Source: Aminiphilus circumscriptus DSM 16581
GTDB lineage: Bacteria; Synergistota; Synergistia; Synergistales; Aminiphilaceae
Assembly (NCBI RefSeq): GCF_000526375.1
Contig: NZ_JAFY01000002.1
Location: forward strand, 310,001 to 374,000
DNA: 64,000 nucleotides
Direction of reading: 5' to 3'
This document shows, piece after piece, positions 1 through 64,000 of this stretch. A model generated the notes under the pieces. That model was not told where the DNA came from and searched no databases. It saw only the letters and a list, made by a program, of their open reading frames with translations. Each line of letters opens with the position of its first letter. Position 1 is the stretch's first letter. A program made the translations under genes and the position numbers.

Positions 1-36
1 GTGTTCCTGAAACCACCGCTTCGGCGGAGAGTCCAC

Positions 37-369
37 TCACTCCACTTCATCCTTCCAGGGAACCTCAATCTGCAGCAGCGGCGCATATTGCTGACATCCA
101 AAGAGATCTGTCTCTCCGAGACCTCCGCTCGGCACAAGCCGGCGAATGGTGAATTTCACAGCCTTCGCCGGATCGAAATAGACATGATCCGTGATCCTTT
201 CCTCACAAATACGGAAGAGTTCGGCGATGCGCTTCTTTTCCAAAACACCCGTGGCGCAAACATGTTTATACGCATGATCGTCTGGAAAGATCACGTCGAA
301 AGTGATCTTATCGACTCCTGCGTTTTTGCTGCGAACCGTCTTGGCGATCGAGGCAAGGGGCTTCTTCAT
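37..369 (-). CDS. DUF4387 family protein, small partner of AtuA
   Basis: A 110-residue soluble protein that I recognise as DUF4387, the small domain regularly paired with or fused to AtuA (DUF1446) proteins. Its biochemical role is not established. Visible family features are the N-terminal stretch with SKNAGVDKITFDVIFPDD and the C-terminal ETDLFGCQQYAPLLQIEVP. Its ATG overlaps the TGA of the AtuA-like gene in an ATGA arrangement, so the two are almost certainly translated together and probably form one complex. No catalytic residues can be assigned. The start is set by the overlap. Confidence 0.85.
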   Translation of the reverse strand: MKKPLASIAKTVRSKNAGVDKITFDVIFPDDHAYKHVCATGVLEKKRIAELFRICEERITDHVYFDPAKAVKFTIRRLVPSGGLGETDLFGCQQYAPLLQIEVPWKDEVE

Positions 370-1781
370 AGCCGTTTCTCTCCTTCCAAAACTCCTTTCC
401 GCACCTGAGCGGAAAAGACCGGGAACAGCTCAAGGGGATCCTCGACAGGAACAACATGATTGAGCGTCCACGAATAGACCGGCGGCGCAGGAAGGACTTC
501 GTCAAAAAGAAACGCCACAGAACCCGCCGTTCCCTTGACTTCGGGAAGACGAGCGTAAAAAAGTTGCCGCGTTCCGATAAGCGCCACTTCCTCTGCAAGA
601 GACGCATCGGAGGCGACTCCTTCGACGACGACGCACACCTCATGAGGAACTGCATCAAGACAGGACTCGAGATCTTTCAAGATCGCATCTCGGCCGTAGA
701 CATGGTATTCCAGGTGATACGCTTCTTCAGGTAAGCGCTCTCGGACCTGCTGTCGCGCCCAGGCAATCATGTCGTCCACGTGGGCGATGGAATAGGGATC
801 CCGAATGCCAGCAATGCCGATGAAACGCTCACCGACCTTGCCCGCTCCCTCAAGTTTCACCCGAACGCCCTTTTCATCGGGACGAAAGATGGAACCGGTT
901 ATTTTGCACGTCTTTTCCTCCACTTGTTCGTACCGGCAGGTGCGCATGTCCAAAACGCCTCCCGCCACGTGCTCGAAAAAAGGATTGGCCCGCTCATACA
1001 TGGCGTGTCCCGCTACGGAGGCCACGGTACATCTCTGCTGGGGATGCATCGCCGTAACGTAGACCGCGTCGTCCATGATCGTTCCAAGGACGGACTCTTT
1101 GCCTGCGTAAGGCTCCGCACAAAAGGAGGCGCATTCCAACACTTTTCCGAGATAATAGGCGAGATCCGGAGAACATCCTTCGTGCAGGGCCGCAGCAGCA
1201 AAAATCGCACAATCGCTGGAGCGCCCTCCAATAATGACATCCGCTCCCGCCTCGAGGGCCTTCCGAAAAGGGTGTACCCCCGCAACGGCCACAATACGCG
1301 TTGTCCTCTCCAGCTCCTCAAGCGACAGCGGAGGCCGTCCGTCGAGCCCTTCGACAACCACCCCCCGCTCCATCATGGTTCGGAGTAACTCTTTTTCCAC
1401 GTCCGAATAGAACCAGGCAATGCGAAAGGGAGGCACATCGTGCTCCGCCGCCATTTCGGCGATCATCTTCACGTAGAGATCGACACGACTCCGTGTTCCC
1501 GTGTCCCCGGCGGAGCCAATGATCATGGGAACACCTTGTCTCCGCGATGCGAGGAACATGAGCTCCAAATCATGCCTTTGCCATGCTACGGGACTTACCG
1601 AGACATCTCTGCCGAGCGCCGCTGGACCGATATCGTCGCTTCCCGAATCACAGCAGTAATAATCAGGACGCGCTTCAACCCCGAGAAAAAAGCTTTCTTC
1701 CTTCGTGGGAGCAAAACCGAGATGACCGTTCGGACACAGAATACGCACGCTCTTTTTTTTCTTCATGATCCGCCTGTTCAC
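366..1781 (-). CDS. AtuA-family (DUF1446) protein
   Basis: A 471-residue protein of the AtuA/DUF1446 family, named after an acyclic-terpene utilisation gene of Pseudomonas; the family is found in many catabolic clusters and its reaction is unknown. Supporting motifs are an IGSAGDTGTRSRVDLY segment in the first quarter, GGRSSDCAIFAAAAL near the middle and LEGAGKVGERFIGIAGIRDP in the last third. I chose GTG at 1781 because a GAGGAG Shine-Dalgarno lies 8 bases upstream; an ATG at 1766 (466 residues) is the alternative. It is followed without a gap by the DUF4387 gene and preceded 84 bases upstream by a C26 hydrolase. It may act on a hydroxy- or branched-chain acid intermediate, but that is a guess. 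Confidence 0.85.
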   Translation of the reverse strand: MNRRIMKKKKSVRILCPNGHLGFAPTKEESFFLGVEARPDYYCCDSGSDDIGPAALGRDVSVSPVAWQRHDLELMFLASRRQGVPMIIGSAGDTGTRSRVDLYVKMIAEMAAEHDVPPFRIAWFYSDVEKELLRTMMERGVVVEGLDGRPPLSLEELERTTRIVAVAGVHPFRKALEAGADVIIGGRSSDCAIFAAAALHEGCSPDLAYYLGKVLECASFCAEPYAGKESVLGTIMDDAVYVTAMHPQQRCTVASVAGHAMYERANPFFEHVAGGVLDMRTCRYEQVEEKTCKITGSIFRPDEKGVRVKLEGAGKVGERFIGIAGIRDPYSIAHVDDMIAWARQQVRERLPEEAYHLEYHVYGRDAILKDLESCLDAVPHEVCVVVEGVASDASLAEEVALIGTRQLFYARLPEVKGTAGSVAFLFDEVLPAPPVYSWTLNHVVPVEDPLELFPVFSAQVRKGVLEGEKRL

Positions 1782-1865
1782 TCCCCTCTCTCCTCAATCG
1801 GAGAGTTCTTCCATGCCTAACAAGTCCACGTCGCTCCATCGCCCTTTTTCGTCATCATCCCTTTC

Positions 1866-2603
1866 TCAACACCTCCTCTTCTGCGCCGCTCTGGCAGCAT
1901 CGACAAAGGCGCGCAGGAGCGCCTCCGCCCTCGCGTCCTTGCCCTGAAACAACTCCTCTGGATGAAATTGAACACCTAGAAAAAAGGCTCCTTCTGTGCT
2001 CTCGATTCCCTCGCAGACATCGTCTTCAGCGGAACAGGAAAGAACGAATCCCTGGGGAATCCTTTCCACCGCCTGCAAATGAAAGCTGTTGACGAACCAT
2101 GGCTCGGAACCGACAATCCGCGCAAAAAGGCTTTCCTCAACAGGGTGAATGGAATGACTTCCCTCCATTCCCGGACACTTCTGGGAATGACCAGAAACGA
2201 GGGAGGTGCGCAAGGAACCGCCGAAACTCTCCACCATCATCTGAAAGCCGCGACAAATACCAAGACAAGGCAACCCTTCTTCCCTGGCGTAGCGCAAGAG
2301 CTCTCTTTCCCAGAGGTAGCGGCGTGGTTGTTGCTCTTCGAGAGACGGCAGAGGCGAGCCGGGAGGACGACGCGCATCGCCACCTCCGCTGAAGAGAAGG
2401 CCGTCAAGGTTCTTTCGCAGCACCGCGCCAATTTTTCGGAAGTTGTTTTCCGAAAAAACGGGCGGAAGGAGCACCGGACACGCACCGCACTCCTCCAGGG
2501 CTCTCACGTAGGGCTCTCCAACATAAATATAGCTATTGCAAGGATTTAAATGTCCCCATGTCTCAAGGCTCCACGCACAGGTAACGCCAACCAGAGGCCG
2601 CAT
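1866..2603 (-). CDS. Peptidase C26 / gamma-glutamyl-GABA hydrolase-like class I glutamine amidotransferase
   Basis: A 245-residue cytosolic protein of the PuuD-like C26 family, which hydrolyses gamma-glutamyl amide bonds. The nucleophile is Cys117 in LGICRGFQ, and the rest of the triad is His214 and Glu216 in GVQFHPE. The SGGGDARRP segment replaces the usual PGGGD. The true substrate is unknown. Placement upstream of the AtuA/DUF4387 pair suggests a small catabolic operon, perhaps removing a gamma-glutamyl protecting group. A GGGGGGAG ribosome site lies just before the ATG, and a sigma70-type promoter is visible upstream. Confidence 0.85.
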   Translation of the reverse strand: MRPLVGVTCAWSLETWGHLNPCNSYIYVGEPYVRALEECGACPVLLPPVFSENNFRKIGAVLRKNLDGLLFSGGGDARRPPGSPLPSLEEQQPRRYLWERELLRYAREEGLPCLGICRGFQMMVESFGGSLRTSLVSGHSQKCPGMEGSHSIHPVEESLFARIVGSEPWFVNSFHLQAVERIPQGFVLSCSAEDDVCEGIESTEGAFFLGVQFHPEELFQGKDARAEALLRAFVDAARAAQKRRC

Positions 2604-2637
2604 AAACTCCCCCCTTTTTCGGAAATCAATTTCCGTT

Positions 2638-2666
2638 ATTAGAAATCACTTTTGGCCTGTTGTCAA
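2638..2666 (-). promoter_or_regulatory. Sigma70-type promoter of the C26-AtuA-DUF4387 cluster
   Basis: On the minus strand a perfect TTGACA (2666 to 2661) is followed after 17 bases by TCTAAT (2643 to 2638), about 30 bases upstream of the C26 ATG. A 6-bp inverted repeat GTCAAG-N6-CTTGAC overlaps the -35 box (2662-2679), and a second, GGAAAT-CA-ATTTCC, lies at 2621-2634 around the expected transcription start. Both are candidate operators. Confidence 0.6.
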
Positions 2667-2679
2667 GAGGGCACTTGAC

Positions 2680-2958
2680 CTGATGTTGTCTTGACGCTTC
2701 GACAACGAGGCGCGGGGAGGAACCTCCTCGGACAAAACCATCGGAGGATCCCATTTCTCGTGGTGCGCGTCTTCTGAACATGCGCGGTTCCCTTTCCGCT
2801 CTCTTCGGCGGAATCATGTAAAAAGAGAGAACAGCTTTCCCCAAGCCAAGACATTCAAAGAGGTCTTGCAAAAATCTCTCAGGACTGATCTGCAAGCAAA
2901 TCCACAAGCGCACAAAAAAACCAAACTCCTCCGAAGGATTCTCCGAATGGATCAGAGG
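2680..2958. other. Intergenic region with no recognisable gene
   Basis: About 280 bases between the divergent C26 gene and the cobalamin riboswitch promoter. I see no convincing coding frame with a ribosome site, no tRNA and no repeat. Confidence 0.5.
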
Positions 2959-2964
2959 TATAAT
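2959..2964 (+). promoter_or_regulatory. Candidate -10 box for the cobalamin operon
   Basis: A consensus TATAAT sits about 70 bases before the riboswitch core. No good -35 hexamer is seen at the right distance (GGATTC at 2936-2941), so the promoter may be weak or activator-dependent. Transcription would begin near 2971, just before the hairpin at 2982-3021. Confidence 0.45.
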
Positions 2965-2981
2965 TGACAGGACGTCAAGAT

Positions 2982-3021
2982 GCACACCTGTGGACATCTT
3001 TTTTCGCGTCGGCAGGTGTGC
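2982..3021 (+). promoter_or_regulatory. Leader hairpin upstream of the cobalamin riboswitch
   Basis: A perfect 9-bp inverted repeat, GCACACCTG (2982-2990) and CAGGTGTGC (3013-3021), encloses a 22-base loop containing a run of T. It lies immediately 5' of the riboswitch P1 stem and is not part of the canonical cobalamin aptamer. It may protect the transcript 5' end or act as a folding insulator. Confidence 0.5.
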
Positions 3022-3033
3022 CCATAGTTCGGC

Positions 3034-3176
3034 AGAACAGGTGACGGGAAACCGGTAGCATGCCGGTGCGGCCCTCGCCACTGTAACCGGGACGAAACCG
3101 CGCACATCCCACTGGAGTTAAGCTCTGGGAAGGGGCGGAAGTAGGACGAACGGAAGCCAGGAGACCGATCTGTTCT
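3034..3176 (+). ncRNA. Cobalamin riboswitch aptamer
   Basis: The conserved cobalamin aptamer blocks appear in order: GCCGGTGCGGCCCTCGCCAC, then TGTAACCGGGACGAA, then GGGAAGGGGCGGAAGTAGGA, and finally GGAAGCCAGGAGACC. A perfect 7-bp P1 stem closes it (AGAACAG at 3034-3040 with CTGTTCT at 3170-3176). The family binds adenosyl- or other cobalamins and represses B12 synthesis genes. It sits before an intrinsic terminator and the cbiET operon, so vitamin B12 should stop its own synthesis at the transcriptional level. Confidence 0.95.
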
Positions 3177-3237
3177 GGAAGGGGAGCATCCGCGCGGGCG
3201 GCAGGCTGCCTCGGCCGGTTTCATTGGAAAACCTGCG

Positions 3238-3275
3238 GAGGAGGGCGCGGAGATCTCGCCCTCCTCTTTCGTCTT
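3238..3275 (+). terminator. Riboswitch-controlled intrinsic terminator
   Basis: A perfect 10-bp stem, GAGGAGGGCG (3238-3247) with CGCCCTCCTC (3257-3266), is followed by TTTCGTCTT. It lies 60 bases after the aptamer and about 100 bases before the cbiET start, the position expected for the expression platform. No antiterminator pairing was worked out. Confidence 0.8.
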
Positions 3276-3376
3276 CTGTGGCTTCGGAGAAACGGCGACG
3301 GAAGAGAGGAATTCAGTTCAGTCCACAAAGCGGAGCACGGAACATTTCGCACGTTGAGGAAAGCGTGGAGAAGGCC

Positions 3377-4978
3377 ATGAACAACATTTTCTGCATCGGC
3401 ATGGGACCCGGAGGCGCCGAACAGGTGACCCGGGCGGCACTGCAAACGGCGGCGTCCGTACCGTTCCTTCTCGGAGACGCCCGTTTTCTCGCCCTCGTTG
3501 CGGCAGGCTCCTCCGTAACGCCGCAACACCTGGAGGAGTTGCCCCGGGGAACCGAGGCGACGTTGCGGCGTGTGGCGGAACTTCTCGAAAAAGGCCCCGT
3601 GGGCGTTCTGGTGAGCGGTGACACGGGGTTCTACAGTCTCGCCTCTTCTCTGGTGCGCCGGTTCGGTCCGGAAAAGGTCCGGCTCGTTCCGGGCATTTCC
3701 AGCATGCAGCTTCTGGCGGCACGACGCGGCCGCTCCTGGGTGAATGTCCCCACCCTCTCCCTGCACGGACGGACACTCGAAAATCCGGAGGAGATTCGCC
3801 CATCCACGGGAGAACACCTCTCCGGGGAGACATCCTCGGGGCCGAGGACCACCGGAGGCGCGCTCGCCGCTCTCCAAGGCGAGGCGGTGGTCCTTTTGGG
3901 CGGATGGGAGCGGGTTCCGGCACAGCTCCGGGAGCTGGCGGACCTTCTCGGTCCGGAGCGCAAAGGCGCGCTCGCCTGGGATCTAGGGCTGCCGGAGGAA
4001 TCCATCACGGAGGGAACGCTCGCGGAGCTGGCAACCATGGAGCCTCGGGGACGCCTGCCTCTTCTCTGGCTCGACCCCCCCGAGGGCGAGCAGCCCCGCA
4101 GGGATTGCCAGCGGAAAGGACACCTTCCGGAAGACGACGCCGGGGCGGGGGAAAACGAATGTGGAGAACCTCCGTTGTTACGTCCCCCCCTTCCGGAAGA
4201 CGACGCAGAAGCCGGGGGAAAACCCCTCCCACCGGGCGTCCTCTCCGATTCCTGGTTTTTCCGGGACGAGAGAATCCCCCTCACGAAAGCCCCCGTCCGC
4301 GCCGCCCTTCTCGGTCTGCTTCACCCTCTCCGGGGATGTCGGGTTCTCGAAATCGGAACGGGAACGGGAGGCATGACGGTGGAGCTTGCCCGCGCCGCGG
4401 GACCGGAGGGAATGGTGCTCTCGGTGGAACCGAAGCAAGAGGCGCTTGCTCTCGCGGCGCGGAACTGTCTCCGGGCGGGCATTGCCGTGGAGATGAGGAC
4501 GCGACACGGAGCAACCACCTCTTCTCCGAAGGAAGACGCCGTCACTGCGACGGCATCCATGACCGGTTCCACAGAATTTGCGACGCAGGACTCGTTCCGC
4601 CGCGACGCAGCAGAGGGCGGAGAACGTGCGGGACGGACGCCCCCGGGGAGAGTGTGTTTTTTCCGGGGGAATGCACCGGAGGCACTGGCGGGACTTCGGT
4701 GCGCGGACGCGGTCTTCGTGGGCGGCCACGGCGACGCCCTTCCGGAGGTGCTCGCCGCCTGCTGGAAACTGCTCCGTTCCGGAGGACGCCTGGCGGCGAC
4801 GTTCATTCTTCTCGACGCCGCCCTGACGGCACTGCACACACTGGAGGATCTGGGGGGCTCGCCGGGTTTCTGGCAGCTCACCGCAGGATACGGCAAGCCC
4901 CTGGCGGGATCGTGGATGCTGACGGGGCAAAACCCGGTCTTTCTCGTCTGGGGAGACAAGGAGGCGGAACAGGCATGA
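3377..4978 (+). CDS. cbiET: Precorrin-7 C5-methyltransferase / decarboxylating C15-methyltransferase fusion (CbiE-CbiT, CobL)
   Basis: A 533-residue fusion making two corrin-ring methylations and the C12 acetate decarboxylation. Residues about 1-230 are the CbiE tetrapyrrole methylase (IGMGPGGAEQVT near the N-terminus, GDTGFYSL, VPGISSMQ). A proline- and acid-rich linker of about 55 residues follows, with two copies of a LPEDDA-x-AG unit. The CbiT methyltransferase follows (SAM loop EIGTGTGGMTVELA), with an extra hydrophilic insert of about 50 residues before the GNAPEAL segment. I chose ATG 3377, which has GGAG 7 bases upstream; longer forms would run into the riboswitch terminator. Its TGA overlaps the cbiF ATG. 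Confidence 0.93.
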   Translation: MNNIFCIGMGPGGAEQVTRAALQTAASVPFLLGDARFLALVAAGSSVTPQHLEELPRGTEATLRRVAELLEKGPVGVLVSGDTGFYSLASSLVRRFGPEKVRLVPGISSMQLLAARRGRSWVNVPTLSLHGRTLENPEEIRPSTGEHLSGETSSGPRTTGGALAALQGEAVVLLGGWERVPAQLRELADLLGPERKGALAWDLGLPEESITEGTLAELATMEPRGRLPLLWLDPPEGEQPRRDCQRKGHLPEDDAGAGENECGEPPLLRPPLPEDDAEAGGKPLPPGVLSDSWFFRDERIPLTKAPVRAALLGLLHPLRGCRVLEIGTGTGGMTVELARAAGPEGMVLSVEPKQEALALAARNCLRAGIAVEMRTRHGATTSSPKEDAVTATASMTGSTEFATQDSFRRDAAEGGERAGRTPPGRVCFFRGNAPEALAGLRCADAVFVGGHGDALPEVLAACWKLLRSGGRLAATFILLDAALTALHTLEDLGGSPGFWQLTAGYGKPLAGSWMLTGQNPVFLVWGDKEAEQA

Positions 4979-5790
4979 ACCGAGAACACTCGGACGGGGA
5001 ACACGCAACGCCGTTCCAGGCGGAGGTGACCATCGTCGGCGCCGGTCCCGGAGATCCGGAACTGCTCACGCTGAAGGGAAAGCGCCTCCTCGAAACGGCG
5101 GACCTCGTGGTCTACGCGGGAAGTCTCGTGGCTCCCGCGCTGCTGGCGTTCTGCAACCCTTCCTGCGAGAGGGTGGATTCGGCCCCCCTCGACCTGGAGG
5201 AACAGGTGGAACTCATGAGCAGGGCCGCGCTGGCGGGGCGGCGCGTGGTGCGCCTCCACACCGGAGATCCCAGCCTTTACGGGGCCACGGCGGAGCAGAT
5301 CCGGGCACTGGAGGCCCGAGGCGTGGTCGTGACCATCGTCCCCGGCGTGTCGAGTCTTCAGGCCGCAGCGGCGCGCCTCGGCGTGGAATACACCGTGCCC
5401 GGGGGCACCCAGACGGTGATCTGCACCCGAGCGGCGGGGCGCACGCCCGTTCCGGCCTCGGAAGCCCTGGAGCGGCTCGCCGCATCGCAAAGCACCCTGG
5501 TGATCTTCCTCAGCGCCGGACAGGCGGATCAGGTCGCCAATGCGCTTCTTCGGGGCGGTTACGCACCGGACACGCCCAGCGCCTGCGTCTACCGCGCCAC
5601 CTGGCCGGACGAGAGAATTCTCCGGACCCGCCTCGACGAACTGGCCCGACGCATGGACGAGGCGGGCATCGCGAATCACGCGCTCCTCGTGATCGGGAGC
5701 TGCCTCGACCCCGGAGAGGCGAAGAGTCTCCTCTACGACGGAAGCTTCTCCCACGGCTTCCGGAATGCGGAAAGATCCCCGCTGTCATGA
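4975..5790 (+). CDS. cbiF: Precorrin-4 / cobalt-precorrin-4 C11-methyltransferase
   Basis: A 271-residue SAM-dependent tetrapyrrole methylase placing the C11 methyl group. The N-terminal GAGPGDPELLTLKG, the VYAGSLV segment typical of CbiF/CobM, HTGDPSLYGA and VPGVSSLQAAAA support the assignment. The start overlaps the cbiET stop (ATGA), and the stop overlaps the next start in the same way. The short N-terminal lead before the first strand is about 15 residues longer than in typical family members. Confidence 0.94.
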   Translation: MNREHSDGEHATPFQAEVTIVGAGPGDPELLTLKGKRLLETADLVVYAGSLVAPALLAFCNPSCERVDSAPLDLEEQVELMSRAALAGRRVVRLHTGDPSLYGATAEQIRALEARGVVVTIVPGVSSLQAAAARLGVEYTVPGGTQTVICTRAAGRTPVPASEALERLAASQSTLVIFLSAGQADQVANALLRGGYAPDTPSACVYRATWPDERILRTRLDELARRMDEAGIANHALLVIGSCLDPGEAKSLLYDGSFSHGFRNAERSPLS

Positions 5791-7628
5791 GCGCACTTCC
5801 CGCCATCCTGATTCTCTCCTCCCGGGGAGAGGAAACGGCACGGCGCCTCGCCTCCACCCTGGGCGGCGATGTCCTCTCTCCCGCCCCGGGGGAACTGAAG
5901 ACCCTCCTGACCTCCCTCTGGGAGCGGCCGAGGACGGCCCTTTCGGGCATCATCGGGGTCGGCGCCGCCGCCATCTATCTGCGCGCCGCCGGACCGCTCC
6001 TGCGGGACAAGGCCTCGGACCCGCCTCTCGTCTGCGTCTCCGAGGACGGGCACATGGTGGTCCCTCTCACGGGGGGACATCTGGGCGGCGGATTCGACCT
6101 GGCCCGCTCCTGCGCAAAGGCCCTGGATGCCACGCTCGCGGCCACCTGCTCCAGCGACCGGGCGGGGCTCACCGCGCCGGACCTGCTCTGCCGGAGATGG
6201 GGCTTCGTCCTGGAGGGCAAGGAACATCTTCCTGCGGTGAACGGAGCACTCCTCGACGAGGGCATCCTTCCGCTCCGGGCGGACCCGGAGTTTCTCCGGC
6301 TTCCCTTTCCACCCTGCTACCGGGTCGAGCCCGCGGAAGAAAAGGACGGAGAGACCGCACCCGGAGAGGACGCACCCCACCCGAAGGTTCTCGTCTCCTT
6401 CCGAAACGCTCCCCTTCCTCCGGGCGCGGTGCGACTGGTCCCTCCCTGCATCGTCGCGGGGGTGGGCTGCCGAAAGGGCGTCGCCGCGGAGGATGTGGTG
6501 GAGGCCCTCCGGGCGTCCTTCCGGGAAGGAGGATACACCCTTTCAGCCCTGGCGGAATGCCGCACCATTCCGGAAAAGGAGTTCGAGCCTGGACTCGTGG
6601 AGGCGGCGAACCTGCTCGGCGTCCCCCTTCGGATTTGCTCTCGGGAAGAACTGCTGGCACTTCCCGGCCCTTTCACCCCCTCCGTGGCGGAACGCCATCT
6701 GGATCTCCCCGGCGTAGCCGAACCCTGCGCCGCCACGGCGGGTCCTCTTCTCGCGCCGCGGACGAGTTCCCGGGGCGTGACGGTGGCGCTGTCCCTGCGC
6801 CCGCTCCGCTTTCAGGGTCGGGTGGACGTGGTGGGAACCGGACCGGGGGACGCACGCTTTCTCACCGCCGAGGCACGGGCGGCCATCGAAGGCGCGGAGG
6901 TTCTCGTGGGGTACGCCCTCTACATCGACCAGATTCCCGAGGCGTGGCGACGGAACAAATGGGTGAAACGCTTCTCCATGGGAGAAGAGGAGGAACGGGT
7001 CCGTCTGGCCCTGAACCTGGCGGAACGGGGATACGCCGTGGCGCTTCTCTCCGGAGGCGATCCGGTGCTCTTCGGCATGGCGGGACTGACCCATTCCCTG
7101 GCGGCGGAGACCTCCGTGCCAGTCCGGGTCATCCCGGGCATCTCGGCCATACAGGCCGCGGGAGCGCTCCTCGGAGCGCCCTACACGAACGGTCTCACCT
7201 GCATCTCCCTCTCGGATTATCTCCAACCCTGGGAGGAGGTGCTGCAGGCGCTGCGCGGCGCCGCCCTGGGAGGGCTCACGGTGGCACTCTACAATCCCGT
7301 GCGGCGCGACCTGGAGACCAAGCTCGCCGCGGTGCGGGAGATCTTCGCATCCCTGGAGGGGCCGGTCCTGCTCGTGCGGGACGTGGGCAGGCCCGAGGAG
7401 TCTTTCCGAGCGATTCCTCTGGAGGCGCTTTCCCCGGCGGAGGTGGACATGCGGACCCTTGTGGTGCTTCCCGGGCGGAACGTCCTCTGGAATGGCACGC
7501 GCCTTCTGGACCGCCGGGGATACCGGAGTGAGAGAGGACGGAACGAGAGCACGGAACGTGTTCGGGAGGACGAAGCGGTCGTGCGGTCGCGACAGGAATC
7601 GCCCTCCGAAGAAGGTGCCGCCCCGTGA
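5787..7628 (+). CDS. cbiGH: Cobalt-precorrin-5A hydrolase / precorrin-3B C17-methyltransferase fusion (CbiG-CbiH)
   Basis: A 613-residue fusion. Residues about 1-340 are CbiG, which opens the ring delta-lactone and releases acetaldehyde in the anaerobic route; the central GVGAAAIYLRAAGPLLRDK and GGHLGGGFDLA and the C-terminal VAGVGCRKG with TIPEKEFEPGL are diagnostic. Residues about 350-590 are CbiH, the ring-contracting C17 methylase (VGTGPGDARFLTAEA, GYALYIDQI, SGGDPVLFGMA, IPGISAIQAAGA). Presence of CbiG indicates the oxygen-independent early-cobalt pathway. The C-terminal 30 residues are charged and unconserved. It overlaps both neighbours by 4 bases. Confidence 0.94.
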   Translation: MSALPAILILSSRGEETARRLASTLGGDVLSPAPGELKTLLTSLWERPRTALSGIIGVGAAAIYLRAAGPLLRDKASDPPLVCVSEDGHMVVPLTGGHLGGGFDLARSCAKALDATLAATCSSDRAGLTAPDLLCRRWGFVLEGKEHLPAVNGALLDEGILPLRADPEFLRLPFPPCYRVEPAEEKDGETAPGEDAPHPKVLVSFRNAPLPPGAVRLVPPCIVAGVGCRKGVAAEDVVEALRASFREGGYTLSALAECRTIPEKEFEPGLVEAANLLGVPLRICSREELLALPGPFTPSVAERHLDLPGVAEPCAATAGPLLAPRTSSRGVTVALSLRPLRFQGRVDVVGTGPGDARFLTAEARAAIEGAEVLVGYALYIDQIPEAWRRNKWVKRFSMGEEEERVRLALNLAERGYAVALLSGGDPVLFGMAGLTHSLAAETSVPVRVIPGISAIQAAGALLGAPYTNGLTCISLSDYLQPWEEVLQALRGAALGGLTVALYNPVRRDLETKLAAVREIFASLEGPVLLVRDVGRPEESFRAIPLEALSPAEVDMRTLVVLPGRNVLWNGTRLLDRRGYRSERGRNESTERVREDEAVVRSRQESPSEEGAAP

Positions 7629-8497
7629 GGCTCCTCGTTCTCGGCGGCACCTCCGCGGCGCGCCGCGTGGCGGAACACCTTCTCGCACTGGGGCATGCCG
7701 TGACCGTCTCGGTAACGCGCACCTGGGGGCTCGAGACGGTTCCTCCCGGCGCGGAGGCGCTTCTGGGCGCCCGGGACCGGGCCGAATGGACGGAACTGCT
7801 CTCCCGGAAGAAACCGCACGGGGAAGAGGGGGACGTGGAAGGCATCGTGGACTGCTCGCACCCCTTCGCGACGGCGGCCACGGAGGAACTCGCCGCCGCC
7901 GCGGTGGCGCAGGGGATTCCCTTCGTCGTCTTCGAGCGGACCATGTGCTCTGCGGAGGAGAGCGAGGAGAGGGAACTCTTTCCGCCACGTTTTCTTCTCC
8001 GGGCGGACTCGCCCGAGGAGGGATGCGCCCTTCTCTGGGGAGTGACGCGCCCCGGGGAATGCCTTTTCCTCGCGGTAGGGGTGAAGCTGCTTCCCCGCAT
8101 CGTTCCGCTCCTCCGGAAGGAGAACCGGCGCGTGGTCGCCCGGGTGCTTCCCACGGAGGAAAGTCTTTGCGCGGCCCGCAGAGCCGGTCTTGAGCCGAGG
8201 GAGATCGTCGCCCTCTGGGGAGCGGGAAGCGTGCATCTGAACGAGGCGCTTCTCCTCGAGACCGGAGCGGCGTGCATGTTCTCCAAGGATTCCGGCGAGG
8301 AGGGCGGTCTGCACAACAAGATCGAGGCCTGCCGCAACCTCGGCTTGCCCCTGGTGCTCTTGAACCGCCCCAAGGCGGAGACGAAGGGGGCTCCCTCGGT
8401 CTCGTCCCTTGAGGAGCTTGAGACGGTGCTGGCATCGTGGGAGGAGAAAAAACTCGGGAACACTTCCGAAAAAAAGCGAAAAGGAGCGATCTCATGA
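7625..8497 (+). CDS. cbiJ: Precorrin-6A / cobalt-precorrin-6A reductase
   Basis: A 290-residue NAD(P)H-dependent reductase of the CobK/CbiJ family. The N-terminal LVLGGTSAARRVAEHL is the family's nucleotide-binding start. DCSHPFATAATEELAAA carries the conserved DxTHPFA-type motif, and the C-terminal CMFSKDSGEEGGLHNKIEA with LVLLNRP is typical. GTG at 7625 overlaps the upstream TGA (GTGA). It acts in the cytosol between C11 methylation and the CbiE/CbiT steps. Confidence 0.93.
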   Translation: MRLLVLGGTSAARRVAEHLLALGHAVTVSVTRTWGLETVPPGAEALLGARDRAEWTELLSRKKPHGEEGDVEGIVDCSHPFATAATEELAAAAVAQGIPFVVFERTMCSAEESEERELFPPRFLLRADSPEEGCALLWGVTRPGECLFLAVGVKLLPRIVPLLRKENRRVVARVLPTEESLCAARRAGLEPREIVALWGAGSVHLNEALLLETGAACMFSKDSGEEGGLHNKIEACRNLGLPLVLLNRPKAETKGAPSVSSLEELETVLASWEEKKLGNTSEKKRKGAIS

Positions 8498-9213
8498 TTC
8501 TGTACGGCATCGGCGTCGGTCCGGGAGATCCGGAACTGGTGACGCTCAAGGCATTGCGACTTCTCGAAGAGGCGGATCTGGTCCTCGTTCCCGTCTCGCG
8601 GCAGGGACGGGCGAGCGTCGCAGGAGACATCGTCACCGCCGCCTGGGCAGAGCGGAGCACGCCCCTGCCCGAGCTGGTGCCTCTGGTCTTCCCCATGGTC
8701 CGGGACGAGGAGGAGCGGCGGCGCCTTCTGGAGGAACAGCTCCGGATGCTTCGCCCCCGCTGGGAAGGCGCACGTGCCGCGGCGCTTCCCGTCCTCGGCG
8801 ACGCGGCCCTCTACGCCACGGTGGCCTGGCTCTTCGAGGCCTGGCGCCCCCTCGCGCCGGAGCTGGAACTTCGGCTGGTCCCGGGCATTTCCGCCCACTC
8901 CTTCGCGGCCTGCGCCCTCTCGTCCTTCCTGGCCCTCGCGGAGGAGCGGCTCGCGGTGGTTCCCTGCACCGCAGGAGCCGACGAGGTGCGGCGCATTCTG
9001 GAAGCCGCCGACACAGCGGCACTCTACAAGCCCTCGGCCCTGGGGAAGGACCTCGCCCGGACGGTCTCCGCCGCGGGACCTTGGAAACACATGGTGCGCA
9101 TCGAGCGGGGAGGACTGCCGGAGGAGCGCATTCTTCAGGGGGAGGAGGCCATCTCCCCCTGCTCGGAATATCTCTCCCTGGTGCTGCTCTGGAGGGAGCG
9201 TGCTTCCGTGTGA
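8494..9213 (+). CDS. cbiL: Precorrin-2 / cobalt-factor II C20-methyltransferase
   Basis: A 239-residue SAM-dependent tetrapyrrole methylase that adds the C20 methyl group. Evidence is GIGVGPGDPELVTLKALRLL at the N-terminus, the LVFPMVRD segment characteristic of CobI/CbiL, GDAALYATVAWLFE and LVPGISAHSFAACAL. The start is ATG 8494, with AAAAGGAG 7 bases upstream and an ATGA overlap with cbiJ. The next gene overlaps its TGA by GTGA. Confidence 0.93.
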   Translation: MILYGIGVGPGDPELVTLKALRLLEEADLVLVPVSRQGRASVAGDIVTAAWAERSTPLPELVPLVFPMVRDEEERRRLLEEQLRMLRPRWEGARAAALPVLGDAALYATVAWLFEAWRPLAPELELRLVPGISAHSFAACALSSFLALAEERLAVVPCTAGADEVRRILEAADTAALYKPSALGKDLARTVSAAGPWKHMVRIERGGLPEERILQGEEAISPCSEYLSLVLLWRERASV

Positions 9214-10202
9214 CATCCCTTTCCGTGGACTGGGGAGCCCTGCTGCGAGGTGAGTTGCTTCTCACGGCGAACGTCGCCCTGGGACTGGCCCTCGGTGAGA
9301 CGATCCTGCACTTTCAGGTGGCGGACCGTCTCTTCAGGAGAATGCTTCCCCGCCTTTCCCGCTGGGGCCTTTCTCCAGATCTGGGGGCAGCGCTGGCGGT
9401 GAGCCTCGGCTCCTCCCGGGCGGGAGCGGCCATGATCGCGGCAGCGTTCCGGGAGGGGCGACTCGCTCGGAGGGACACCGTGCTCGGCACGTTGCTTCTG
9501 GCTTTTCCGGGCTATCTGCGGCGTTGGGTGACGAGTTTCGCCGTGGCGGCGGGTCTCGCGGGAATAGCGGGAGCCATCTATTCCACAGTACTTCTTCTCC
9601 GGAGCGCCATCCGTTTCGTCCTCGTGCTGCTGCTGCTCCGGCGGGGGAAAAAGCCCTTGGAGGCGATGGCAGCGGAGACGGCGCACGGCGAGGCTAAGGC
9701 GACGACCCCGGAGACGGGAGAATCCGCGCTCCTGAACGAAAGGAAGAGCCGCTTCGTCAGCGCCGGGGAACGCCGAAGAATGCTGCTGCGTCTCCTGGGA
9801 CGGACGCTTCCCTGGGCGTGGAGTTTCTATGCCCTGGCCTTCGTGCTCGTGCCCTATCTGGACGCGTTTCTTCTGGAGCACGTGCACCTGCTCCCTCTTC
9901 TGCCTCCGGCGGGATGGACCGTGGTGGCGGGCAGCCTGGCCCAGAACAACGTGGCCCTCGCCGCCGCCAAGGCAAGCCTCGCCACGGAAACGCTCACGAC
10001 GGCGGAGGCGGTGCTGGCCCTTCTGGTGGGAAACGTCCTGGGCTCCTTCTCCCGGACGGCCCGGCAAAACGTGGGCTACTGGCTCGGGCTCTTTCCGCGG
10101 GACCTGGTGCGCTCCCTCCTGGTGTGGCACACGGGAACGCAGGTTCCGCTCATGCTCCTCTCCCTTGTGGGAGCGGCGATTCCTGTTCTTCTGGCGAGGT
10201 GA
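9210..10202 (+). CDS. Integral membrane protein, probably Gate (nucleoside-recognition) domain
   Basis: A 330-residue polytopic membrane protein embedded in the corrin operon. Hydrophobic segments lie near residues 10-30, 60-80, 95-150, 195-225 and 300-330, with a hydrophilic loop of about 50 residues in the middle. The SLGSSRAGAAMIAAAFREG segment with its small-residue-rich helices resembles the Gate/nucleoside-recognition fold, but I am not certain of the family. It overlaps cbiL by GTGA and is 6 bases before hemA, so it is co-translated with corrin enzymes. A role in uptake of cobalt, a corrinoid or a precursor is inferred from context only. Confidence 0.6.
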   Translation: MTSLSVDWGALLRGELLLTANVALGLALGETILHFQVADRLFRRMLPRLSRWGLSPDLGAALAVSLGSSRAGAAMIAAAFREGRLARRDTVLGTLLLAFPGYLRRWVTSFAVAAGLAGIAGAIYSTVLLLRSAIRFVLVLLLLRRGKKPLEAMAAETAHGEAKATTPETGESALLNERKSRFVSAGERRRMLLRLLGRTLPWAWSFYALAFVLVPYLDAFLLEHVHLLPLLPPAGWTVVAGSLAQNNVALAAAKASLATETLTTAEAVLALLVGNVLGSFSRTARQNVGYWLGLFPRDLVRSLLVWHTGTQVPLMLLSLVGAAIPVLLAR

Positions 10203-10208
10203 GGCACA

Positions 10209-11537
10209 ATGAGTTCTCTCCACTGTCTTGTCCTGGATTACCGCGACGCCTCCGCCGAGAGGCGAGCCGCCGCGTGGAGCATCTGGAGCCGCATGAACGG
10301 CGACGAACCCGTTCTTCCGCGGCTGCAGCACCTTTCCTTTCCCTGTGGCGACGATCCGGAGGAAGAAGCCCGTAACGGAGACGCCCGCGCTGCCACCGCA
10401 GACGAGGCCTCGGACGACGGGACGGACGGGATACCGGAGATCGACGGCTCCGCTGTCCGGGAGTGCTTCCGCCTGCGCACCTGCAACCGGGCGGAAATGT
10501 ACCTGGTACTCCCCTCGGGCGGGCGACCACCCCGGGAACTGCTCGTCCCCGGCGTGCGGCATCTTGAGGACGAAGAGGCGGTGCGGCACCTTCTTCGTCT
10601 TCTCCTGGGGTTGGAAAGTCTCGCCATCGGAGAGGAGCACATCGTGGCCCAGTTCCGGGAATGTTACGAGGGGAACGACAAACGGCGCTGTGGCCGCATG
10701 CTCCACCGCCTTTTCCAGCGGGCGCTCCACCTGGCGGGGACCTTGCGCTCCTGCTGGTCCCCCGGAAGGGCGCCATCCATCCCCTACCTTATGCTGCAGC
10801 GTTTCAAGGAACATCCCCGCTGGCCCCGGGTGCGCGCCCTCGTGGTGGGCACCGGCGCCATGGGAGAGGAGACGGCGCGGCTTCTCCGGGCATGCCGGAT
10901 TGAGGTCCGTCTCGTCAACCGCACGCTTCGCAAAGGCGAGGAAGTGGCGGAACGGCTCGGCCTTCCGCTGCTTTCCTGGGAGAACTGGCGCGAGGCGGCA
11001 AAAGACGTGGACGGCCTTTTTCTCTGCACCGACGCACCGGAACCGCTCTGGCGGGGGAGCGAAACGGAAACGCTCGGCGCCGGAAAGAAACAGAGTCCGG
11101 AGGAGTGCCGCCGGAAAGAGCCCCTTTCTCTTCCCTGGGTTCTCGACCTCGGAGGAATTCCCCAGTCCTCTCCGGAAAGCGGGGCGATTCGCATCACCGT
11201 GGACGACCTTCGGGAGTGCGCCGAACGTCTGCTCGAAACCCACCGCAAGGGACTCCGCCGCCTGGAGCAGGAGGCGGACATCACCGCTCGGGCGCTCTGG
11301 GAGGAACTCTCGGGAATCTACGGCGACACCTACCGGCGCCTGGCCCTGGCGCGGGCGAAACAGGTGGTTCGGGACCGGGTGGAACGGACGGCGAAGAAGA
11401 CCGGCGCCGATCCGGAGATCCTGGAGGCGATGGCCTGGAGCGTCGTGAAGGGAGTGCTCCACCCCCTTCTTTCGAACCGGACGTCCCACACAAACAGGGT
11501 CTGGCGCCTCCTGGCGGAAACGGAGCGACGCTCGTGA
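10209..11537 (+). CDS. hemA: Glutamyl-tRNA reductase
   Basis: A 442-residue NADPH-dependent enzyme that reduces glutamyl-tRNA(Glu) to glutamate-1-semialdehyde, the first step of C5 tetrapyrrole synthesis. The catalytic Cys92 is in LRTCNRAEMYLV, preceded by an unusually acidic low-complexity insert at residues 49-80. GLESLAIGEEHIVAQF matches the conserved LDSMVLGE-type block, VVGTGAMGEETARLL is the NADPH site, and a C-terminal helical dimerisation domain follows. The GTG of the next gene overlaps its TGA. Heme-type feedback is not visible; transcription should follow the riboswitch. Confidence 0.94.
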   Translation: MSSLHCLVLDYRDASAERRAAAWSIWSRMNGDEPVLPRLQHLSFPCGDDPEEEARNGDARAATADEASDDGTDGIPEIDGSAVRECFRLRTCNRAEMYLVLPSGGRPPRELLVPGVRHLEDEEAVRHLLRLLLGLESLAIGEEHIVAQFRECYEGNDKRRCGRMLHRLFQRALHLAGTLRSCWSPGRAPSIPYLMLQRFKEHPRWPRVRALVVGTGAMGEETARLLRACRIEVRLVNRTLRKGEEVAERLGLPLLSWENWREAAKDVDGLFLCTDAPEPLWRGSETETLGAGKKQSPEECRRKEPLSLPWVLDLGGIPQSSPESGAIRITVDDLRECAERLLETHRKGLRRLEQEADITARALWEELSGIYGDTYRRLALARAKQVVRDRVERTAKKTGADPEILEAMAWSVVKGVLHPLLSNRTSHTNRVWRLLAETERRS

Positions 11538-13177
11538 CAGGGCGCGCCTTCTCGCTCCTCGCGTCGGTGAACACGCGGAGACAGCGCGTCCTCGTGGTCG
11601 GGGGCGGCAGCGTGGGCACCCGGAAGATCGCCACGCTTCTCGGCGCGGAATGCGAGGTCGTCCTCGTCTCCCCCGAGGCGACACCGGAACTGCGGGCACT
11701 CGCCGAAGCGGGACGAATCCAGTGGCTTCGCCGCACGGTTCTCCCCGAAGATTTCGCCGCCGTCCGACTCGTTCTTCTGGCCCTTCCCCTCGGAACGGAG
11801 GCGGATGGGGCGAGCACTTCGCTCGAACAGGCCCTCGCCTGGGCACGGAAAGCGGGATGTCTCGTGAACTGCGCCGCCTGCGCCGACGAGGGAGACTGGG
11901 CACTGGTGGCCCAATTTCGGCACGGCCCCTGCTTCATCGGAATCGGCACGGGAGGCGACGATCCCTGCGAGGCGGCGCGGCTCAAACGGCGCCTTCTCGC
12001 CTGCCTCGATGCGGAGACGACCCGGACATTCGGCGCAAACGAACCGGCGGAGGAGGCGACGCATTCCGACGGTTCGCAGCGATGTGCGCTCTCCTCCCGC
12101 GTCGGAAACTGGATTCTCGAGACGCCCCGTTCCGAGCATTGCGACAATGCGGGACGCCACTCCGGAAGCGGCGCGCAACCGCTGGTGCTTCTCTCCCGTG
12201 GGAGTCTTCTCGCCCTGCGCCAGGCGGAACTGGCCGCGGCGGCCCTCGCCACCCGGGGAGCCCTGGCGGAGGTGCGCACCGTGACCTCCCACGGCGACCG
12301 GGACCAGAAGACGCCCCTCTCCGCCTTCGGCGGCTTCGGAGCCTTCGTGAAAGCCCTGGAGGAGGCCCTCCTCGCGGGGGAGGGAGACGGCGCGGTGCAC
12401 AGTCTCAAGGACGTGCCCTCGAAGCTCGGAGGGGACGAACGCCGGGGAACGAGGCTCATCCTCGCCGGAGTACTTCCCCGGGAATCCGCCCGGGATATTC
12501 TGCTCACCCTCGATGGACTGCCCCTCGAAGCGCTTCCGCCCGGAGCGAAGGTGGGCACGTCGAGCCTGCGCCGTCGGGCGCAGCTCCTTTTCCTCCGCCC
12601 GGATCTGGAGGTCGTCCCCTTTCGGGGCAACGTGGAAACCCGTCTGCGCAAGCTCCGGGAGGGAGAGGTGGCGGCAACGATCCTCGCCGAGGCGGGACTT
12701 TCCCGCCTCGAGAACACCCCGGGCGGAAGGGGAGACAGCATGCTTTCCGCGCCCGACCGGGAGCTGCTGCGCCGGGGAAGCACTCCCCTTCCGTTCCTTG
12801 CCGCTCCGGGACAGGGAGCCGTCGCCGTGGAGACCTGCGCGGGAACGCCCCTGGAGCAGCTCCTGCGAGATCTGGACCACCTCCCCACCCGGCTGGCGGT
12901 GACGGCCGAACGGGCTTTTCTTGCGGAATTCTCCTGCGGCTGCGTGCTCCCCCTGGGTGTGCACGGTCTCTGGGAGAGCGGTGTGCTGCATCTGCGGGCG
13001 GAACTGCTCGACGGAGGCGGAAAGGCCCGGGAAACAGCGGAGCTGGAAACTGCGGTCGCCTCCCTCGCCGAAGCCGAAGAGGCGGGGAAACGCCTCTGGA
13101 AAAACATGGCCGAAAACCCCCTGGCCCGCCGTCTCGTTGCAGCGGCAAAACGAACCCCTTCTGTATATGTCCCGTGA
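11534..13177 (+). CDS. Precorrin-2 dehydrogenase (Met8-like) / porphobilinogen deaminase fusion
   Basis: A 547-residue two-domain protein. Residues about 1-160 form a Met8/SirC-type NAD-dependent precorrin-2 dehydrogenase (VVGGGSVGTRKIATLL dinucleotide loop, NCAACADEGDW block). Residues about 215-545 form HemC, which polymerises four porphobilinogens into hydroxymethylbilane (HSLKDVPSKL, VGTSSLRRRAQLLFLRPDL, PFRGNVETRLRKL, AAPGQGAVAVE). The dipyrromethane-cofactor cysteine lies in FSCGCVLPLG near residue 464. The linker of about 55 residues is unconserved. Start GTG overlaps the hemA stop. Siroheme- or corrin-branch and common-pathway activities on one chain is an uncommon arrangement. Confidence 0.92.
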   Translation: MTGRAFSLLASVNTRRQRVLVVGGGSVGTRKIATLLGAECEVVLVSPEATPELRALAEAGRIQWLRRTVLPEDFAAVRLVLLALPLGTEADGASTSLEQALAWARKAGCLVNCAACADEGDWALVAQFRHGPCFIGIGTGGDDPCEAARLKRRLLACLDAETTRTFGANEPAEEATHSDGSQRCALSSRVGNWILETPRSEHCDNAGRHSGSGAQPLVLLSRGSLLALRQAELAAAALATRGALAEVRTVTSHGDRDQKTPLSAFGGFGAFVKALEEALLAGEGDGAVHSLKDVPSKLGGDERRGTRLILAGVLPRESARDILLTLDGLPLEALPPGAKVGTSSLRRRAQLLFLRPDLEVVPFRGNVETRLRKLREGEVAATILAEAGLSRLENTPGGRGDSMLSAPDRELLRRGSTPLPFLAAPGQGAVAVETCAGTPLEQLLRDLDHLPTRLAVTAERAFLAEFSCGCVLPLGVHGLWESGVLHLRAELLDGGGKARETAELETAVASLAEAEEAGKRLWKNMAENPLARRLVAAAKRTPSVYVP

Positions 13178-13220
13178 GACCTCCGGGCAGGAAGAACCAT
13201 CCGGGAAAGGAGAGGAGATC

Positions 13221-14876
13221 ATGACCGTCCATCTCGTCGGCGCAGGGTGCGGCACTCCCTCGTGGCTTACGCTCCGCGGAGCGGAACTCCTCCGCACCGC
13301 CGAGGCGGTCGTCTACGACCGCCTGATCCATCCGGACCTGCTCCAGCTCTGCCCCAAGGGATGCGAGTATCACCCCGTGGGCAAGCGCGAGAGCGACCAC
13401 ACCCTTCCGCAGAAGAAGATCAACGCCCTTCTGGTGGAGCTGGGGAAACGCCTTGCCTCGGTGGTACGCCTCAAGGGAGGAGATCCTTTCGTCTTCGGAC
13501 GGGGTGGCGAGGAGGCCCTCGCCCTGGAAGAAGCGGGGCTTTCCTGGGACGCGGTTCCGGGCATCACCGCCGCTCTCGGCGGGTGCGCCGCGGCGGGGCT
13601 TCCGCCGACCCACCGGGGCCTTTCCGGCGCGGTGACCCTCGCCACGGGGCGCCTCGGCGACGGAGGCGCCGAGACGACGCCGGACAACGGAACAAATTCC
13701 GGAGATCCGCGCCGGAACTTCCTTCGGGAACTCGGCGCCGTTCCCGGAACGCTCTGTCTCTACATGAGCGCCTCCTCCTTCGCCGAGGCGGCGCCGTTCC
13801 TCGAAGCGGGCGGAGTGACACCGGACACGCCCGGGGCATGCGTGACCTGGGGAGGCTGGGGAAGGGCGACGCTCCGCTCGGGAACCTTCGGAGAACTCAT
13901 CGAGGCCTCCCGGCGGAACGCGCTGCGAAGCCCGAGCGTGCTCGTTCTGGGGAGAACCGCCGGCGTGGCGCTCCACCCTCTCCGTGGTCCTCTCGCGGGG
14001 CTCCAGGTGGCGGTGTGCCGTCCCGCTCCCGAATCCTGGAACACCGCACGGCGCCTGGAACAGCTCGGCGCCGACGCCTACAGCGTTCCCCTCCTCGAAC
14101 TGGAGGAACGCCCCCTCCAAGGCGCGGCGGACCTTCTCGCCCGGGCGGACTGGATCGTCTGCACGAGCCCCCGGGGCGCGGCGCAGATCAAACGCTGCGC
14201 TTCGGACCTGCGCCGCCTTCGAGGCCGCCTCGCCGCCATCGGCGAGGGCACCGCGAGGGCCCTCGCCCTGGAGGGACTGCCCCCGGACGTCACGGCGGAG
14301 GAACCCACGTCGGAGGGACTGGCCCGGCTTTTGCGCTCCCTGATCCGCCCCGGCGAGCGGGTGGCCTTCGTCCGAAATGAACGGGCCTCGTCACTGCCCG
14401 AGGAGGCCGTCCGGCAAGCGGGAGGCGTTCCTTTCGAGCTTGCCGCCTACCGCATGATCCCCAACCCTCTGCCGGGGGAGGAACTCTACCGGGAGCTGTG
14501 GCGCCAGGCACCGCTCCACGCGGTGGTCTTCGGCAGCGCCGCCCTCGCCGAGGCGTGGTGGGACCGCTTCGGCGGTCTTCCTCCCGGCGCCGTTCCCGTC
14601 GCCTGGGGAGAAACGTGCGCACGTCGAATCCGGGAGCTGCTGGAGACCCAGAGGGAAGGAGGACGTGACGTGGCGGTGCTCGAATCACCGGACCTCCCGG
14701 GGCTGGAGCGAGTGCTGCGCCGTCTGAACGCCCTTCTCTCGGACCTGCGCCTCGAACAGGCCGCGGCGGATGTCGGAAAAAGCGACGAGGAAACACCGAA
14801 AAGAAAAGGCCCTCGCCGAAAGACGGAACGAAACGACACCGCACCGCGCCGTACGCGGAAGGGGAACCCCTCGTGA
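13221..14876 (+). CDS. Uroporphyrinogen-III C-methyltransferase / uroporphyrinogen-III synthase fusion
   Basis: A 551-residue CobA-HemD fusion. Residues about 1-245 are the SUMT methylase making precorrin-2 (VGAGCGTPSWLTLRGAELL, VYDRLIHPDLL, LKGGDPFVFGRGGEEALAL, VPGITAALGGCAAAGLP). Residues about 260-490 are HemD, which closes and inverts hydroxymethylbilane. The last 55 residues are a highly charged tail. I chose ATG 13221 because AGGAGAGGAG lies directly upstream; an in-frame ATG at 13167 lacks such a site. The fusion couples formation of the branch-point macrocycle to its commitment to B12/siroheme. Confidence 0.93.
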   Translation: MTVHLVGAGCGTPSWLTLRGAELLRTAEAVVYDRLIHPDLLQLCPKGCEYHPVGKRESDHTLPQKKINALLVELGKRLASVVRLKGGDPFVFGRGGEEALALEEAGLSWDAVPGITAALGGCAAAGLPPTHRGLSGAVTLATGRLGDGGAETTPDNGTNSGDPRRNFLRELGAVPGTLCLYMSASSFAEAAPFLEAGGVTPDTPGACVTWGGWGRATLRSGTFGELIEASRRNALRSPSVLVLGRTAGVALHPLRGPLAGLQVAVCRPAPESWNTARRLEQLGADAYSVPLLELEERPLQGAADLLARADWIVCTSPRGAAQIKRCASDLRRLRGRLAAIGEGTARALALEGLPPDVTAEEPTSEGLARLLRSLIRPGERVAFVRNERASSLPEEAVRQAGGVPFELAAYRMIPNPLPGEELYRELWRQAPLHAVVFGSAALAEAWWDRFGGLPPGAVPVAWGETCARRIRELLETQREGGRDVAVLESPDLPGLERVLRRLNALLSDLRLEQAAADVGKSDEETPKRKGPRRKTERNDTAPRRTRKGNPS

Positions 14877-16441
14877 GCACCGCACGGGCAAAGGGACTCA
14901 TGGTCTGCGGCACCACCAGCGACGCGGGAAAGAGCCTTCTGGTCACCGCTCTCTGCCGCCACTTCTTCCGAAAGGGCATACGAGTCGCGCCCTTCAAGGC
15001 CCAGAACATGGCCCTCAACGCCTACACCGCCCCGGGAGGAGGCGAAATGGGCGTCGCCCAGGCCCTCCAGGCCGAGGCCTGCGGCCTGGAGCCGGACGTG
15101 CGCTTCAATCCGGTACTCCTCAAACCTCAGGGAGACAGCACGAGCCAGGTGGTGCTTTTGGGACGCCCCGCCGCCACGCTTTCCGCCCGGGACTATCACG
15201 GCAGGAACGGAAAAGGCTACGCGGCCACCGCCTGGGAGACCGCCCGCGATGCCCTGGCGGCCCTCCGGGAGGAGTACGACCTGCTGCTCCTGGAGGGCGC
15301 GGGAAGCCCCGCGGAGATGAACATCTACGCCGCGGACTTCACGAACCTCCGGACCGCCCGGGAGGCGGAGGCGCCGGTCCTCCTCGTGGGGGACATCGAA
15401 CGGGGTGGCGTGCTCGCCTCGCTGGTGGGCACCCTCGCGGTGCTCCCCGAGAAGGACGCCGCACTGATCAAAGCCTTTGCGGTCAACAAGTTCCGGGGAG
15501 ATTCGAGCCTCTTCGACGAAGGGTGCCGTTTTCTCGAAGCGCGCACGGGGCGCCCCGTTCTGGGAGTGCTTCCCTACGCGACCCATCTCCGCCTTCCCGC
15601 GGAGGATTCCCTGGGATTGCGCTCCTTCGGCGACGGCCCCCTGCGCATTGTGGTGATCAAGCTTCCCCGCATCGCCAACTTCACCGACTTCGACGCCCTG
15701 GAGCACGACGGCTGCCGGGTGGTCTTCGCCGACGCACCGGGGGATCTCGATGGTGCGGACTGCATCGTTCTGCCGGGGACGAAAGCCACCATGGCAGACC
15801 TTCGCTGGCTTCGGCAGCGAGGCCTCGCCACGGCTCTCCGGGATGCCGCCGACCGGGGCATTCCTCTCTGGGGCATCTGCGGGGGCTACCAGATGCTGGG
15901 AGAGCGCATCGACGACCCGGGGGGCGTGGAGGGATCGGGACCAGAGAGCATGGAGGGGCTCGGCCTGCTGCCGGTGCGCACCTTCTTCGAGGGAACCAAG
16001 ATCGCCGCCCCCGCCCGAGCGGTGGTGAACGACTGGGCCCCGGGACCGTGGGAAGCCCTTCGGGACCGGGAGATCTCGGGCTACGAGATCCACATGGGAC
16101 GCACGATCCCCGTTGCGGCGGCGTCTTTCGGCGATGGCACGCCCCTGCTCACCCTCATCGCCCGGGGAGGCCGCGAGATCCTGGAGGCGGACGGCGCGGC
16201 TCGGCCTGATGGGACGGTCTTCGGCTGCTATCTCCACGGTCTGGCGGACGACCCGCTCTTCCGGCGGGCCTTCGTCAACTGGCTGCGGCGGCGCAAGGGG
16301 CTCGCCCCTCTCGGCGGAACCGGAGAAACGGCGCCCTCGGGGCGGGAACTCCGGGACAGAAGCTACGACGCCTGGGCGGATTTCGTGGCAGCCCATCTGG
16401 ATATGACGCGCCTGGAGGAGCTGATCGCCCGGGGGCTCTGA
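14873..16441 (+). CDS. cbiP: Cobyric acid synthase
   Basis: A 522-residue ATP- and glutamine-dependent amidase that amidates the b, d, e and g side chains of adenosylcobyrinic diamide. The N-terminal GTTSDAGKSLLVTALCR is the P-loop-like dethiobiotin-synthase fold, FKAQNMALNA is family-specific, and the C-terminal glutaminase has LWGICGGYQMLGE with the nucleophilic cysteine and FGCYLHGLADD with the partner histidine. GTG 14873 overlaps the cobA-hemD stop. This is the last gene of the tightly overlapping part of the operon. Confidence 0.95.
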   Translation: MSTARAKGLMVCGTTSDAGKSLLVTALCRHFFRKGIRVAPFKAQNMALNAYTAPGGGEMGVAQALQAEACGLEPDVRFNPVLLKPQGDSTSQVVLLGRPAATLSARDYHGRNGKGYAATAWETARDALAALREEYDLLLLEGAGSPAEMNIYAADFTNLRTAREAEAPVLLVGDIERGGVLASLVGTLAVLPEKDAALIKAFAVNKFRGDSSLFDEGCRFLEARTGRPVLGVLPYATHLRLPAEDSLGLRSFGDGPLRIVVIKLPRIANFTDFDALEHDGCRVVFADAPGDLDGADCIVLPGTKATMADLRWLRQRGLATALRDAADRGIPLWGICGGYQMLGERIDDPGGVEGSGPESMEGLGLLPVRTFFEGTKIAAPARAVVNDWAPGPWEALRDREISGYEIHMGRTIPVAAASFGDGTPLLTLIARGGREILEADGAARPDGTVFGCYLHGLADDPLFRRAFVNWLRRRKGLAPLGGTGETAPSGRELRDRSYDAWADFVAAHLDMTRLEELIARGL

Positions 16442-16510
16442 GCGCAGGAAAAGGACTCCCGAAATCGAAAGAAAACGCCGACGAGGAAGGGACGCCGCGC
16501 TGCGGCGGAA

Positions 16511-16562
16511 GTCTATCGGGAGCCTGCCCCGCCTCTGTTGCGTTTGCATTGACAATCCAAGG
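16511..16562 (+). mobile_element. IS30-type right-end remnant upstream of hemL
   Basis: A 52-base segment (ending TTGACAATCCAAGG) aligns without gaps to the end of the IS30-like remnant at 18391-18442, including GTTGCGTTTG. No transposase coding sequence remains on its left. It is a solo IS end between cbiP and hemL and may place a TTGACA-like sequence upstream of hemL. Confidence 0.6.
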
Positions 16563-16600
16563 CCAAAAAGCAAAACGATCCGTCGAAGGGGGAATCCGAA

Positions 16601-17902
<1,302 letters not shown>

Positions 17903-18018
17903 CCAGCTCCGAAACAAGGGCTAAGGGACAGTCCCCGGAGAAAAAACAGGGGGGTCCACGGCAAGGACTTCGCTAAGATGGAGTCGCCACAACAGCCAGC
18001 TAGCGGGAGAAACCGGCC

Positions 18019-18432
18019 ATGAGCCACCACCATCTTACCAGAGACGAGCGCGAGATCATCGTCATCGGCCTGCGAATCGGAGTATCCCCGCAGGCAATCG
18101 CTTCCCGGATCGGGCGTTCCAGGAGCGTCATCCGCCGGGAGATTCCGCGCAGGCGGCGCCCGTGACTATGAGAAGCAGGGCTTCGAGCCCCCTGGCGAAA
18201 GCGGTTCTATGGATTCTTGATGGGGCGTCTGCCGCGGCATCGCCGTGGACAACGGCAAAGAGTTCGCCCGACATGCCCGGATGAGTAAGGAAAGGACTTC
18301 CGGAGCGTGAGCCGGGAGGAGGTGGATCAGTACGTGTCGCTCCTCGACAACAGGCCACGAAAGCACCTCGGATGGCCTATTCCTGCGGAGGCCTGTCGGG
18401 AGCTGGCTCCATCTCCGTTGCGTTTGACGTGA
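18019..18432 (+). pseudogene. Degenerate IS30-family transposase
   Basis: The N-terminal piece reads MSHHHLTRDEREIIVIGLRI and continues with the helix-turn-helix GVSPQAIASRIGRSRSVIRREI, typical of IS30 transposases. It ends at a stop near 18164. Further on, fragments of the catalytic domain survive in other frames: VDNGKEFARHARM around 18226 and LDNRPRKHLGWP with a terminal RLT stop near 18430. Most of the middle is deleted. The gene is clearly dead. Confidence 0.85.
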
Positions 18433-18442
18433 CAATCCAAGG
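18391..18442 (+). repeat. IS30-type right end, second copy
   Basis: Same 52-base end as at 16511-16562, here attached to the degenerate transposase. The two copies are in direct orientation and flank hemL. They differ at roughly a quarter of positions, so they are not the product of a recent duplication. Confidence 0.6.
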
Positions 18443-18522
18443 AGAGATACCATACCATAGGATACCGGATTTCAAGAGAGGTTCGTCTCTTTCCATGGCT
18501 TTTTTCGAAGGAGGTCCTGTTC

Positions 18523-19500
18523 ATGACCGCAGGTTTTCCCGCTCTCCGGATGCGGCGGCTCCGCTCCCATCCGGCACTTCGGGACATGCTCGCAGAAACC
18601 ATTCTGGAACCCCGCCATTTGGTGCTCCCCCTCTTCGTCGTCCCCGGCGAGGGCGTGGAGGAACCAATTCCATCCATGGAGAACGTGAACCACTGGAGCG
18701 TCGACCGACTTTCCCGCATCGTGCAACCCGCTCTCGATGCGGGCGTCAAGGCCTTCATCCTCTTCGGCCTTCCGACCTACAAGGACGCCCTCGGCACCAG
18801 CGCCGCCGAAGCGGACCAGCCCACCCAGAGGGCCTGCTCGTTCTTGCGGGAGCGTTTTCCCCAGGCGTACTGCATCACCGACGTCTGTCTCTGCCAGTAC
18901 ACGGACCACGGTCATTGCGGCCACCTCACTCCCGAGGGCGAGGTGGACAACGACTCCTCCCTGGAGCAGCTCGCCCGGGCTGCGGTGAGCCACGCCAGAG
19001 CGGGGGCGCACATGGTGGCCCCCTCGGACATGATGGACGGACGAGTGGGGAGGATTCGGGCCGCCCTGGACGAGGCGGGGTTCTCCGAAACGGCCATCAT
19101 GAGCTACGCGGCGAAGATGAGTTCCGCCTTCTACGGTCCCTTCCGGGACGCGGCGGAAAGCGCCCCCAGATCCGGCGACCGCAAGAGCTACCAGATGCCT
19201 CCGGGCAACACCCGAGAAGCGCTTCGAGAAGCGCTTCTCGACGAGGACGAGGGAGCGGACCTGCTCATGGTCAAACCGGCTCTCACCTGCCTCGACATCC
19301 TGGCCCGCCTTCGGGAAAAGACGCTTCTCCCTCTGGCGTGCTACCTGGTGAGCGGCGAGTACATGATGCTCCGGAGCGCCATCGCCCGAGGGCTTCTCGA
19401 CGAGGGGACAGCACTTCTCGAAGCGCATCGGGCATGCCGCCGGGCGGGCGCGGACCTGATCATCACCTACGAGGCGCTCAACCTGGCCCGAAGGCTCTAG
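18523..19500 (+). CDS. hemB: Delta-aminolevulinic acid dehydratase (porphobilinogen synthase)
   Basis: A 325-residue enzyme condensing two 5-aminolevulinates into porphobilinogen. The zinc-binding cysteines are in CLCQYTDHGHCG. The Schiff-base lysines are in MSYAAKMSSAFYGPFR and LLMVKPA. The PLFVVPGEG and PPGNTREALREALLDEDEGA segments are standard. ATG 18523 is preceded by AAGGAGG at ideal distance. It completes the set hemA, hemL, hemB, hemC, hemD within this window. Confidence 0.96.
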   Translation: MTAGFPALRMRRLRSHPALRDMLAETILEPRHLVLPLFVVPGEGVEEPIPSMENVNHWSVDRLSRIVQPALDAGVKAFILFGLPTYKDALGTSAAEADQPTQRACSFLRERFPQAYCITDVCLCQYTDHGHCGHLTPEGEVDNDSSLEQLARAAVSHARAGAHMVAPSDMMDGRVGRIRAALDEAGFSETAIMSYAAKMSSAFYGPFRDAAESAPRSGDRKSYQMPPGNTREALREALLDEDEGADLLMVKPALTCLDILARLREKTLLPLACYLVSGEYMMLRSAIARGLLDEGTALLEAHRACRRAGADLIITYEALNLARRL

Positions 19501-19720
19501 GTCCAACGGACCTTCTCGGCCCGTACCGAAAAAACGCTCCTTCCGGAGAAAGAACGACCCATTCTTCAAGGCGTTCGCCCAGGGAGTGGAGATTCTGAGT
19601 GTTCCCGCAAACAAGAGCTTTGGACGGATCGGCGTTTCCCCGCCGCCGTGGCGGAAACTGCGGAAAAGACAGTGCGACACCGGACAGCAACACCAAAGCG
19701 CCTCGAAAGGAGTCTTCGCC

Positions 19721-21255
19721 GTGGATCACTCTTTTTCGGACGTGGTGAATGTCCCGCTCTGCTCGGAAATGCTCCGGCATTTTTACACCGCCTCGGGAAT
19801 TCCCTGTGCCTTTTGCGGGAAGGACGGCTCTCCCCTGGCCTCGGCGGGAGGGCAGACGCTCTGTCATCATTTCCACCGGACACATCCGGAGTACCGGAAA
19901 TACTGCGAGGCGAGCTGGGAAGAAATTGGCAGAGCAATCGAGAACGGTGACGAGGAATATCTCCACCGTTGCCAAAATGGTCTCATGGATGGCGCCGTTC
20001 CGATCCGTGTCGAGGGCGATCTCCTCGGCTACGTCGTCATCGGACAGTTTTTCCTCGTTCCTCCGGACGAAACGACGTTTCTCGACAGAGCGCGGGCGAA
20101 CAATCTCGACGAGGCGGCCTACACGGAAGCTCTCCGAACCGTCCCCATCGTCTCCAGAGAACGGGCCGACGCGGCGTTGCGGCATTTTCACATCCTGGCG
20201 AACCTGATCGCGGAGGCGGGAGTCCATCGGCGGCAGATGGCCTTTCTCAACGCCTCCCTCCAGAACACGCCTCCCTCCAGAACGCGAACGCCCTCCTCAG
20301 AACCCAGATCACGGAGCGGGTAAAGGCCGAGGAGGCATTGCGACGCAGTGAAGAACGCGGACAGTTCGCCCTGGAGGGCTCCGATTTGGGCGTGTGGGAC
20401 TGGAATCTTCTCACCAACGACGTGTATTTCTCTCCCCGCTGGCTCGAAATGTTGGGGTACGGCCCGGGAGAACTCCGGGAACGTTTCTCCGAATGGTACG
20501 ACCGGGTTCATCCCGAGGACCGGGAACACGCCGTCAAGGAAACACAACGGCATATTCGCGGGGAGACTCCTTTCTACGAAGCCAGACATCGGCTGCGCTG
20601 CAAGGACGGGAGCTACAAGTGGATTCTCTCGAGAGGCAAAGTCATGTCACGAAACGCGGAGGGAAAACCCCTGCGCATCGTGGGAACCCACAGGGACATC
20701 ACCGAACAGGTCCAGGTGGAGGAGAGCCTCCGTCACGCGGGCACCCACGATCCCCTCACCGGGCTTCCCAACAGAACGCTCTTCAACGACCATCTCCTTC
20801 TCGCCATGGCGCAGGCGCGCCGGAACAAAACCGTCGTCGCCGTCATCTTCCTGGATCTGGACGATTTCAAGGAGATCAACGACGCTCTCGGGCACGATGT
20901 GGGGGACCTGCTCCTCAAGGCCGTGTCGAAACGCCTCAAGAAGGAAGTCCGCGAGGTCGATACGGTGGCTCGCATGGGAGGAGACGAATTCACCCTCATC
21001 CTCCCCGGACTGCACGACAGAAAGGACGCGGAGCAGGTCGCCGAGAGGATCCGCGAAGCCGTCGCACGTCCCTATTCGCTCGGAGACAGAGTTCTGGAGG
21101 TGAGCGCCAGCCTCGGCGTCAGCCTCTACCCCCTGGACGGGAGAGATGTCCGAACCCTGATGAAGCGGGCGGACATGGCCATGTACCGAGCGAAGAACGA
21201 CGGACGGAATCTCTGGCGCTTCTGGGAGGAGAACACGGAAACATCCCCGGAATAA
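19721..21255 (+). pseudogene. PocR-PAS-GGDEF diguanylate cyclase, frameshifted
   Basis: The N-terminal 180 residues are a PocR sensory domain (SGIPCAFCGKDGSPL, CHHFHRTHPEYRKYC, GYVVIGQFFL), a fold that in Salmonella regulates propanediol and cobalamin genes. A coiled-coil lead, a PAS domain (GVWDWNLLTNDVYFS, YGPGELRERF, GTHRDITEQ) and a GGDEF domain (DPLTGLPNRTLFND, RMGGDEFTLILPG) follow in a second frame. A 17-base tandem duplication at 20251-20284 causes the shift; deleting one copy restores a continuous reading frame. GTG 19721 has AAAGGAG upstream. If repaired, the protein would make cyclic di-GMP in response to a small metabolite. Confidence 0.88.
20251..20284 (+). repeat. 17-bp tandem duplication
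   Basis: Two adjacent 17-base units, 20251-20267 and 20268-20284, both begin CGCCTCCCTCCAGAAC and differ only at the last base (A, then G). Seventeen is not a multiple of three, so the duplication breaks the PocR-PAS-GGDEF frame. Confidence 0.95.
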
Positions 21256-21287
21256 AGACACCGGAACGACCCGAAGGAGGCCTTTGT

Positions 21288-21776
21288 ATGCTCTGCGGAA
21301 GTCTGCGTTTTCGAAGGATGGACGAAGCCGTTCTGCCCGGACCTGTCGTCCGGGCGCTCGCTTTTCTGGCGACAACGGATTTTTCAGGCCTGCAGCCGGG
21401 ACGCATCGAACTGGAGGAGGGGCTCTACGCCATCCTCGCCGAGGAGGAGACCGGTCCCGTTTCGGAGGGTGAATGGGAGGCACACCGGCGGTACGTGGAC
21501 GTGCAATGCGTTCTCGAAGGAGAAGAGAGCATCGGCTGGGCTCTTGACGAGGAGCGCCCTCTCCGCAGGAACGCCCTTGCCGAGGAGGACTGTCTCTATT
21601 TCGAGCCTCCGGAAAACCCCTCGTGGCTCCACCTGTCTCCAGGCCATTATGCGGTCTTCTTTCCACGGGACCTCCACTGCCCGCTGCGGCATCCCGGTTC
21701 GCCCCGGGTGCGAAAAGTGGTGGTGAAGATCGACATCGCTCTTTTTCCTCTGGAGGCGACGGATATCCCGCAGTAG
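21288..21776 (+). CDS. YhcH/YjgK/YiaL family (DUF386) protein
   Basis: A 162-residue cupin-like beta-barrel protein of the YhcH/YiaL family, linked in other bacteria to sugar-acid or sialic-acid metabolism and biofilm regulation; the reaction is not firmly known. WEAHRRYVDVQCVLEGEE and the C-terminal FFPRDLHCPLRHPG contain the conserved metal-ligand histidines. ATG 21288 has GAAGGAGG 7-9 bases upstream. It follows the GGDEF gene by 32 bases and is probably co-transcribed with it. Confidence 0.88.
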   Translation: MLCGSLRFRRMDEAVLPGPVVRALAFLATTDFSGLQPGRIELEEGLYAILAEEETGPVSEGEWEAHRRYVDVQCVLEGEESIGWALDEERPLRRNALAEEDCLYFEPPENPSWLHLSPGHYAVFFPRDLHCPLRHPGSPRVRKVVVKIDIALFPLEATDIPQ

Positions 21777-22123
21777 GATTATGCTCTAAGGAAGCTCTGA
21801 ATAAAGACCTTTCGCTTTCCCTTGACTCGGGTCGCATCAGGCTCTGCGAGGCACCCTGCGGGGCTGACGCAGCCTTATTCAGAGATTCCCTAAAGAGTGT
21901 GCGAAAAGTGATTGCGGAAGGAAATTCAAAGCAAGAAGGTCATGATGTAGGGTGTCTGCTGCGCACAAACAACCCGAGCCCTTGGGAGGCGATACACCAT
22001 GACCGGAAAGAAGCATAGCAGTCCTTTCGCTGGAATGAAAAGCTCCTTTCGGGAACGAAACGAACGCCATGAAGGTCCTGATGACGGAAGTACGGCAAGA
22101 AATCCTTGACGGGGAAATGACGT
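21777..22123 (+). mobile_element. IS256-family remnant (5' end), interrupted by a MITE
   Basis: The sequence starting GATTATGCTCTAA and continuing from 21894 matches the transposase-proximal end of the intact IS256 element at 56346-57725 (read on its minus strand), through the first codons of the transposase (MTGKKHSSPFAGMKSSF at 22000). Identity stops at about 22123, where cobD ends. Base changes and stops make it inactive. A 100-bp MITE with a CTAA duplication sits inside it. Confidence 0.88.
21790..21889. mobile_element. MITE-like element, copy 1 (CTAA target duplication)
   Basis: A 100-bp non-coding element with 15-bp terminal inverted repeats: GGAAGCTCTGAATAA at the left, and TTATTCAGAGATTCC at the right, whose complement differs at one base. 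It is flanked on both sides by CTAA (21786-21789 and 21890-21893). The uninterrupted IS256 sequence at the other locus reads CTCTAAAGAGTG with a single CTAA, proving insertion. Confidence 0.9.
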
Positions 22124-23259
22124 CATCCCCGGCGGCGCTCTCCTTCAAAAACCTCGTCGAGGGCCGCGCAAAGACGCCGATTTTCCTCGCGGCGCCGCAC
22201 GGCGAGCCGCACGTAGTCGTCTCCGAGCCCCGGAAAACTCGTACAGGTGCGCAGAAGAATGCGGAAGGGAAGCAGGCGGCGCTGCACCTCGCTTCCCGAA
22301 AGCACGACCTGTCCCGCGTCGTTCCGGGGAAGGCGGACCAGGAGGAAATTCGCCGCGCCGGAAAACACGAAAAATCCGCGCTTGGCAAGCTCCGCGGAAA
22401 GGAAGGCGCGCTCCGAGGCGATTCGTTTTCGCGTGCGGGCGAGCCAGGCGTCCCCCTTTTCCATGCAGGCGAGGGCGAAGGCTTCGCCCACGGCGTTGAC
22501 GGGCCAGGACTGCTGAAAGGCCCGCACCGCCGCGACCGCGCGCCGTCCGCCGAGAAGATAGCCCACCCGCAGGCCCGGTACGGCGAAATCTTTCGTGAAA
22601 GCCCGCAAGAGCAGCACTTCCTCCGGCCAGGCGTCCCTCCGGGACGCCGCCAGGGTGGCAAGAGGCGGCCAGGAGAGATGCAGAAAGCACTCGTCCAGGA
22701 GGAGCCGGGCCCCTTTGGTGGTGCAGGCCTTGAGAACGCACTCCGTCTCCTCTTCGCTCCAGCCCCGTCCCGTTGGATTGTTGGGCTGGCAGAGCACCAC
22801 CAGGTCCCCGGGGCGCACCCGCTCCGCCAGTTCGTCGGCGCGATAGGCGAATTCGTCCTCCGGGACCAGCGGATGGCCTGCAACGGGAACGCCCGCCAGC
22901 GATGCCGCCGCGGCATATTCCCCGAAGGTGGGAAGGGGGAGCAGCAGCCGCTTCGGGCGGAAGGCGAGAACGAGCGGAAGCAGCAGGTCACTCGCGCCGT
23001 TCCCGACGGCGACGCCTTCCTCGCCGGGACCGTGTCCGCTCCAGGAGGCGAGCGTCCTTCGAAGATGCCTCGACTCCTGATCGGGATAGACCTGCACGTG
23101 CCCAAGGGCCTTTCGGGCGGCCCGAAGGGCGAAGGCGGGAGGACCGTAGGGGTTGATGTTTGCGGAGAAATCGAGCCATCCGTAGGGGTCGTCGTGCTCG
23201 TGGATCCGCCCGCCGTGCACGTGGCCCGAAGCGACCCAGGAGGAATTCATTCCGGTCAT
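22123..23259 (-). CDS. cobD: L-threonine-O-3-phosphate decarboxylase (CobD-type aminotransferase fold)
   Basis: A 378-residue PLP enzyme of the histidinol-phosphate aminotransferase fold that supplies (R)-1-amino-2-propanol phosphate for the nucleotide loop of B12. Evidence is the LDFSANINPYGPP N-terminus, CQPNNPTGRGW, LLLDECFLHLSW and the PLP-lysine segment RAFTKDFAVPGLRVGYLLGG. The ATG overlaps the cbiB stop (ATGA). The stop codon lies exactly at the junction with the IS256 remnant, so the last few residues may have been altered by the insertion. Family discrimination from HisC rests mainly on the cbiB/cbiA context. Confidence 0.88.
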   Translation of the reverse strand: MTGMNSSWVASGHVHGGRIHEHDDPYGWLDFSANINPYGPPAFALRAARKALGHVQVYPDQESRHLRRTLASWSGHGPGEEGVAVGNGASDLLLPLVLAFRPKRLLLPLPTFGEYAAAASLAGVPVAGHPLVPEDEFAYRADELAERVRPGDLVVLCQPNNPTGRGWSEEETECVLKACTTKGARLLLDECFLHLSWPPLATLAASRRDAWPEEVLLLRAFTKDFAVPGLRVGYLLGGRRAVAAVRAFQQSWPVNAVGEAFALACMEKGDAWLARTRKRIASERAFLSAELAKRGFFVFSGAANFLLVRLPRNDAGQVVLSGSEVQRRLLPFRILLRTCTSFPGLGDDYVRLAVRRREENRRLCAALDEVFEGERRRG

Positions 23260-24188
23260 TCCAAAAGCACCGCGAGAAAGAGCGCCGACAGGGCGGCACA
23301 GGCGTAGGCATTCCAGTAGAGGGCGAATCCCCGCTCGAGGTCCGTCCGGTTCGGAGGAGGCCCCTCTCCGAGAAAGGGTTTGTCCACCCATTGCCCGAAA
23401 TAGGGGGTGGGACCGCCGAGGGAAATCCCCAGCGCCCCCGCGAAGGCTGCCATGGGCCAGCCGCTGTTGGGGCTGGAGAGAAGCGGCGCGAACGTCCGGG
23501 CCGTGTGGAGCGTCCGGGAGAACGAACCGCCCACGCCGGGGCTGGCGACAGCGACGAGCAAGGCCGCGCAGCGGGAAGGGAGCAGGTTCAGCAGGTCGTC
23601 GAAGCGGGCCGCGGCCCATCCGAATTCCCTGTAGGTTGGGGTCTTGTACCCCACCATGGCGTCCAGGGTGTTGGCGGTCCGGTGAAGCCAGGCGCCGAGA
23701 GGTCCTCCGAGGGCTCCGTAGAGAAGAGGGGCGCAGAGAGCGTCGCCGAAGTTCTCCGAGAGGGTTTCAAGCGCCCCCGAGACGACCTTCCGCTCGTCCA
23801 AGGGGTCCGTGTCACGGCTCACGAGGAGCGAAAGAGCCTTTCGCGCACCCGCGAGATCGCCCTCGGCGAGACGCTGCGCCACACCGCGCACCTCCCGGGC
23901 AAGACAGGTGCCCCCCAGAGCGAAGTAGAGCATGCCCCCCTCCAGAAGCCATCCCGCTGGAAGCATGCGTGCCGCGGTCACGGCGATGCCGAGCGGAAGA
24001 AGGGTTCCCGCGAGGGCGAGGAGGAGAAAGAGCACTCCCTGAAGGCGCGCCGGCAGGGGCAACCTGCGGCAGAGCGGTTCCAGACGTTCCGCCCCAAGCC
24101 CGAGGAGGCGCACGGGATGCCATTCCGTCCTCGGATCTCCCAGAAAGAGATCCAGCGCGATCGCCACACAAAGCGATTTAACGAACAT
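23256..24188 (-). CDS. cbiB: Adenosylcobinamide-phosphate synthase
   Basis: A 310-residue polytopic inner-membrane protein that attaches aminopropanol (phosphate) to adenosylcobyric acid. The N-terminal IALDLFLGDPRTEWHPVRLLG, the LVSRDTDPLDERKVVSGALETLSENFGDALCAPLLY block and NTLDAMVGYKTPTYREFGWAAARFDD are diagnostic. I chose ATG 24188 because GGAGG lies 7 bases upstream; this start lies inside the last codons of cbiA (11-base overlap). Transcribed with cbiA and cobD. Confidence 0.93.
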   Translation of the reverse strand: MFVKSLCVAIALDLFLGDPRTEWHPVRLLGLGAERLEPLCRRLPLPARLQGVLFLLLALAGTLLPLGIAVTAARMLPAGWLLEGGMLYFALGGTCLAREVRGVAQRLAEGDLAGARKALSLLVSRDTDPLDERKVVSGALETLSENFGDALCAPLLYGALGGPLGAWLHRTANTLDAMVGYKTPTYREFGWAAARFDDLLNLLPSRCAALLVAVASPGVGGSFSRTLHTARTFAPLLSSPNSGWPMAAFAGALGISLGGPTPYFGQWVDKPFLGEGPPPNRTDLERGFALYWNAYACAALSALFLAVLLE

Positions 24189-25599
24189 TGGCATTCCTCC
24201 AGTTTCGGCAGGTGTCGACGAAACGAACCGCCGCCCCGGGACAGCCCCAGAAATGCAGGTGCACGTAGGAGGCGAGCAGGTTCGGCCGCACATACCCCTC
24301 GTTCCAGCAGACCTCCGGACGGGACGCCCTTCGGACCAGATAGGCCGTTGGGGTCTCGCCGGCGCTCTCGGAATAGTGGAACTCGTGCCCCCGAAGCACC
24401 TCCCCTCTGGAGGCCAGCAGTGTCTCCGTCTCCAGGCGTGCCTCCACGTAGCCGAAACGGCGCAGTCGTCCCGTCATGGTCACGGAGAGATCGAGAAGTC
24501 CCGCGAGCTCGGCCCGCTCGTCGTTCCGTCCCGTGATCTCCCGGGCGAGATACATCATGCCGCCGCATTCCGCGTAGACGGGAAGCCCCAAAGCCCTCCG
24601 ACGCCGCAGGTCCGCGAGGTAGCTTTCGTTTCCGGCGAGTTCCCCGAGAAATTCCTCGGGATAGCCGCCTCCGAGATACAGCCCGTCGATCTCCTCGGGA
24701 AGCGCCGCATCGGCGGCGGGGCTCGTCTCCAGGAGTTCCGCCCCGAGCTCCTCCAGCAGCTCCAGCCCGTCCCTGTAATAGAACGTGAAAACCTTGTCCC
24801 GTGCGACGGCGATACACACGCGTTTCCGCGGTGCTGCCTCGAGAACGCGGGCGACCTCGGAGGGAAAGGCGGCGTCCGCCGGAACGGAGGGGGCCTTCGC
24901 CAGCGCCGTGAGGCGCTCCAGGGAAACGCCCTCGTCGATGGCATCGGCAAGGCGCTCCAGTTGCAGGGAGAGTTCGCTTCGCTCCGCCGCGGGAATCAGT
25001 CCAAGATGCCGCGAGGGGAAATGCGCCTCCGGAACGTGGCGGATCGAACCGAGTACGGGAAGTCCCGCGAAGCGTTCCACTGCCTCGGAGATCAGGGTTC
25101 TCCGCTCGCCTTCGCGCAGGCCGCAGAGAATCACGCCGACGACGGAAGGAGGCGGAACGCGATGTCCGTCCTCCGCGGTGGAGAGCGTGGCGAAACCCAG
25201 GGCCATCGCGGCGAGGCTCGTCGCGCCTTTCGTGGCGTCGAGGAGGAGCACCACCGGCAGGGACAGCGCCCTCGCGAGAGAGGCCGTGGAATTGCGTCCC
25301 TCGGAGCCGATGCCGTCATAAAGTCCCATGACGCCCTCGACGACGGCGACGTCCGCACCGCCGCATCCTCGGGCGTAGAGAAAGGGAAGCGTCGCCGGAG
25401 ACGTGAGAAAGCCGTCGAGATTCCGACACTCCCGCCCTGCGGCAAGGGTATGGTAGGAGGGGTCGATGAAATCGGGTCCGGCCTTGAAGGGCTGGACACG
25501 CACTCCGCGCCGCGCCAGAGCGCGGCAGAGTCCTGCCGTGAACGTCGTCTTGCCCACACCGCTCTCCGGAGCGGCGATGACGATGCCCGGCGCCGTCAT
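24178..25599 (-). CDS. cbiA: Cobyrinic acid a,c-diamide synthase
   Basis: A 473-residue ATP- and glutamine-dependent amidase that converts cobyrinic acid to its a,c-diamide. The P-loop-like APESGVGKTTFTAGLCRAL, FKAGPDFIDPSYH and VVEGVMGLYDG lie in the N-terminal half. The glutaminase half has GLYLGGGYPEEF, the nucleophile cysteine in VYAECGGMMYLA and the histidine in SYVHLHFWG. ATG 25599 has GAGGAGG upstream. Its first 284 bases lie inside the out-of-frame 3' end of the upstream yhaN frame. Confidence 0.94.
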   Translation of the reverse strand: MTAPGIVIAAPESGVGKTTFTAGLCRALARRGVRVQPFKAGPDFIDPSYHTLAAGRECRNLDGFLTSPATLPFLYARGCGGADVAVVEGVMGLYDGIGSEGRNSTASLARALSLPVVLLLDATKGATSLAAMALGFATLSTAEDGHRVPPPSVVGVILCGLREGERRTLISEAVERFAGLPVLGSIRHVPEAHFPSRHLGLIPAAERSELSLQLERLADAIDEGVSLERLTALAKAPSVPADAAFPSEVARVLEAAPRKRVCIAVARDKVFTFYYRDGLELLEELGAELLETSPAADAALPEEIDGLYLGGGYPEEFLGELAGNESYLADLRRRRALGLPVYAECGGMMYLAREITGRNDERAELAGLLDLSVTMTGRLRRFGYVEARLETETLLASRGEVLRGHEFHYSESAGETPTAYLVRRASRPEVCWNEGYVRPNLLASYVHLHFWGCPGAAVRFVDTCRNWRNANVR

Positions 25600-28500
25600 G
25601 CCCGTCCCTCCTCGGAAAGACAGGGCGTCCATTCCGGAAACGGAAGGGGCGTCTCGCGGATCTCCCCCGGGAGAGGGTGAAACAGCTCACGCGAAGGGGA
25701 GTTGCCCCAAGCGTCTTTTCTCCGTCGAAGCGGCTTTCTTCGCAACGGCTCGCTCTTTCGGCCAAAAGGGTCGCGAAGATCTCCCGGGTGGCGTTGTGAC
25801 AGGAAAAGAGGAGAACCTGATGCTCCCGGGCGATCTCCAGAAGCACCTTCGCGGCCCCCAGGCGACGCTCCTCGTCGAAACGCACGAGGAGATCGTCCAA
25901 GATCAGCGGAAGAGGTTCCGCCCGGAGACCGAACTGGCGGGCCATGCCAAGGCGCAGGGCCAGGTAGGTCTGGTCCGCGAGGCCGGAACTCCAGGCATCC
26001 TCTCCCCTGCGCGCCCCGGTGGCGTATTCCTCCAGCTCTACCGCGCCTCCCGCGGAGGTATCCCGAAGACGCAGGGCGTACCGGTTTCCCGTGAGCGTCC
26101 TCAGGAACCGGTCCGCATCGCGGATGACACCGGGCTGACGCTCCCGCTCGTGAATGCTCCGGGCTTCGTCGAGGCTGCGGCGACACAACACGATGGAAAG
26201 CCACTCCTTGACCGCCTCTCGGAGGGACGTGGCGAGAGCCTGTCGCTCCTGGCGAAGTCGGGAGCTGTTCTCGTCGTGGGCCAGGCGCTGCAATTCCGCG
26301 GCAACTTCCCCCGCACGGCGGTGCGCCCCTGCACAGGATTCCTCCAGTTCGGCCACCCGGCGCTCCAGAAGATCCCGCTCCTGCTCCAGGTCCAGAGGAA
26401 GTGCCGCCATCTCGTCCTCCAGGGAGGCAAGGGCGTCGAGGGAACCGCCCAGGGAGACCAGCACCTTCTCGTGCTCTTCCACCAGCCGTTCCAGCTCCAG
26501 GCGACGGGCCGTCTCAGCGGCGCAGGCTCGGAACGACTCCTCGTCGGTCGCACCCGCGAGGGCGAAGAGGCGGGCCTGTTCGTTCCGTTTTCCCTCAAGG
26601 CGTTCCTCGCAGACGCAAAGAGCCGCACGTTCCTCCGCCAGGCGCTCCCGAAGCGCATCGAGTTCTCTTGAGGCCTCCCGGACCTCGTCGAAGGTGCGCA
26701 CAAGGAGATCCAGAGAGGACACGTCCGGTTTTTCAGGCACGGGAAGCCCACAGGCACGGAGACATGCGGCAAGTCGATTCCGGAGCGCCTCCAGGTCCGC
26801 CCGAACCGCCGTCAGGGTGGTCTTTGCCTCGGCGATACGCGTCGTCTCCCCCCGGCAGGAGTCGGCTTTGGCGACGAACTCGGGAAATCCCCCCGGTTCG
26901 AGGCGAGGCTCGAACCCCCGTTCGCGCAACCATTCCCGCCAACGCCATTCTCCGTCCTCGAGAAGCTTTCCCGCCGCGTGAACTTCCTCGTCGGCCTTGC
27001 GCATGCGCAAGAGCGCCCGCTCGTAGGCACCCTGAGCATCCTCCAGGGCAGCCCTGGCGGCACGGTAGTTCGCGAGGAGGGTTTCCTCCTCCTCCACAAG
27101 CAGGACCAGCGCTTCGAGACGTTCCGCATCGTCCGGCGAAGGAAGGCCGCTTCCGTCGGCCACGGCGCAAATCTGCTCCCGGATTCCCTCGGCGAGCACC
27201 TCCTGCTCCGATGCGTAGGCCTCCGCCTCCGCCACTTCCGCGCGCTTGCGTTCCGTCTGGGTTTTCCATTTGCGCTGCAGTTCTTCGTCGGCGCCGCCCT
27301 GGCGTCTCGCCAGAACGTAGAAGAGCGGCGCCAGGACGAACCCCACCACGGCGAGGACGATCACCATGGGATCGCGCTTGAGGAACCAGAGGAACGCCAG
27401 AGCGAAGGCGCCCACGAGAAGCGACACGGGAGCCCAGAGGGAGAAGAGGGCATACCGTCCCGGCGTGTCCTGTTCGAGATTCGCCAGTTCCACCCGGAGG
27501 CGGTCCCGGTTTTCCCGGGCAAGACGCACCGCCTCGTCGAGCCGATCCCGCCTGCTGCAGAAGACCCGGAGCCGCGAGAGAGCCTCCTTGCGCTCCCCGA
27601 GCAACTCCTCGTCGAGATCCTCCGGAAGGGGCACGTCGGCGAGACGCTCCCGTTTTCCCTCGAGCACCGCCTCGGCCTCCTCCACATTCTCCCGGGATGC
27701 CCGAAAATTCTGTTCCGCAAGGCGGCGCCGTTCCCGTGCATCCCGGAGAGCCGCGTCGAAACGCTGCGCTTCCTGGATGGCGGGAAGGGAGAGGTCCACC
27801 CGGAAGAGGCGTGCATCGGTCCATCCGTCCCCGAGTTCCGCCAGATGCTCCGCGTGGCGCTTTTCGTCCTTGCGGATCTCCACCTCCAAACGCGTCTCCG
27901 AGGCGAGGAGTTCCTGAAAGCGCCCGCGTTCTCCCCGGAGTGCCTCCACTGCCTCCCGGTGCTCCAGAAGAACCCAGGGATACCGGTCCTGCAGCAGCGT
28001 CTCCCGCTCCTCGAGCCGGGAGACCCGCTCACGGCCCTCCCGGCAGGAAGCCTGCAGGGCGTCCGCTTCCTGAACAAGAACGTCGTACCGTTCAATCCCC
28101 CGCTCCGGAAAAGATCTCCCGCCCCGGATCTGCGCCAGTTTCTCCAGGGCCAGCTTCCGCTCCGTCCAGGGGCGCCGGATCTTCTCCAGGAGAAGAATTC
28201 TGGAAAGCCGTCTCCGGGCGTCTTCGGCCTCCCCGGTCTCCCGCGCCACCTGCTGCCGCAGTCGTTCCTCCTCGTCCCGAAGGTCCCAGAAACGCCCCTC
28301 CTGCTCCGCCAGCCCATGAAGCTCCTCCTCCACGTCCCTGAGGGATTCGAGCAGCTCGTTCACCCTGCCGCCGGTCCCTTTGCCGCGGCCAAAGCGGTAG
28401 AACTCCCGCTGTTTCTCGGCGAGACGCTCCATGAGATCGGGAAGGCTGGCGACCCCGAGCCCCGCACCGGCGGCGAAAAGCCTCCCCTGCACCGTCTCAT

Positions 28501-28897
28501 CCCGAAGAATCCGCGTTCCCTGAAGATCGGAAAGGCCCATGGCGAAGATGCTCTCGTAGCATCCTTGGTTCAGATGCCCCAGGAGAACGGACACGTTTCC
28601 CCCGGCGTCACCGTTGAGAAGCACCTTTCGGTCGTGCATTTCGAGGAGGTAGTCGCTGCCGTCCCGGGTGGAAAAGGCGAGCCGTCCCTGGCGGATCCGC
28701 CCGCGGACCGGTTCGTAGAGATTGCGCGAGGCCCTTCGGTCGGGAACGCCGAAGAGAGCGTAGCGGAAGAAATGCAGCAGTGTCGTCTTGCCGCTCTCGT
28801 TTTCTCCCACGAAAAGAACGAGATCTCCTTCGAGGGGATCCACCCCCTGATCGTGGAGAATGCCGAAATCGGAGACGAAGAAGCGGGTGAAGCGCAT
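25316..28897 (-). CDS. yhaN: YhaN-type SMC/Rad50-like ATPase with central membrane hairpin
   Basis: A 1193-residue AAA ATPase with the Rad50/SbcC layout. The N-terminus has RFFVSDFGILHDQGVD and Walker A GENESGKTTLLHFF. Long coiled coils occupy residues about 190-480 and 570-950, interrupted at about 500-560 by two hydrophobic segments as in Bacillus YhaN. The C-terminus has the ABC signature/Walker B region ADQTYLALRLGMARQF, PLILDDLLVRFDEERR and the H-loop LLFSCHNATRE. It starts 2 bases after yhaO, its nuclease partner, so a DNA-end-processing complex is likely. The final 95 codons are Arg/His-rich and overlap cbiA out of frame; the functional protein may end earlier or a frameshift may have removed the original stop. 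Confidence 0.85.
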   Translation of the reverse strand: MRFTRFFVSDFGILHDQGVDPLEGDLVLFVGENESGKTTLLHFFRYALFGVPDRRASRNLYEPVRGRIRQGRLAFSTRDGSDYLLEMHDRKVLLNGDAGGNVSVLLGHLNQGCYESIFAMGLSDLQGTRILRDETVQGRLFAAGAGLGVASLPDLMERLAEKQREFYRFGRGKGTGGRVNELLESLRDVEEELHGLAEQEGRFWDLRDEEERLRQQVARETGEAEDARRRLSRILLLEKIRRPWTERKLALEKLAQIRGGRSFPERGIERYDVLVQEADALQASCREGRERVSRLEERETLLQDRYPWVLLEHREAVEALRGERGRFQELLASETRLEVEIRKDEKRHAEHLAELGDGWTDARLFRVDLSLPAIQEAQRFDAALRDARERRRLAEQNFRASRENVEEAEAVLEGKRERLADVPLPEDLDEELLGERKEALSRLRVFCSRRDRLDEAVRLARENRDRLRVELANLEQDTPGRYALFSLWAPVSLLVGAFALAFLWFLKRDPMVIVLAVVGFVLAPLFYVLARRQGGADEELQRKWKTQTERKRAEVAEAEAYASEQEVLAEGIREQICAVADGSGLPSPDDAERLEALVLLVEEEETLLANYRAARAALEDAQGAYERALLRMRKADEEVHAAGKLLEDGEWRWREWLRERGFEPRLEPGGFPEFVAKADSCRGETTRIAEAKTTLTAVRADLEALRNRLAACLRACGLPVPEKPDVSSLDLLVRTFDEVREASRELDALRERLAEERAALCVCEERLEGKRNEQARLFALAGATDEESFRACAAETARRLELERLVEEHEKVLVSLGGSLDALASLEDEMAALPLDLEQERDLLERRVAELEESCAGAHRRAGEVAAELQRLAHDENSSRLRQERQALATSLREAVKEWLSIVLCRRSLDEARSIHERERQPGVIRDADRFLRTLTGNRYALRLRDTSAGGAVELEEYATGARRGEDAWSSGLADQTYLALRLGMARQFGLRAEPLPLILDDLLVRFDEERRLGAAKVLLEIAREHQVLLFSCHNATREIFATLLAERASRCEESRFDGEKTLGATPLRVSCFTLSRGRSARRPFRFRNGRPVFPRRDGHDGAGHRHRRSGERCGQDDVHGRTLPRSGAARSACPALQGRTRFHRPLLPYPCRRAGVSESRRLSHVSGDASLSLRPRMRRCGRRRRRGRHGTL

Positions 28898-28899
28898 GC

Positions 28900-30276
28900 T
28901 CAGGCCTCCTCCCGAAGCAGTCCGTCCAAAAGCATCGCCTCGGAGGCGCCGAAGATCTCCCGGATCTCCCCGGAAGAAAGAGAGGTGAGGATGTTCCGGA
29001 TTTCTCGCCGCTCCCATCCCCGGGATTCCGGGTCCTCGGAAAGGAGACGCGTGAGCAGGGAGACATCCGGGCAGGCACGCATGTTTTCCAGAGAGCGCAG
29101 CACGTCCCCCACGAAATGATCGCCTCCGCGCAACTCCTCCACCGCGACGCAGGGAGCGGTTCGATCCTCCGGAGGAAGAAGCCAGACGCAATCGTCCCGC
29201 TCCACCTCACCGGCGTTGCAATGCACCGCAAATTCCTCGCCGAGATTCTTGCGGAGAAGCGCTCCGTGCAGAGCGGTCCGCCCCTCGAAGCGAACCTGAA
29301 GGAGGGCCATCCGCCCCTCCGCGTCCGCACGAACCGACTCCTTGAGTTCCGAAAGAGCACCGAGAAGCCGTTCCTCCGTCTCCACGGAAGAAAGATTGAG
29401 CGTGTGCCGGTATCGACGCACCGCGTCCACGGGGATGAACTCGCACCGCACGTGCCGGGAACCCGGGGTCAGGGTCACCGCAAAACACCCCCTGGGGCCG
29501 GTCTCGCCGCGCCTGCGGCTTTGAAACGTTCCCGGATAGGCCACGAAAGGCTCTCTTTCACGGAGGATTTCCCGTTCGTGCACGTGCCCGAGAGCCCAAT
29601 AATCCATGCCGGCGGCACAGAGGTCGTCAAGGGAGCAGGGAGCGTAGTTCTCGTGTCCCGCCCGGCCTCCCACGTTGGCGTGCAGGAGGCCGATGCGGAA
29701 AACGCCCTCGCCGGCGCTCTCCGGTTCCTGGGCGGCTGCGCGGAACTCCTCCACCACGTTGCGCGTCACGTCCCTCCGGGGATAGCTGAAGCCGTAGACC
29801 CGGGCCACGACGCGCCCCTCGCGGAGAATGGGAAGACTCGTGACCTTCGGGCCGAAACGGTGCACCGAGGGGGGGAGGTCCAGCCGAGCCTCCCACCCGG
29901 AAAGCGGATCGTGGTTGCCGTGCACCAGATAAGAGGCGATACCTCCCGCAGAAAGGCGCTGCACTTGCTTGCGGAAATCGAGCTGCGACGCGAGGGTCCG
30001 GTCCTCGCTGTCGAACACGTCACCGGCAAAGAGCACGAAGTCAACCCGACGCTCCAGCGCGATTGTCACCAGATTCGCAAGAGCCTCGGAAGGAGCGTTC
30101 CGCAAGCGTTCCGCCAGTCGCTCCGACGCATTGCGCTCCCGGCCCCTTTCGGAAATCGCAGGACCATTTCCGGGGCTACCCAGGTGAAGATCTGCACAAT
30201 GGATGAAGGTCACGGACCGAAACGAGGACCCCGCCTCGCACGTCGCTGGTGCATCGGGATCGGATTCCCAGGGCAT
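28900..30276 (-). CDS. yhaO: YhaO/SbcD-type DNA repair metallophosphoesterase
   Basis: A 458-residue nuclease of the Mre11/SbcD family. Metal-binding motifs are in order: CADLHLGSP, FAGDVFDSED, VHGNHDPLSG, GLLHANVGG and ALGHVHERE. A C-terminal capping region follows. ATG 30276 (MPWESD) is the best start; the longer open frame upstream has no ribosome site. It is the first gene of an apparent minus-strand unit yhaO-yhaN-cbiA-cbiB-cobD, so expression of late B12 genes may depend on its promoter. Confidence 0.88.
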   Translation of the reverse strand: MPWESDPDAPATCEAGSSFRSVTFIHCADLHLGSPGNGPAISERGRERNASERLAERLRNAPSEALANLVTIALERRVDFVLFAGDVFDSEDRTLASQLDFRKQVQRLSAGGIASYLVHGNHDPLSGWEARLDLPPSVHRFGPKVTSLPILREGRVVARVYGFSYPRRDVTRNVVEEFRAAAQEPESAGEGVFRIGLLHANVGGRAGHENYAPCSLDDLCAAGMDYWALGHVHEREILREREPFVAYPGTFQSRRRGETGPRGCFAVTLTPGSRHVRCEFIPVDAVRRYRHTLNLSSVETEERLLGALSELKESVRADAEGRMALLQVRFEGRTALHGALLRKNLGEEFAVHCNAGEVERDDCVWLLPPEDRTAPCVAVEELRGGDHFVGDVLRSLENMRACPDVSLLTRLLSEDPESRGWERREIRNILTSLSSGEIREIFGASEAMLLDGLLREEA

Positions 30277-30532
30277 GACTCCATTCACCTTCCTTCTCGT
30301 TTCCGTTCCTCCCGACAGAGCGCTCGGAAGACATACCGAAAACGGACACGGTGGAAACGGTCCGGCACCGCCGCTTTCACGGAAAAGGAGCACTCTGCGT
30401 ACACAGCATATCATGAGGCGTTCTTTCTGTATGCCCGATGTTCTCACGTTACGAAAAGAGCGCCGCAAAAGGACGGCTTAAGCTCCTTTCACGACGCTCC
30501 AAACGAACACCTGACGAGGCACAAAAGACGGT

Positions 30533-31228
30533 TCAGGAGAGGGACTTGAGAAGCTCCTCCGCGGCCTTGTGCAGGTCCCCGATCTTTCCGTCCTCCCAGA
30601 ACGTCCCCTGGATCAGGGGAAGACGTCTTTCGAGAAGATCCTTCGCCTTGTCCTTCTCGTTCGCCACCGCATAGGCCCGGGCGAGACAGAAGAGCGCATA
30701 GGCCTCGGCACTCGCCTGGGCATCGCGTTTCACGTAGGTTCGAAGGAAAGGATTCTCGGGATTCTTGCGCCCCGCGTCGTCCACCCATGCGACAGTGAGC
30801 GTCTTGAAGGACTTTCCAAGGGCGTTCACGGCGTGTTTCACGTACAGCACGTCGCCTTTTTTCGACCCGTGCTCCAGAATCGCCGCGAAGGAGGCCGTGC
30901 TGTAGGAAACGCCGAGCCCTTCCTCGATCTCCTCCGACGCCGACGGCAACGCCACGAGATCGATGAGCAGCCGCTTGCCCATCTCGTAGTTGCCGCCAAG
31001 AAGATACGACACGCCGGCATAGTACGAATATTTGACCTTTTCCTCCGGGCTGCATCCCGCCCGGGCGAAAAAGCTCGCCGCCTCGGCGTACTGCTTGTTT
31101 TCGAAGGTCTCCCACGCCACGCGCGGGTCAACGACTCCTCAGGTGGCCGCCCAAGACGTCGCCGTCAACACGAGAAACATCACCGTCAGAAGCAACGTAA
31201 GCCCAACCCTTTGATTTCTCCGTTCCAT
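30533..31228 (-). pseudogene. Secreted helical-repeat protein with in-frame TGA after the signal peptide
   Basis: ATG 31228 with GGAGG upstream begins a signal peptide of about 29 residues (GLTLLLTVMFLVLTATSWAAT). A TGA at 31141-31139 follows, and the same frame then continues for about 200 codons (VDPRVAWETFENKQYAEAAS to the stop at 30533). The mature region has paired helices of TPR type (YAGVSYLLGGNYEMGKRLL, YALFCLARAYAVANEKDKAK). Function is unknown. Either a nonsense mutation has inactivated it, or an internal GTG at 31120 gives a 195-residue cytosolic form. It stands alone between yhaO and the acyltransferase gene. Confidence 0.75.
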
Positions 31229-31686
31229 TTCCGCACCTCCGCAGAAGACATTCCGCTCTCGGATTTTTCCTCGCACTCCGCGACAGAAATACGCGCCGTC
31301 GCCTGAAAAAGAGATGTGCCACCGGGGCAACCGTCGCCGTTGCCGCCTCGTGAGAGCGACGCAAGTATAGTGACTTCTTTTGAGGAGTGCAACGAAAATT
31401 TGCGGATCTGTGACAAAACAGGGGCAGCATCATCCCTAAGGAACCTCTGAAAAACGCCACACCGACCTCAAAAAAACGCGATGCGATCAAAATCGTGCGC
31501 GCGAGAGAGAGAAACCTTTTAATCAGGGCTTCCCTAAAACGGGACAGGAAAAATGTCATTTGTTGTCATTCTCCACGGATGATGAGGCGCGATGTTTTCT
31601 TGAGCCTGAAGAAAGCAAAAGAAAGCGAAAAAACGTCGATTCCGGACAAGAAGGTAGTGAAAGAGGGGATGACGGCGGCGGAAGGG
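31229..31686. other. Intergenic region with a MITE
   Basis: About 460 bases between the TPR-like gene and the acyltransferase stop. It holds the 94-bp repeat element at 31440-31533 and otherwise no convincing gene; short frames lack ribosome sites. Confidence 0.5.
31440..31533. mobile_element. MITE-like element, copy 2 (CTAA target duplication)
   Basis: A 94-bp diverged relative of the element at 21790-21889. The ends are GGAACCTCTGAAAAA and TTAATCAGGGCTTCC, an imperfect inverted pair of the same type. CTAA flanks both sides (31436-31439 and 31534-31537). The interior differs from copy 1 but resembles the element at 61452-61538. Confidence 0.75.
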
Positions 31687-31720
31687 AGCGGTCCCGGCAC
31701 GATCACGCGCCGGGACCGCT
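31687..31720. terminator. Hairpin spanning the acyltransferase stop codon
   Basis: A perfect 12-bp stem, AGCGGTCCCGGC (31687-31698) with GCCGGGACCGCT (31709-31720), has the acyltransferase TGA in its loop. The minus strand lacks a clear U-tract afterwards, so termination is plausible but not certain; mRNA 3'-end protection is an alternative. Confidence 0.45.
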
Positions 31721-33565
31721 TTCCGCCTCGAGAAAGCCGAGCAGATCCTCCAGCGCCTCGTGAAGCGTCTCCTGAAGCGACGGAAGAGAGGTGCGGTCGT
31801 GCCGCCACCCCGAGAGGAAAAGGTGAAAGCGGTCGGCATAGGAAAGATAGCGGAAACCGTAGCCGTCCTCCACGACGGGTCCGAATCCGGCGAGGCGGAG
31901 CCCATCCGCCGCGGTGGTGCTGGTGGAGAAGGTGTTGCGGCTCAGGGTACGCCACCCGAGGTCGTCGTAAAGGGCGGGGCGTTCCAGGGATTCGGCGGCG
32001 GCGATCCGAAGCAGACCCCAGAGATGGCGGTCCACGCCAAACCCGGCCTTGCAGAGCCCAACCCGCTCCACGTGACACGCGGCGGCCTTTCGCAGAAGGA
32101 GGGCACATGTTCCCGCCTGGCTCTTTGCGGCGATCCGGGCGTTTCGCACCGCTGCGGCGTTGACGAAGGCAACCGACGCGGACGTTACGGGGCGCATGGC
32201 CTCGGTACGGCCATGGAGAAACCGACGGGTCATCACTGCCTGATAGGTGGTGCGGCAGACGCCGAAAAGCCGCCGCTGGGCGAGCTGGAGCGCCAGCTGC
32301 ACGAAGGCGTCGGAACTCACTCCCGCCCGCTTGATCCGATCCTTGCCAAAGGCATCGAAGGACCAGGCCCGGACACACACGCTTCGGGAATGTTCCTCCA
32401 CGACACGGAGAGCACGATGGACTTCTCCGAGAAGCTCCTCGTCAAAGGCGAAGCGGAGTTCCCGCAATGCGGGACGGATGCCGCCGGAAGCCCCTTCCCG
32501 GCGGGGTGCCTCCGTCGCGAGATGTGCCGCGAGACGGACCATGACGGATCCGTCCGTTCCGGCATGCTCCATGACGATCCCCGCGCCGCCGTCTGGAAAG
32601 ACCACGAACTGCACGGACTTGTCGTACCAGCGGTTCGCCGTCTCCCCGGCGAGAAGAGCCGCGCCGAGGCCGGAAAAGTCTTCCGGCACCGCCTCGTCGC
32701 AGCAGATCGCGAAGAGAGCCGTCTCGACGCTTTCGAGGAGTTCCTCGTTGCCCGGAATCGCCGCGAGACGCCGCCGCAAGGCGGCCCATCGTTCCCGGGG
32801 AAGAGCGGTGAACACTCCGACGGGGAAGGTCGCCGGAGTGGAACGACACCGTTCGTCGATGTCCCGGAAGGTCGCCGCCAGTTCGTCCGAACCACAGTAA
32901 GAGCGCGACGAAGCGCATGGGAGATCCATCCGAAAAAGACGCCCCCGGCGAAGCACCACCACGTGTTCCGCCGTTTTCCCGTTCCCGTCGGCGGCGAAAC
33001 GGAGCACGTCCCTTGAAGCACAGGGAACACGGGTGGTCCCGAAGACCCGCCGGAACTGGGCCATGCAGAGCGGCTCTCCCCGCTCCATATCCGGAGGAAG
33101 CGATTCCTCCAGGATTTTTCTCCGAAAGGCGAGCGCACCGAGGACGAGGGAGGCCGCCCGGGAAGACCACTCCTTCTCCCGTTCCTCCAGGGCGTAGAAC
33201 ACCGAGGAGTGAATCACCAGGGAGTCCCGAAAGGAGAGATACATGTCCTCCCAGAAGGGTTCCAGCCAGTTGGGGACATCCGGTCGGGACGCCCTCTCCA
33301 CGAGGCGGCGCTGCAGCTCGCGGCCAGGACCCGTCGCCCCCGCGAACGCCTCCGTCGCCTCCGTGGTGATGGCGAAGGCCCGGTCGTCCAGAAGAGGGCG
33401 TATCCATTCGAGATAGCGGCGGCACGTGTCGCCCAGGTCCGGAACGGGAAGGCGGGGCAGTTTTTCCTGAAAGGCAAAGATCCCCTCCGGGACTTCCACG
33501 CATTCCTTCCGCGGCGACGCGAGCACGGGCTCGTGCATGCCATGCCCCTCTTCGTTTCGTTCCAT
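31703..33565 (-). CDS. Choline/carnitine O-acyltransferase family protein
   Basis: A 620-residue full-length member of the choline/carnitine acyltransferase family, which moves acyl groups between CoA and a quaternary-amine alcohol. Family blocks appear in order: LPRLPVPDLGDTCRRYLE near residue 36, FWEDMYLSFRDSLVIHSSVFY at 104, MAQFRRVFGTTRVP at 168, FTALPRERWAALRR at 252, NRWYDKSVQFVV at 311, catalytic His334 in GIVMEHAGTDGS, DAFVQLALQLAQRRLFG, TRRFLHGRTEAMRPVT and FGPVVEDGYGFRY. No signal peptide is seen, so it is cytosolic. It follows a ProXWV-like importer by 18 bases, which suggests the imported amine is its acceptor. The family is mainly eukaryotic and rare in bacteria. The acyl chain length cannot be read from sequence. 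Confidence 0.9.
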   Translation of the reverse strand: MERNEEGHGMHEPVLASPRKECVEVPEGIFAFQEKLPRLPVPDLGDTCRRYLEWIRPLLDDRAFAITTEATEAFAGATGPGRELQRRLVERASRPDVPNWLEPFWEDMYLSFRDSLVIHSSVFYALEEREKEWSSRAASLVLGALAFRRKILEESLPPDMERGEPLCMAQFRRVFGTTRVPCASRDVLRFAADGNGKTAEHVVVLRRGRLFRMDLPCASSRSYCGSDELAATFRDIDERCRSTPATFPVGVFTALPRERWAALRRRLAAIPGNEELLESVETALFAICCDEAVPEDFSGLGAALLAGETANRWYDKSVQFVVFPDGGAGIVMEHAGTDGSVMVRLAAHLATEAPRREGASGGIRPALRELRFAFDEELLGEVHRALRVVEEHSRSVCVRAWSFDAFGKDRIKRAGVSSDAFVQLALQLAQRRLFGVCRTTYQAVMTRRFLHGRTEAMRPVTSASVAFVNAAAVRNARIAAKSQAGTCALLLRKAAACHVERVGLCKAGFGVDRHLWGLLRIAAAESLERPALYDDLGWRTLSRNTFSTSTTAADGLRLAGFGPVVEDGYGFRYLSYADRFHLFLSGWRHDRTSLPSLQETLHEALEDLLGFLEAESGPGA

Positions 33566-33583
33566 TGTCGGCCCTCCTTTCGG

Positions 33584-34435
33584 CTAGCGCGTCGGAGGCT
33601 CCCAGCGCCTGGCGAGGCTCTGGGTAATGCGGTCGATGACGATGGCGAGGAGCACCACGCTGGACCCTGCCTCGAAACCACGCCCCACGTCAATGCGGTT
33701 GATGGCGAGGAGCACCTCCTGCCCGAGACCGCGGGCGCCGATCATGGAGGCCACCACGACCATGGCGAGGGCCATCATGGTGGTTTGGTTCACACCGGCG
33801 AGAATGGAAGGCATGGCCAGGGGAATGCGCACCTCCCGGAGAAGCTGCCACCGGGTGGCTCCGTAGGCGAGGGCGGCCTCTTCAACCGCCTTGGGAACCT
33901 GACGAAGCCCGAGTTCGGTGAGGCGGATCACCGGAGGAAGAGAGTAGATAAGCGTTGCGAGCACCGCCGGAACCTTGCCGAGGCCGAAGAGCATCATGGC
34001 GGGAATGAGGTAGACGAAACTAGGCATGGTCTGCATGGCATCCAGAAGAGGCCGAAGGACGAGCGAGGCCCCCCGGCGCTCCGCCATGAGCACCCCCACG
34101 GGGACCCCCAGGATCAGGGCAAGGAACACCGCCGTGATGACCACCGAGAGCGTCTCCATGGCCATGGACCAGAGACCGAACATACCGATGGGAAAAAGAA
34201 GAAGACCGAGGAAGGCCCCCGCGAGAGGACGCCGGGTGGCATAGACGCCCAAAAGCGCCACAGCAAGGAGTACCGACCACCAGGGAAGCCAGATGAGAAA
34301 ACGGTTCACCTTGAGCAGCAGGGAAAGGATGCCCGCCGACACGGCGTCGAAGAAGGCCGCGTGATCCACCACAAGCCAGTCGATGAAGGAGTTCACCGCA
34401 GGCGCAATGTGATATTCGAGAGTTTTCGGAAACAC
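33584..34435 (-). CDS. proW: Glycine betaine/choline/carnitine-type ABC transporter permease (ProW-like)
   Basis: A 283-residue permease of the OpuAB/ProW family with about seven membrane segments. The cytoplasmic coupling region is the EEAALAYGATRWQLLREVRIPLAMPSILAGV block, and LLDAMQTMPSFVYLIPAMMLFGLG is typical of quaternary-amine porters. It lies 9 bases after the ATPase gene and 18 before the acyltransferase. It moves the ligand delivered by the 35380-36372 binding protein. Confidence 0.92.
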   Translation of the reverse strand: MFPKTLEYHIAPAVNSFIDWLVVDHAAFFDAVSAGILSLLLKVNRFLIWLPWWSVLLAVALLGVYATRRPLAGAFLGLLLFPIGMFGLWSMAMETLSVVITAVFLALILGVPVGVLMAERRGASLVLRPLLDAMQTMPSFVYLIPAMMLFGLGKVPAVLATLIYSLPPVIRLTELGLRQVPKAVEEAALAYGATRWQLLREVRIPLAMPSILAGVNQTTMMALAMVVVASMIGARGLGQEVLLAINRIDVGRGFEAGSSVVLLAIVIDRITQSLARRWEPPTR

Positions 34436-34444
34436 GGGTCCCTC

Positions 34445-35380
34445 CTATCCGGCGCGGTGTTCCGCCATGCGGCGCTCCGCCCGGGCAACCTGCTCCCGCT
34501 CGTCCTGAACGAAGCGGGCCACGTAGTCGTCGGCGGGGTCGGCGATGATGTCGTCGGGGGAGCCGATCTGGACAATGCTCCCCTTGCGCATGACCGCCAT
34601 GCGGTCCCCCAGGCGCAGCGCCTCGGAGAGGTCGTGGGTGACGAAGAAGATGGTCTTCCGGAGCGTCCTCTGGAGGCGGATCAGCTCGTCCTGGAGTTCT
34701 CTGCGAATGAGGGGATCAAGACCGCTGAAAGGTTCGTCCATGAAAAGGATGGGAGAATCCATGACGAGAGCCCTGGCGATGCCCACGCGCTGGCGCATGC
34801 CCCCCGACAGGGAGGCGGGATAGGCTCTTCCCCATCCTTCGAGCCCGACTCGGGAGAGGATCTCCTTTGCTTTGTCCGTTCGGGCCGTTGCCTCCTCTCC
34901 TCGGAGCTTCAGGCCGAAGGAGGCGTTTTCCAGAACCGTCCGGTGCGGCAGGAGACCGTAGTGCTGAAAGACCATGGCCACCTCCGTCCTGCGGAAATGC
35001 ACCAACTCCTGGGGCGTCATGGCCGTCACATTCCGCCCGTTCACGGAGATGTTTCCCGCCGTGGGTTCCACCAGGCGCATGAGACAGCGGATGAGAGTGG
35101 ATTTTCCGCTGCCGGAGAGCCCCATGACAATAAAGGTCTCCCCCGGCTCCACGGAGAACGCCGCATCTCGAACGGCCACCACGACCCGTCGTTCCTTCTC
35201 CAAAGCCTCCAGCGCCTCGGGATTCTCCACAATCCCCGGAGGCAGCACGTCGCCCTTCTGCCTGGAATAGATCTTCCAGAGCCCCCGAACTTCGATGGCG
35301 GCGGAAGAGAGAGGCGGCGCGTGCGCCGCCTCTCTCTGTTCCGGACCGAGATCGGCGGAGAGTGCGTAATGGAAAGCCAC
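34445..35380 (-). CDS. proV: Quaternary-amine ABC transporter ATP-binding protein (ProV-like)
   Basis: A 311-residue ABC ATPase: Walker A GLSGSGKSTLIRCLMRLVEP, Q-loop VFQHYGLLPH, signature LSGGMRQRVGIARAL, Walker B PILFMDEPFSGLDP, H-loop FVTHDLSEAL. The IYSRQKGDVLPP lead and the FRRTEVAMVFQ region fit the OpuAA/ProV group; the usual C-terminal CBS pair is absent, so the osmotic-strength sensor of OpuA seems to be missing. GTG 35380 shares a base with the binding-protein stop (TAGTG). Confidence 0.92.
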   Translation of the reverse strand: MAFHYALSADLGPEQREAAHAPPLSSAAIEVRGLWKIYSRQKGDVLPPGIVENPEALEALEKERRVVVAVRDAAFSVEPGETFIVMGLSGSGKSTLIRCLMRLVEPTAGNISVNGRNVTAMTPQELVHFRRTEVAMVFQHYGLLPHRTVLENASFGLKLRGEEATARTDKAKEILSRVGLEGWGRAYPASLSGGMRQRVGIARALVMDSPILFMDEPFSGLDPLIRRELQDELIRLQRTLRKTIFFVTHDLSEALRLGDRMAVMRKGSIVQIGSPDDIIADPADDYVARFVQDEREQVARAERRMAEHRAG

Positions 35381-36372
35381 TAGGGAAGCGCCTCCAGAGC
35401 GGCCCGTACCTTCCCCGCAATCTCCGGGGCCAGCCACGCTGCCCAGACCGCCTCGTACTCCTTCAGGAACCACTCCGCCGCCCGCTCCACCGTGGCACCG
35501 GACTCGAACATGAAGGCCAGCACCTTGTTGTTCTGCTCCAGCGTGGTCTCGTAGACCTCCAGAAAACGCCGCACCTCCGGATGGGCCTCGGCGAATTTCG
35601 CGTTCATGAGAATGAGCACTCTCGCCTTGGGAAAGGCACAGCCGTAGTCCTTTCCCTCTCCCCAGCGGGATTCGTCGTAGGGCGGTTCCTCCAGAAGTGT
35701 CATGTCGTACTTGCCGAGAACCCACGTAGGCTCCCAGTAGTAGGCCAGAATGGGACGTCCCCGGTCATAGGCGGTCTTGATGGCCGTGGAAAGGGCCGTC
35801 TCGGAGCCGGGCGCGAAGGATTCGAAGGTTTCCTCCAGACCGTAGGTCCTGAGCTTCACGTTGTTGATGGTATGCACCATCCATCCCGTGGGCCCATTGT
35901 AGAAACGCCCCTTCTTAGGGTTCTCCGGATCCTTGAAGAGTTCCCAGTACTTGGGCAAGTCCGCCACGGACTTCAGGTCCGGCGCGACGGGAGCAATGCC
36001 CCGGGCCGCGTCGCCCTTGATCATGTACGTCGGTACGTACCACCCCTGGGGAGCATCCGGAAAAGTGGACCCCAGATCCACCACAGTCTTTCTGGTCTGA
36101 GCCTTTTCCCACCATTCCACCACGTTGTCCACCCATCCTTCCATGGAGAGATGGGCGTCTCCGCGCTCGATGGCCATCAGCCCCGGCATGGACTCGGCAA
36201 AGACGTATTCCGGCGCGTAGCCGAATCCATGTTCCAGGATGAAACCGGCGATGCGGTTGTGCACCTGCACACTGTCCCAGCTGAAATCGACGAAAATCAC
36301 CGATTCCGCCGCAGCGACGGGAGCGACGGCCAAAACCGCCGCAAAGAGAAACCACAGCACTGTCTTCTTCAC
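35380..36372 (-). CDS. proX: Quaternary-amine substrate-binding protein (ProX/OpuAC-like)
   Basis: A 330-residue secreted binding protein. GTG 36372 has AAAAGGAG upstream and starts a signal peptide (KKTVLWFLFAAVLAVAPVAAAES). The mature part has the OpuAC-type fold: VDFSWDSVQVHNRIAGFILE, MEGWVDNVVEWW, ILAYYWEPTWVLGKYDMTLLEEPPYDE with several Trp/Tyr that could form the aromatic box for a trimethylammonium group. It heads the operon proX-proV-proW-acyltransferase. Ligand choice between betaine, choline and carnitine cannot be settled here. Confidence 0.9.
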   Translation of the reverse strand: MKKTVLWFLFAAVLAVAPVAAAESVIFVDFSWDSVQVHNRIAGFILEHGFGYAPEYVFAESMPGLMAIERGDAHLSMEGWVDNVVEWWEKAQTRKTVVDLGSTFPDAPQGWYVPTYMIKGDAARGIAPVAPDLKSVADLPKYWELFKDPENPKKGRFYNGPTGWMVHTINNVKLRTYGLEETFESFAPGSETALSTAIKTAYDRGRPILAYYWEPTWVLGKYDMTLLEEPPYDESRWGEGKDYGCAFPKARVLILMNAKFAEAHPEVRRFLEVYETTLEQNNKVLAFMFESGATVERAAEWFLKEYEAVWAAWLAPEIAGKVRAALEALP

Positions 36373-37001
36373 GCACGTCACACTCCTTTTCCTGGTGCGA
36401 ATACCGTCCTCCGAGGAGACGCGACACGTCTCCGGAGGCGGAAACTGCCCGGATGGGGAACGGCTCGTGTTTTTTCCGAAAAATAGGGGTCTTTTTTCCT
36501 TTCGCGAAGGCGATCGGGCCACATATGTCCGCAAAAAAACCGACGATACCGGAACGAGGCGAACGGCCTGGAGACAGCGACGTTGTGCTGTTTTTTAAGA
36601 ACAGCTCCAGAGGAAATGAAACAAAAATCCAAAATGAGGCACAGAACGATTATGACGTGTACAAAGTCTCGCTTCTTCAGATATTAAGAATAGACGATGA
36701 AGAACTGTTCTGTCAAGATCAATGCATACAATTAAAGCGTCTCCACTTCTTCATTCACCCTTTCCAACTCCCTTCAACACCTCGCAACACCCGTGTTGCA
36801 AACACCTCCGCAACAGGGACAAACACGACGGAGGCCGCCGCCGCATCGACCCTTCCGGAGGCGAATCCGGTTCTCGGAACGCGAGATCACTCTCGGGGTC
36901 CATCTCGTCATTTTTCCGAAAATGCGTCGCGAACAGATCGCGTTCGGCCCGAAAAAAGCGTGGTATCATTGTCGCCGACATACGGTCGGGAGGGAGACGG
37001 C
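36373..37001. other. Divergent regulatory region, proX versus unknown gene
   Basis: About 630 bases without a supported gene. It contains the proX promoter, a long transcribed leader with a small hairpin (GCTGTT...AACAGC near 36585-36606), an AT-rich patch at 36640-36740, and a perfect palindrome GCAACAC-CC-GTGTTGC at 36784-36799 that could be an operator for either side. I could not match the leader to a known riboswitch class. Confidence 0.5.
36687..36716 (-). promoter_or_regulatory. Sigma70-type promoter for the transporter-acyltransferase operon
   Basis: On the minus strand TTGACA (36716 to 36711) and TATTCT (36692 to 36687) are 18 bases apart in an AT-rich island. This would give a 5' leader of about 310 bases before proX. 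Confidence 0.55.
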
Positions 37002-37370
37002 ATGGCCTGGATCAAACGCGGCTCCATCATGGTGGACGTACAGAACGTGGAACGCCTCGACAAGGTGCTCAAGGACGGCAGCGTCGTTGCCCGCATCGTG
37101 GGGTGGATCAACGAGGGGGTCGTTCAGATTCCTCTCCTCAACACCTTCTGGTTCTATGATTTTCTGCGGAGAGTGAACAAGGAGTGGCTCCTCAAGCGCC
37201 ACCCCGACATGGTGATCTTCGAGGGAACACCCGAGGAGGCGGACCTTCTCTACGACCGCCTCCGGCATTGGCTTTCCGCCCCCTCCTACCAGATCTTCGA
37301 CGTGGATTACGAGATCGGCCTCCACGTAACCAGGGAGATTCCGAACATCGTCTCCGTGCGCAACGGCTGA
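37002..37370 (+). CDS. Conserved-looking hypothetical protein, 122 residues
   Basis: I do not recognise the family. The 122-residue product is soluble, with a strand-rich N-terminus (MAWIKRGSIMVDVQNVERLD), an aromatic middle (FWFYDFLRRVNKEWLLKRHP) and an acidic C-terminal half (DVDYEIGLHVTREIPNIVSV). ATG 37002 has GGGAGGGAG upstream and codon use is like its neighbours, so the gene is likely real. It stands alone between the proX operon and the microcompartment operon. Confidence 0.7.
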   Translation: MAWIKRGSIMVDVQNVERLDKVLKDGSVVARIVGWINEGVVQIPLLNTFWFYDFLRRVNKEWLLKRHPDMVIFEGTPEEADLLYDRLRHWLSAPSYQIFDVDYEIGLHVTREIPNIVSVRNG

Positions 37371-37807
37371 GGCGACTCCACACACCGCCGAGAAAGACCG
37401 CCTCCCCGGCGGATGGCGCAAGAGCCCCACGAACAGGACGTGCCGCAAAAAAACGAAAATACTTCCCCCCTTCGGAGCGCGACGACGGCATGCGCTCCAT
37501 CTTTGTCGTTTCCGTTTTTCCGGTTTCCGAACACCACGACGACGCGCCCCGGAATGCGTTGTTCCACACCCGCGGACACGTCCCACTTCCCCCCTTCGGA
37601 GCAAAAAAACGAAATCCGCCAATCATGACTCACTCTTTTCACTTTTGCTTCGTCTTTTCGCATCGGCAATCCGCTCAAAAAGACCGACCATGAGGTGGAT
37701 GCGCCTTCCCCCTCGATTGGATAGAAAAGAGAGGCACCAGTATCCGGAGGGAACTCCGGAACGACTCGCAATCTTCAGCGGTGGAGAGCGCGAAGGGTGA
37801 GGGGGAC
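37371..37807. other. Intergenic region upstream of the microcompartment operon
   Basis: About 435 bases without a supported gene. Two copies of ACTTCCCCCCTTCGGAGC (37453-37470 and 37588-37605) are each next to a GCAAAAAAACGAAA tract, forming a scrambled direct repeat. The microcompartment promoter must lie here, but I see no consensus -35/-10 pair. Confidence 0.45.
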
Positions 37808-38155
37808 ATGTCCGTGACGGAGACGAAGCAGCGCATCGTCCAGGAGTACGTGCCCGGAAAACAGATCACGCTGGCCCACATCATCCGGAATCCAAGACGG
37901 GATTTCTGCGAGCGCCTTGGCGTGGATCAGCCCGGTGCGGTGGGCATCATGACCATTACGCCGGGAGAGGGCGCCATCATCGCCGGCGATGCCGCCACAA
38001 AAGCCGCCAACATTCATGTGGAGTTCGTGGATCGTTTCACCGGATGTCTCATGTTCACCGGAGAAGTGACCGCGGTGGAGACCGCTCTCAAGGGAGCCGT
38101 TATGACGCTGGAATCGGTGCTTGGATTCGTCCCCGCGCCGATCACCAGAACATAA
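37808..38155 (+). CDS. pduU: Permuted BMC shell protein PduU
   Basis: A 115-residue circularly permuted BMC protein that forms hexameric shell tiles capped by a small beta-barrel. QEYVPGKQITLAHIIRNPRRD, GIMTITPGEGAIIAGDAATKAA and the terminal PITRT are almost identical in pattern to Salmonella PduU. It opens the operon and is followed 18 bases later by the GTPase gene, the usual U-V pairing. ATG 37808 was chosen for the match to family N-termini. Confidence 0.94.
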   Translation: MSVTETKQRIVQEYVPGKQITLAHIIRNPRRDFCERLGVDQPGAVGIMTITPGEGAIIAGDAATKAANIHVEFVDRFTGCLMFTGEVTAVETALKGAVMTLESVLGFVPAPITRT

Positions 38156-38173
38156 CGGCTTTTTTCGTGCGCC

Positions 38174-38653
38174 GTGTCCCAGGGAGAAAAACGCGGAGAA
38201 CCGCGGCGCATCATGGTCGTCGGCCCCAGCGGCGCGGGAAAGACGACGCTTTTGACCGCTCTCGGCCTGATGGAACAGAAGCACGGCGGCAAGACCGAGA
38301 TGGTCTCCTACACGTCCCGGTCCATTGATACGCCCGGGGAGATGCTCGAGAATCCGCGCTATTATTCCGTCCTTCTGATGAATGCCCCCAAGGCGGCGTT
38401 GGTGCTTTTCGTAGCGGACCCGACGGGAAACGTGCGGTTTCCTTCCAGGATGGCCCAGGCGTTCCGGGCTCCGGTCCTGGGAGTGGTGACGAAAGTGGAC
38501 GTGAGCACTCCCGAGGAACGGGAGAGAGCGAAGGAACGCCTGCGAAGCGCGGGAGCGAGGGAGGTGGTCGACTGCTCGCCAGTGACCGGAGAGGGAATGG
38601 ATCGCCTGAAGTCTTCCATTGAACGCATGTCTAGGGAGGTGTTCCGTGCATGA
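38174..38653 (+). CDS. pduV: PduV/EutP-type small GTPase
   Basis: A 159-residue P-loop GTPase: G1 [13 protein letters not shown], a G3-like DTPGEML region and G4 TKVDVS. PduV in Salmonella associates with the shell and may guide compartment movement. GTG 38174 is the start; the pduA ATG overlaps its TGA. The length is normal for the family. Confidence 0.88.
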
Positions 38654-38928
38654 ACGGAGAAGCGCTGGGATTGATTGAAACACGAGGACTTGTGGGAGCC
38701 ATCGAGGCCGCCGACGCCATGGTGAAGGCCGCCAATGTGCACCTCATCGGCTACGAGAAGATCGGATCGGGCTACGTGACCGTTATGGTTCGGGGCGATG
38801 TGGGCGCCGTCAAGGCCGCAGTGGATGCGGGCGCGGCGGCGGCCAAGCGCGTGGGTGAGATCGTTTCCATTCACGTCATCCCCAGGCCGCATGCGGACAC
38901 GGAAAAGATCCTGCCCAAAATCGGGTAG
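38650..38928 (+). CDS. pduA: Hexameric BMC shell protein PduA-type
   Basis: A 92-residue single-domain BMC protein ([54 protein letters not shown]). It forms the main facets and carries the central substrate pore between the K/R and GS motifs; here the pore-loop segment is KIGSGYV. The start overlaps the pduV stop. Confidence 0.95.
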
Positions 38929-38946
38929 CCCGAGGAGGTGTAGACA

Positions 38947-39738
38947 ATGGCAGAACAGGACGTCATGAAGAAGGTCATGGACGAAGTCATGAAGCGCCTC
39001 GCTCCCGAGATCCCCAAGGAGGCGCCTGCGAACGACGCCGTCTGCGTGCCCGCCGCGGTCACCGAGTTCATCGGGACCGGCATGGGGCACACCCTCGGGC
39101 TCGTCATCGCCAACGTGGAGCCCCGCCTCCACGAAAAGATGGGCATCGACAAGAAGTATCGCTCCATCGGGATCATCTCCGACCGCGTCGGTGCAGGCCC
39201 CCAGCTCATGGCCGCCGACGAGGCCGTGAAGGCCACCAACACGGAGATCGTCTCCGTGGAACTGCCCCGTGACACCGAGGGCGGCTGCGGCCACGGCTGC
39301 CTCATCGTCTTCGGCGCCGAGGATGTCTCCGACGCCCGTCGCGCCGTCGAAGTGACCCTGGGCAACCTGGACACCTATTTCGGCGACGTGTGGGCCAACG
39401 ACGTGGGATACCTGGAACTGCAGTACACCGCCCGGGCGAGCTACTGCCTCAACAAGGCCCTGGGTGCTCCTCTGGGCAAGGCCTTCGGGCTCATCCTCGG
39501 CGCTCCCGCCGGTATCGGCGTGGTCATCTCCGACACCGCCCTGAAGGCAGCCGAGATCGATCCCTTCGCCTACTGTTCCCCCAGCAAGGGCACGAGCCTC
39601 ACGAACGAAGCGTTCATCATGGTCACGGGTGATTCCGGTGCGGTGCGGCAGTCCATCATCTCCGCCCGCGAAGTGGGAGTCAAGCTCCTTCACTCCCTCG
39701 GAACCAAGCCCAAGTCCCTCACCGTTCCGTACATCTAG
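38947..39738 (+). CDS. pduB: Tandem-BMC trimeric shell protein PduB
   Basis: A 263-residue protein with two BMC domains, forming trimers in the shell. The N-terminal MAEQDVMKKVMDEVMKRL helix is like the PduB extension needed to link shell and core. EFIGTGMGHTLGLVIANVEP starts the first domain and LGAPLGKAFGLILGAPAGIG the second. GAGGAGG precedes ATG 38947. Confidence 0.94.
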   Translation: MAEQDVMKKVMDEVMKRLAPEIPKEAPANDAVCVPAAVTEFIGTGMGHTLGLVIANVEPRLHEKMGIDKKYRSIGIISDRVGAGPQLMAADEAVKATNTEIVSVELPRDTEGGCGHGCLIVFGAEDVSDARRAVEVTLGNLDTYFGDVWANDVGYLELQYTARASYCLNKALGAPLGKAFGLILGAPAGIGVVISDTALKAAEIDPFAYCSPSKGTSLTNEAFIMVTGDSGAVRQSIISAREVGVKLLHSLGTKPKSLTVPYI

Positions 39739-39771
39739 GCTGAGGACGAATCCAACGAGGGGGTGACGCGG

Positions 39772-41445
39772 GTGGCTCAGCAGAAAAGAAGTAAACGTTT
39801 CGAAGTGCTTGAGAATCGTCCCGTCCACAAGGACGGATTCATCGGCGAATGGATCGATGTGGGACTCATCGCAATGGGGAGCCCCAACGATCCCAAGCCG
39901 TCCATCAAGGTCCAGAACGGCAAGGTCGTCGAGATGGACGGAAAGACCCGGGCGAACTTCGACATGATCGAACAGTTCGTCGCGGATTACGCCATTGATG
40001 CGTCCGTGGCCGAGGAGGCCATGTCCAAGAGCTGCCTCGAACTGGCAAGAATGCTCGTGGACATCAACGTGCCGCGCGACGAGGTGCGCCGGCTCTTCGG
40101 CGCCCTGACCCCGGCGAAGCTCGCGGGCGTCATGGCGGAGATGAACATCGTGGAGATCATGATGGCCATGCAGAAGATGCGCTGCCGTCAGACTCCCGCC
40201 AACCAGGCTCACGTGACGAGTGCGAAGGACCATCCCGTGCTTCTCGCCGCGGACGCCGCGGAAGCCGCTCTTCGGGGCTTCGTCGAGATCGAGACCACCG
40301 TCGGCGTGGTTCGCTACGCGCCCTTCAACGCACTGGCACTCCTCATCGGAGGCCAGGTGGGACGCCCCGGAACCCTTTCTCAGGACGCCCTGGAAGAGGC
40401 TTTCGAGCTTCAGATCGGTATGCGGGGTCTCACCGCCTATGCGGAAACCGTGTCGGTCTACGGAACGGAGAGCGTCTTCGTGGACGGAGACGACACACCC
40501 TGGTCCAAGTCCTTCCTCGCCTCCGCCTACGCGAGCCGCGGCTTGAAGATGCGGTTCACCAGCGGTACGGGAAGCGAAGTGCAGATGGGCGCCGCCGAGG
40601 GGCGGAGCATGCTCTATCTCGAAGCGCGGTGCGTCATGATCACCAAGGGCGCCGGCGTCCAGGGACTCCAGAACGGCTCCATCTCCTGCATCGGCGTTCC
40701 CGGCGCAGTTCCCTCGGGCATCCGGGCCATCGCCGCGGAAAACCTCATCACCATGGCGCTCGACCTGGAAGTCGCCTCCGGCAACGACCAGACCTTCTCC
40801 CACTCCGATCTGCGCCGTGTGGCTCGTACCATTCCCCAGTTCTTCCCGGGCACGGACCTCATCTTCTCCGGCTACTCCGCCGTGCCCAACTACGACAACA
40901 TGTTCGCAGGCTCCAACTGGGACATCGAGGACGTGGACGATTACCTCGCCCTGCAGCGCGACTTCCGCGTGGACGGCGGCCTGAAGCCCGTCTCGGAGGA
41001 TGAGGTCATCGCCGCCCGCAACAAGGCCGCCCGGGCCATGCAGGCCGTCTTCGAGGAATTCGGCTTCCCGCCCATCACCGACGAGGAAGTCGAACTCGCC
41101 ACCTACGCCAACGGCAGCAAGGACGTGGGAACCCGCAACGTTCCTGAGGATCTGAAGGCCGCCGAACGCCTCATGAAGGAAGGGATCACCGGCATCGACG
41201 TCGCCAAGGCCCTCGCCAAGAGAGGTTTCCGGGACATCGCCGCCTCTCTCGTCATGATGATGAAACAGCGTGTCTCCGGCGACTACCTCCAGACTTCCGC
41301 ATGGATCGCCTCGGACGGCACCGTCTACAGCGCCGTAAACGATCCGAACACCTACCAGGGCCCCGGCACGGGATACCAAATGTCCGAGGAACGCTGGAAC
41401 GAGATCAAGGCCATTCCTTGGGCCGTCAATCCCGAGGACATCTAG
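39772..41445 (+). CDS. pduC: B12-dependent diol/glycerol dehydratase large subunit
   Basis: A 557-residue alpha subunit holding the active site, where an adenosylcobalamin radical dehydrates 1,2-propanediol or glycerol to an aldehyde. KRFEVLENRPVHKDGFIGEW, MRCRQTPANQAHVT, SGTGSEVQMG and the FSGYSAVPNYDNMF block match the family. GTG 39772 has GAGGGG at proper distance; a GTG at 39763 lies too close to it. Substrate preference between glycerol and propanediol cannot be decided by eye. It works with PduD and PduE inside the compartment. Confidence 0.95.
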   Translation: MAQQKRSKRFEVLENRPVHKDGFIGEWIDVGLIAMGSPNDPKPSIKVQNGKVVEMDGKTRANFDMIEQFVADYAIDASVAEEAMSKSCLELARMLVDINVPRDEVRRLFGALTPAKLAGVMAEMNIVEIMMAMQKMRCRQTPANQAHVTSAKDHPVLLAADAAEAALRGFVEIETTVGVVRYAPFNALALLIGGQVGRPGTLSQDALEEAFELQIGMRGLTAYAETVSVYGTESVFVDGDDTPWSKSFLASAYASRGLKMRFTSGTGSEVQMGAAEGRSMLYLEARCVMITKGAGVQGLQNGSISCIGVPGAVPSGIRAIAAENLITMALDLEVASGNDQTFSHSDLRRVARTIPQFFPGTDLIFSGYSAVPNYDNMFAGSNWDIEDVDDYLALQRDFRVDGGLKPVSEDEVIAARNKAARAMQAVFEEFGFPPITDEEVELATYANGSKDVGTRNVPEDLKAAERLMKEGITGIDVAKALAKRGFRDIAASLVMMMKQRVSGDYLQTSAWIASDGTVYSAVNDPNTYQGPGTGYQMSEERWNEIKAIPWAVNPEDI

Positions 41446-41466
41446 GGAGAAGGGGGGAACTCATCC

Positions 41467-42120
41467 ATGCAGCTCAGCCAGGAACTGATCCAGAAGGTCA
41501 TCGCTGAAGTGCTCGCCGAGGTCATGAACGGCGCCCCTGCTCCGTCCTCCGCTCCCGAGGCCGAAGTTTCCGGAATCGTGTTCGCCGAGAAGGGCAAGGC
41601 CGCACGGGGAACCGATCCGAGAGAAGTCGTCGTAGCCGTGACACCCGCCTTCGGAACGACGTTCACGAAGACCATCGTCGACGTACCGCACGCGGAAGTC
41701 CTCCGCCAGATCTTTGCGGGCATCGAGGAAGAGGGACTTCGGGTGCGGGTCATCCGCGTCTACCACACCGTCGACGTGGCCTTCATGGCGCACCAGGCGG
41801 CGAAGCTCTCCGGTTCGGGCATCGGCATCGGCGTCCTCTCCAGAGGAACGTCGATCATCCACCAGAAAGACCTGAACCCGCTTTCGAACCTGGAACTCTT
41901 CCCGCAGTCGCCGCTTCTCGATCCGCTCACCTTCCGAGCCATCGGCAAGAATGCGGCCAAGTACGCCAAGGGTGAACAGCCCACGCCGGTGCCGACGAAG
42001 AACGATCCCATGGCGCGTCCGCGCTATCAGGGGCTCGCGGCGCTTCTGCACAACAAGGAGGCCCGCTTCATCGACCGAAACAAGGCCCCCATGGAGCTCT
42101 CGGTCACGTTCGAAGGGTAG
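41467..42120 (+). CDS. pduD: Diol/glycerol dehydratase medium subunit
   Basis: A 217-residue beta subunit. The first 20 residues (SQELIQKVIAEVLAEVM) form an amphipathic helix of encapsulation-peptide type, followed by a Pro/Ala linker and the conserved PAFGTTFTKTIVDVPHAEVL and GIGIGVLSRGTSIIHQ segments. The subunit contributes to cobalamin binding. It lies 21 bases after pduC. Confidence 0.95.
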   Translation: MQLSQELIQKVIAEVLAEVMNGAPAPSSAPEAEVSGIVFAEKGKAARGTDPREVVVAVTPAFGTTFTKTIVDVPHAEVLRQIFAGIEEEGLRVRVIRVYHTVDVAFMAHQAAKLSGSGIGIGVLSRGTSIIHQKDLNPLSNLELFPQSPLLDPLTFRAIGKNAAKYAKGEQPTPVPTKNDPMARPRYQGLAALLHNKEARFIDRNKAPMELSVTFEG

Positions 42121-42131
42121 GAGGTGGCGAT

Positions 42132-42650
42132 ATGGCTCAGATGAACGAACAGCTCGTGGCGGAGGTCGTCCGCCAGGTACTGCAGAACATGAACGGCAAG
42201 GCCGCGCCGGCCCCGAAGGGCGGCAAACTCACCGCCGCCGACTATCCCCTTTCTTCCAAGCGGCCCGAAATCCTGAAGAGCCCCAAGGGAACGCCTTTCA
42301 ACGAACTTACCCTTGAGGCCGTGGAGAACGGCAAGGCCACCTTCGAGGATTTCCGCATCACTCCCGAAGCACTGGAAATGCAGGCTCAGATCGCCGAATC
42401 CGCGGGAAGACGCCAGATCGCCCAGAACCTGCGCCGCGCCGCGGAACTGACCAAGGTTCCCGACGAGCGGATTCTGGAGATCTATAACCTTCTCCGGCCG
42501 CACCGCTCCACGAAGGAAGAACTCGAGGGCATCGCGGAGGAACTGGAGACCAAGTACGGCGCCAAGGTTTGCGCCGCCTTCGTCCGGGAATCCGCGGAAG
42601 TCTACGCCCGCCGCAAGCTCCTCCGGGGCGATCTGCCCTCCTCCGACTGA
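42132..42650 (+). CDS. pduE: Diol/glycerol dehydratase small subunit
   Basis: A 172-residue gamma subunit. NEQLVAEVVRQVLQNMNG at the N-terminus is another targeting-type helix. DYPLSSKRPEILKSPKGTPF and the FVRESAEVYARRKLL terminus match the family. It lies 11 bases after pduD; GGAGGTGG is upstream of the ATG. Confidence 0.95.
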   Translation: MAQMNEQLVAEVVRQVLQNMNGKAAPAPKGGKLTAADYPLSSKRPEILKSPKGTPFNELTLEAVENGKATFEDFRITPEALEMQAQIAESAGRRQIAQNLRRAAELTKVPDERILEIYNLLRPHRSTKEELEGIAEELETKYGAKVCAAFVRESAEVYARRKLLRGDLPSSD

Positions 42651-42673
42651 CAACAGGGAAGGGGCTCGCTTCC

Positions 42674-44500
42674 GTGCCGCTCATTGCCGGTATCGACATC
42701 GGAAACGCCACAACGGAAGTCGCCCTTGCCAGGGTGGAAGGAAGGGATGTCTCCTTCCTTTCCTCCGCCCTGGCGCCCACTTCGGGCATCAAGGGAACGC
42801 TGCAGAACGTGGCCGGATTGCGGCGAGCCCTCGGTCTCGCGTTGGAGCGTGCGGGATTCGCACGGGACGACTTTCGCAAGGTCGACCGAATCCGTCTCAA
42901 CAAGGCCGCACCCGTCATCGGGGACGTGGCCATGGAGACCGTGACGGAGACGATCATCACCGAATCCACCATGATCGGCCACAACCCCTCCACGCCGGGC
43001 GGTGTCGGCGTGGGCGTGGGGGTCACCACCGCCTTTGAACGCCTCAAAGAGGTTCATTCCGGTGACGTGGTGGTCCCCGTCATTCCCGCTTCGGTGGATT
43101 ACGAACACGCCGCCGCAGGAGTAGCGGACGCCATGAACCGCGGCGTCAACGTGGCCGCCATCATTTGCCAGGCCGACGACGGCGTTCTCATCGCCAACCG
43201 GCTTCCCCGTCCCGTTCCCATCGTGGACGAGGTAAGTTCGGTGGACCGCGTGCCTCTGGGCATGCGCTGCTGCGTCGAGGTGGCTCCTCCGGGACGAGTG
43301 GTGGAACTGCTCGCCAACCCCTACGACATCGCCACGATTTTCGACCTCTCCCCGGAGGAGACGCGCCAGATCGTTCCCGTGGCCCGCGCCCTCGTGGGAA
43401 ACCGCTCCGCCGTGGTGATCAGAACCCCCCTCGGAGAAGTGAGGGAGCGCCGCATTCCCGCGGGGGAACTCTACATTATCGGTCCCTCGGGGAAACGCAT
43501 CGTCAACGTCGAGGAGGGCGCCGAGGCCATCATGAACATGGTGAAGGCCTGCCAGCCCGTGGAAAACATCTTCGGTCAGCCCGGAACAAACGTGGGAGGC
43601 ATGATGGAACGGGTCCGCAAGACCATGTCCAATCTCACGGACATTCCCCTGAGCGACATCTACATCCGGGATCTTCTCGCCGTGGACACCCTCGTTCCCC
43701 AGAAGGTCGTGGGGGGCGTGGCGGGAGAATTCTCCCTGGAATCCGGCGTCGCCCTGGCGGTGATGGTGAAGACCGAGGAACTGCCCATGCAGAAACTCGC
43801 CAAGGCCATTGAGGCCGATCTCGGCGTCACCGTGGAGATCGGCGGCGTCGAGGCCGATATGGCCATCCGGGGTGCCCTCACCACGCCGGGGACAAAATGT
43901 CCCGTGGCGATTCTCGATCTCGGCGCGGGAAGCAGCGACGCATCCTTCATGCGTCAGGACGGGACGGTGGAACTCATCCATCTCGCCGGAGCCGGGAACA
44001 TGGTGAACACCATCATCATGAGCGAACTGGGCATCGACGACTTCGACCTGGCGGAATCCATCAAGCGCTATCCCCTCTGCAAGGTGGAGAGCGTCTTTCA
44101 CATCCGCCAGGAGGACGGAACGGTGCGTTTCTTCGACAAACCGCTGGATCCCGAGGTGTTCGGCCGGGTGGCGCTCATCCACGAGAACGACATGCTCCAG
44201 CCCATTCGTCTGAACGTCACGCTCGAACAGGTCCGCAACATCCGCCGTAAGGCGAAACAGGAAGTCTTCGTCACCAACGCGGTGCGCGCCCTGGAACAGG
44301 TGGCGCCCGCCCACAACGTGCGGCTCATCGACTACGTGGTTCTCGTCGGCGGCTCCGCCGTGGACTTCGAGGTCCCCACCATGATCACCGAACGGCTCTC
44401 TCGGTGGGGCGTCGTGGCGGGAAAGGGCAACATCCGCGGCAAGGAAGGCCCGAGAAACGCCGTGGCCACGGGGCTCGTGCTCTCCGCGACGGGGGCATAG
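42674..44500 (+). CDS. pduG: Diol dehydratase reactivase large subunit
   Basis: A 608-residue actin-fold ATPase (DdrA) that expels damaged cobalamin from the dehydratase. IAGIDIGNATTEVALA is the phosphate-1 loop, and AILDLGAGSSDASFM and VVLVGGSAVDFEVP are the other nucleotide motifs. GTG 42674 gives the standard N-terminus. The small subunit gene starts 4 bases after it. Confidence 0.94.
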   Translation: MPLIAGIDIGNATTEVALARVEGRDVSFLSSALAPTSGIKGTLQNVAGLRRALGLALERAGFARDDFRKVDRIRLNKAAPVIGDVAMETVTETIITESTMIGHNPSTPGGVGVGVGVTTAFERLKEVHSGDVVVPVIPASVDYEHAAAGVADAMNRGVNVAAIICQADDGVLIANRLPRPVPIVDEVSSVDRVPLGMRCCVEVAPPGRVVELLANPYDIATIFDLSPEETRQIVPVARALVGNRSAVVIRTPLGEVRERRIPAGELYIIGPSGKRIVNVEEGAEAIMNMVKACQPVENIFGQPGTNVGGMMERVRKTMSNLTDIPLSDIYIRDLLAVDTLVPQKVVGGVAGEFSLESGVALAVMVKTEELPMQKLAKAIEADLGVTVEIGGVEADMAIRGALTTPGTKCPVAILDLGAGSSDASFMRQDGTVELIHLAGAGNMVNTIIMSELGIDDFDLAESIKRYPLCKVESVFHIRQEDGTVRFFDKPLDPEVFGRVALIHENDMLQPIRLNVTLEQVRNIRRKAKQEVFVTNAVRALEQVAPAHNVRLIDYVVLVGGSAVDFEVPTMITERLSRWGVVAGKGNIRGKEGPRNAVATGLVLSATGA

Positions 44501-44504
44501 AATC

Positions 44505-45122
44505 ATGGCATCCTGGTGCGGACACATCGGCGAAAGCCCTAGTGAACGCCCCGCGGTGGTGCTTCTCTTCTCCCCTTCGCTCGACCCCGACATTGCCATC
44601 ATGGTCGGAGCGGGCAGCGAAGAGGAGGGCGTTCCTCTCGTGTGGGATACCATGAAAGGAACAGCGGAGGTTATTTCCAGACAAGCCGCTCTCCGCTCCC
44701 GCCTCGAAGTCGGGGTGGGCATCACCTCCGACGCATGCGCGATCACGCTGGTGAAACACACACAAGGACCGTACATCCTCCGGCAGGGTCCGGGCTCCTT
44801 CGGCGCTTCGGAGAAAAAGGCCTTGAAAAAAACACTCCGCTGGCTGGGAGGCGCGGCGGCTTGCCTCGCGAAAGGGCAGCCTCTTCCGGACGAACGAAAG
44901 GAAGAGAGCCTTCCACATTCCGCGGAGACAGAGACCCGAAAAACGACAGCGACAATCGAACGGGAAAAACCGCCCCAGGGCAATCCTTTTCCACAGGACC
45001 TCCTCCGCCGGAATGCTGCCGGCGACGACGCCGGACAACGGGAAACATCCGCTCCCTCCGAGGACGAGATGGTCCGGCGCTTGGTCGCACTGGTGCTCGA
45101 GACCCTGAACAAGGCACCCTAG
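44505..45122 (+). CDS. pduH: Diol dehydratase reactivase small subunit with extended C-terminus
   Basis: A 205-residue protein, clearly longer than the roughly 116 residues of known PduH. Residues 1-125 are the DdrB domain (VGAGSEEEGVPLVWD, SRLEVGVGITSDACAITL, GPYILRQGPGSFGAS). Then comes a charged linker of about 60 residues and a C-terminal helix (DEMVRRLVALVLETLN) resembling the encapsulation helices of PduD, PduE and PduP. This suggests that the reactivase carries its own targeting signal. Confidence 0.9.
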   Translation: MASWCGHIGESPSERPAVVLLFSPSLDPDIAIMVGAGSEEEGVPLVWDTMKGTAEVISRQAALRSRLEVGVGITSDACAITLVKHTQGPYILRQGPGSFGASEKKALKKTLRWLGGAAACLAKGQPLPDERKEESLPHSAETETRKTTATIEREKPPQGNPFPQDLLRRNAAGDDAGQRETSAPSEDEMVRRLVALVLETLNKAP

Positions 45123-45165
45123 AGGTCTTCGTCCGCAGGAGGCAGGAGAGGAGGAGTGAGCAGGC

Positions 45166-45876
45166 ATGAGTGAACTGCACATACGAACAGCCCTCGGCTT
45201 CATTGAGGTCGTCGGTCTCGCTGCCGCGGTGGCGGCTGCCGACGCGGCTCTCAAGGCGGCGAACGTAAGTCTTGTGGGGCGCGAGATCTCCAAAGGATAC
45301 GGCTATGTGACGGTGAAGATCGCCGGCGACGTGGGCGCCGTGAAAGCCGCTCTCGCCGCGGCGAAGGCCGTGTCGGAAAAGGTGAGCAAGGTCTGGTCCG
45401 TGGACGTGATCCCTCGTCCCGCCTCCGCCATCGGTCCCGTGCTCACCTTCAACAGGGAAACCCAGGGCGCCTCCGAGTGGGTTGCGGCACACGGCCCCCG
45501 GGAGACGTTCTCCACCGCGCCGGAGAAAGAAGAAAAAAAAAGCCCTTTCGTTCCCCCGTCTCCGTCCGAAGAACGGCCCTCCGTCGCAGAGACCGAAGAG
45601 GCCGTTCCGGCTCCACAGGGAGACGGGAAAGGACTTCCGGAACGGACGTCGATCGTGGAGCCGGAACAGCAACCTTCCGCCCCTTCGGAGACGCCGGAGG
45701 AAGGCGCGGGTGGGGACGGACAGGACGACGCGCGCGAGGAACCGGACTCTTCCGCTCTCCCACATGGGGAAGACACGGTTGAGATTTCCGAGGCACCGGT
45801 AAAATCCCCCCAGCCCGAGAGCACGCGGGAGACGGCGCGGCGGAGCAAGAAACGAGAGAGCAAACGCAACCGATAG
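45166..45876 (+). CDS. pduK: BMC shell protein with long charged tail (PduK-like)
   Basis: A 236-residue protein. Residues 1-95 are a BMC domain ([36 protein letters not shown]). The remaining 140 residues are a Pro/Glu/Ser-rich disordered-looking tail ending in a very basic SKKRESKRNR. Salmonella PduK also has a tail, but that one carries cysteines; none are visible here. The tail might bind nucleic acid or other shell parts. Position between pduH and pduJ matches pduK. Confidence 0.85.
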   Translation: MSELHIRTALGFIEVVGLAAAVAAADAALKAANVSLVGREISKGYGYVTVKIAGDVGAVKAALAAAKAVSEKVSKVWSVDVIPRPASAIGPVLTFNRETQGASEWVAAHGPRETFSTAPEKEEKKSPFVPPSPSEERPSVAETEEAVPAPQGDGKGLPERTSIVEPEQQPSAPSETPEEGAGGDGQDDAREEPDSSALPHGEDTVEISEAPVKSPQPESTRETARRSKKRESKRNR

Positions 45877-46005
45877 AAATTGCCCTCTTCAGGGCACTCC
45901 TTTCTCGTGAACAATGCGCAGCAAGAAAGACAGGGACATCCATCGGCCTCTTCGAAGTGCGTCGGAAGAGGCGACAACGCGGTAAACACCTAAGGAGGCG
46001 CGAAA

Positions 46006-46320
46006 ATGACCCAGGAAGCGCTCGGAATGATCGAAACACGCGGACTGGTGGGCTCCGTGGAGGCAGCGGACGCCATGGTCAAGGCGGCCAACGTGACCCT
46101 CGTGGGACAGCGGCTCACCGGTGGCGGACTGGTCACCGTCATGGTCCGCGGTGATGTGGGCGCCGTGAAGGCCGCCGTGGACGCCGGGACCGCCGCGGCA
46201 TCCCGCGTCGGCGAAGTGGTCTCCACCCACGTGATCGCCCGTCCCCACGGGGAGATCGAGGGAATTCTCCCCTCCCCCGAGGGAACGCAGACCGAACAGA
46301 TCGAAATCTGCAAGGATTAG
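46006..46320 (+). CDS. pduJ: Hexameric BMC shell protein PduJ-type
   Basis: A 104-residue BMC protein close to the PduA-type one at 38650 ([39 protein letters not shown]). It ends in a short acidic tail. AAGGAGG lies upstream of the ATG. Two major hexamer genes in one operon is the usual Pdu pattern. Confidence 0.93.
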
Positions 46321-46329
46321 GACGCCATC

Positions 46330-46998
46330 ATGGAGCTGGAACGATCCCTCGTCGAACGCGTGACCCGGAAGGTCATCGAAGCCCTTGACGGGAATCCGGC
46401 AACGTCCCTTGAGACGGCGTCCTCCTGTCCGGGGTATGTCGTGGCGGGCGTGAGCAATCGTCATGTCCACCTCTCGCCGGAGCACGTGGAGATTCTTTTC
46501 GGAAAGGGATACCGGCTCACCGTTCTGCGGGACCTCCGCCAACCAGGACAGTACGCCTGCAAGGAGACGCTCCACGTGGTCACCTGGGGAGGCGTTCTCG
46601 AAAACGTACGCATTCTCGGCCCCGAGAGGAAGAGCAGTCAATTCGAACTCTCCCTCTCGGATGCCAGAAAACTCCGCATCGACCCGCCTCTCGCCAAAAG
46701 CGGGAGCAAGGCCGCGTGTCCTTCGGTTCTGCTCGTCGGCCCCAGGGGAAGCGTGGTACTCGACTCGGGCATCGGTCTCGCCTGGAGACATGTCCATCTT
46801 TCCCTGCCGGAAGCACAGGTCTTGGGTCTGAAGGACGGCGATGAAACAGACGTGGAAGTAGAAGGCGAACGGGGCATCGTGTTCCGAAAGGTTTGGGTTC
46901 GGGTGCACGAGAGCTTCCTGAGCGAGTTTCACGTGGACGTGGACGAGGCCAATGCCTGCGGCCTCAAGACAGGGGATCTGGTGCGGCTATGTCTGTGA
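46330..46998 (+). CDS. pduL: Phosphate propanoyltransferase PduL
   Basis: A 222-residue phosphotransacylase converting acyl-CoA to acyl-phosphate and recycling CoA inside the compartment. ERSLVERVTRKVIEALDG is an N-terminal targeting helix. SNRHVHLSPEHVEILFG and WRHVHLSLPEAQVLGL carry the zinc-binding histidines of its two beta-barrels. It overlaps the next gene by 10 bases. No acyl-phosphate kinase gene (pduW) is in this window. Confidence 0.94.
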   Translation: MELERSLVERVTRKVIEALDGNPATSLETASSCPGYVVAGVSNRHVHLSPEHVEILFGKGYRLTVLRDLRQPGQYACKETLHVVTWGGVLENVRILGPERKSSQFELSLSDARKLRIDPPLAKSGSKAACPSVLLVGPRGSVVLDSGIGLAWRHVHLSLPEAQVLGLKDGDETDVEVEGERGIVFRKVWVRVHESFLSEFHVDVDEANACGLKTGDLVRLCL

Positions 46999-48095
46999 AC
47001 CGATCCGTCGGCGGCTTCATCTCTTCTTCCGTCATCGCCCGCCCCGGCGAGGATCTCGAGCGAATGCTCCCCTCCTTCGGAGACGGCAGGCGCGTCGCCC
47101 CCTCTCCGGAACCGGCAGGAAGGGGTCTGATTTTTTGCGGCCGCTCCGGCGGAAACGAAAATCCTTCCGCCGCAACAGGCAGCGCACAGGTCGCCGAGGC
47201 GGAGGCGGTGTTTGGAACCTGCCCGGAGACTGTACCCCTCCCCTACGACGAACAGTTTGTGAAACACCTGCTGGCACCCCTCGACGAGGCACTGTTCCGG
47301 GAAGAACCCCTGACATCCTGGAACAAACTGTATCTCGGCTTCGATCTGGGCACGACAAACCTGGTCCTTGTGGCCCTCAACGAGGAGGGACAGCCCGTCT
47401 CGGCGGTCCTCGAATCCTCCCGCTCGTCCATCCGCGACGGCGTGGTGGTGGATTACATGGCGGCCATGACGGGCATGCGCTCCTGCCTCGAACGTCTTCA
47501 GCACCGACTTGGCAGGGCCGTCACCGGCATCGGTGCCGCGGCCTATCCTCCGGGAATCTCGGAGCGGACCGCGAAGGTCTGCGCCAACATCGTGGAATCC
47601 CTCGGCTTCGACTGCAAGGGGCTTTACGAGGAGCCCACCGCCGCGGCTGCCGCGTTGGGGACTTCCGAGGGGGCCATCGTCGATATCGGCGGCGGCACCA
47701 CGGGCATCTCGGTCCTTCGGGAGGGCAAAGTGGTCTACACCGCAGACGAGCCCACCGGGGGCACGCACATGACGCTGGTCCTGTCCGGCGCGCTGGGGCT
47801 CGACTTCGACGCCGCGGAGACGCTCAAGCGGAACAAGACCGAACAGATCCGCCTCGTGCCCATGCTCAAGCCCGTCCTCGAAAAAATGGCCACCATCGTG
47901 CGCCATCATCTCGATGTGAGCGGCTTCTACGGAAAGGTACCCGTTCTTCTCGTGGGGGGAGGCGCGGCCTTTCCCGGCGCGGAGGCCATCATGGAGCGCA
48001 TCATCGAGCAGCCGGTGACGCTGGCACCACATCCGCTGCTGGTGACCCCCGCGGGGATCGCCAGAAACCTCTGGAGGGAACAGCATGGCCGTTGA
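46989..48095 (+). CDS. eutJ: EutJ-like actin-fold chaperone with BMC-derived N-terminal tail
   Basis: A 368-residue protein. Residues about 110-365 are a EutJ/FtsA-like actin-fold ATPase (LYLGFDLGTTNLVLVAL, AAAYPPGISERTA, YEEPTAAAAALGTSEGAIVDI, VLLVGGGAAFPGAEAIM). The first 33 residues (VGGFISSSVIARPGEDLERM) closely mimic the C-terminal strand and tail of the PduA/PduJ proteins, here [13 protein letters not shown] in PduJ. A linker of about 75 residues joins them. The EutJ role is unproven; a shell or enzyme chaperone is assumed. Confidence 0.85.
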   Translation: MSVNRSVGGFISSSVIARPGEDLERMLPSFGDGRRVAPSPEPAGRGLIFCGRSGGNENPSAATGSAQVAEAEAVFGTCPETVPLPYDEQFVKHLLAPLDEALFREEPLTSWNKLYLGFDLGTTNLVLVALNEEGQPVSAVLESSRSSIRDGVVVDYMAAMTGMRSCLERLQHRLGRAVTGIGAAAYPPGISERTAKVCANIVESLGFDCKGLYEEPTAAAAALGTSEGAIVDIGGGTTGISVLREGKVVYTADEPTGGTHMTLVLSGALGLDFDAAETLKRNKTEQIRLVPMLKPVLEKMATIVRHHLDVSGFYGKVPVLLVGGGAAFPGAEAIMERIIEQPVTLAPHPLLVTPAGIARNLWREQHGR

Positions 48096-48822
48096 CGTGG
48101 ACACCCTCGTCGAACTGGTGCTGCAACGACTCCTCCGTCCTCGGGTGGGACTTCTCTGGTGGAACGAAACCCTTCCGTCCGCCCGGATGCCCGAGGAGGA
48201 GATCACCTGGATCCACTATCTGGGGACGAAATGCCTTCCCAGAGAGTCGGTCCGTCCCTGCATCACTCTGGCGATGCTCGACGCCCCGGAGGAAGAGGCG
48301 AAGACGCTCACGCTCCTCGCCATTCCAAGATGCCGCCCGAGCCTGCTTCAGGAACTGATCACGGGCATTCCCGCGTCACCCGAGGCGCGCCTTGTTGCAG
48401 GGTGTCTCGCCCAGGGGATTTCCGTCGTGGCCGACACGAACCACCTCGCCTCGTGGCACTCCTGGAAGGGAGCCTTGGGAGCGCGGCTCCGCAACGCCTT
48501 CGACGAACTGGAATCCCTCGGCATGACCCTGATCGGACGGGAGACTCAAGCCGCTTCTCCGGATGACTTCCGTGGAGCACCGGCAAATGCGCTTTCACAA
48601 ACGGCAGCAACAGCGGTGACGGTGGAAACGAGGGCCTCCGTCGGCCCGGACGACCTTCTCCGGCAGCGAAAGGACGGTCCCTTCTGGATCACCTGGAAAG
48701 AACTCGCCGGACACGTGGAAGGCAAAACCTTCCTGACACTTCCTCCGGGAGCGCGACTCACCGCGGAAGCGGCGGATCGCCTGTCGGCCCTTCGTATCGC
48801 AGTGTACAGGGAGGAGGCATAA
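48085..48822 (+). CDS. Microcompartment accessory protein at the pduM position
   Basis: A 245-residue soluble protein I can only tentatively assign. The start (VDTLVELVLQRLLRP) is a targeting-type helix. The centre (ARLVAGCLAQGISVVADTNH, NAFDELESLGMTLIG) and the C-terminal FLTLPPGARLTAEAADRL with LRIAVYREEA resemble flavoprotein-like or PduM-like genes found in other microcompartment loci. It overlaps eutJ by 11 bases. PduM is needed for core assembly in Salmonella; equivalence here is inference. Confidence 0.6.
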   Translation: MAVDVDTLVELVLQRLLRPRVGLLWWNETLPSARMPEEEITWIHYLGTKCLPRESVRPCITLAMLDAPEEEAKTLTLLAIPRCRPSLLQELITGIPASPEARLVAGCLAQGISVVADTNHLASWHSWKGALGARLRNAFDELESLGMTLIGRETQAASPDDFRGAPANALSQTAATAVTVETRASVGPDDLLRQRKDGPFWITWKELAGHVEGKTFLTLPPGARLTAEAADRLSALRIAVYREEA

Positions 48823-48826
48823 TCCC

Positions 48827-49147
48827 ATGGTCATGACCTATCAACTCATCCTCTCCCCTTCCGAGACAACGAAAAAAATGCTTTTGCGCCGCATGGGTTT
48901 TCGAGAGGAAGAGGGCAAAGAACTGCTGCGGAACGGCTCTTCCCCTTGGGGTGCCGTCCTCCTGGTTCAGGGAGGAGTGGCGGAAATATTTGCCGCCGTC
49001 GATCTGGGCACGAAAGCGGCCCCGGTGACGGCGCGGGAAGTCTGGGGAAACTGTCCGCAGCACATCAACACAGTGGCTTTCATCGGAGCGGTGGCGGACA
49101 TCCGCACCTGTCTCCAGGCTTTGCAGAGCGGGGGGTTGGTGAAATGA
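48827..49147 (+). CDS. Small, probably permuted BMC-fold shell protein
   Basis: A 106-residue protein not matching a standard Pdu protein. Residues about 40-100 follow the BMC pattern (strand WGAVLLVQGG, helix VAEIFAAVDLGTKAA, strand INTVAFIGAV, helix ADIRTCLQAL), and the preceding YQLILSPSETTKKMLLRRMG could supply the strand that normally ends the domain. This is the same permutation as PduU/EutS. A Cys-Pro-Gln-His pair sits in the loop between the central strands. It overlaps pduN by ATGA. Confidence 0.65.
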   Translation: MVMTYQLILSPSETTKKMLLRRMGFREEEGKELLRNGSSPWGAVLLVQGGVAEIFAAVDLGTKAAPVTAREVWGNCPQHINTVAFIGAVADIRTCLQALQSGGLVK

Positions 49148-49443
49148 AACTCGGGAAGATCGTCGGATCCGTCGTTGCAACCCGCAAGGACGACCGCCTC
49201 GTGGGGCACAAGCTCCTCGTGGTACAGCTTCTCATGCCCGGAAGAGAAGGATACCGCCCCGGCAAGGACGAGGGCGGCTTTTCCGTCGCCGTCGATCTCG
49301 TAGGATCCGGAACGGGAGATACGGTGCTTCTCTGCACGGGCAGCTCCGCCCGAACCGCCTCTGGGGATCCCGCGTCCCCCATCGACATGGCCGTCGTGGG
49401 CATCGTGGACACGGTGGACGTGGACCATCGAGAGGTGCTCTGA
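49144..49443 (+). CDS. pduN: Pentameric vertex protein PduN (EutN/CcmL family)
   Basis: A 99-residue BMC-P protein that caps the polyhedral vertices. KLGKIVGSVVATRKDDRLVGHKLL and the ATPIDMAVVGIVD-like SPIDMAVVGIVDTVDVD segment are diagnostic. The start overlaps the preceding stop. PduN absence causes open shells in Salmonella, so its presence supports closed compartments. Confidence 0.93.
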   Translation: MKLGKIVGSVVATRKDDRLVGHKLLVVQLLMPGREGYRPGKDEGGFSVAVDLVGSGTGDTVLLCTGSSARTASGDPASPIDMAVVGIVDTVDVDHREVL

Positions 49444-49444
49444 C

Positions 49445-50401
49445 ATGGGCCGGGTCACGACACGAACCGGAGACGGCGGCACGACTCGCCTCTGGGACGG
49501 AACTCCCGTTCCCAAAGACGACCCGAGAATCCGTTTGAACGGCGCCCTGGACGAGACGACCTCCGCCCTCGGCCTCGCGAGAGGACTGGCTCCACTGTCC
49601 CTGAAAGAAGATTTGGAACGCCTCCAGCGTGAAATTTCCGGCCTCATGGCCTATGTGGCGCGGGGCAAAAAGGACGCGGCCGTTCCCGACGCGGCAGGGC
49701 TGGAATCGTGGATCGAGCGCCTTCTCGCGGCCTATCCCGTTCCCGACGAATTTCTCTTTCCCGGGGACACTGCCGTGGGTGGAGCGCTCCATCTGGCGCG
49801 CGCGCTCTCCAGACGGGCGGAGCGGGATGCCCTTCCTCTCGCCAGAGAGGGCATTCTCGCACCCGATGCCATGCGTTACCTCAACCGGCTTTCGGACATG
49901 CTCTTCGTTCTTGCCGTGGCGGCGGACAGGGAGGCAATGGTGGAACGAATCACGAAAAACGTGCTGAAGACGGTTTCCCGGGAAAACGGCTCCCGCAGCT
50001 CCCTCTCCCGGGAAAATGCCAAGCGGCTTCTCGCCGCCATGGAACTCGCGGCGGAACAGATGGGAGTCCCCATGGTCCTCGCCGTCTGCGACGGTGCGGG
50101 AGACCCCGTGGCCTTTCTCCGCATGGACGGAGCGCTTCCCGTCAGCCTTACCCTGGCTCCGAAAAAAGCTCGCACAGCGGTACGACTCCGCATGACCACC
50201 GCCCAGTTGACCTCTCTCGTGCAACCCGGCGCGATGCTCTACGGCCTCACGGGTGATCCGGACATCGTCGCCTTCGGTGGAGGAATCCCACTCCGCCGGG
50301 GAGACGAGGTCTGCGGCGGCGTGGGCGTCTCCGGAGGTTCGGTCGAACAGGACATTGCCATCGCCGAGGCGGCTCTTGCCGCCTGGAATGAGAACGAATG
50401 A
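49445..50401 (+). CDS. pduO: Cob(I)alamin adenosyltransferase PduO with GlcG-like domain
   Basis: A 318-residue two-domain protein. Residues 1-165 are the PduO-type adenosyltransferase (TRTGDGGTTRLWDG, RLNGALDETTSALG, RYLNRLSDMLFVLA). Residues 185-315 are a GlcG/HbpS-type domain (GVPMVLAVCDGAGDPVAF, VAFGGGIPLRRGDEVCGGVG) thought to bind heme or cobalamin. It makes adenosylcobalamin for PduCDE. No other adenosyltransferase is in the window, so it may also serve the B12 biosynthesis genes. Confidence 0.94.
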   Translation: MGRVTTRTGDGGTTRLWDGTPVPKDDPRIRLNGALDETTSALGLARGLAPLSLKEDLERLQREISGLMAYVARGKKDAAVPDAAGLESWIERLLAAYPVPDEFLFPGDTAVGGALHLARALSRRAERDALPLAREGILAPDAMRYLNRLSDMLFVLAVAADREAMVERITKNVLKTVSRENGSRSSLSRENAKRLLAAMELAAEQMGVPMVLAVCDGAGDPVAFLRMDGALPVSLTLAPKKARTAVRLRMTTAQLTSLVQPGAMLYGLTGDPDIVAFGGGIPLRRGDEVCGGVGVSGGSVEQDIAIAEAALAAWNENE

Positions 50402-50429
50402 CAACGGGGAAGACCCGGAGGTGATTTCC

Positions 50430-51836
50430 GTGGAAGACAAGGAACGACTCATGCAGGAAGTGATTCGCCAGGTCCTCGCCCGTCTCGGAACGGAAGAAGC
50501 GAACGGCGAAGGCGCCTCGCAGTTCGGCTTCGACAGCGTCGATGCCGCCGTGGCAGCCTGTGAGAAGGCCCAAAAGAGTTGGCAGTGGGATTTCTCTCTT
50601 GAGCAACGCATTCGCATCGTGAACGGTCTTCGGGAGGACCTTCTCCAGGAGGACTCCCTTGAGGAAGTCTCCCGTCTGGCACTTGAAGAAACCGGCATGG
50701 GGCGCCTGGACGACAAAATTCTCAAGAAACGTCTCGCCGTGGAAAAAACCCCGGGACCCGAATACTTCACCACCCGGGCTATCTCCGGCGACCATGGGCT
50801 TGTGCTGGAGGAGCTCTCTCCCTTCGGGGTCATCGCCTCCATCACCCCCTCCACGAACCCCGTGGCATCGGTGTACAACAACACCATCTGCATGATCGCC
50901 GGCGGCAACGGCGTGGTCTTCGCTCCCCATCCCGGAGCGGTGAAATGCTCGCTCCGGGCGGTTGAACTCGTGACACGGTCCCTGGCGAAGCGAGGAGCCC
51001 CGGAGGGTCTCGTGGTCACACTCACCCAGCCCAGCATGGAGAACCTCAAAGCCCTCATGACGCACCGGACCGTGCGCCTCGTCGCCGCCACGGGCGGCCC
51101 CGGCGTGGTGAAGGCCGCTCTTTCGTCGGGCAAACCCGCCATCGGCGCCGGCCCGGGGAACCCCCCCGTTGTGGTGGACGAGACGGCGGACATCCGCAAG
51201 GCCGCGCGAGATGTCATCCTCGGGTGCTCCTTCGACAACAATCTTCCCTGCATCGCCGAAAAGGAACTCTTCGTGGTGAACTGCGTCGCGGACGAACTCA
51301 AAAAACACATGCTTGACCAGGGCGCCTTCGAAGTCAAGGAGCCGGACCTCGTGAAGCGGCTTCAGGAACTCGTTCTCAATCCGGATCACTCGGTGAACCG
51401 TTCCATGGTGGGCAAATCAGCCCCCTACTATCTCGAGAAACTGGGCATCAAGGTGGGTGCGAACGTGCGCGTCGTTCTCGTGGAGACCACCGAGGACCAC
51501 CCCTTCGTGCAGGAGGAACTGCTCATGCCGATTCTTCCTCTGGTCCGGGTGGCGGACTTCGACGAAGCCCTCTGCGCCTCCCTCCGGGCGGAGCATGGAT
51601 TCCGTCACTCCGCGGCGATCCACAGCACCAACATCACCCATATGAGCCGCATGGCCCGGGCCATGGAAACCACCATCTTCACGAAAAACGCTCCCTCCTT
51701 CGCCTCCATCGGCGTCGGCGGTGACTGCCCCACGGCGTTCACCATCGCCACCACCACCGGCCAGGGTCCCACGACGCCGCTCTCCTTCTGCCGGACCCGG
51801 CGTTGTGTCCTCGCCGGAGCATTCCGCATCATCTAG
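50430..51836 (+). CDS. pduP: CoA-acylating aldehyde dehydrogenase PduP
   Basis: A 468-residue NAD-dependent enzyme converting propionaldehyde or 3-hydroxypropionaldehyde to the acyl-CoA. ERLMQEVIRQVLARLG is the N-terminal targeting helix. The catalytic Cys274 is in FDNNLPCIAEKEL and the NAD site in ITPSTNPVAS and GPGNPPVVVD. GTG 50430 has a perfect GGAGGTG upstream. It consumes the toxic aldehyde made by the dehydratase inside the shell. Confidence 0.95.
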   Translation: MEDKERLMQEVIRQVLARLGTEEANGEGASQFGFDSVDAAVAACEKAQKSWQWDFSLEQRIRIVNGLREDLLQEDSLEEVSRLALEETGMGRLDDKILKKRLAVEKTPGPEYFTTRAISGDHGLVLEELSPFGVIASITPSTNPVASVYNNTICMIAGGNGVVFAPHPGAVKCSLRAVELVTRSLAKRGAPEGLVVTLTQPSMENLKALMTHRTVRLVAATGGPGVVKAALSSGKPAIGAGPGNPPVVVDETADIRKAARDVILGCSFDNNLPCIAEKELFVVNCVADELKKHMLDQGAFEVKEPDLVKRLQELVLNPDHSVNRSMVGKSAPYYLEKLGIKVGANVRVVLVETTEDHPFVQEELLMPILPLVRVADFDEALCASLRAEHGFRHSAAIHSTNITHMSRMARAMETTIFTKNAPSFASIGVGGDCPTAFTIATTTGQGPTTPLSFCRTRRCVLAGAFRII

Positions 51837-51851
51837 GAGGCGACATTCATC

Positions 51852-53180
51852 ATGGAAGCGGAGCGGCTCGTGCAGCAGGTCTACGAGGCGGGGGTCGTCG
51901 GCGCCGGTGGCGCCGGTTTTCCCACCCACGTGAAACTCAAGGCGAAGGGCATCGACACCTACCTCATCAACGGCGCCGAATGCGAACCGCTGCTCACGGT
52001 GGACCAGCATCTCATGTGTGAAGAGGCACCCCGCCTCGTCGCGGCGGGGCTTGCCGTGGCGGCGGCCCTCGGAGGAGCACGGCTCGTCTTCGGCCTGAAG
52101 AAGAAGTACGCTCCCCAGATCGCGGCCCTTCGGGCCTGCGGTGCCGAGGTCGTCGAAGTGGGCAACTCCTATCCGGCTGGAGACGAGGTCATCCTGATCC
52201 ACGAGATCCTGGGACGGCACGTCCCCGAGGCGGGACTCCCTCTCCAGGTGGGGGTTGTGGTGAACAATCCGGAGACGCTCTACAACATCGCCGGAGCCAT
52301 GGACGGCCTTCCCGTGACCCATACCTTCGTCACCGTAGGCGGTGCCGTGCCGCGTCCCGGCGTGTGGCGGGTACCGATCGGCGCTCCCGCATCGCTTCTT
52401 CTCGACGCCGCGGGAGGCTCCATCGTGAAGGATCCGGTCTTCATCGAGGGCGGCCCCATGACGGGGAAGTACCGTTTCGACACGAATTTCAACGTCACGA
52501 AGACCACCAAGGGCCTTCTCGTGGTACCCCGCACCTCCGCCCTCGTCCATTACGAGACAATGCCCGTGGAGCAGATGCTCAAACAGGCGAAGGTGGCCTG
52601 CTGCAGCTGTGTCCAGTGTACTGTCACCTGCTCCCGGAACCTCGTCGGGCACGGTCTCGAACCCCATCGGATCATGCGGGCCATCGCCTTCGCGTCCCAG
52701 GCACTTCCGGAGATCGTGAAACAGGCGTTCCTCTGTTCGGAGTGCAACCTCTGCAGCGGTCTCGTGGCCTGCCCCATGGGGCTTTCGCCTCGGCGGGTCA
52801 ACCAGGTTCTCAAAGGAAGCCTCCGGGCCCAGGGCATCAAACCGGACTTTCCGAAACGGGACATCACGCCTCATCCCCAGCGGGCATTCCGACTCGTTCC
52901 CAGCAAGCGGCTGGTACAGCGCCTGGGACTGGCCTCCTACGACAGGGAAACTCCCTACATGGGGGATCTTCCTGTGGGGAACACACCCCTTGCCATCCCC
53001 ACCAAGCAGCACACGGGCGTTCCAGCCGTACCCTGCGTTACTCCGGGAGAGGCCGTTCAAGAGGGACAGATCCTCGGCGCGCCTCCCGAGGGAGCTCTCG
53101 GCGCGACCATCCACGCCTCGCTTTCCGGAACGGTCCTTGCGGTGTCGCCCGAGGCCGTGACGATTCAGCCTGAGCGCTGA
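51852..53180 (+). CDS. pduS: RnfC-like iron-sulfur flavoprotein / cobalamin reductase PduS
   Basis: A 442-residue protein. The N-terminus has the RnfC/Nqo1-like loop VVGAGGAGFPTHVKL and NGAECEPLLTVDQHLM. Two [4Fe-4S] sets follow (CCSCVQCTVTC near 253, CSECNLCSGLVACP near 295), then a C-terminal biotinyl-like SLBB domain. In Salmonella it reduces cob(II)alamin for PduO and may shuttle electrons through PduT. It lies 15 bases after pduP. Confidence 0.94.
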   Translation: MEAERLVQQVYEAGVVGAGGAGFPTHVKLKAKGIDTYLINGAECEPLLTVDQHLMCEEAPRLVAAGLAVAAALGGARLVFGLKKKYAPQIAALRACGAEVVEVGNSYPAGDEVILIHEILGRHVPEAGLPLQVGVVVNNPETLYNIAGAMDGLPVTHTFVTVGGAVPRPGVWRVPIGAPASLLLDAAGGSIVKDPVFIEGGPMTGKYRFDTNFNVTKTTKGLLVVPRTSALVHYETMPVEQMLKQAKVACCSCVQCTVTCSRNLVGHGLEPHRIMRAIAFASQALPEIVKQAFLCSECNLCSGLVACPMGLSPRRVNQVLKGSLRAQGIKPDFPKRDITPHPQRAFRLVPSKRLVQRLGLASYDRETPYMGDLPVGNTPLAIPTKQHTGVPAVPCVTPGEAVQEGQILGAPPEGALGATIHASLSGTVLAVSPEAVTIQPER

Positions 53181-53278
53181 CCTCGGCACGAGCGGCATTC
53201 CCTTCGCTGCAACGCAGCTCGGAAAGGGCAAAGCGCAAGACACCCTGACAAGCTTCTCGGGAAAGGACGGAAGAGACC

Positions 53279-53827
53279 ATGGAAAAAGCCGTTGCCATCG
53301 TAGAACTGCTCAGCGTGGCCCGGGGCGTGGCGACCGCGGATGCCATGCTCAAGGGAGGTGACATCTCCCTCTATTCGGCGTGCAGCATCTGCCCGGGCAA
53401 ATATCTCATCGTCGTGGGAGGCCAGGTGGGCGCCGTCAAGACCGCCCTGGCCCGCGGGCTCGAAGCGGGAGGCGAAGCGGTGAGCGACAGCATGCTCCTG
53501 CCCAACGCCCATCCGGACATTTTTCCCGCGCTGTCGAGCGCCACGGAGGTGAAGGAGATCGCCTCCCTGGGAGTCGTGGAGACCATGAGCGCCCCCGTTG
53601 CGGTCGAGGCCGCCGATGCCGCGGCAAAGGCCGCCCAGGTGAAACTCCTGGAGATCCGCCTGGGACGCGGTATGGGCGCCAAGGCGTTCTTCAGCTTCAC
53701 CGGAGACGTCTCGGAGGTGCGTACCTCCGCAAAGGCCGCGGAGCGGGTCGCCGCCGAAAAGGGACTCCTTGTGGACGTGGTGGTCATCGCCAAGCCCCAC
53801 AGGGACCTGCCACCCTTCGTCGTGTAG
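53279..53827 (+). CDS. pduT: Tandem-BMC shell protein PduT with pore cysteines
   Basis: A 182-residue protein with two BMC domains (AIVELLSVARGVATADAML and SLGVVETMSAPVAVEAADA). SACSICPGKY puts cysteines at the position that binds the central [4Fe-4S] cluster of the PduT trimer, consistent with electron transfer across the shell to PduS. A 98-base gap separates it from pduS. Confidence 0.93.
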   Translation: MEKAVAIVELLSVARGVATADAMLKGGDISLYSACSICPGKYLIVVGGQVGAVKTALARGLEAGGEAVSDSMLLPNAHPDIFPALSSATEVKEIASLGVVETMSAPVAVEAADAAAKAAQVKLLEIRLGRGMGAKAFFSFTGDVSEVRTSAKAAERVAAEKGLLVDVVVIAKPHRDLPPFVV

Positions 53828-53984
53828 GAAACAGGCGAGAAACGGAGGCAGACTGCCTCTTTGGTACAACGATCAGGAGCATCGAGTGCGGAAGTGACTG
53901 TGGCTTTCCGTTCCGGGAAGGAAATCCGAACGGACGGGAACCTTGGGGAAATCACCGGGTACGAAACAGAAGGAGTGTGAAAAC

Positions 53985-55100
53985 ATGTCCAGCAAAATGA
54001 AGATCATGATCGCACCGGGCAGATACGTTCAGGGATCGGGCGCCGTGAAGAGCGCCGGAGAGCACGTGAAGCTCCTCGGCAAAAAGGCCCTCATTTTGGG
54101 TGGCAAAAGAGGCATGGGCGCCGTGAAGGCGGACCTCGAGGCGAGCCTCAAGGCCAACGGCATCGCCTTCGTCGAGGAAGCCTTCGGCGGCGAGTGCTCC
54201 CGCCAGGAAATCGAGCGCATGAAGGGCATCGCCAAGGAACAGAAGGCCGACGTCATCATCGGCACCGGCGGAGGCAAGACACTCGACACGGCCAAGGCCG
54301 TGGCCTACGAGCTGCACCTCCCCGTGGCCATCATTCCCACCATCGCCGCCACGGACGCCCCCTGCAGCGCTCTCTCGGTGATCTACACCCCCGAAGGGGT
54401 CTTCGAGAGCTATCTCGTTCTGCCCCAAAACCCCAACCTCGTCGTCATGGACACGGACGTGGTTGCCCACGCCCCGGCGCGCCTCCTCGTCTCCGGCATG
54501 GGTGACGCTCTCGCCACCTGGTTCGAGGCGAAGAGCTGCTACGTCACCAAGGCGGGCAACATGCCCGGCGGGGCCGCCACCGAGGCGGCGATGAAACTCG
54601 CCCGACTCTGCTACGACCTTCTCATCGAGTACGGCCTGGAGGCGAAGATCGCCTGCGACGCGCACGCGGTCACGCCCGCTCTGGAGCGTATCGTGGAGGC
54701 CAACACCCTTCTTTCCGGACTCGGCTTCGAGAGCGGCGGCCTTGCCGCGTCCCACGCCATCCACAACGGCCTTACCGTTCTCGAGGAAACTCACCACTAC
54801 TACCACGGCGAGAAAGTCGCCTTCGGAACCCTGACGCAGCTCGTCCTCGAGGACGCGGATCGGGAACAGCTCCAGGAAGTTCTCGATTTCTGCTGCGACG
54901 TGGGACTTCCCATCACACTGGGTCAGCTCGGCGTGAAGGAGGTCACTGCCGCAAAACTTCGCCCCGTGGCGGAAGCGGCCTGCGCCCCCGGAGAAACCAT
55001 CCACAACACGCCATTCAAGGTAGATGCCGACCTGGTTCTCCAGGCCATTCTGGGAGCCGACGCCCTCGGGCGGGCCTATCTGGGGGGAAGCGCCGAGTAA
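53985..55100 (+). CDS. gldA: Glycerol dehydrogenase (GldA-type, iron/zinc ADH family)
   Basis: A 371-residue NAD-dependent polyol dehydrogenase: IAPGRYVQGSGAV at the start, GIGGGKTLDTAKA-type GTGGGKTLDTAKAVAYE, APTIAATDAPCSALSVIYT-type segment, GFESGGLAASHAIHNGLT and HHYYHGEKVAFGTLTQLVLE with the metal histidines. This is GldA rather than PduQ. It has no N-terminal targeting helix. It lies 157 bases after pduT and precedes a large hairpin, so it ends the operon. It could oxidise glycerol to dihydroxyacetone or reduce the hydroxyaldehyde to restore NAD. Confidence 0.92.
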   Translation: MSSKMKIMIAPGRYVQGSGAVKSAGEHVKLLGKKALILGGKRGMGAVKADLEASLKANGIAFVEEAFGGECSRQEIERMKGIAKEQKADVIIGTGGGKTLDTAKAVAYELHLPVAIIPTIAATDAPCSALSVIYTPEGVFESYLVLPQNPNLVVMDTDVVAHAPARLLVSGMGDALATWFEAKSCYVTKAGNMPGGAATEAAMKLARLCYDLLIEYGLEAKIACDAHAVTPALERIVEANTLLSGLGFESGGLAASHAIHNGLTVLEETHHYYHGEKVAFGTLTQLVLEDADREQLQEVLDFCCDVGLPITLGQLGVKEVTAAKLRPVAEAACAPGETIHNTPFKVDADLVLQAILGADALGRAYLGGSAE

Positions 55101-55175
55101 CCGACCCGGAAAAGGCCGGGTCGCGACAACATCTCTGGAGAAGAGCTCCGACACCTCTTCTCCCTCCTCTCTCCG

Positions 55176-55218
55176 CAGCACGAAGGGGGCTCTTTCAAAG
55201 CGCCCCCTTCGTGCTGCG
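55176..55218. terminator. Strong hairpin between convergent gldA and LysR genes
   Basis: A perfect 15-bp stem, GCAGCACGAAGGGGG (55176-55190) with CCCCCTTCGTGCTGC (55204-55218), lies between the convergent gene ends. There is no U-tract on either strand. A near-identical core (CGAAGGGGGCGC) recurs at 60633-60663, so it may be a repeat that serves as a bidirectional transcription end. Confidence 0.6.
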
Positions 55219-55251
55219 GCCCAATCCCCGAGGAGACTGCTCCACTACACA

Positions 55252-56160
55252 TCACATTCCTTTTCGAATGATGTCGATGGCATCTCCCACAAAACTCGGC
55301 ATGTACCTCTCTTCCTTGTGGATCGCCACAAACTCTATCGTGAAGGGAGTTTCTCCCACCAGAAAATAACAGGGTTCCGGCGCAAAGGAGAAATGTCTCG
55401 CGTAGGTGTCCTTGACAAAAGAGACGCCAATGCCGAGCGCCGACATCCGGGTGGAGGTCTCGATATTTTGAATCTCGATGATCCGAGACGGAGTGATCTT
55501 CATGCTGCGCAGCAGCCAATCGCTGAATATCCGTTGACTTTGCCATGGACCTTGCAAGATGAACGTCTCATCACCGAACCGCCGTAGATCGATCCAGTTC
55601 CGGCCGTACACGGGAAGCCATTTTCCACTGCCTGCAAGAGCGTGGTTCGGGGAGACCGCCAACAGAAGAAACTCCTCCGTGATTTTGATGCACGTGAAAC
55701 CCGGCAGTTCCCGGATTTTGTCGCACAACACCAAATCCAGTTCATCCTCGTGGAGCATTTTCTCCAGCTTTTCCATCACACCCTCGGCGAAAGAGATCTC
55801 CACCTCGGGATATTTTTCGCCGAATTCCTTATAAAACTCAGGGATGATGTAGGGCGACCTACGCATCTGCATACCGATGCGCAAGCGCCCGCGACGGTCG
55901 TTCTTCAGGCCGGAAAGGTTCTCGTCGAACTCCGACTTGAGGAAAAACATTCTTCTCGCCGCACGGAGATAGAGTTCCCCTGCGTAGGTAGGCATCAATC
56001 CCTTCGAAGACCTCTCGAACAATTTCACCCCGAGCGCTTCTTCCACACTACGCACAAACGAACTGAGAGCCGGTTGTGAAACATGAAGCTTTTCAGCCGC
56101 CCTGGTGATGCTTTTACATTCCGCAACGGTGAGGATATACATCTGCTCCTTCAGGTTCAT
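55252..56160 (-). CDS. LysR-family transcriptional regulator
   Basis: A 302-residue LTTR. The winged HTH is at residues 1-60 (KSITRAAEKLHVSQPALSSFVRSVEEALGVKLFERSSKG), followed by a two-lobed effector domain. ATG 56160 has GGGGAG 6 bases upstream and gives the standard N-terminus. It is divergent from the permease-amidohydrolase genes, which it very likely regulates; a T-N11-A box lies between. The effector is unknown, probably the transported amide or peptide. Confidence 0.92.
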   Translation of the reverse strand: MNLKEQMYILTVAECKSITRAAEKLHVSQPALSSFVRSVEEALGVKLFERSSKGLMPTYAGELYLRAARRMFFLKSEFDENLSGLKNDRRGRLRIGMQMRRSPYIIPEFYKEFGEKYPEVEISFAEGVMEKLEKMLHEDELDLVLCDKIRELPGFTCIKITEEFLLLAVSPNHALAGSGKWLPVYGRNWIDLRRFGDETFILQGPWQSQRIFSDWLLRSMKITPSRIIEIQNIETSTRMSALGIGVSFVKDTYARHFSFAPEPCYFLVGETPFTIEFVAIHKEERYMPSFVGDAIDIIRKGM

Positions 56161-56176
56161 GACGTTCTCCCCGAGC

Positions 56177-56193
56177 CATAGGTTTATCCTATG
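56177..56193. promoter_or_regulatory. LysR-type operator (T-N11-A)
   Basis: CATAGG-TTTAT-CCTATG is a perfect 6-bp inverted repeat containing ATAGG-N5-CCTAT, i.e. T-N11-A, 17 bases upstream of the LysR gene. A second short palindrome GCAT-TTT-ATGC is at 56221-56231. These are the expected recall and activation sites in the divergent promoter. Confidence 0.6.
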
Positions 56194-56345
56194 CGTTCCA
56201 TCGTTTTTTAGTATTTTACAGCATTTTATGCACCTCGTATCCTTACGGCGTCCGCAGAACATTCCGTAGGAACAGCGGCACATTTCATCGAGGAGGAGTC
56301 ATTCATGTCAGATATGGAAGCAGCGGCAGCAAAAAAGTTCAAAGT

Positions 56346-57725
56346 AGTTGTGTGCGTCAAGTTGTGCAAAAAGGTTTTCATGGTGTTTGGCGGCCGTCTG
56401 CGGCGATTAGCCACACTTTTCCAAAAGTGCCTTTTTGTGTTCAATCAACAGGTCCATGTTGAGGTAGCGACTGGACTCCAGCCACGCCTCGTGGGTTTCG
56501 ACGCACAGTGCCCGTATCAGGCGCTGACATGCATCGGTGTTTGGGAAGATACGGACGACCCGGGTCCTTCTCTTGATCTCTTCGTTGAGCCGTTCCAGCA
56601 TGTTGGTTGACTTCAGATGCTTGTGATGTGCTCTGGGAAGCCGGTAGAAGGTCAGCGTCTCCTCTATGTTTTCCTCGACCCAGTCAACAAGCTTCGGATA
56701 TTTCCTCTGCCATTTGGTGATCCAGGACGTCAGATCCCGGTGGGCCTCCATAATGTCCCGGCGGTCGTAGATCCAGCGGAGTTCCTGGAGACAATCGTCA
56801 TCGGCCTTACGGGGCAGATGATCCAGAGCATTCCGCAGAAAATGGACGTAGCAACGCTGCCAAGATGCCTCGAGCAGGGTCTCTCCGATGGCCGAACGAA
56901 GTCCTGCGTGGTCGTCGGATACCACGAATTCGACACCGCGCAAACCCCGTAGCTTGAGCCCGAGAAGAAACTCTTTCCAACTGCTTGCCGTTTCACGGGG
57001 AGCCAATTCCACCGCCAAGATCTGCCGCTGCCCCTCCCGGTTGATTCCGATGGCGATCTGTACCGCCTGGGAACGGATAACTCCGTTCTCGCGAACTTTC
57101 TCGTAGCGAGCATCCAGAATCAAATACGGGTACTCTTCGTCAAGGGGACGGTTCGCAAAACGAGACAGGGCTTCATCGAGACCTTTGTTGATGGCGCTGA
57201 TGCTGCTCGCGGAAAAACGATGTCCGCACAATTCCTCGGTGATCGCCGTCACTTTGCGCGTGGACACGCCCTGCACATACATTTCCGCCAGAGCCGCCAC
57301 CAATGCCTTCTCACTGCGCTGATAACGCTCGAACAGTGCCGTGGAGAATTCTCCGTTGCGGTCTCTGGGAATCCGCAGTTCCAGCTTGCCGATTCGCGTG
57401 ACCAGACTTCGGGTATAGTAGCCTGACCGATAACCCGTACGTTCTGTGTTGCGCTCATGTCGTTCGGCTCCAAGGAGTTCCGTCATTTCCCCGTCAAGGA
57501 TTTCTTGCAGCACTTCCTTCATCAGGGTCTTCAGGGCATCCGTTTCGTTCCCGAAAAGGGCTTTCATTCCAGCGAAACGACTGCTATGCTTCTTTCCGGT
57601 CATGGTGTATCGCCTCCTAAGGGCTCGGGTTGCTTGTGCGCTGCAGACAACCTACATACACCATGACCTTCTTTTTTTGAATCCCCCTCCGCAAGCACTT
57701 TTTGCACACTCTTTAGAGCATAATC
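56346..57725 (-). mobile_element. Intact IS256-family insertion sequence
   Basis: A 1380-bp element with 28-bp imperfect inverted ends (AGTTGTGTGCGTCAAG at the left; the complement of the right end starts GATTATGCTCTAAAG; both run into GTGCAAAAAG). It is flanked by the 9-bp direct repeat GTTCAAAGT at 56337-56345 and 57726-57734. It carries one full transposase gene. A remnant of the same type is at 21777-22123 and an end fragment at 60537-60603. Confidence 0.93.
56407..57603 (-). CDS. IS256-family transposase
   Basis: A 398-residue DDE transposase. The N-terminal ALKTLMKEVLQEILDGEMTE, YRSGYYTRSLVTRIGKLELR and the DDE core (LILDARYEKVREN with the first Asp, VVSDDHAGLRSAI with the second, SYNMLERLNEEIKRRT-type TNMLERLNEEIKRRTRVVR with the Glu) are characteristic. 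It appears full length, with an ATG following GGAGG. It may be active. Confidence 0.95.
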   Translation of the reverse strand: MTGKKHSSRFAGMKALFGNETDALKTLMKEVLQEILDGEMTELLGAERHERNTERTGYRSGYYTRSLVTRIGKLELRIPRDRNGEFSTALFERYQRSEKALVAALAEMYVQGVSTRKVTAITEELCGHRFSASSISAINKGLDEALSRFANRPLDEEYPYLILDARYEKVRENGVIRSQAVQIAIGINREGQRQILAVELAPRETASSWKEFLLGLKLRGLRGVEFVVSDDHAGLRSAIGETLLEASWQRCYVHFLRNALDHLPRKADDDCLQELRWIYDRRDIMEAHRDLTSWITKWQRKYPKLVDWVEENIEETLTFYRLPRAHHKHLKSTNMLERLNEEIKRRTRVVRIFPNTDACQRLIRALCVETHEAWLESSRYLNMDLLIEHKKALLEKCG

Positions 57726-59313
57726 GTTCAAAGTCCCGCATACACTGGTTATCATCATCCTGTTCATTCTTTTCGCGGTATTTCTCACGTGGGTGATTCC
57801 GGCAGGCGAATTCGACAGAGTCACCAATGCGGCGGGAATCAAAGTCATCGATCCCGCAAGTTTCCGAATAATTCAAAGCAAGCCGGTGAGCCTTTTTCGC
57901 ATACCAGACTTTATCGTGGACGGTTTCGCAAAGAGTGCCAGCCTGTTTTTTCTGCTGCTCTTCACTGGCGGCGCCTTCGACGTGGTCGTCAGCAGCGGCG
58001 CCCTCCAATCCTGCGTCGCCAAGGTGGCGAAAAGATATGCTTCCAAAGAAAGCATCTTCATTCCGATCCTGACACTGCTCTTCGCACTCATCGCAACCAC
58101 CCAGGGCGTGAACACCTTCATCGGCTTCGCACCCGTCACGGTCCTCATCGCAAGAGCGATGGGTTTCGATTCCATCGTCGGCGCCGCAGTCATTCTCCTC
58201 GGCGGAGCCGTGGGGTTTTCCACGGGCACCCTGAATCCGAGCACCACCATCGTCGCTCAGGAAATAGTCGGTCTTCCGCTCTATTCGGGAATCGGGTATC
58301 GTTGGATCTGTTTCTTCGTGTTCCTTCTCGTCACAAACCTCTACCTGATCCGGTATGCGAAAAAGATCCGGCTCCATCCCGAACTGAGTCCCATGTACGA
58401 TCTCGACGTGGCCGACACCTCGGTTTTGGACAATGATCTCGATTCCTTCGGCGATGTGACACTCCGAAAAAACCTCGTGCTGGCGAGCCTTGTGGCAGCT
58501 CTCGGAGTCATCGTGTACGGCGGAGTCAAGCTCAGTTGGGGACTCAATGAAAGCAGCGCCGCCTTCATCTGGTTGGGGATCATCGCCGGAGTATGCGCCG
58601 GATTCTCCCCCAGCAAGATCGCTTCGTGTTTCGTCGCCGGAGCGAAACGCATGGTCGCCGCCGCACTCATCATCGGTCTGGCACGCGCCGTCTCCGGGGT
58701 GCTCTCCGCCGGACTCGTTCTCGACACGGTCGTCAACGGCCTTGGGCGCGCCCTGCTGGTGGTTCCCACATTCCTTCAGGCCATAAGCATGTACATCGCA
58801 AACCTCGTGGTGAATATCTTCATCACTTCCGGCAGCGGCCAGGCGGCGGTCATCATGCCCATCTTCGCTCCAATCGCCGACATGGTGGGCATCACCAGGC
58901 AAACGGCGATTCTGACGTTCAACTTCGGTGACGGCTTCTGCAACTACATTCTGCCGACCTCGACGGCGCTCATGGGCATTCTCGGTGCGACGAACATCCC
59001 CTACGACAGGTGGATGCGTTTCATGTGGCGACTCTTTCTCATCTGGGTCCTTCTGGGCTCCGTACTCTCCCTGATCGCTCAGATCATCAACCTTGGGCCG
59101 GCATGATCACCACCGACGGAGACGCAACGGCAAGGACACGCCGAGGCTTTTCACCGCCACAGCCGTCACAGTCGTTTGGATTCTCACTTTTGCAAGGTAT
59201 CAATCCTGTTTCCGGCACACCTCGCTCTTCAGAGGTCATGCTTTAGACACGACACCGGACAACACCGCAACGTAAAATATTTTTCAAAAAGCAAGAGAAT
59301 GGAGTTGTTTTTC

Positions 59314-60495
59314 GTGCAGAGGAAAGAACGTCTTTTCGCGCTCCTGGATGAGAAAAGGGAAATTCTGACCGCCATGGCCGACTCTCTCTTCGACAATCCG
59401 GAGACGGCCTTCGAGGAGCATAAAGCCGTCGATCTGCTCACAAGCTCTCTCGAAAAAAGCGGTTTTGCCGTCGAAAAAGGTGTCGGCTCCCTTCCCACCG
59501 CTTTTCGCGCCGTGTATGAAAACGGATCCGGCGGGCCATCCATCGGATTGCTCTGCGAGTACGACGCATTGCCCGGAATGGGACATGGGTGCGCCCATCA
59601 CATTCAGGGTCCGGCCATCGTCGGCGCCGCGGAGAGCATCAAGGCGGTGATGGGCGACGGTGAACTGCCCTTTCGCCTGGTCGTGTACGGAACCCCCGGC
59701 GAAGAAGGAGGGGGCGGAAAGATACACATGCTTGAAAACGGCTGTTTTCGGGATATCGATCTTGCACTGATGACCCACGGCGGTCCCGCCACACAGACGG
59801 ACGTGAAAAGTCTCGCCCTGGCCACTCTCACGGTGACGTTCCACGGAAAAAGCGCACACGCCGCATTGAAGCCGGAGGAGGGGCGCAGCGCTCTCGACGG
59901 ACTTCTTCTCTGTTTTCAGGGGGTGGAATTTTTTCGGGAACACGTTCCGGAGGACACGCGGATGCACTACACGATCCTCGACGCGGGCGGCCCTGCCAAT
60001 GTCGTTCCCGCGCGGGCGCAGGGGGAATTCATCTTTCGGTCGTACAGCTCCGCCCGTCTCGACGCGATTCTGGAACGCTTCGACGACATCGCCAGAGGAG
60101 CGGCCCTCATGAGCGGGACCACCGTCACCCTCCAGAGAATGAAACGGCTCGAGAGCAAGATCCCGGTTCTCGCACTCAACGAACTCCTGATGCACAACGC
60201 GGAACTCGTCGATGCTCCGACGCGGCGCCCTCCCCGGGAAAAGACCGGCTCCACCGACTTCGGCAACGTCACCTCCGTGCTTCCCGGAGCGGTCATTCGC
60301 GTCGCTTTCGTTCCCGAAGGAACGCCGTCTCACTCACAGGAGTTTCTCCGCGCCGGAAAAAGCGAAAAAGCCCACGCAGCCGTTCTTTTCGCCGCGAAGA
60401 TCCTTGCCGGAACATGCTGTGATCTCCTGGAAAATCCGGAACTGATACAAAAAATCGCCGCTGATTTCACGGCGGCGAAGAAAGAGGCGCACTGA
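59314..60495 (+). CDS. M20-family amidohydrolase (AbgB/HipO-like)
   Basis: A 393-residue metallo-amidohydrolase. Zinc ligands are in CEYDALPGMGHGCAHHIQGP and GTPGEEGGGG; the dimerisation domain (TVTFHGKSAHAALKPEEGRSAL) is internal. The best start is GTG 59314, which has GGAG 9 bases upstream and gives the usual N-terminus; ATG 59299 is the alternative. The family cleaves N-acyl amino acids, aminobenzoyl-glutamate or dipeptides. With the YfcC permease and the LysR gene it forms an uptake-hydrolysis system. Confidence 0.9.
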   Translation: MQRKERLFALLDEKREILTAMADSLFDNPETAFEEHKAVDLLTSSLEKSGFAVEKGVGSLPTAFRAVYENGSGGPSIGLLCEYDALPGMGHGCAHHIQGPAIVGAAESIKAVMGDGELPFRLVVYGTPGEEGGGGKIHMLENGCFRDIDLALMTHGGPATQTDVKSLALATLTVTFHGKSAHAALKPEEGRSALDGLLLCFQGVEFFREHVPEDTRMHYTILDAGGPANVVPARAQGEFIFRSYSSARLDAILERFDDIARGAALMSGTTVTLQRMKRLESKIPVLALNELLMHNAELVDAPTRRPPREKTGSTDFGNVTSVLPGAVIRVAFVPEGTPSHSQEFLRAGKSEKAHAAVLFAAKILAGTCCDLLENPELIQKIAADFTAAKKEAH

Positions 60496-60536
60496 CGCTT
60501 CGGACAGGCGCCGGCGGCACCTCGTTTCGCCACCGG

Positions 60537-60603
60537 ACTGTGTGTCGGGTTGTACAAAAAATTGTCATGGTGTCCGGCAACCACCAGGAACGGTTATGGC
60601 ACA
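60537..60603. mobile_element. IS256-type end fragment
   Basis: The segment (TGTGTGTCGGGTTGTACAAA, then TTGTCATGGTGTCCGGC) aligns with the left end of the intact IS at 56346-56410 (TTGTGCAAAAAG...TTCATGGTGTTTGGC). No transposase sequence remains. It lies just after the amidohydrolase stop. Confidence 0.55.
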
Positions 60604-60632
60604 CACCGTCGGGGAACGAGAGCGCGCAAAGA

Positions 60633-60675
60633 CGAAGGGGGCGCTTTGAAAGCGCCCCCTTCGTGCTCTTCGCGT
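60633..60675 (+). terminator. Terminator-like hairpin after the amidohydrolase
   Basis: CGAAGGGGGCGCTT and AAGCGCCCCCTTCG form a 14-bp stem with a tiny loop (60633-60663), followed by TGCTCTTCGCGTTGTTTT. It ends the permease-amidohydrolase unit and shares its core with the hairpin at 55176. Confidence 0.65.
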
Positions 60676-60726
60676 TGTTTTCCTCCCGGCAAAAAGCGGC
60701 GCACCGCCGCCTTTTCAGCAGTTGCC

Positions 60727-60942
60727 TCAGCCGCAGCCGCTCCGCATGACCCGGAGGGCTGTCAGATACACGTCAAGAATTCCTTGAAGGTTCTCCGCGC
60801 AACACTCTCCGCAGGCCCCCGTCGCGGCGGCGACGTCCGCCACCGTCTCGGCGCCCTGAGCGATGGCGCGCACCACGTCACGCTTGGTCGTTCCCGTCGC
60901 CGCGCACACCACGGTCTGCTGCGACGCTTTTTCCCAATCCAT
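60727..60942 (-). CDS. Small BFD-like [2Fe-2S] protein
   Basis: A 71-residue protein with the bacterioferritin-associated-ferredoxin-like fold: VVCAATGTTKRDVVRAIAQG, then AETVADVAAATGACGECC. Cysteines at the start and the CGECC pair are likely cluster ligands, although the typical C-x-C at the first site is only one Cys here. ATG 60942 (MDWEKA) has GGGGGA upstream. It probably passes electrons to a neighbouring reductase; the truncated ArsF-like gene is just upstream. Confidence 0.75.
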   Translation of the reverse strand: MDWEKASQQTVVCAATGTTKRDVVRAIAQGAETVADVAAATGACGECCAENLQGILDVYLTALRVMRSGCG

Positions 60943-61117
60943 ATGCTCTTCCCCCTCATCGTCTCGATTGTGTTCCATGTGTTTTATTTCCTTGCGCTGC
61001 ATCCTTTCTGCGTCACACCCCGATGCGAGGCGCCCTTCTTTGTTCACCACCGAAGAAGCGTCACGCCGAAAATATCCCGCAGAGACAGGAACAGCCCGAG
61101 CAGCACAAGAACGGTCT

Positions 61118-61399
61118 CTAAAGAAAATGCATCTTTCCCGCGCCAAGTTTTTGGAAAAAAGCCTGCTCCACCGCCTCTTTGGCGTACTCCTCGAGGAGCG
61201 TGCACGAAACGCACCGGGCGGCACCATGGAAGTAAGAGTAGACCATGATGGTCGTTCCTTTCGCGCCCCTTCCGGACGCCTTCACCGTCTCCGTCTTTCC
61301 CGCTTCCGTCGTCCCGGACTGCCGCGCTCCTCCGAGCCCCCACCAGGCCAGGCTTGCCGCGAGAAAGAGCACCAAAACTCTCGTGATCCACCGCCGCAT
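61118..61399 (-). pseudogene. Truncated ArsF-like protein
   Basis: A 93-residue fragment with a signal/anchor helix (ITRVLVLFLAASLAWWGLGG) and the domain start TIMVYSYFHGAARCVSCTLLEEYAKEAV, which I recognise from ArsF-like nitroreductase-subunit or thioredoxin-like proteins. It stops at KMHFL, about half the expected length. A hydrophobic tail (LETVLVLLGLFLSLRDIFGV) follows directly in another frame, so an internal deletion joining two genes, or a frameshift, is likely. Confidence 0.6.
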
Positions 61400-61451
61400 T
61401 TGTCGTGTTCATGAATGTCGAATTCCTCCGTCGTATTGCGGTAACACTCCA

Positions 61452-61538
61452 GGCAACCTCTGCATAACGCCACACCGGCCTCGACTCGCGTCGCGCTCTG
61501 TGAGGCCTTCGCAAAACCAACGTGGCCTTATGCAAAGG
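61452..61538. repeat. MITE-type repeat, diverged subfamily
   Basis: Starts GGCAACCTCTGCATAACGCC and ends TTATGCAAAGG, an imperfect inverted pair. Its left third (CCTCTG, then AACGCCACACCG) matches copy 2 at 31440. Its right end runs directly into the next element, and no CTAA duplication is present. Confidence 0.55.
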
Positions 61539-61636
61539 GAATCTCTGAAAAGGCTGCGTCAGCCCCGCAGGGCGCCTCGCAGAGCCTGATGCGACCCGAG
61601 TCAAGGGAAAGCGAAAGGCCTTTATTCAGAGCTTCC
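61538..61636. mobile_element. MITE-like element, copy 3 (inverted relative to copy 1)
   Basis: A 99-bp segment nearly identical to the reverse complement of 21790-21889 (ends GGAATCTCTGAAAAGG and CCTTTATTCAGAGCTTCC). Only a few substitutions and a one-base deletion separate the copies, so dispersal is recent. Confidence 0.85.
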
Positions 61637-61963
61637 AAAGGTTTCTTGGGTTTGCGTTTCTCGGAAGTCAGTTTTTTGCCGCCAGAGGTCACCCTGCCTC
61701 CAGCAAAAACGGCGCCGGCGTGTTTCATCTTCCGGAGCCATCCTTTCTAGACAATAAGCGGGATTATGTGGTAATCTTAGCACATAAAAAGCACTTCCTC
61801 TTTCGGTATTTATGCCGAGAACCCCCGGTGCTTTTCCGTTTTTTCCGACGCTTCGGAGAAATCGACGCCCTTCCTTTTCCGGAAGTGCCCGTCAAAATCC
61901 ACTTCCGAAACGATCCGAAAGAAACAGCCGTCGCTCCCGGAAACGAAAGGCAGGTGGTCGTCC

Positions 61964-62062
61964 ATGAAACGCCTCCGCATCACCTCCGAGTACTGGCTCG
62001 AAAACGTTCAGCGCCACGGAGGAGATTTCCGTCTCGAATGGGAGACCTTCATCTCGGGGTGA
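61964..62062 (+). CDS. Small hypothetical ORF, 32 residues
   Basis: ATG 61964 with AAGGCAGGTGG upstream encodes a 32-residue basic/aromatic peptide (MKRLRITSEYWLENVQRHGG). It is followed 3 bases later by a 70-residue frame. No family is recognised; coding status is uncertain. Confidence 0.3.
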   Translation: MKRLRITSEYWLENVQRHGGDFRLEWETFISG

Positions 62063-62065
62063 TGA

Positions 62066-62278
62066 ATGGCCTTCAAAGGCCCGGTGGGCCTTTTCGGAAA
62101 ACCGGAGAACATCGAGGGATACGAACCTTTCGCCGTGGAAAACACCGAGAAGACGGTCTGCTGGATCTCTGAAAAGGTTCTCGCCGCCTTTGCCGCATCT
62201 CCGGAGGAAGAACACCTCTTTTTCGTCGAGGGTACTGGGCGCCTCCGCCTTCGTTTCGTCGAACCGGGCACCCCCTGA
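62066..62278 (+). CDS. Small hypothetical ORF, 70 residues
   Basis: A 70-residue acidic protein (MAFKGPVGLFGKPENIEGYE at the start, FFVEGTGRLRLRFVEPG at the end) directly after the 32-residue frame. GGGGTG lies just upstream. The smooth composition and the coupling suggest a real two-gene unit, but I recognise neither protein. Confidence 0.4.
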   Translation: MAFKGPVGLFGKPENIEGYEPFAVENTEKTVCWISEKVLAAFAASPEEEHLFFVEGTGRLRLRFVEPGTP

Positions 62279-62415
62279 CGGTGAGGAGCGGCACGCCTCG
62301 AAATCGTCCCGAGAGATTCCCCTCTTCGCTGCGCGGAAAGGGGAGCCGCTTTTGTTTGCCTGCACAGGACAGACCATACGGTGCATGGGTACCGCGAGGA
62401 CTGAACAGCCGGAAC

Positions 62416-63579
62416 TCAGGCGGACAAAACGCCGAAAAGCCACCCGGCGATCGCGGAGAGCACTACCACGATGCTCACGTAGGCGGCGGTCATCTTCGTG
62501 CCGATGACGCTCCGGATGACGAGCATGTTCGGCAGAGAGAGCGCTGGTCCCGCGAGGAGCAGCGCCAGAGCGGGCCCCTTGCCCATGCCTGCGCCGAGGA
62601 GCCCCTGGAGAATGGGCACTTCCGTAAGCGTGGCAAAGTACATGAACGCTCCGGAGAGAGCGGCGAAGAAGTTCGCGAAAAGACTGTTTCCCCCCACGAG
62701 AGCACTCACCCAGGCGCTCGGAATGAGCGCCTCATGTCCTGGGCGCCCGAGGAGGAATCCCGCCACGAGAACACCGCCGAAGAGCAGGGGCATGACCTGG
62801 AGCGCATAGCCCCACGTGGAGGCGAACCACTCCTGCCGCTCCTCCGCCTTGAACCAGAAAGCGGAGGCAAGAACGGTGAAAGCCAGCGCCGCCCCCGCTA
62901 CATGCCACTTGACGGCGTACACGGAAGCCCAGAAACTCTCCGGCACCTTCGGCGCGGCCCAGTTGGCGAAGACGAGAAACGTCACCATGCCCGCCATGTG
63001 CAAACTCGTCTTCCAGAGTGGACGCCCCTCTTCCTCGGGGAGCTGTGCAAACCCCTTCTGGCGGCTCTCTTCGGTGTTGCGGAAAAAGAAGGCCATGAGA
63101 AGTCCCACCACCACGCTGAAGAGGACGGCCCCAACGGCTCGGGCAATGCCGAGTTCCGCCCCCAGTACCCGGGCCGTGAGGATGATCGCCAGGGCGTTGA
63201 TGGCCGGACCGGAATAGAGAAACGCCACGGCGGGACCAAGCCCGGCGCCACGCTTGTAGATCCCCGCGAAGAGGGGCAGCACCGTGCAGGAACAGACCGC
63301 GAGGATCGTTCCCGACACGGCGGCCACCGAATAGGCGACGGCCTTTTTCGCCTCCGCTCCCAGGTACTTCATCACCGCCTGCTGGCTCACAAAGACCGAG
63401 ATGGCCCCGGCGATGAAGAACGCCGGAACCAGACAGAGAAGGACATGTTCCCGGGCGTACTCGTGCATCATGGCCAGGGACTCGACCACCGAACCGGCGA
63501 TGCGTCCGCTCTCGGCGGGGAGGTAATAGAACACCAGGAAGAACCCCAGAATCCAGAGGAATTTCTGTCGATCACTCAT
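62416..63579 (-). CDS. arsP: Permease of the ArsP/YraQ family (UPF0718)
   Basis: A 387-residue membrane protein with about ten helices, from the family that exports methylated or trivalent organoarsenicals. The repeated core motifs are visible: CSCTVLPLFAGIYKRGAGLGPAVAFLYSGPAIN in the first half and LTEVPILQGLLGAGMGKGPALALLLAGPALSLP in the second. The Cys pair in AVCSCTVLP fits metal(loid) binding. It lies downstream of a thioredoxin-like gene and upstream of ArsF-like debris. A near-palindrome at 63611-63630 may be its operator. Confidence 0.9.
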   Translation of the reverse strand: MSDRQKFLWILGFFLVFYYLPAESGRIAGSVVESLAMMHEYAREHVLLCLVPAFFIAGAISVFVSQQAVMKYLGAEAKKAVAYSVAAVSGTILAVCSCTVLPLFAGIYKRGAGLGPAVAFLYSGPAINALAIILTARVLGAELGIARAVGAVLFSVVVGLLMAFFFRNTEESRQKGFAQLPEEEGRPLWKTSLHMAGMVTFLVFANWAAPKVPESFWASVYAVKWHVAGAALAFTVLASAFWFKAEERQEWFASTWGYALQVMPLLFGGVLVAGFLLGRPGHEALIPSAWVSALVGGNSLFANFFAALSGAFMYFATLTEVPILQGLLGAGMGKGPALALLLAGPALSLPNMLVIRSVIGTKMTAAYVSIVVVLSAIAGWLFGVLSA

Positions 63580-63610
63580 CGGTCGTCACCTCGAGCAGGA
63601 AACCTCGTCT

Positions 63611-63630
63611 ATGTGGCGAAAATCGCACAT
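63611..63630. promoter_or_regulatory. Candidate operator of the ArsP-like permease gene
   Basis: ATGTGGCGAAAATCGCACAT is an interrupted palindrome (ATGTG and CGA arms with one extra G) about 30 bases upstream of the permease ATG, in the spacing used by ArsR/SmtB repressors. No ArsR gene is present in the window. Confidence 0.4.
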
Positions 63631-63640
63631 AATCTTCCGA

Positions 63641-63672
63641 AAAAACTCCCCGACATGCGCCGGGGAGTTTTT
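63641..63672. terminator. Bidirectional intrinsic terminator
   Basis: AAAAACTCCCCG (63641-63652) pairs perfectly with CGGGGAGTTTTT (63661-63672). On the minus strand it ends with a U run and would terminate the thioredoxin-like gene before the permease gene. Confidence 0.85.
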
Positions 63673-63786
63673 CTTTCCTTGGCCCCTTGGACTTGATCCG
63701 TTCGAAGGGACCTTCGAACGAAAACACGAAGAAGCACTTCCGAAACAGGGCGCGTCGAGCGTCAGCCCGACCTGTCCCCGATCCCG

Positions 63787-64000
63787 CTAGGTCATCTTTG
63801 AAAGGAGTGCCTTGGTCTCCTCGACGGAAAGAACCTTGCCTGCAGCAAGAACCTTGCCGTCCACGGCGAGCCCCGGCGTGGCCATCACGCCGAAGTCCAT
63901 GATCTTGTCGATCTCCGTCACTTTTTCGATCTCAAAATCCAACCCCAACTGCGTCGCCGCTTCCGAGGCAACTTCTGCGAGTTTTTTACATTTGGGGCAA
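63787..64000 (-). CDS. Thioredoxin-like redox-active disulfide protein (partial)
   Basis: The 3' part (about 71 codons) of a small thioredoxin/glutaredoxin-like protein; the 5' end is beyond the window. It begins with CPKCKKLAEVASEAA, the active-site CxxC, and continues DFEIEKVTEIDKIMDFGVMA with the cis-proline in ATPGLAVDGKVL. This matches the TM0996/MTH895 family often encoded beside ArsP-type permeases. Confidence 0.9.
   Translation of the reverse strand, partial: CPKCKKLAEVASEAATQLGLDFEIEKVTEIDKIMDFGVMATPGLAVDGKVLAAGKVLSVEETKALLSKMT

Follow-up and report, generated by a model that had tools for sequence, protein, structure and literature searches.

The window, a 64,000-nucleotide stretch of the genome of Aminiphilus circumscriptus DSM 16581 (Synergistota), carries on its minus strand an operon in which the three genes of a ProXVW-type ABC importer are followed by the gene of a complete carnitine/choline acyltransferase. 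The genes, with their Pfam bit scores, and the flanking features are:

36687..36716, minus strand, promoter-like site TTGACA-18-TATTCT from a consensus scan, about 315 bases upstream of proX (weak evidence)
36372-35380, minus strand, proX, GTG start, 330 aa, signal peptide-like N terminus, OpuAC (180.8 bits)
35380-34445, minus strand, proV, GTG start, 311 aa, ABC_tran (118.7 bits), ATPase subunit without CBS domains
34435-33584, minus strand, proW, GTG start, 283 aa, BPD_transp_1 (100.8 bits), permease subunit
33565-31703, minus strand, type I acyltransferase, ATG start, 620 aa, Carn_acyltransf, PF00755 (506.7 bits)
31680..31726, minus strand, strong hairpin across the acyltransferase stop codon (RNA fold of 80 bases, -50.4 kcal/mol)

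The proV start overlaps the proX stop by 1 base, 9 bases separate proV from proW and 18 bases proW from the acyltransferase gene, which bears out the gene order and the spacings of at most 18 bases read in the original prediction. Purine-rich ribosome sites precede the starts of all four genes, the acyltransferase having its own. The consensus scan found two promoter-like sites where 0.8 were expected, while the hairpin, which has no U run and is absent from the list of terminator-like structures, possibly forms the 3′ end of the transcript. The long ORFs that cover this DNA on the plus strand are regarded as shadow frames of a GC-rich sequence. Chance is excluded as the origin of the arrangement, since the acyltransferase matches its family with an E-value of 1e-151 and a second genome of the genus (G017, contig L002) has the same operon with an acyltransferase that is 94% identical. 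No plasmid carriage of the operon was found and a search of an anti-phage library gave no match. On the opposite strand, starting 1.4 kb from proX, lies a propanediol-utilisation microcompartment cluster (37781-55100) that encodes BMC shell proteins, a PduV/EutP GTPase, PduC (960 bits) and PduD-like and reactivase-like proteins.

The carnitine/choline acyltransferase family is mostly animal and fungal, and the exchange of acyl groups between carnitine and CoA is thought of as a mitochondrial and peroxisomal step. The window enzyme is a full-length member of this family, as had been predicted, its match covering positions 1-574 of the 574-position PF00755 profile with a score far above the cut-off of 22.3 bits; no NCBIfam model matches these acyltransferases. 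The nearest solved relatives are carnitine octanoyltransferase (COT, 261 bits), CPT2 (255 bits) and CrAT (247 bits), followed by choline acetyltransferase (234 bits). An AlphaFold model of the enzyme has a pLDDT of 85.9 and the two-domain fold of the family, and the 28 best PDB matches that Foldseek gave for it all belong to the family (TM 0.84-0.92), choline acetyltransferase among them, with a wide gap to the next fold class. The best of these is the S554A/M564G mutant of CrAT bound to hexanoylcarnitine, CrAT reaching a TM of 0.92 and the COT, CPT2 and CrAT folds together spanning 0.85-0.92. The enzyme differs from these eukaryotic relatives, to which it is 30-33% identical, in being bacterial, in being encoded in an ABC-importer operon and in belonging to a separate lineage of the tree.

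Mapping of CrAT positions onto the window enzyme, for which the eukaryotic sequences from PDB alignments were used, showed that the catalytic and substrate-binding residues are kept, as the original prediction required of its catalytic His334. This residue aligns with CrAT His343 within an intact EHxxxDG motif, the CoA-binding lysines Lys419 and Lys423 correspond to Lys408 and Lys412, and the STS motif (CrAT Ser552-Thr-Ser554) is present as Ser547-Thr548-Ser549. CrAT Tyr452, Thr465 and Arg518, which from the CrAT structures we take to be the ligands of the carnitine carboxylate, are found as Tyr441, Thr454 and Arg513, whereas choline acetyltransferase, which shares the fold and the chemistry, has a valine at CrAT position 465 and an asparagine at 518. 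CrAT Thr467 is replaced by Ala456. The acyl tunnel of CrAT is closed by Met564, limiting that enzyme to short chains; the window enzyme lacks this short-chain gate, CrAT positions 564-565 being occupied by Ala559-Gly560, nearly as open as the Gly-Gly of CPT2. Because the three carboxylate ligands are kept and the gate is Ala-Gly, the enzyme is predicted to act on carnitine, not choline, and to transfer acyl groups that are of medium length, longer or branched. The substrate first proposed, carnitine or choline, would accordingly narrow to carnitine for the window copy.

The proXVW genes supply the complete parts of an importer: a binding protein with an aromatic cage, a permease and an ATPase. 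The nearest solved relative of the window ProX is DmpX (7YLE, E 8e-35). RnDmpX has a cage of four tryptophans and holds the carboxylate of its ligand through Thr64 and Ala153 (PMC10030565). The window ProX conserves DmpX Trp35, Trp84, Trp152, Trp202 and Tyr200, and has Ser61 in place of Thr64. It is taken to be a periplasmic quaternary-amine binding protein, with carnitine as its putative ligand; the ProX pockets are small, and the fold alone is a weak guide to ligand identity since DmpX is a DMSP-specific protein (PMC10030565). The importer shares its subunit set and its Trp-caged OpuAC binding protein with ProXVW, ChoXWV and DmpXWV, but its matches to the ProX, ProW and ChoXWV-type models lie below the NCBIfam cut-offs (the best for ProW being ChoW/ProW) and it is linked to an acyltransferase. 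ProV matches TIGR01186 with 326.3 bits over profile positions 6-240 of 363 only, and Pfam detects no CBS domain in it, so that it lacks the C-terminal tandem CBS domains of the osmosensing ProV/OpuA proteins. While this absence had been seen correctly, the metabolic role that was deduced from it does not follow: proXVW operons of the phylum that lack an acyltransferase encode ProV proteins just as short (294-320 aa) and, judged by ProV length, the lack of CBS domains is general in the transporters of the phylum. It was therefore discarded as a mark of metabolic function.

Our survey for PF00755, which covered Synergistota, controls and four other small phyla rather than all bacteria, found the family in 30 of 188 Synergistota genomes and 14 of 63 genera; the 14 control genomes lacked it, and so did the 102 genomes that represented the four small phyla. 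With proX (E < 1e-80) present in 39 Synergistota genomes, 26 of the 188 have both genes, 4 the enzyme only, 13 proX only and 145 neither, an association with a Fisher p of 3e-18 when kinship is ignored. A proW orthologue, 60-72% identical, is present in most acyltransferase genomes. The phylogeny proposed as a check places the window enzyme inside the family and apart from the eukaryotic members, for a sampling of Synergistota and four eukaryotic sequences from which bacterial members outside Synergistota are missing. In this tree 28 Synergistota enzymes lie on one side and the four eukaryotic ones on the other (eukaryotes 92/89), one long-branched Synergistota fragment falling outside that separation. 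The Synergistota enzymes are deeply split into a clade that we call type II (100/99) and the rest, including the window enzyme, called type I.

The surroundings of the type I enzymes are of several kinds. A full proXVW precedes the enzyme in five genomes from two families (G000, G017, G024, G043 and G039, the last cut to a fragment where its contig ends); an apparent ProW-acyltransferase fusion in G024 (an 816-aa ORF) proved to be an artefact of ORF calling, the enzyme beginning at MAEKYPETSG and an intact ProW lying in another frame. The two full-operon lineages do not form one clade in the best enzyme tree and a single clade is not rejected (p-AU 0.086), so that the operon may be ancestral or may have been assembled twice; the pairing of type I with the importer is recurrent. 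Six type I copies have no adjoining transporter. In two genomes (G121 and G122) the enzyme stands behind a butyrate kinase gene (449.5 bits) that is extra to the usual two copies:

L032, 6783-7850, extra butyrate kinase directly upstream of the type I acyltransferase
L033, 9869-10936, extra butyrate kinase directly upstream of the type I acyltransferase

The gate position in other type I enzymes is occupied by tyrosine, valine or cysteine, so that acyl chain length would be expected to vary within the type.

Type II enzymes are associated with the binding protein in a different manner. In 12 genomes from five families the gene lies behind a lone proX paralogue, with a gap of -14 to 24 bases, and the same 12 genomes also carry one canonical proXVW elsewhere. 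The 12 lone ProX proteins form a single clade (100/99) among 61 ProX proteins, and their distances mirror those of their partner enzymes (Mantel r 0.978, 0 of 5000 permutations). Both genes are left as eroded remnants in G013, and the second enzyme copy of G024 is preceded by a proX with an internal deletion. The single ProX clade, the mirrored trees and the joint remnants show that this pairing is old and inherited. Together, the five full operons and the 12 lone proX pairs answer the question, raised with the original prediction, of linkage in relatives: transporter or binding protein is conserved beside the enzyme. In three loci (L045, L046 and L058) a second proX, of canonical type, lies 211-234 bases downstream of the type II pair.

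A column scan of 32 canonical ProX proteins against the 12 lone type II partners gave exactly one separating column, that of DmpX Thr64 and window Ser61, where all 32 canonical proteins have serine or threonine and 11 of the 12 lone ones glutamate. The corresponding scan of the enzymes (10 type I against 18 type II) gave six separating columns, among them CrAT 518, with arginine in 10/10 type I and glycine or alanine in 17/18 type II enzymes. The ProX exception, a valine in G031, pairs with an enzyme having alanine at position 518, and the only type II enzyme with arginine there, that of G109, has no adjoining ProX. Choline acetyltransferase is, moreover, the best match of a type II enzyme (196 bits; CrAT reaches 164 and COT 77), which is not so for the window enzyme. 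These replacements suggest that the type II ligand lacks a carboxylate, as choline does. The changes at two known carboxylate-reading sites form a suggestive coincidence of two events and fall short of statistical proof, since each probably happened only once. Tentatively, then, the two types may be branches of one co-evolving module, the carnitine branch of the window and a branch of type II bacterial choline acyltransferases that would import choline-like alcohols and make or use acylcholines. If so, importer and enzyme carry two matched sets of specificity residues, and the type II proteins are candidate bacterial enzymes for making or consuming choline esters.

For the window, we consider it reasonably probable that the operon imports a carnitine-like amine and moves acyl groups between this amine and CoA. 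The Trp cage of ProX would close on the trimethylammonium group while Ser61 reads the carboxylate of the zwitterionic quaternary amine, most likely carnitine or one of its short acyl esters, and ProVW would import this ligand. In the cytosol, His334 would then act as general base while an acyl group passes, in either direction, between the carnitine hydroxyl and CoA, with the open Ala559-Gly560 gate admitting medium or branched chains. The net direction, the least certain part of the proposal, is probably acyl salvage (acylcarnitine + CoA to acyl-CoA + carnitine), which is favoured because the importer and, in a sister lineage, the extra butyrate kinase adjoin the enzyme; the acyl-CoA could be converted to acyl phosphate and on to ATP by the phosphotransbutyrylase/butyrate kinase route. 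Were this true, anaerobic bacteria would import carnitine or acylcarnitines and swap acyl groups with CoA, and a family that occurs in 14 Synergistota genera would gain a function.

A partial parallel exists in Pseudomonas aeruginosa, where a lone carnitine-binding protein, CaiX, is encoded with ligand-using enzymes and acts together with a transporter core whose genes lie elsewhere, the operon also hydrolysing short acylcarnitines (PMC5806209). Like the type II pairs, this caiX-cdhCAB-hocS arrangement with its separate, shared CbcWV core joins a lone binding protein to enzymes of carnitine and acylcarnitine metabolism (PMC5806209). P. aeruginosa, however, uses a hydrolase and a dehydrogenase, whereas the CoA-dependent transferase of Synergistota would keep the ester energy as acyl-CoA, from which butyrate kinases could make ATP. 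No characterised bacterial carnitine acyltransferase, and nothing useful on bacterial members of the family, was found in the literature searched, and the paired binding protein and enzyme point to an undescribed bacterial handling of acylcarnitines or acylcholines.

The same parts would also serve an acyl-CoA buffer, a possible but doubtful alternative in which imported carnitine serves as an acceptor, much as a cofactor would, and CoA is freed because the enzyme puts the excess of branched-chain acyl groups from amino acid fermentation into storage or export. Carnitine acyltransferases are reversible, butyrate kinases able to use such acyl groups occur in all 32 Synergistota genomes searched, and three genomes (G020, G021 and G023) keep the enzyme without this transporter; but little import would suffice for a cofactor that acts catalytically, whereas importer and enzyme are tied together repeatedly, and no acylcarnitine exporter was recognised near the loci. 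Osmoprotection, with proXVW importing betaine and carnitine as compatible solutes and the acyltransferase as a neighbour of unrelated function, is unlikely. While ProX has the pocket of a general betaine binder and four close relatives (G025, G027, G028 and G042) have the same proXVW with no enzyme behind it, a separate ProX clade that pairs with the enzyme, in mirrored trees and joint decay, argues against mere adjacency, as do the 18-base gap and the enzyme's own ribosome site. That the window enzyme itself uses choline or another non-carboxylated quaternary alcohol seems, if anything, less probable still: choline acetyltransferase belongs to the family and the type II relatives look choline-like, but the window copy retains Arg513 and Thr454 and scores higher with all three carnitine enzymes than with choline acetyltransferase. 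Recent capture of a eukaryotic gene without a settled function, an idea prompted by the mostly eukaryotic family and its absence from the controls and small phyla, is very improbable given the tree, in which 28 Synergistota enzymes are separate from the four eukaryotic ones and divide deeply into two types, and given the presence of the family in 14 genera.

Two further leads to the ligand were followed and dropped. A conserved third gene past proXVW that might name the ligand was sought, and only family-limited neighbours were seen. In one Synergistota family (L066, L071, L075, L076 and kin) a canonical proXVW is followed by genes for a secreted protein with two rhodanese-like domains and for a 545-aa protein with a uridine-kinase-like C-terminal part; in another, a convergent gene for a 383-aa alcohol-dehydrogenase-like protein lies near proXVW. 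MttB-type demethylation of the imported amine was rejected as a common theme, MttB occurring among 32 genomes only in the genus of the window. One locus (L103 3510-12550, contig C2 at about 717767-726500) encodes two MttB-superfamily methyltransferases (315 and 288 bits) together with proteins named by eye as two saccharopine-dehydrogenase-like proteins, an NhaC-like antiporter, a GntR-like regulator and a corrinoid-protein-like protein, and possibly serves to demethylate a betaine-like amino acid.
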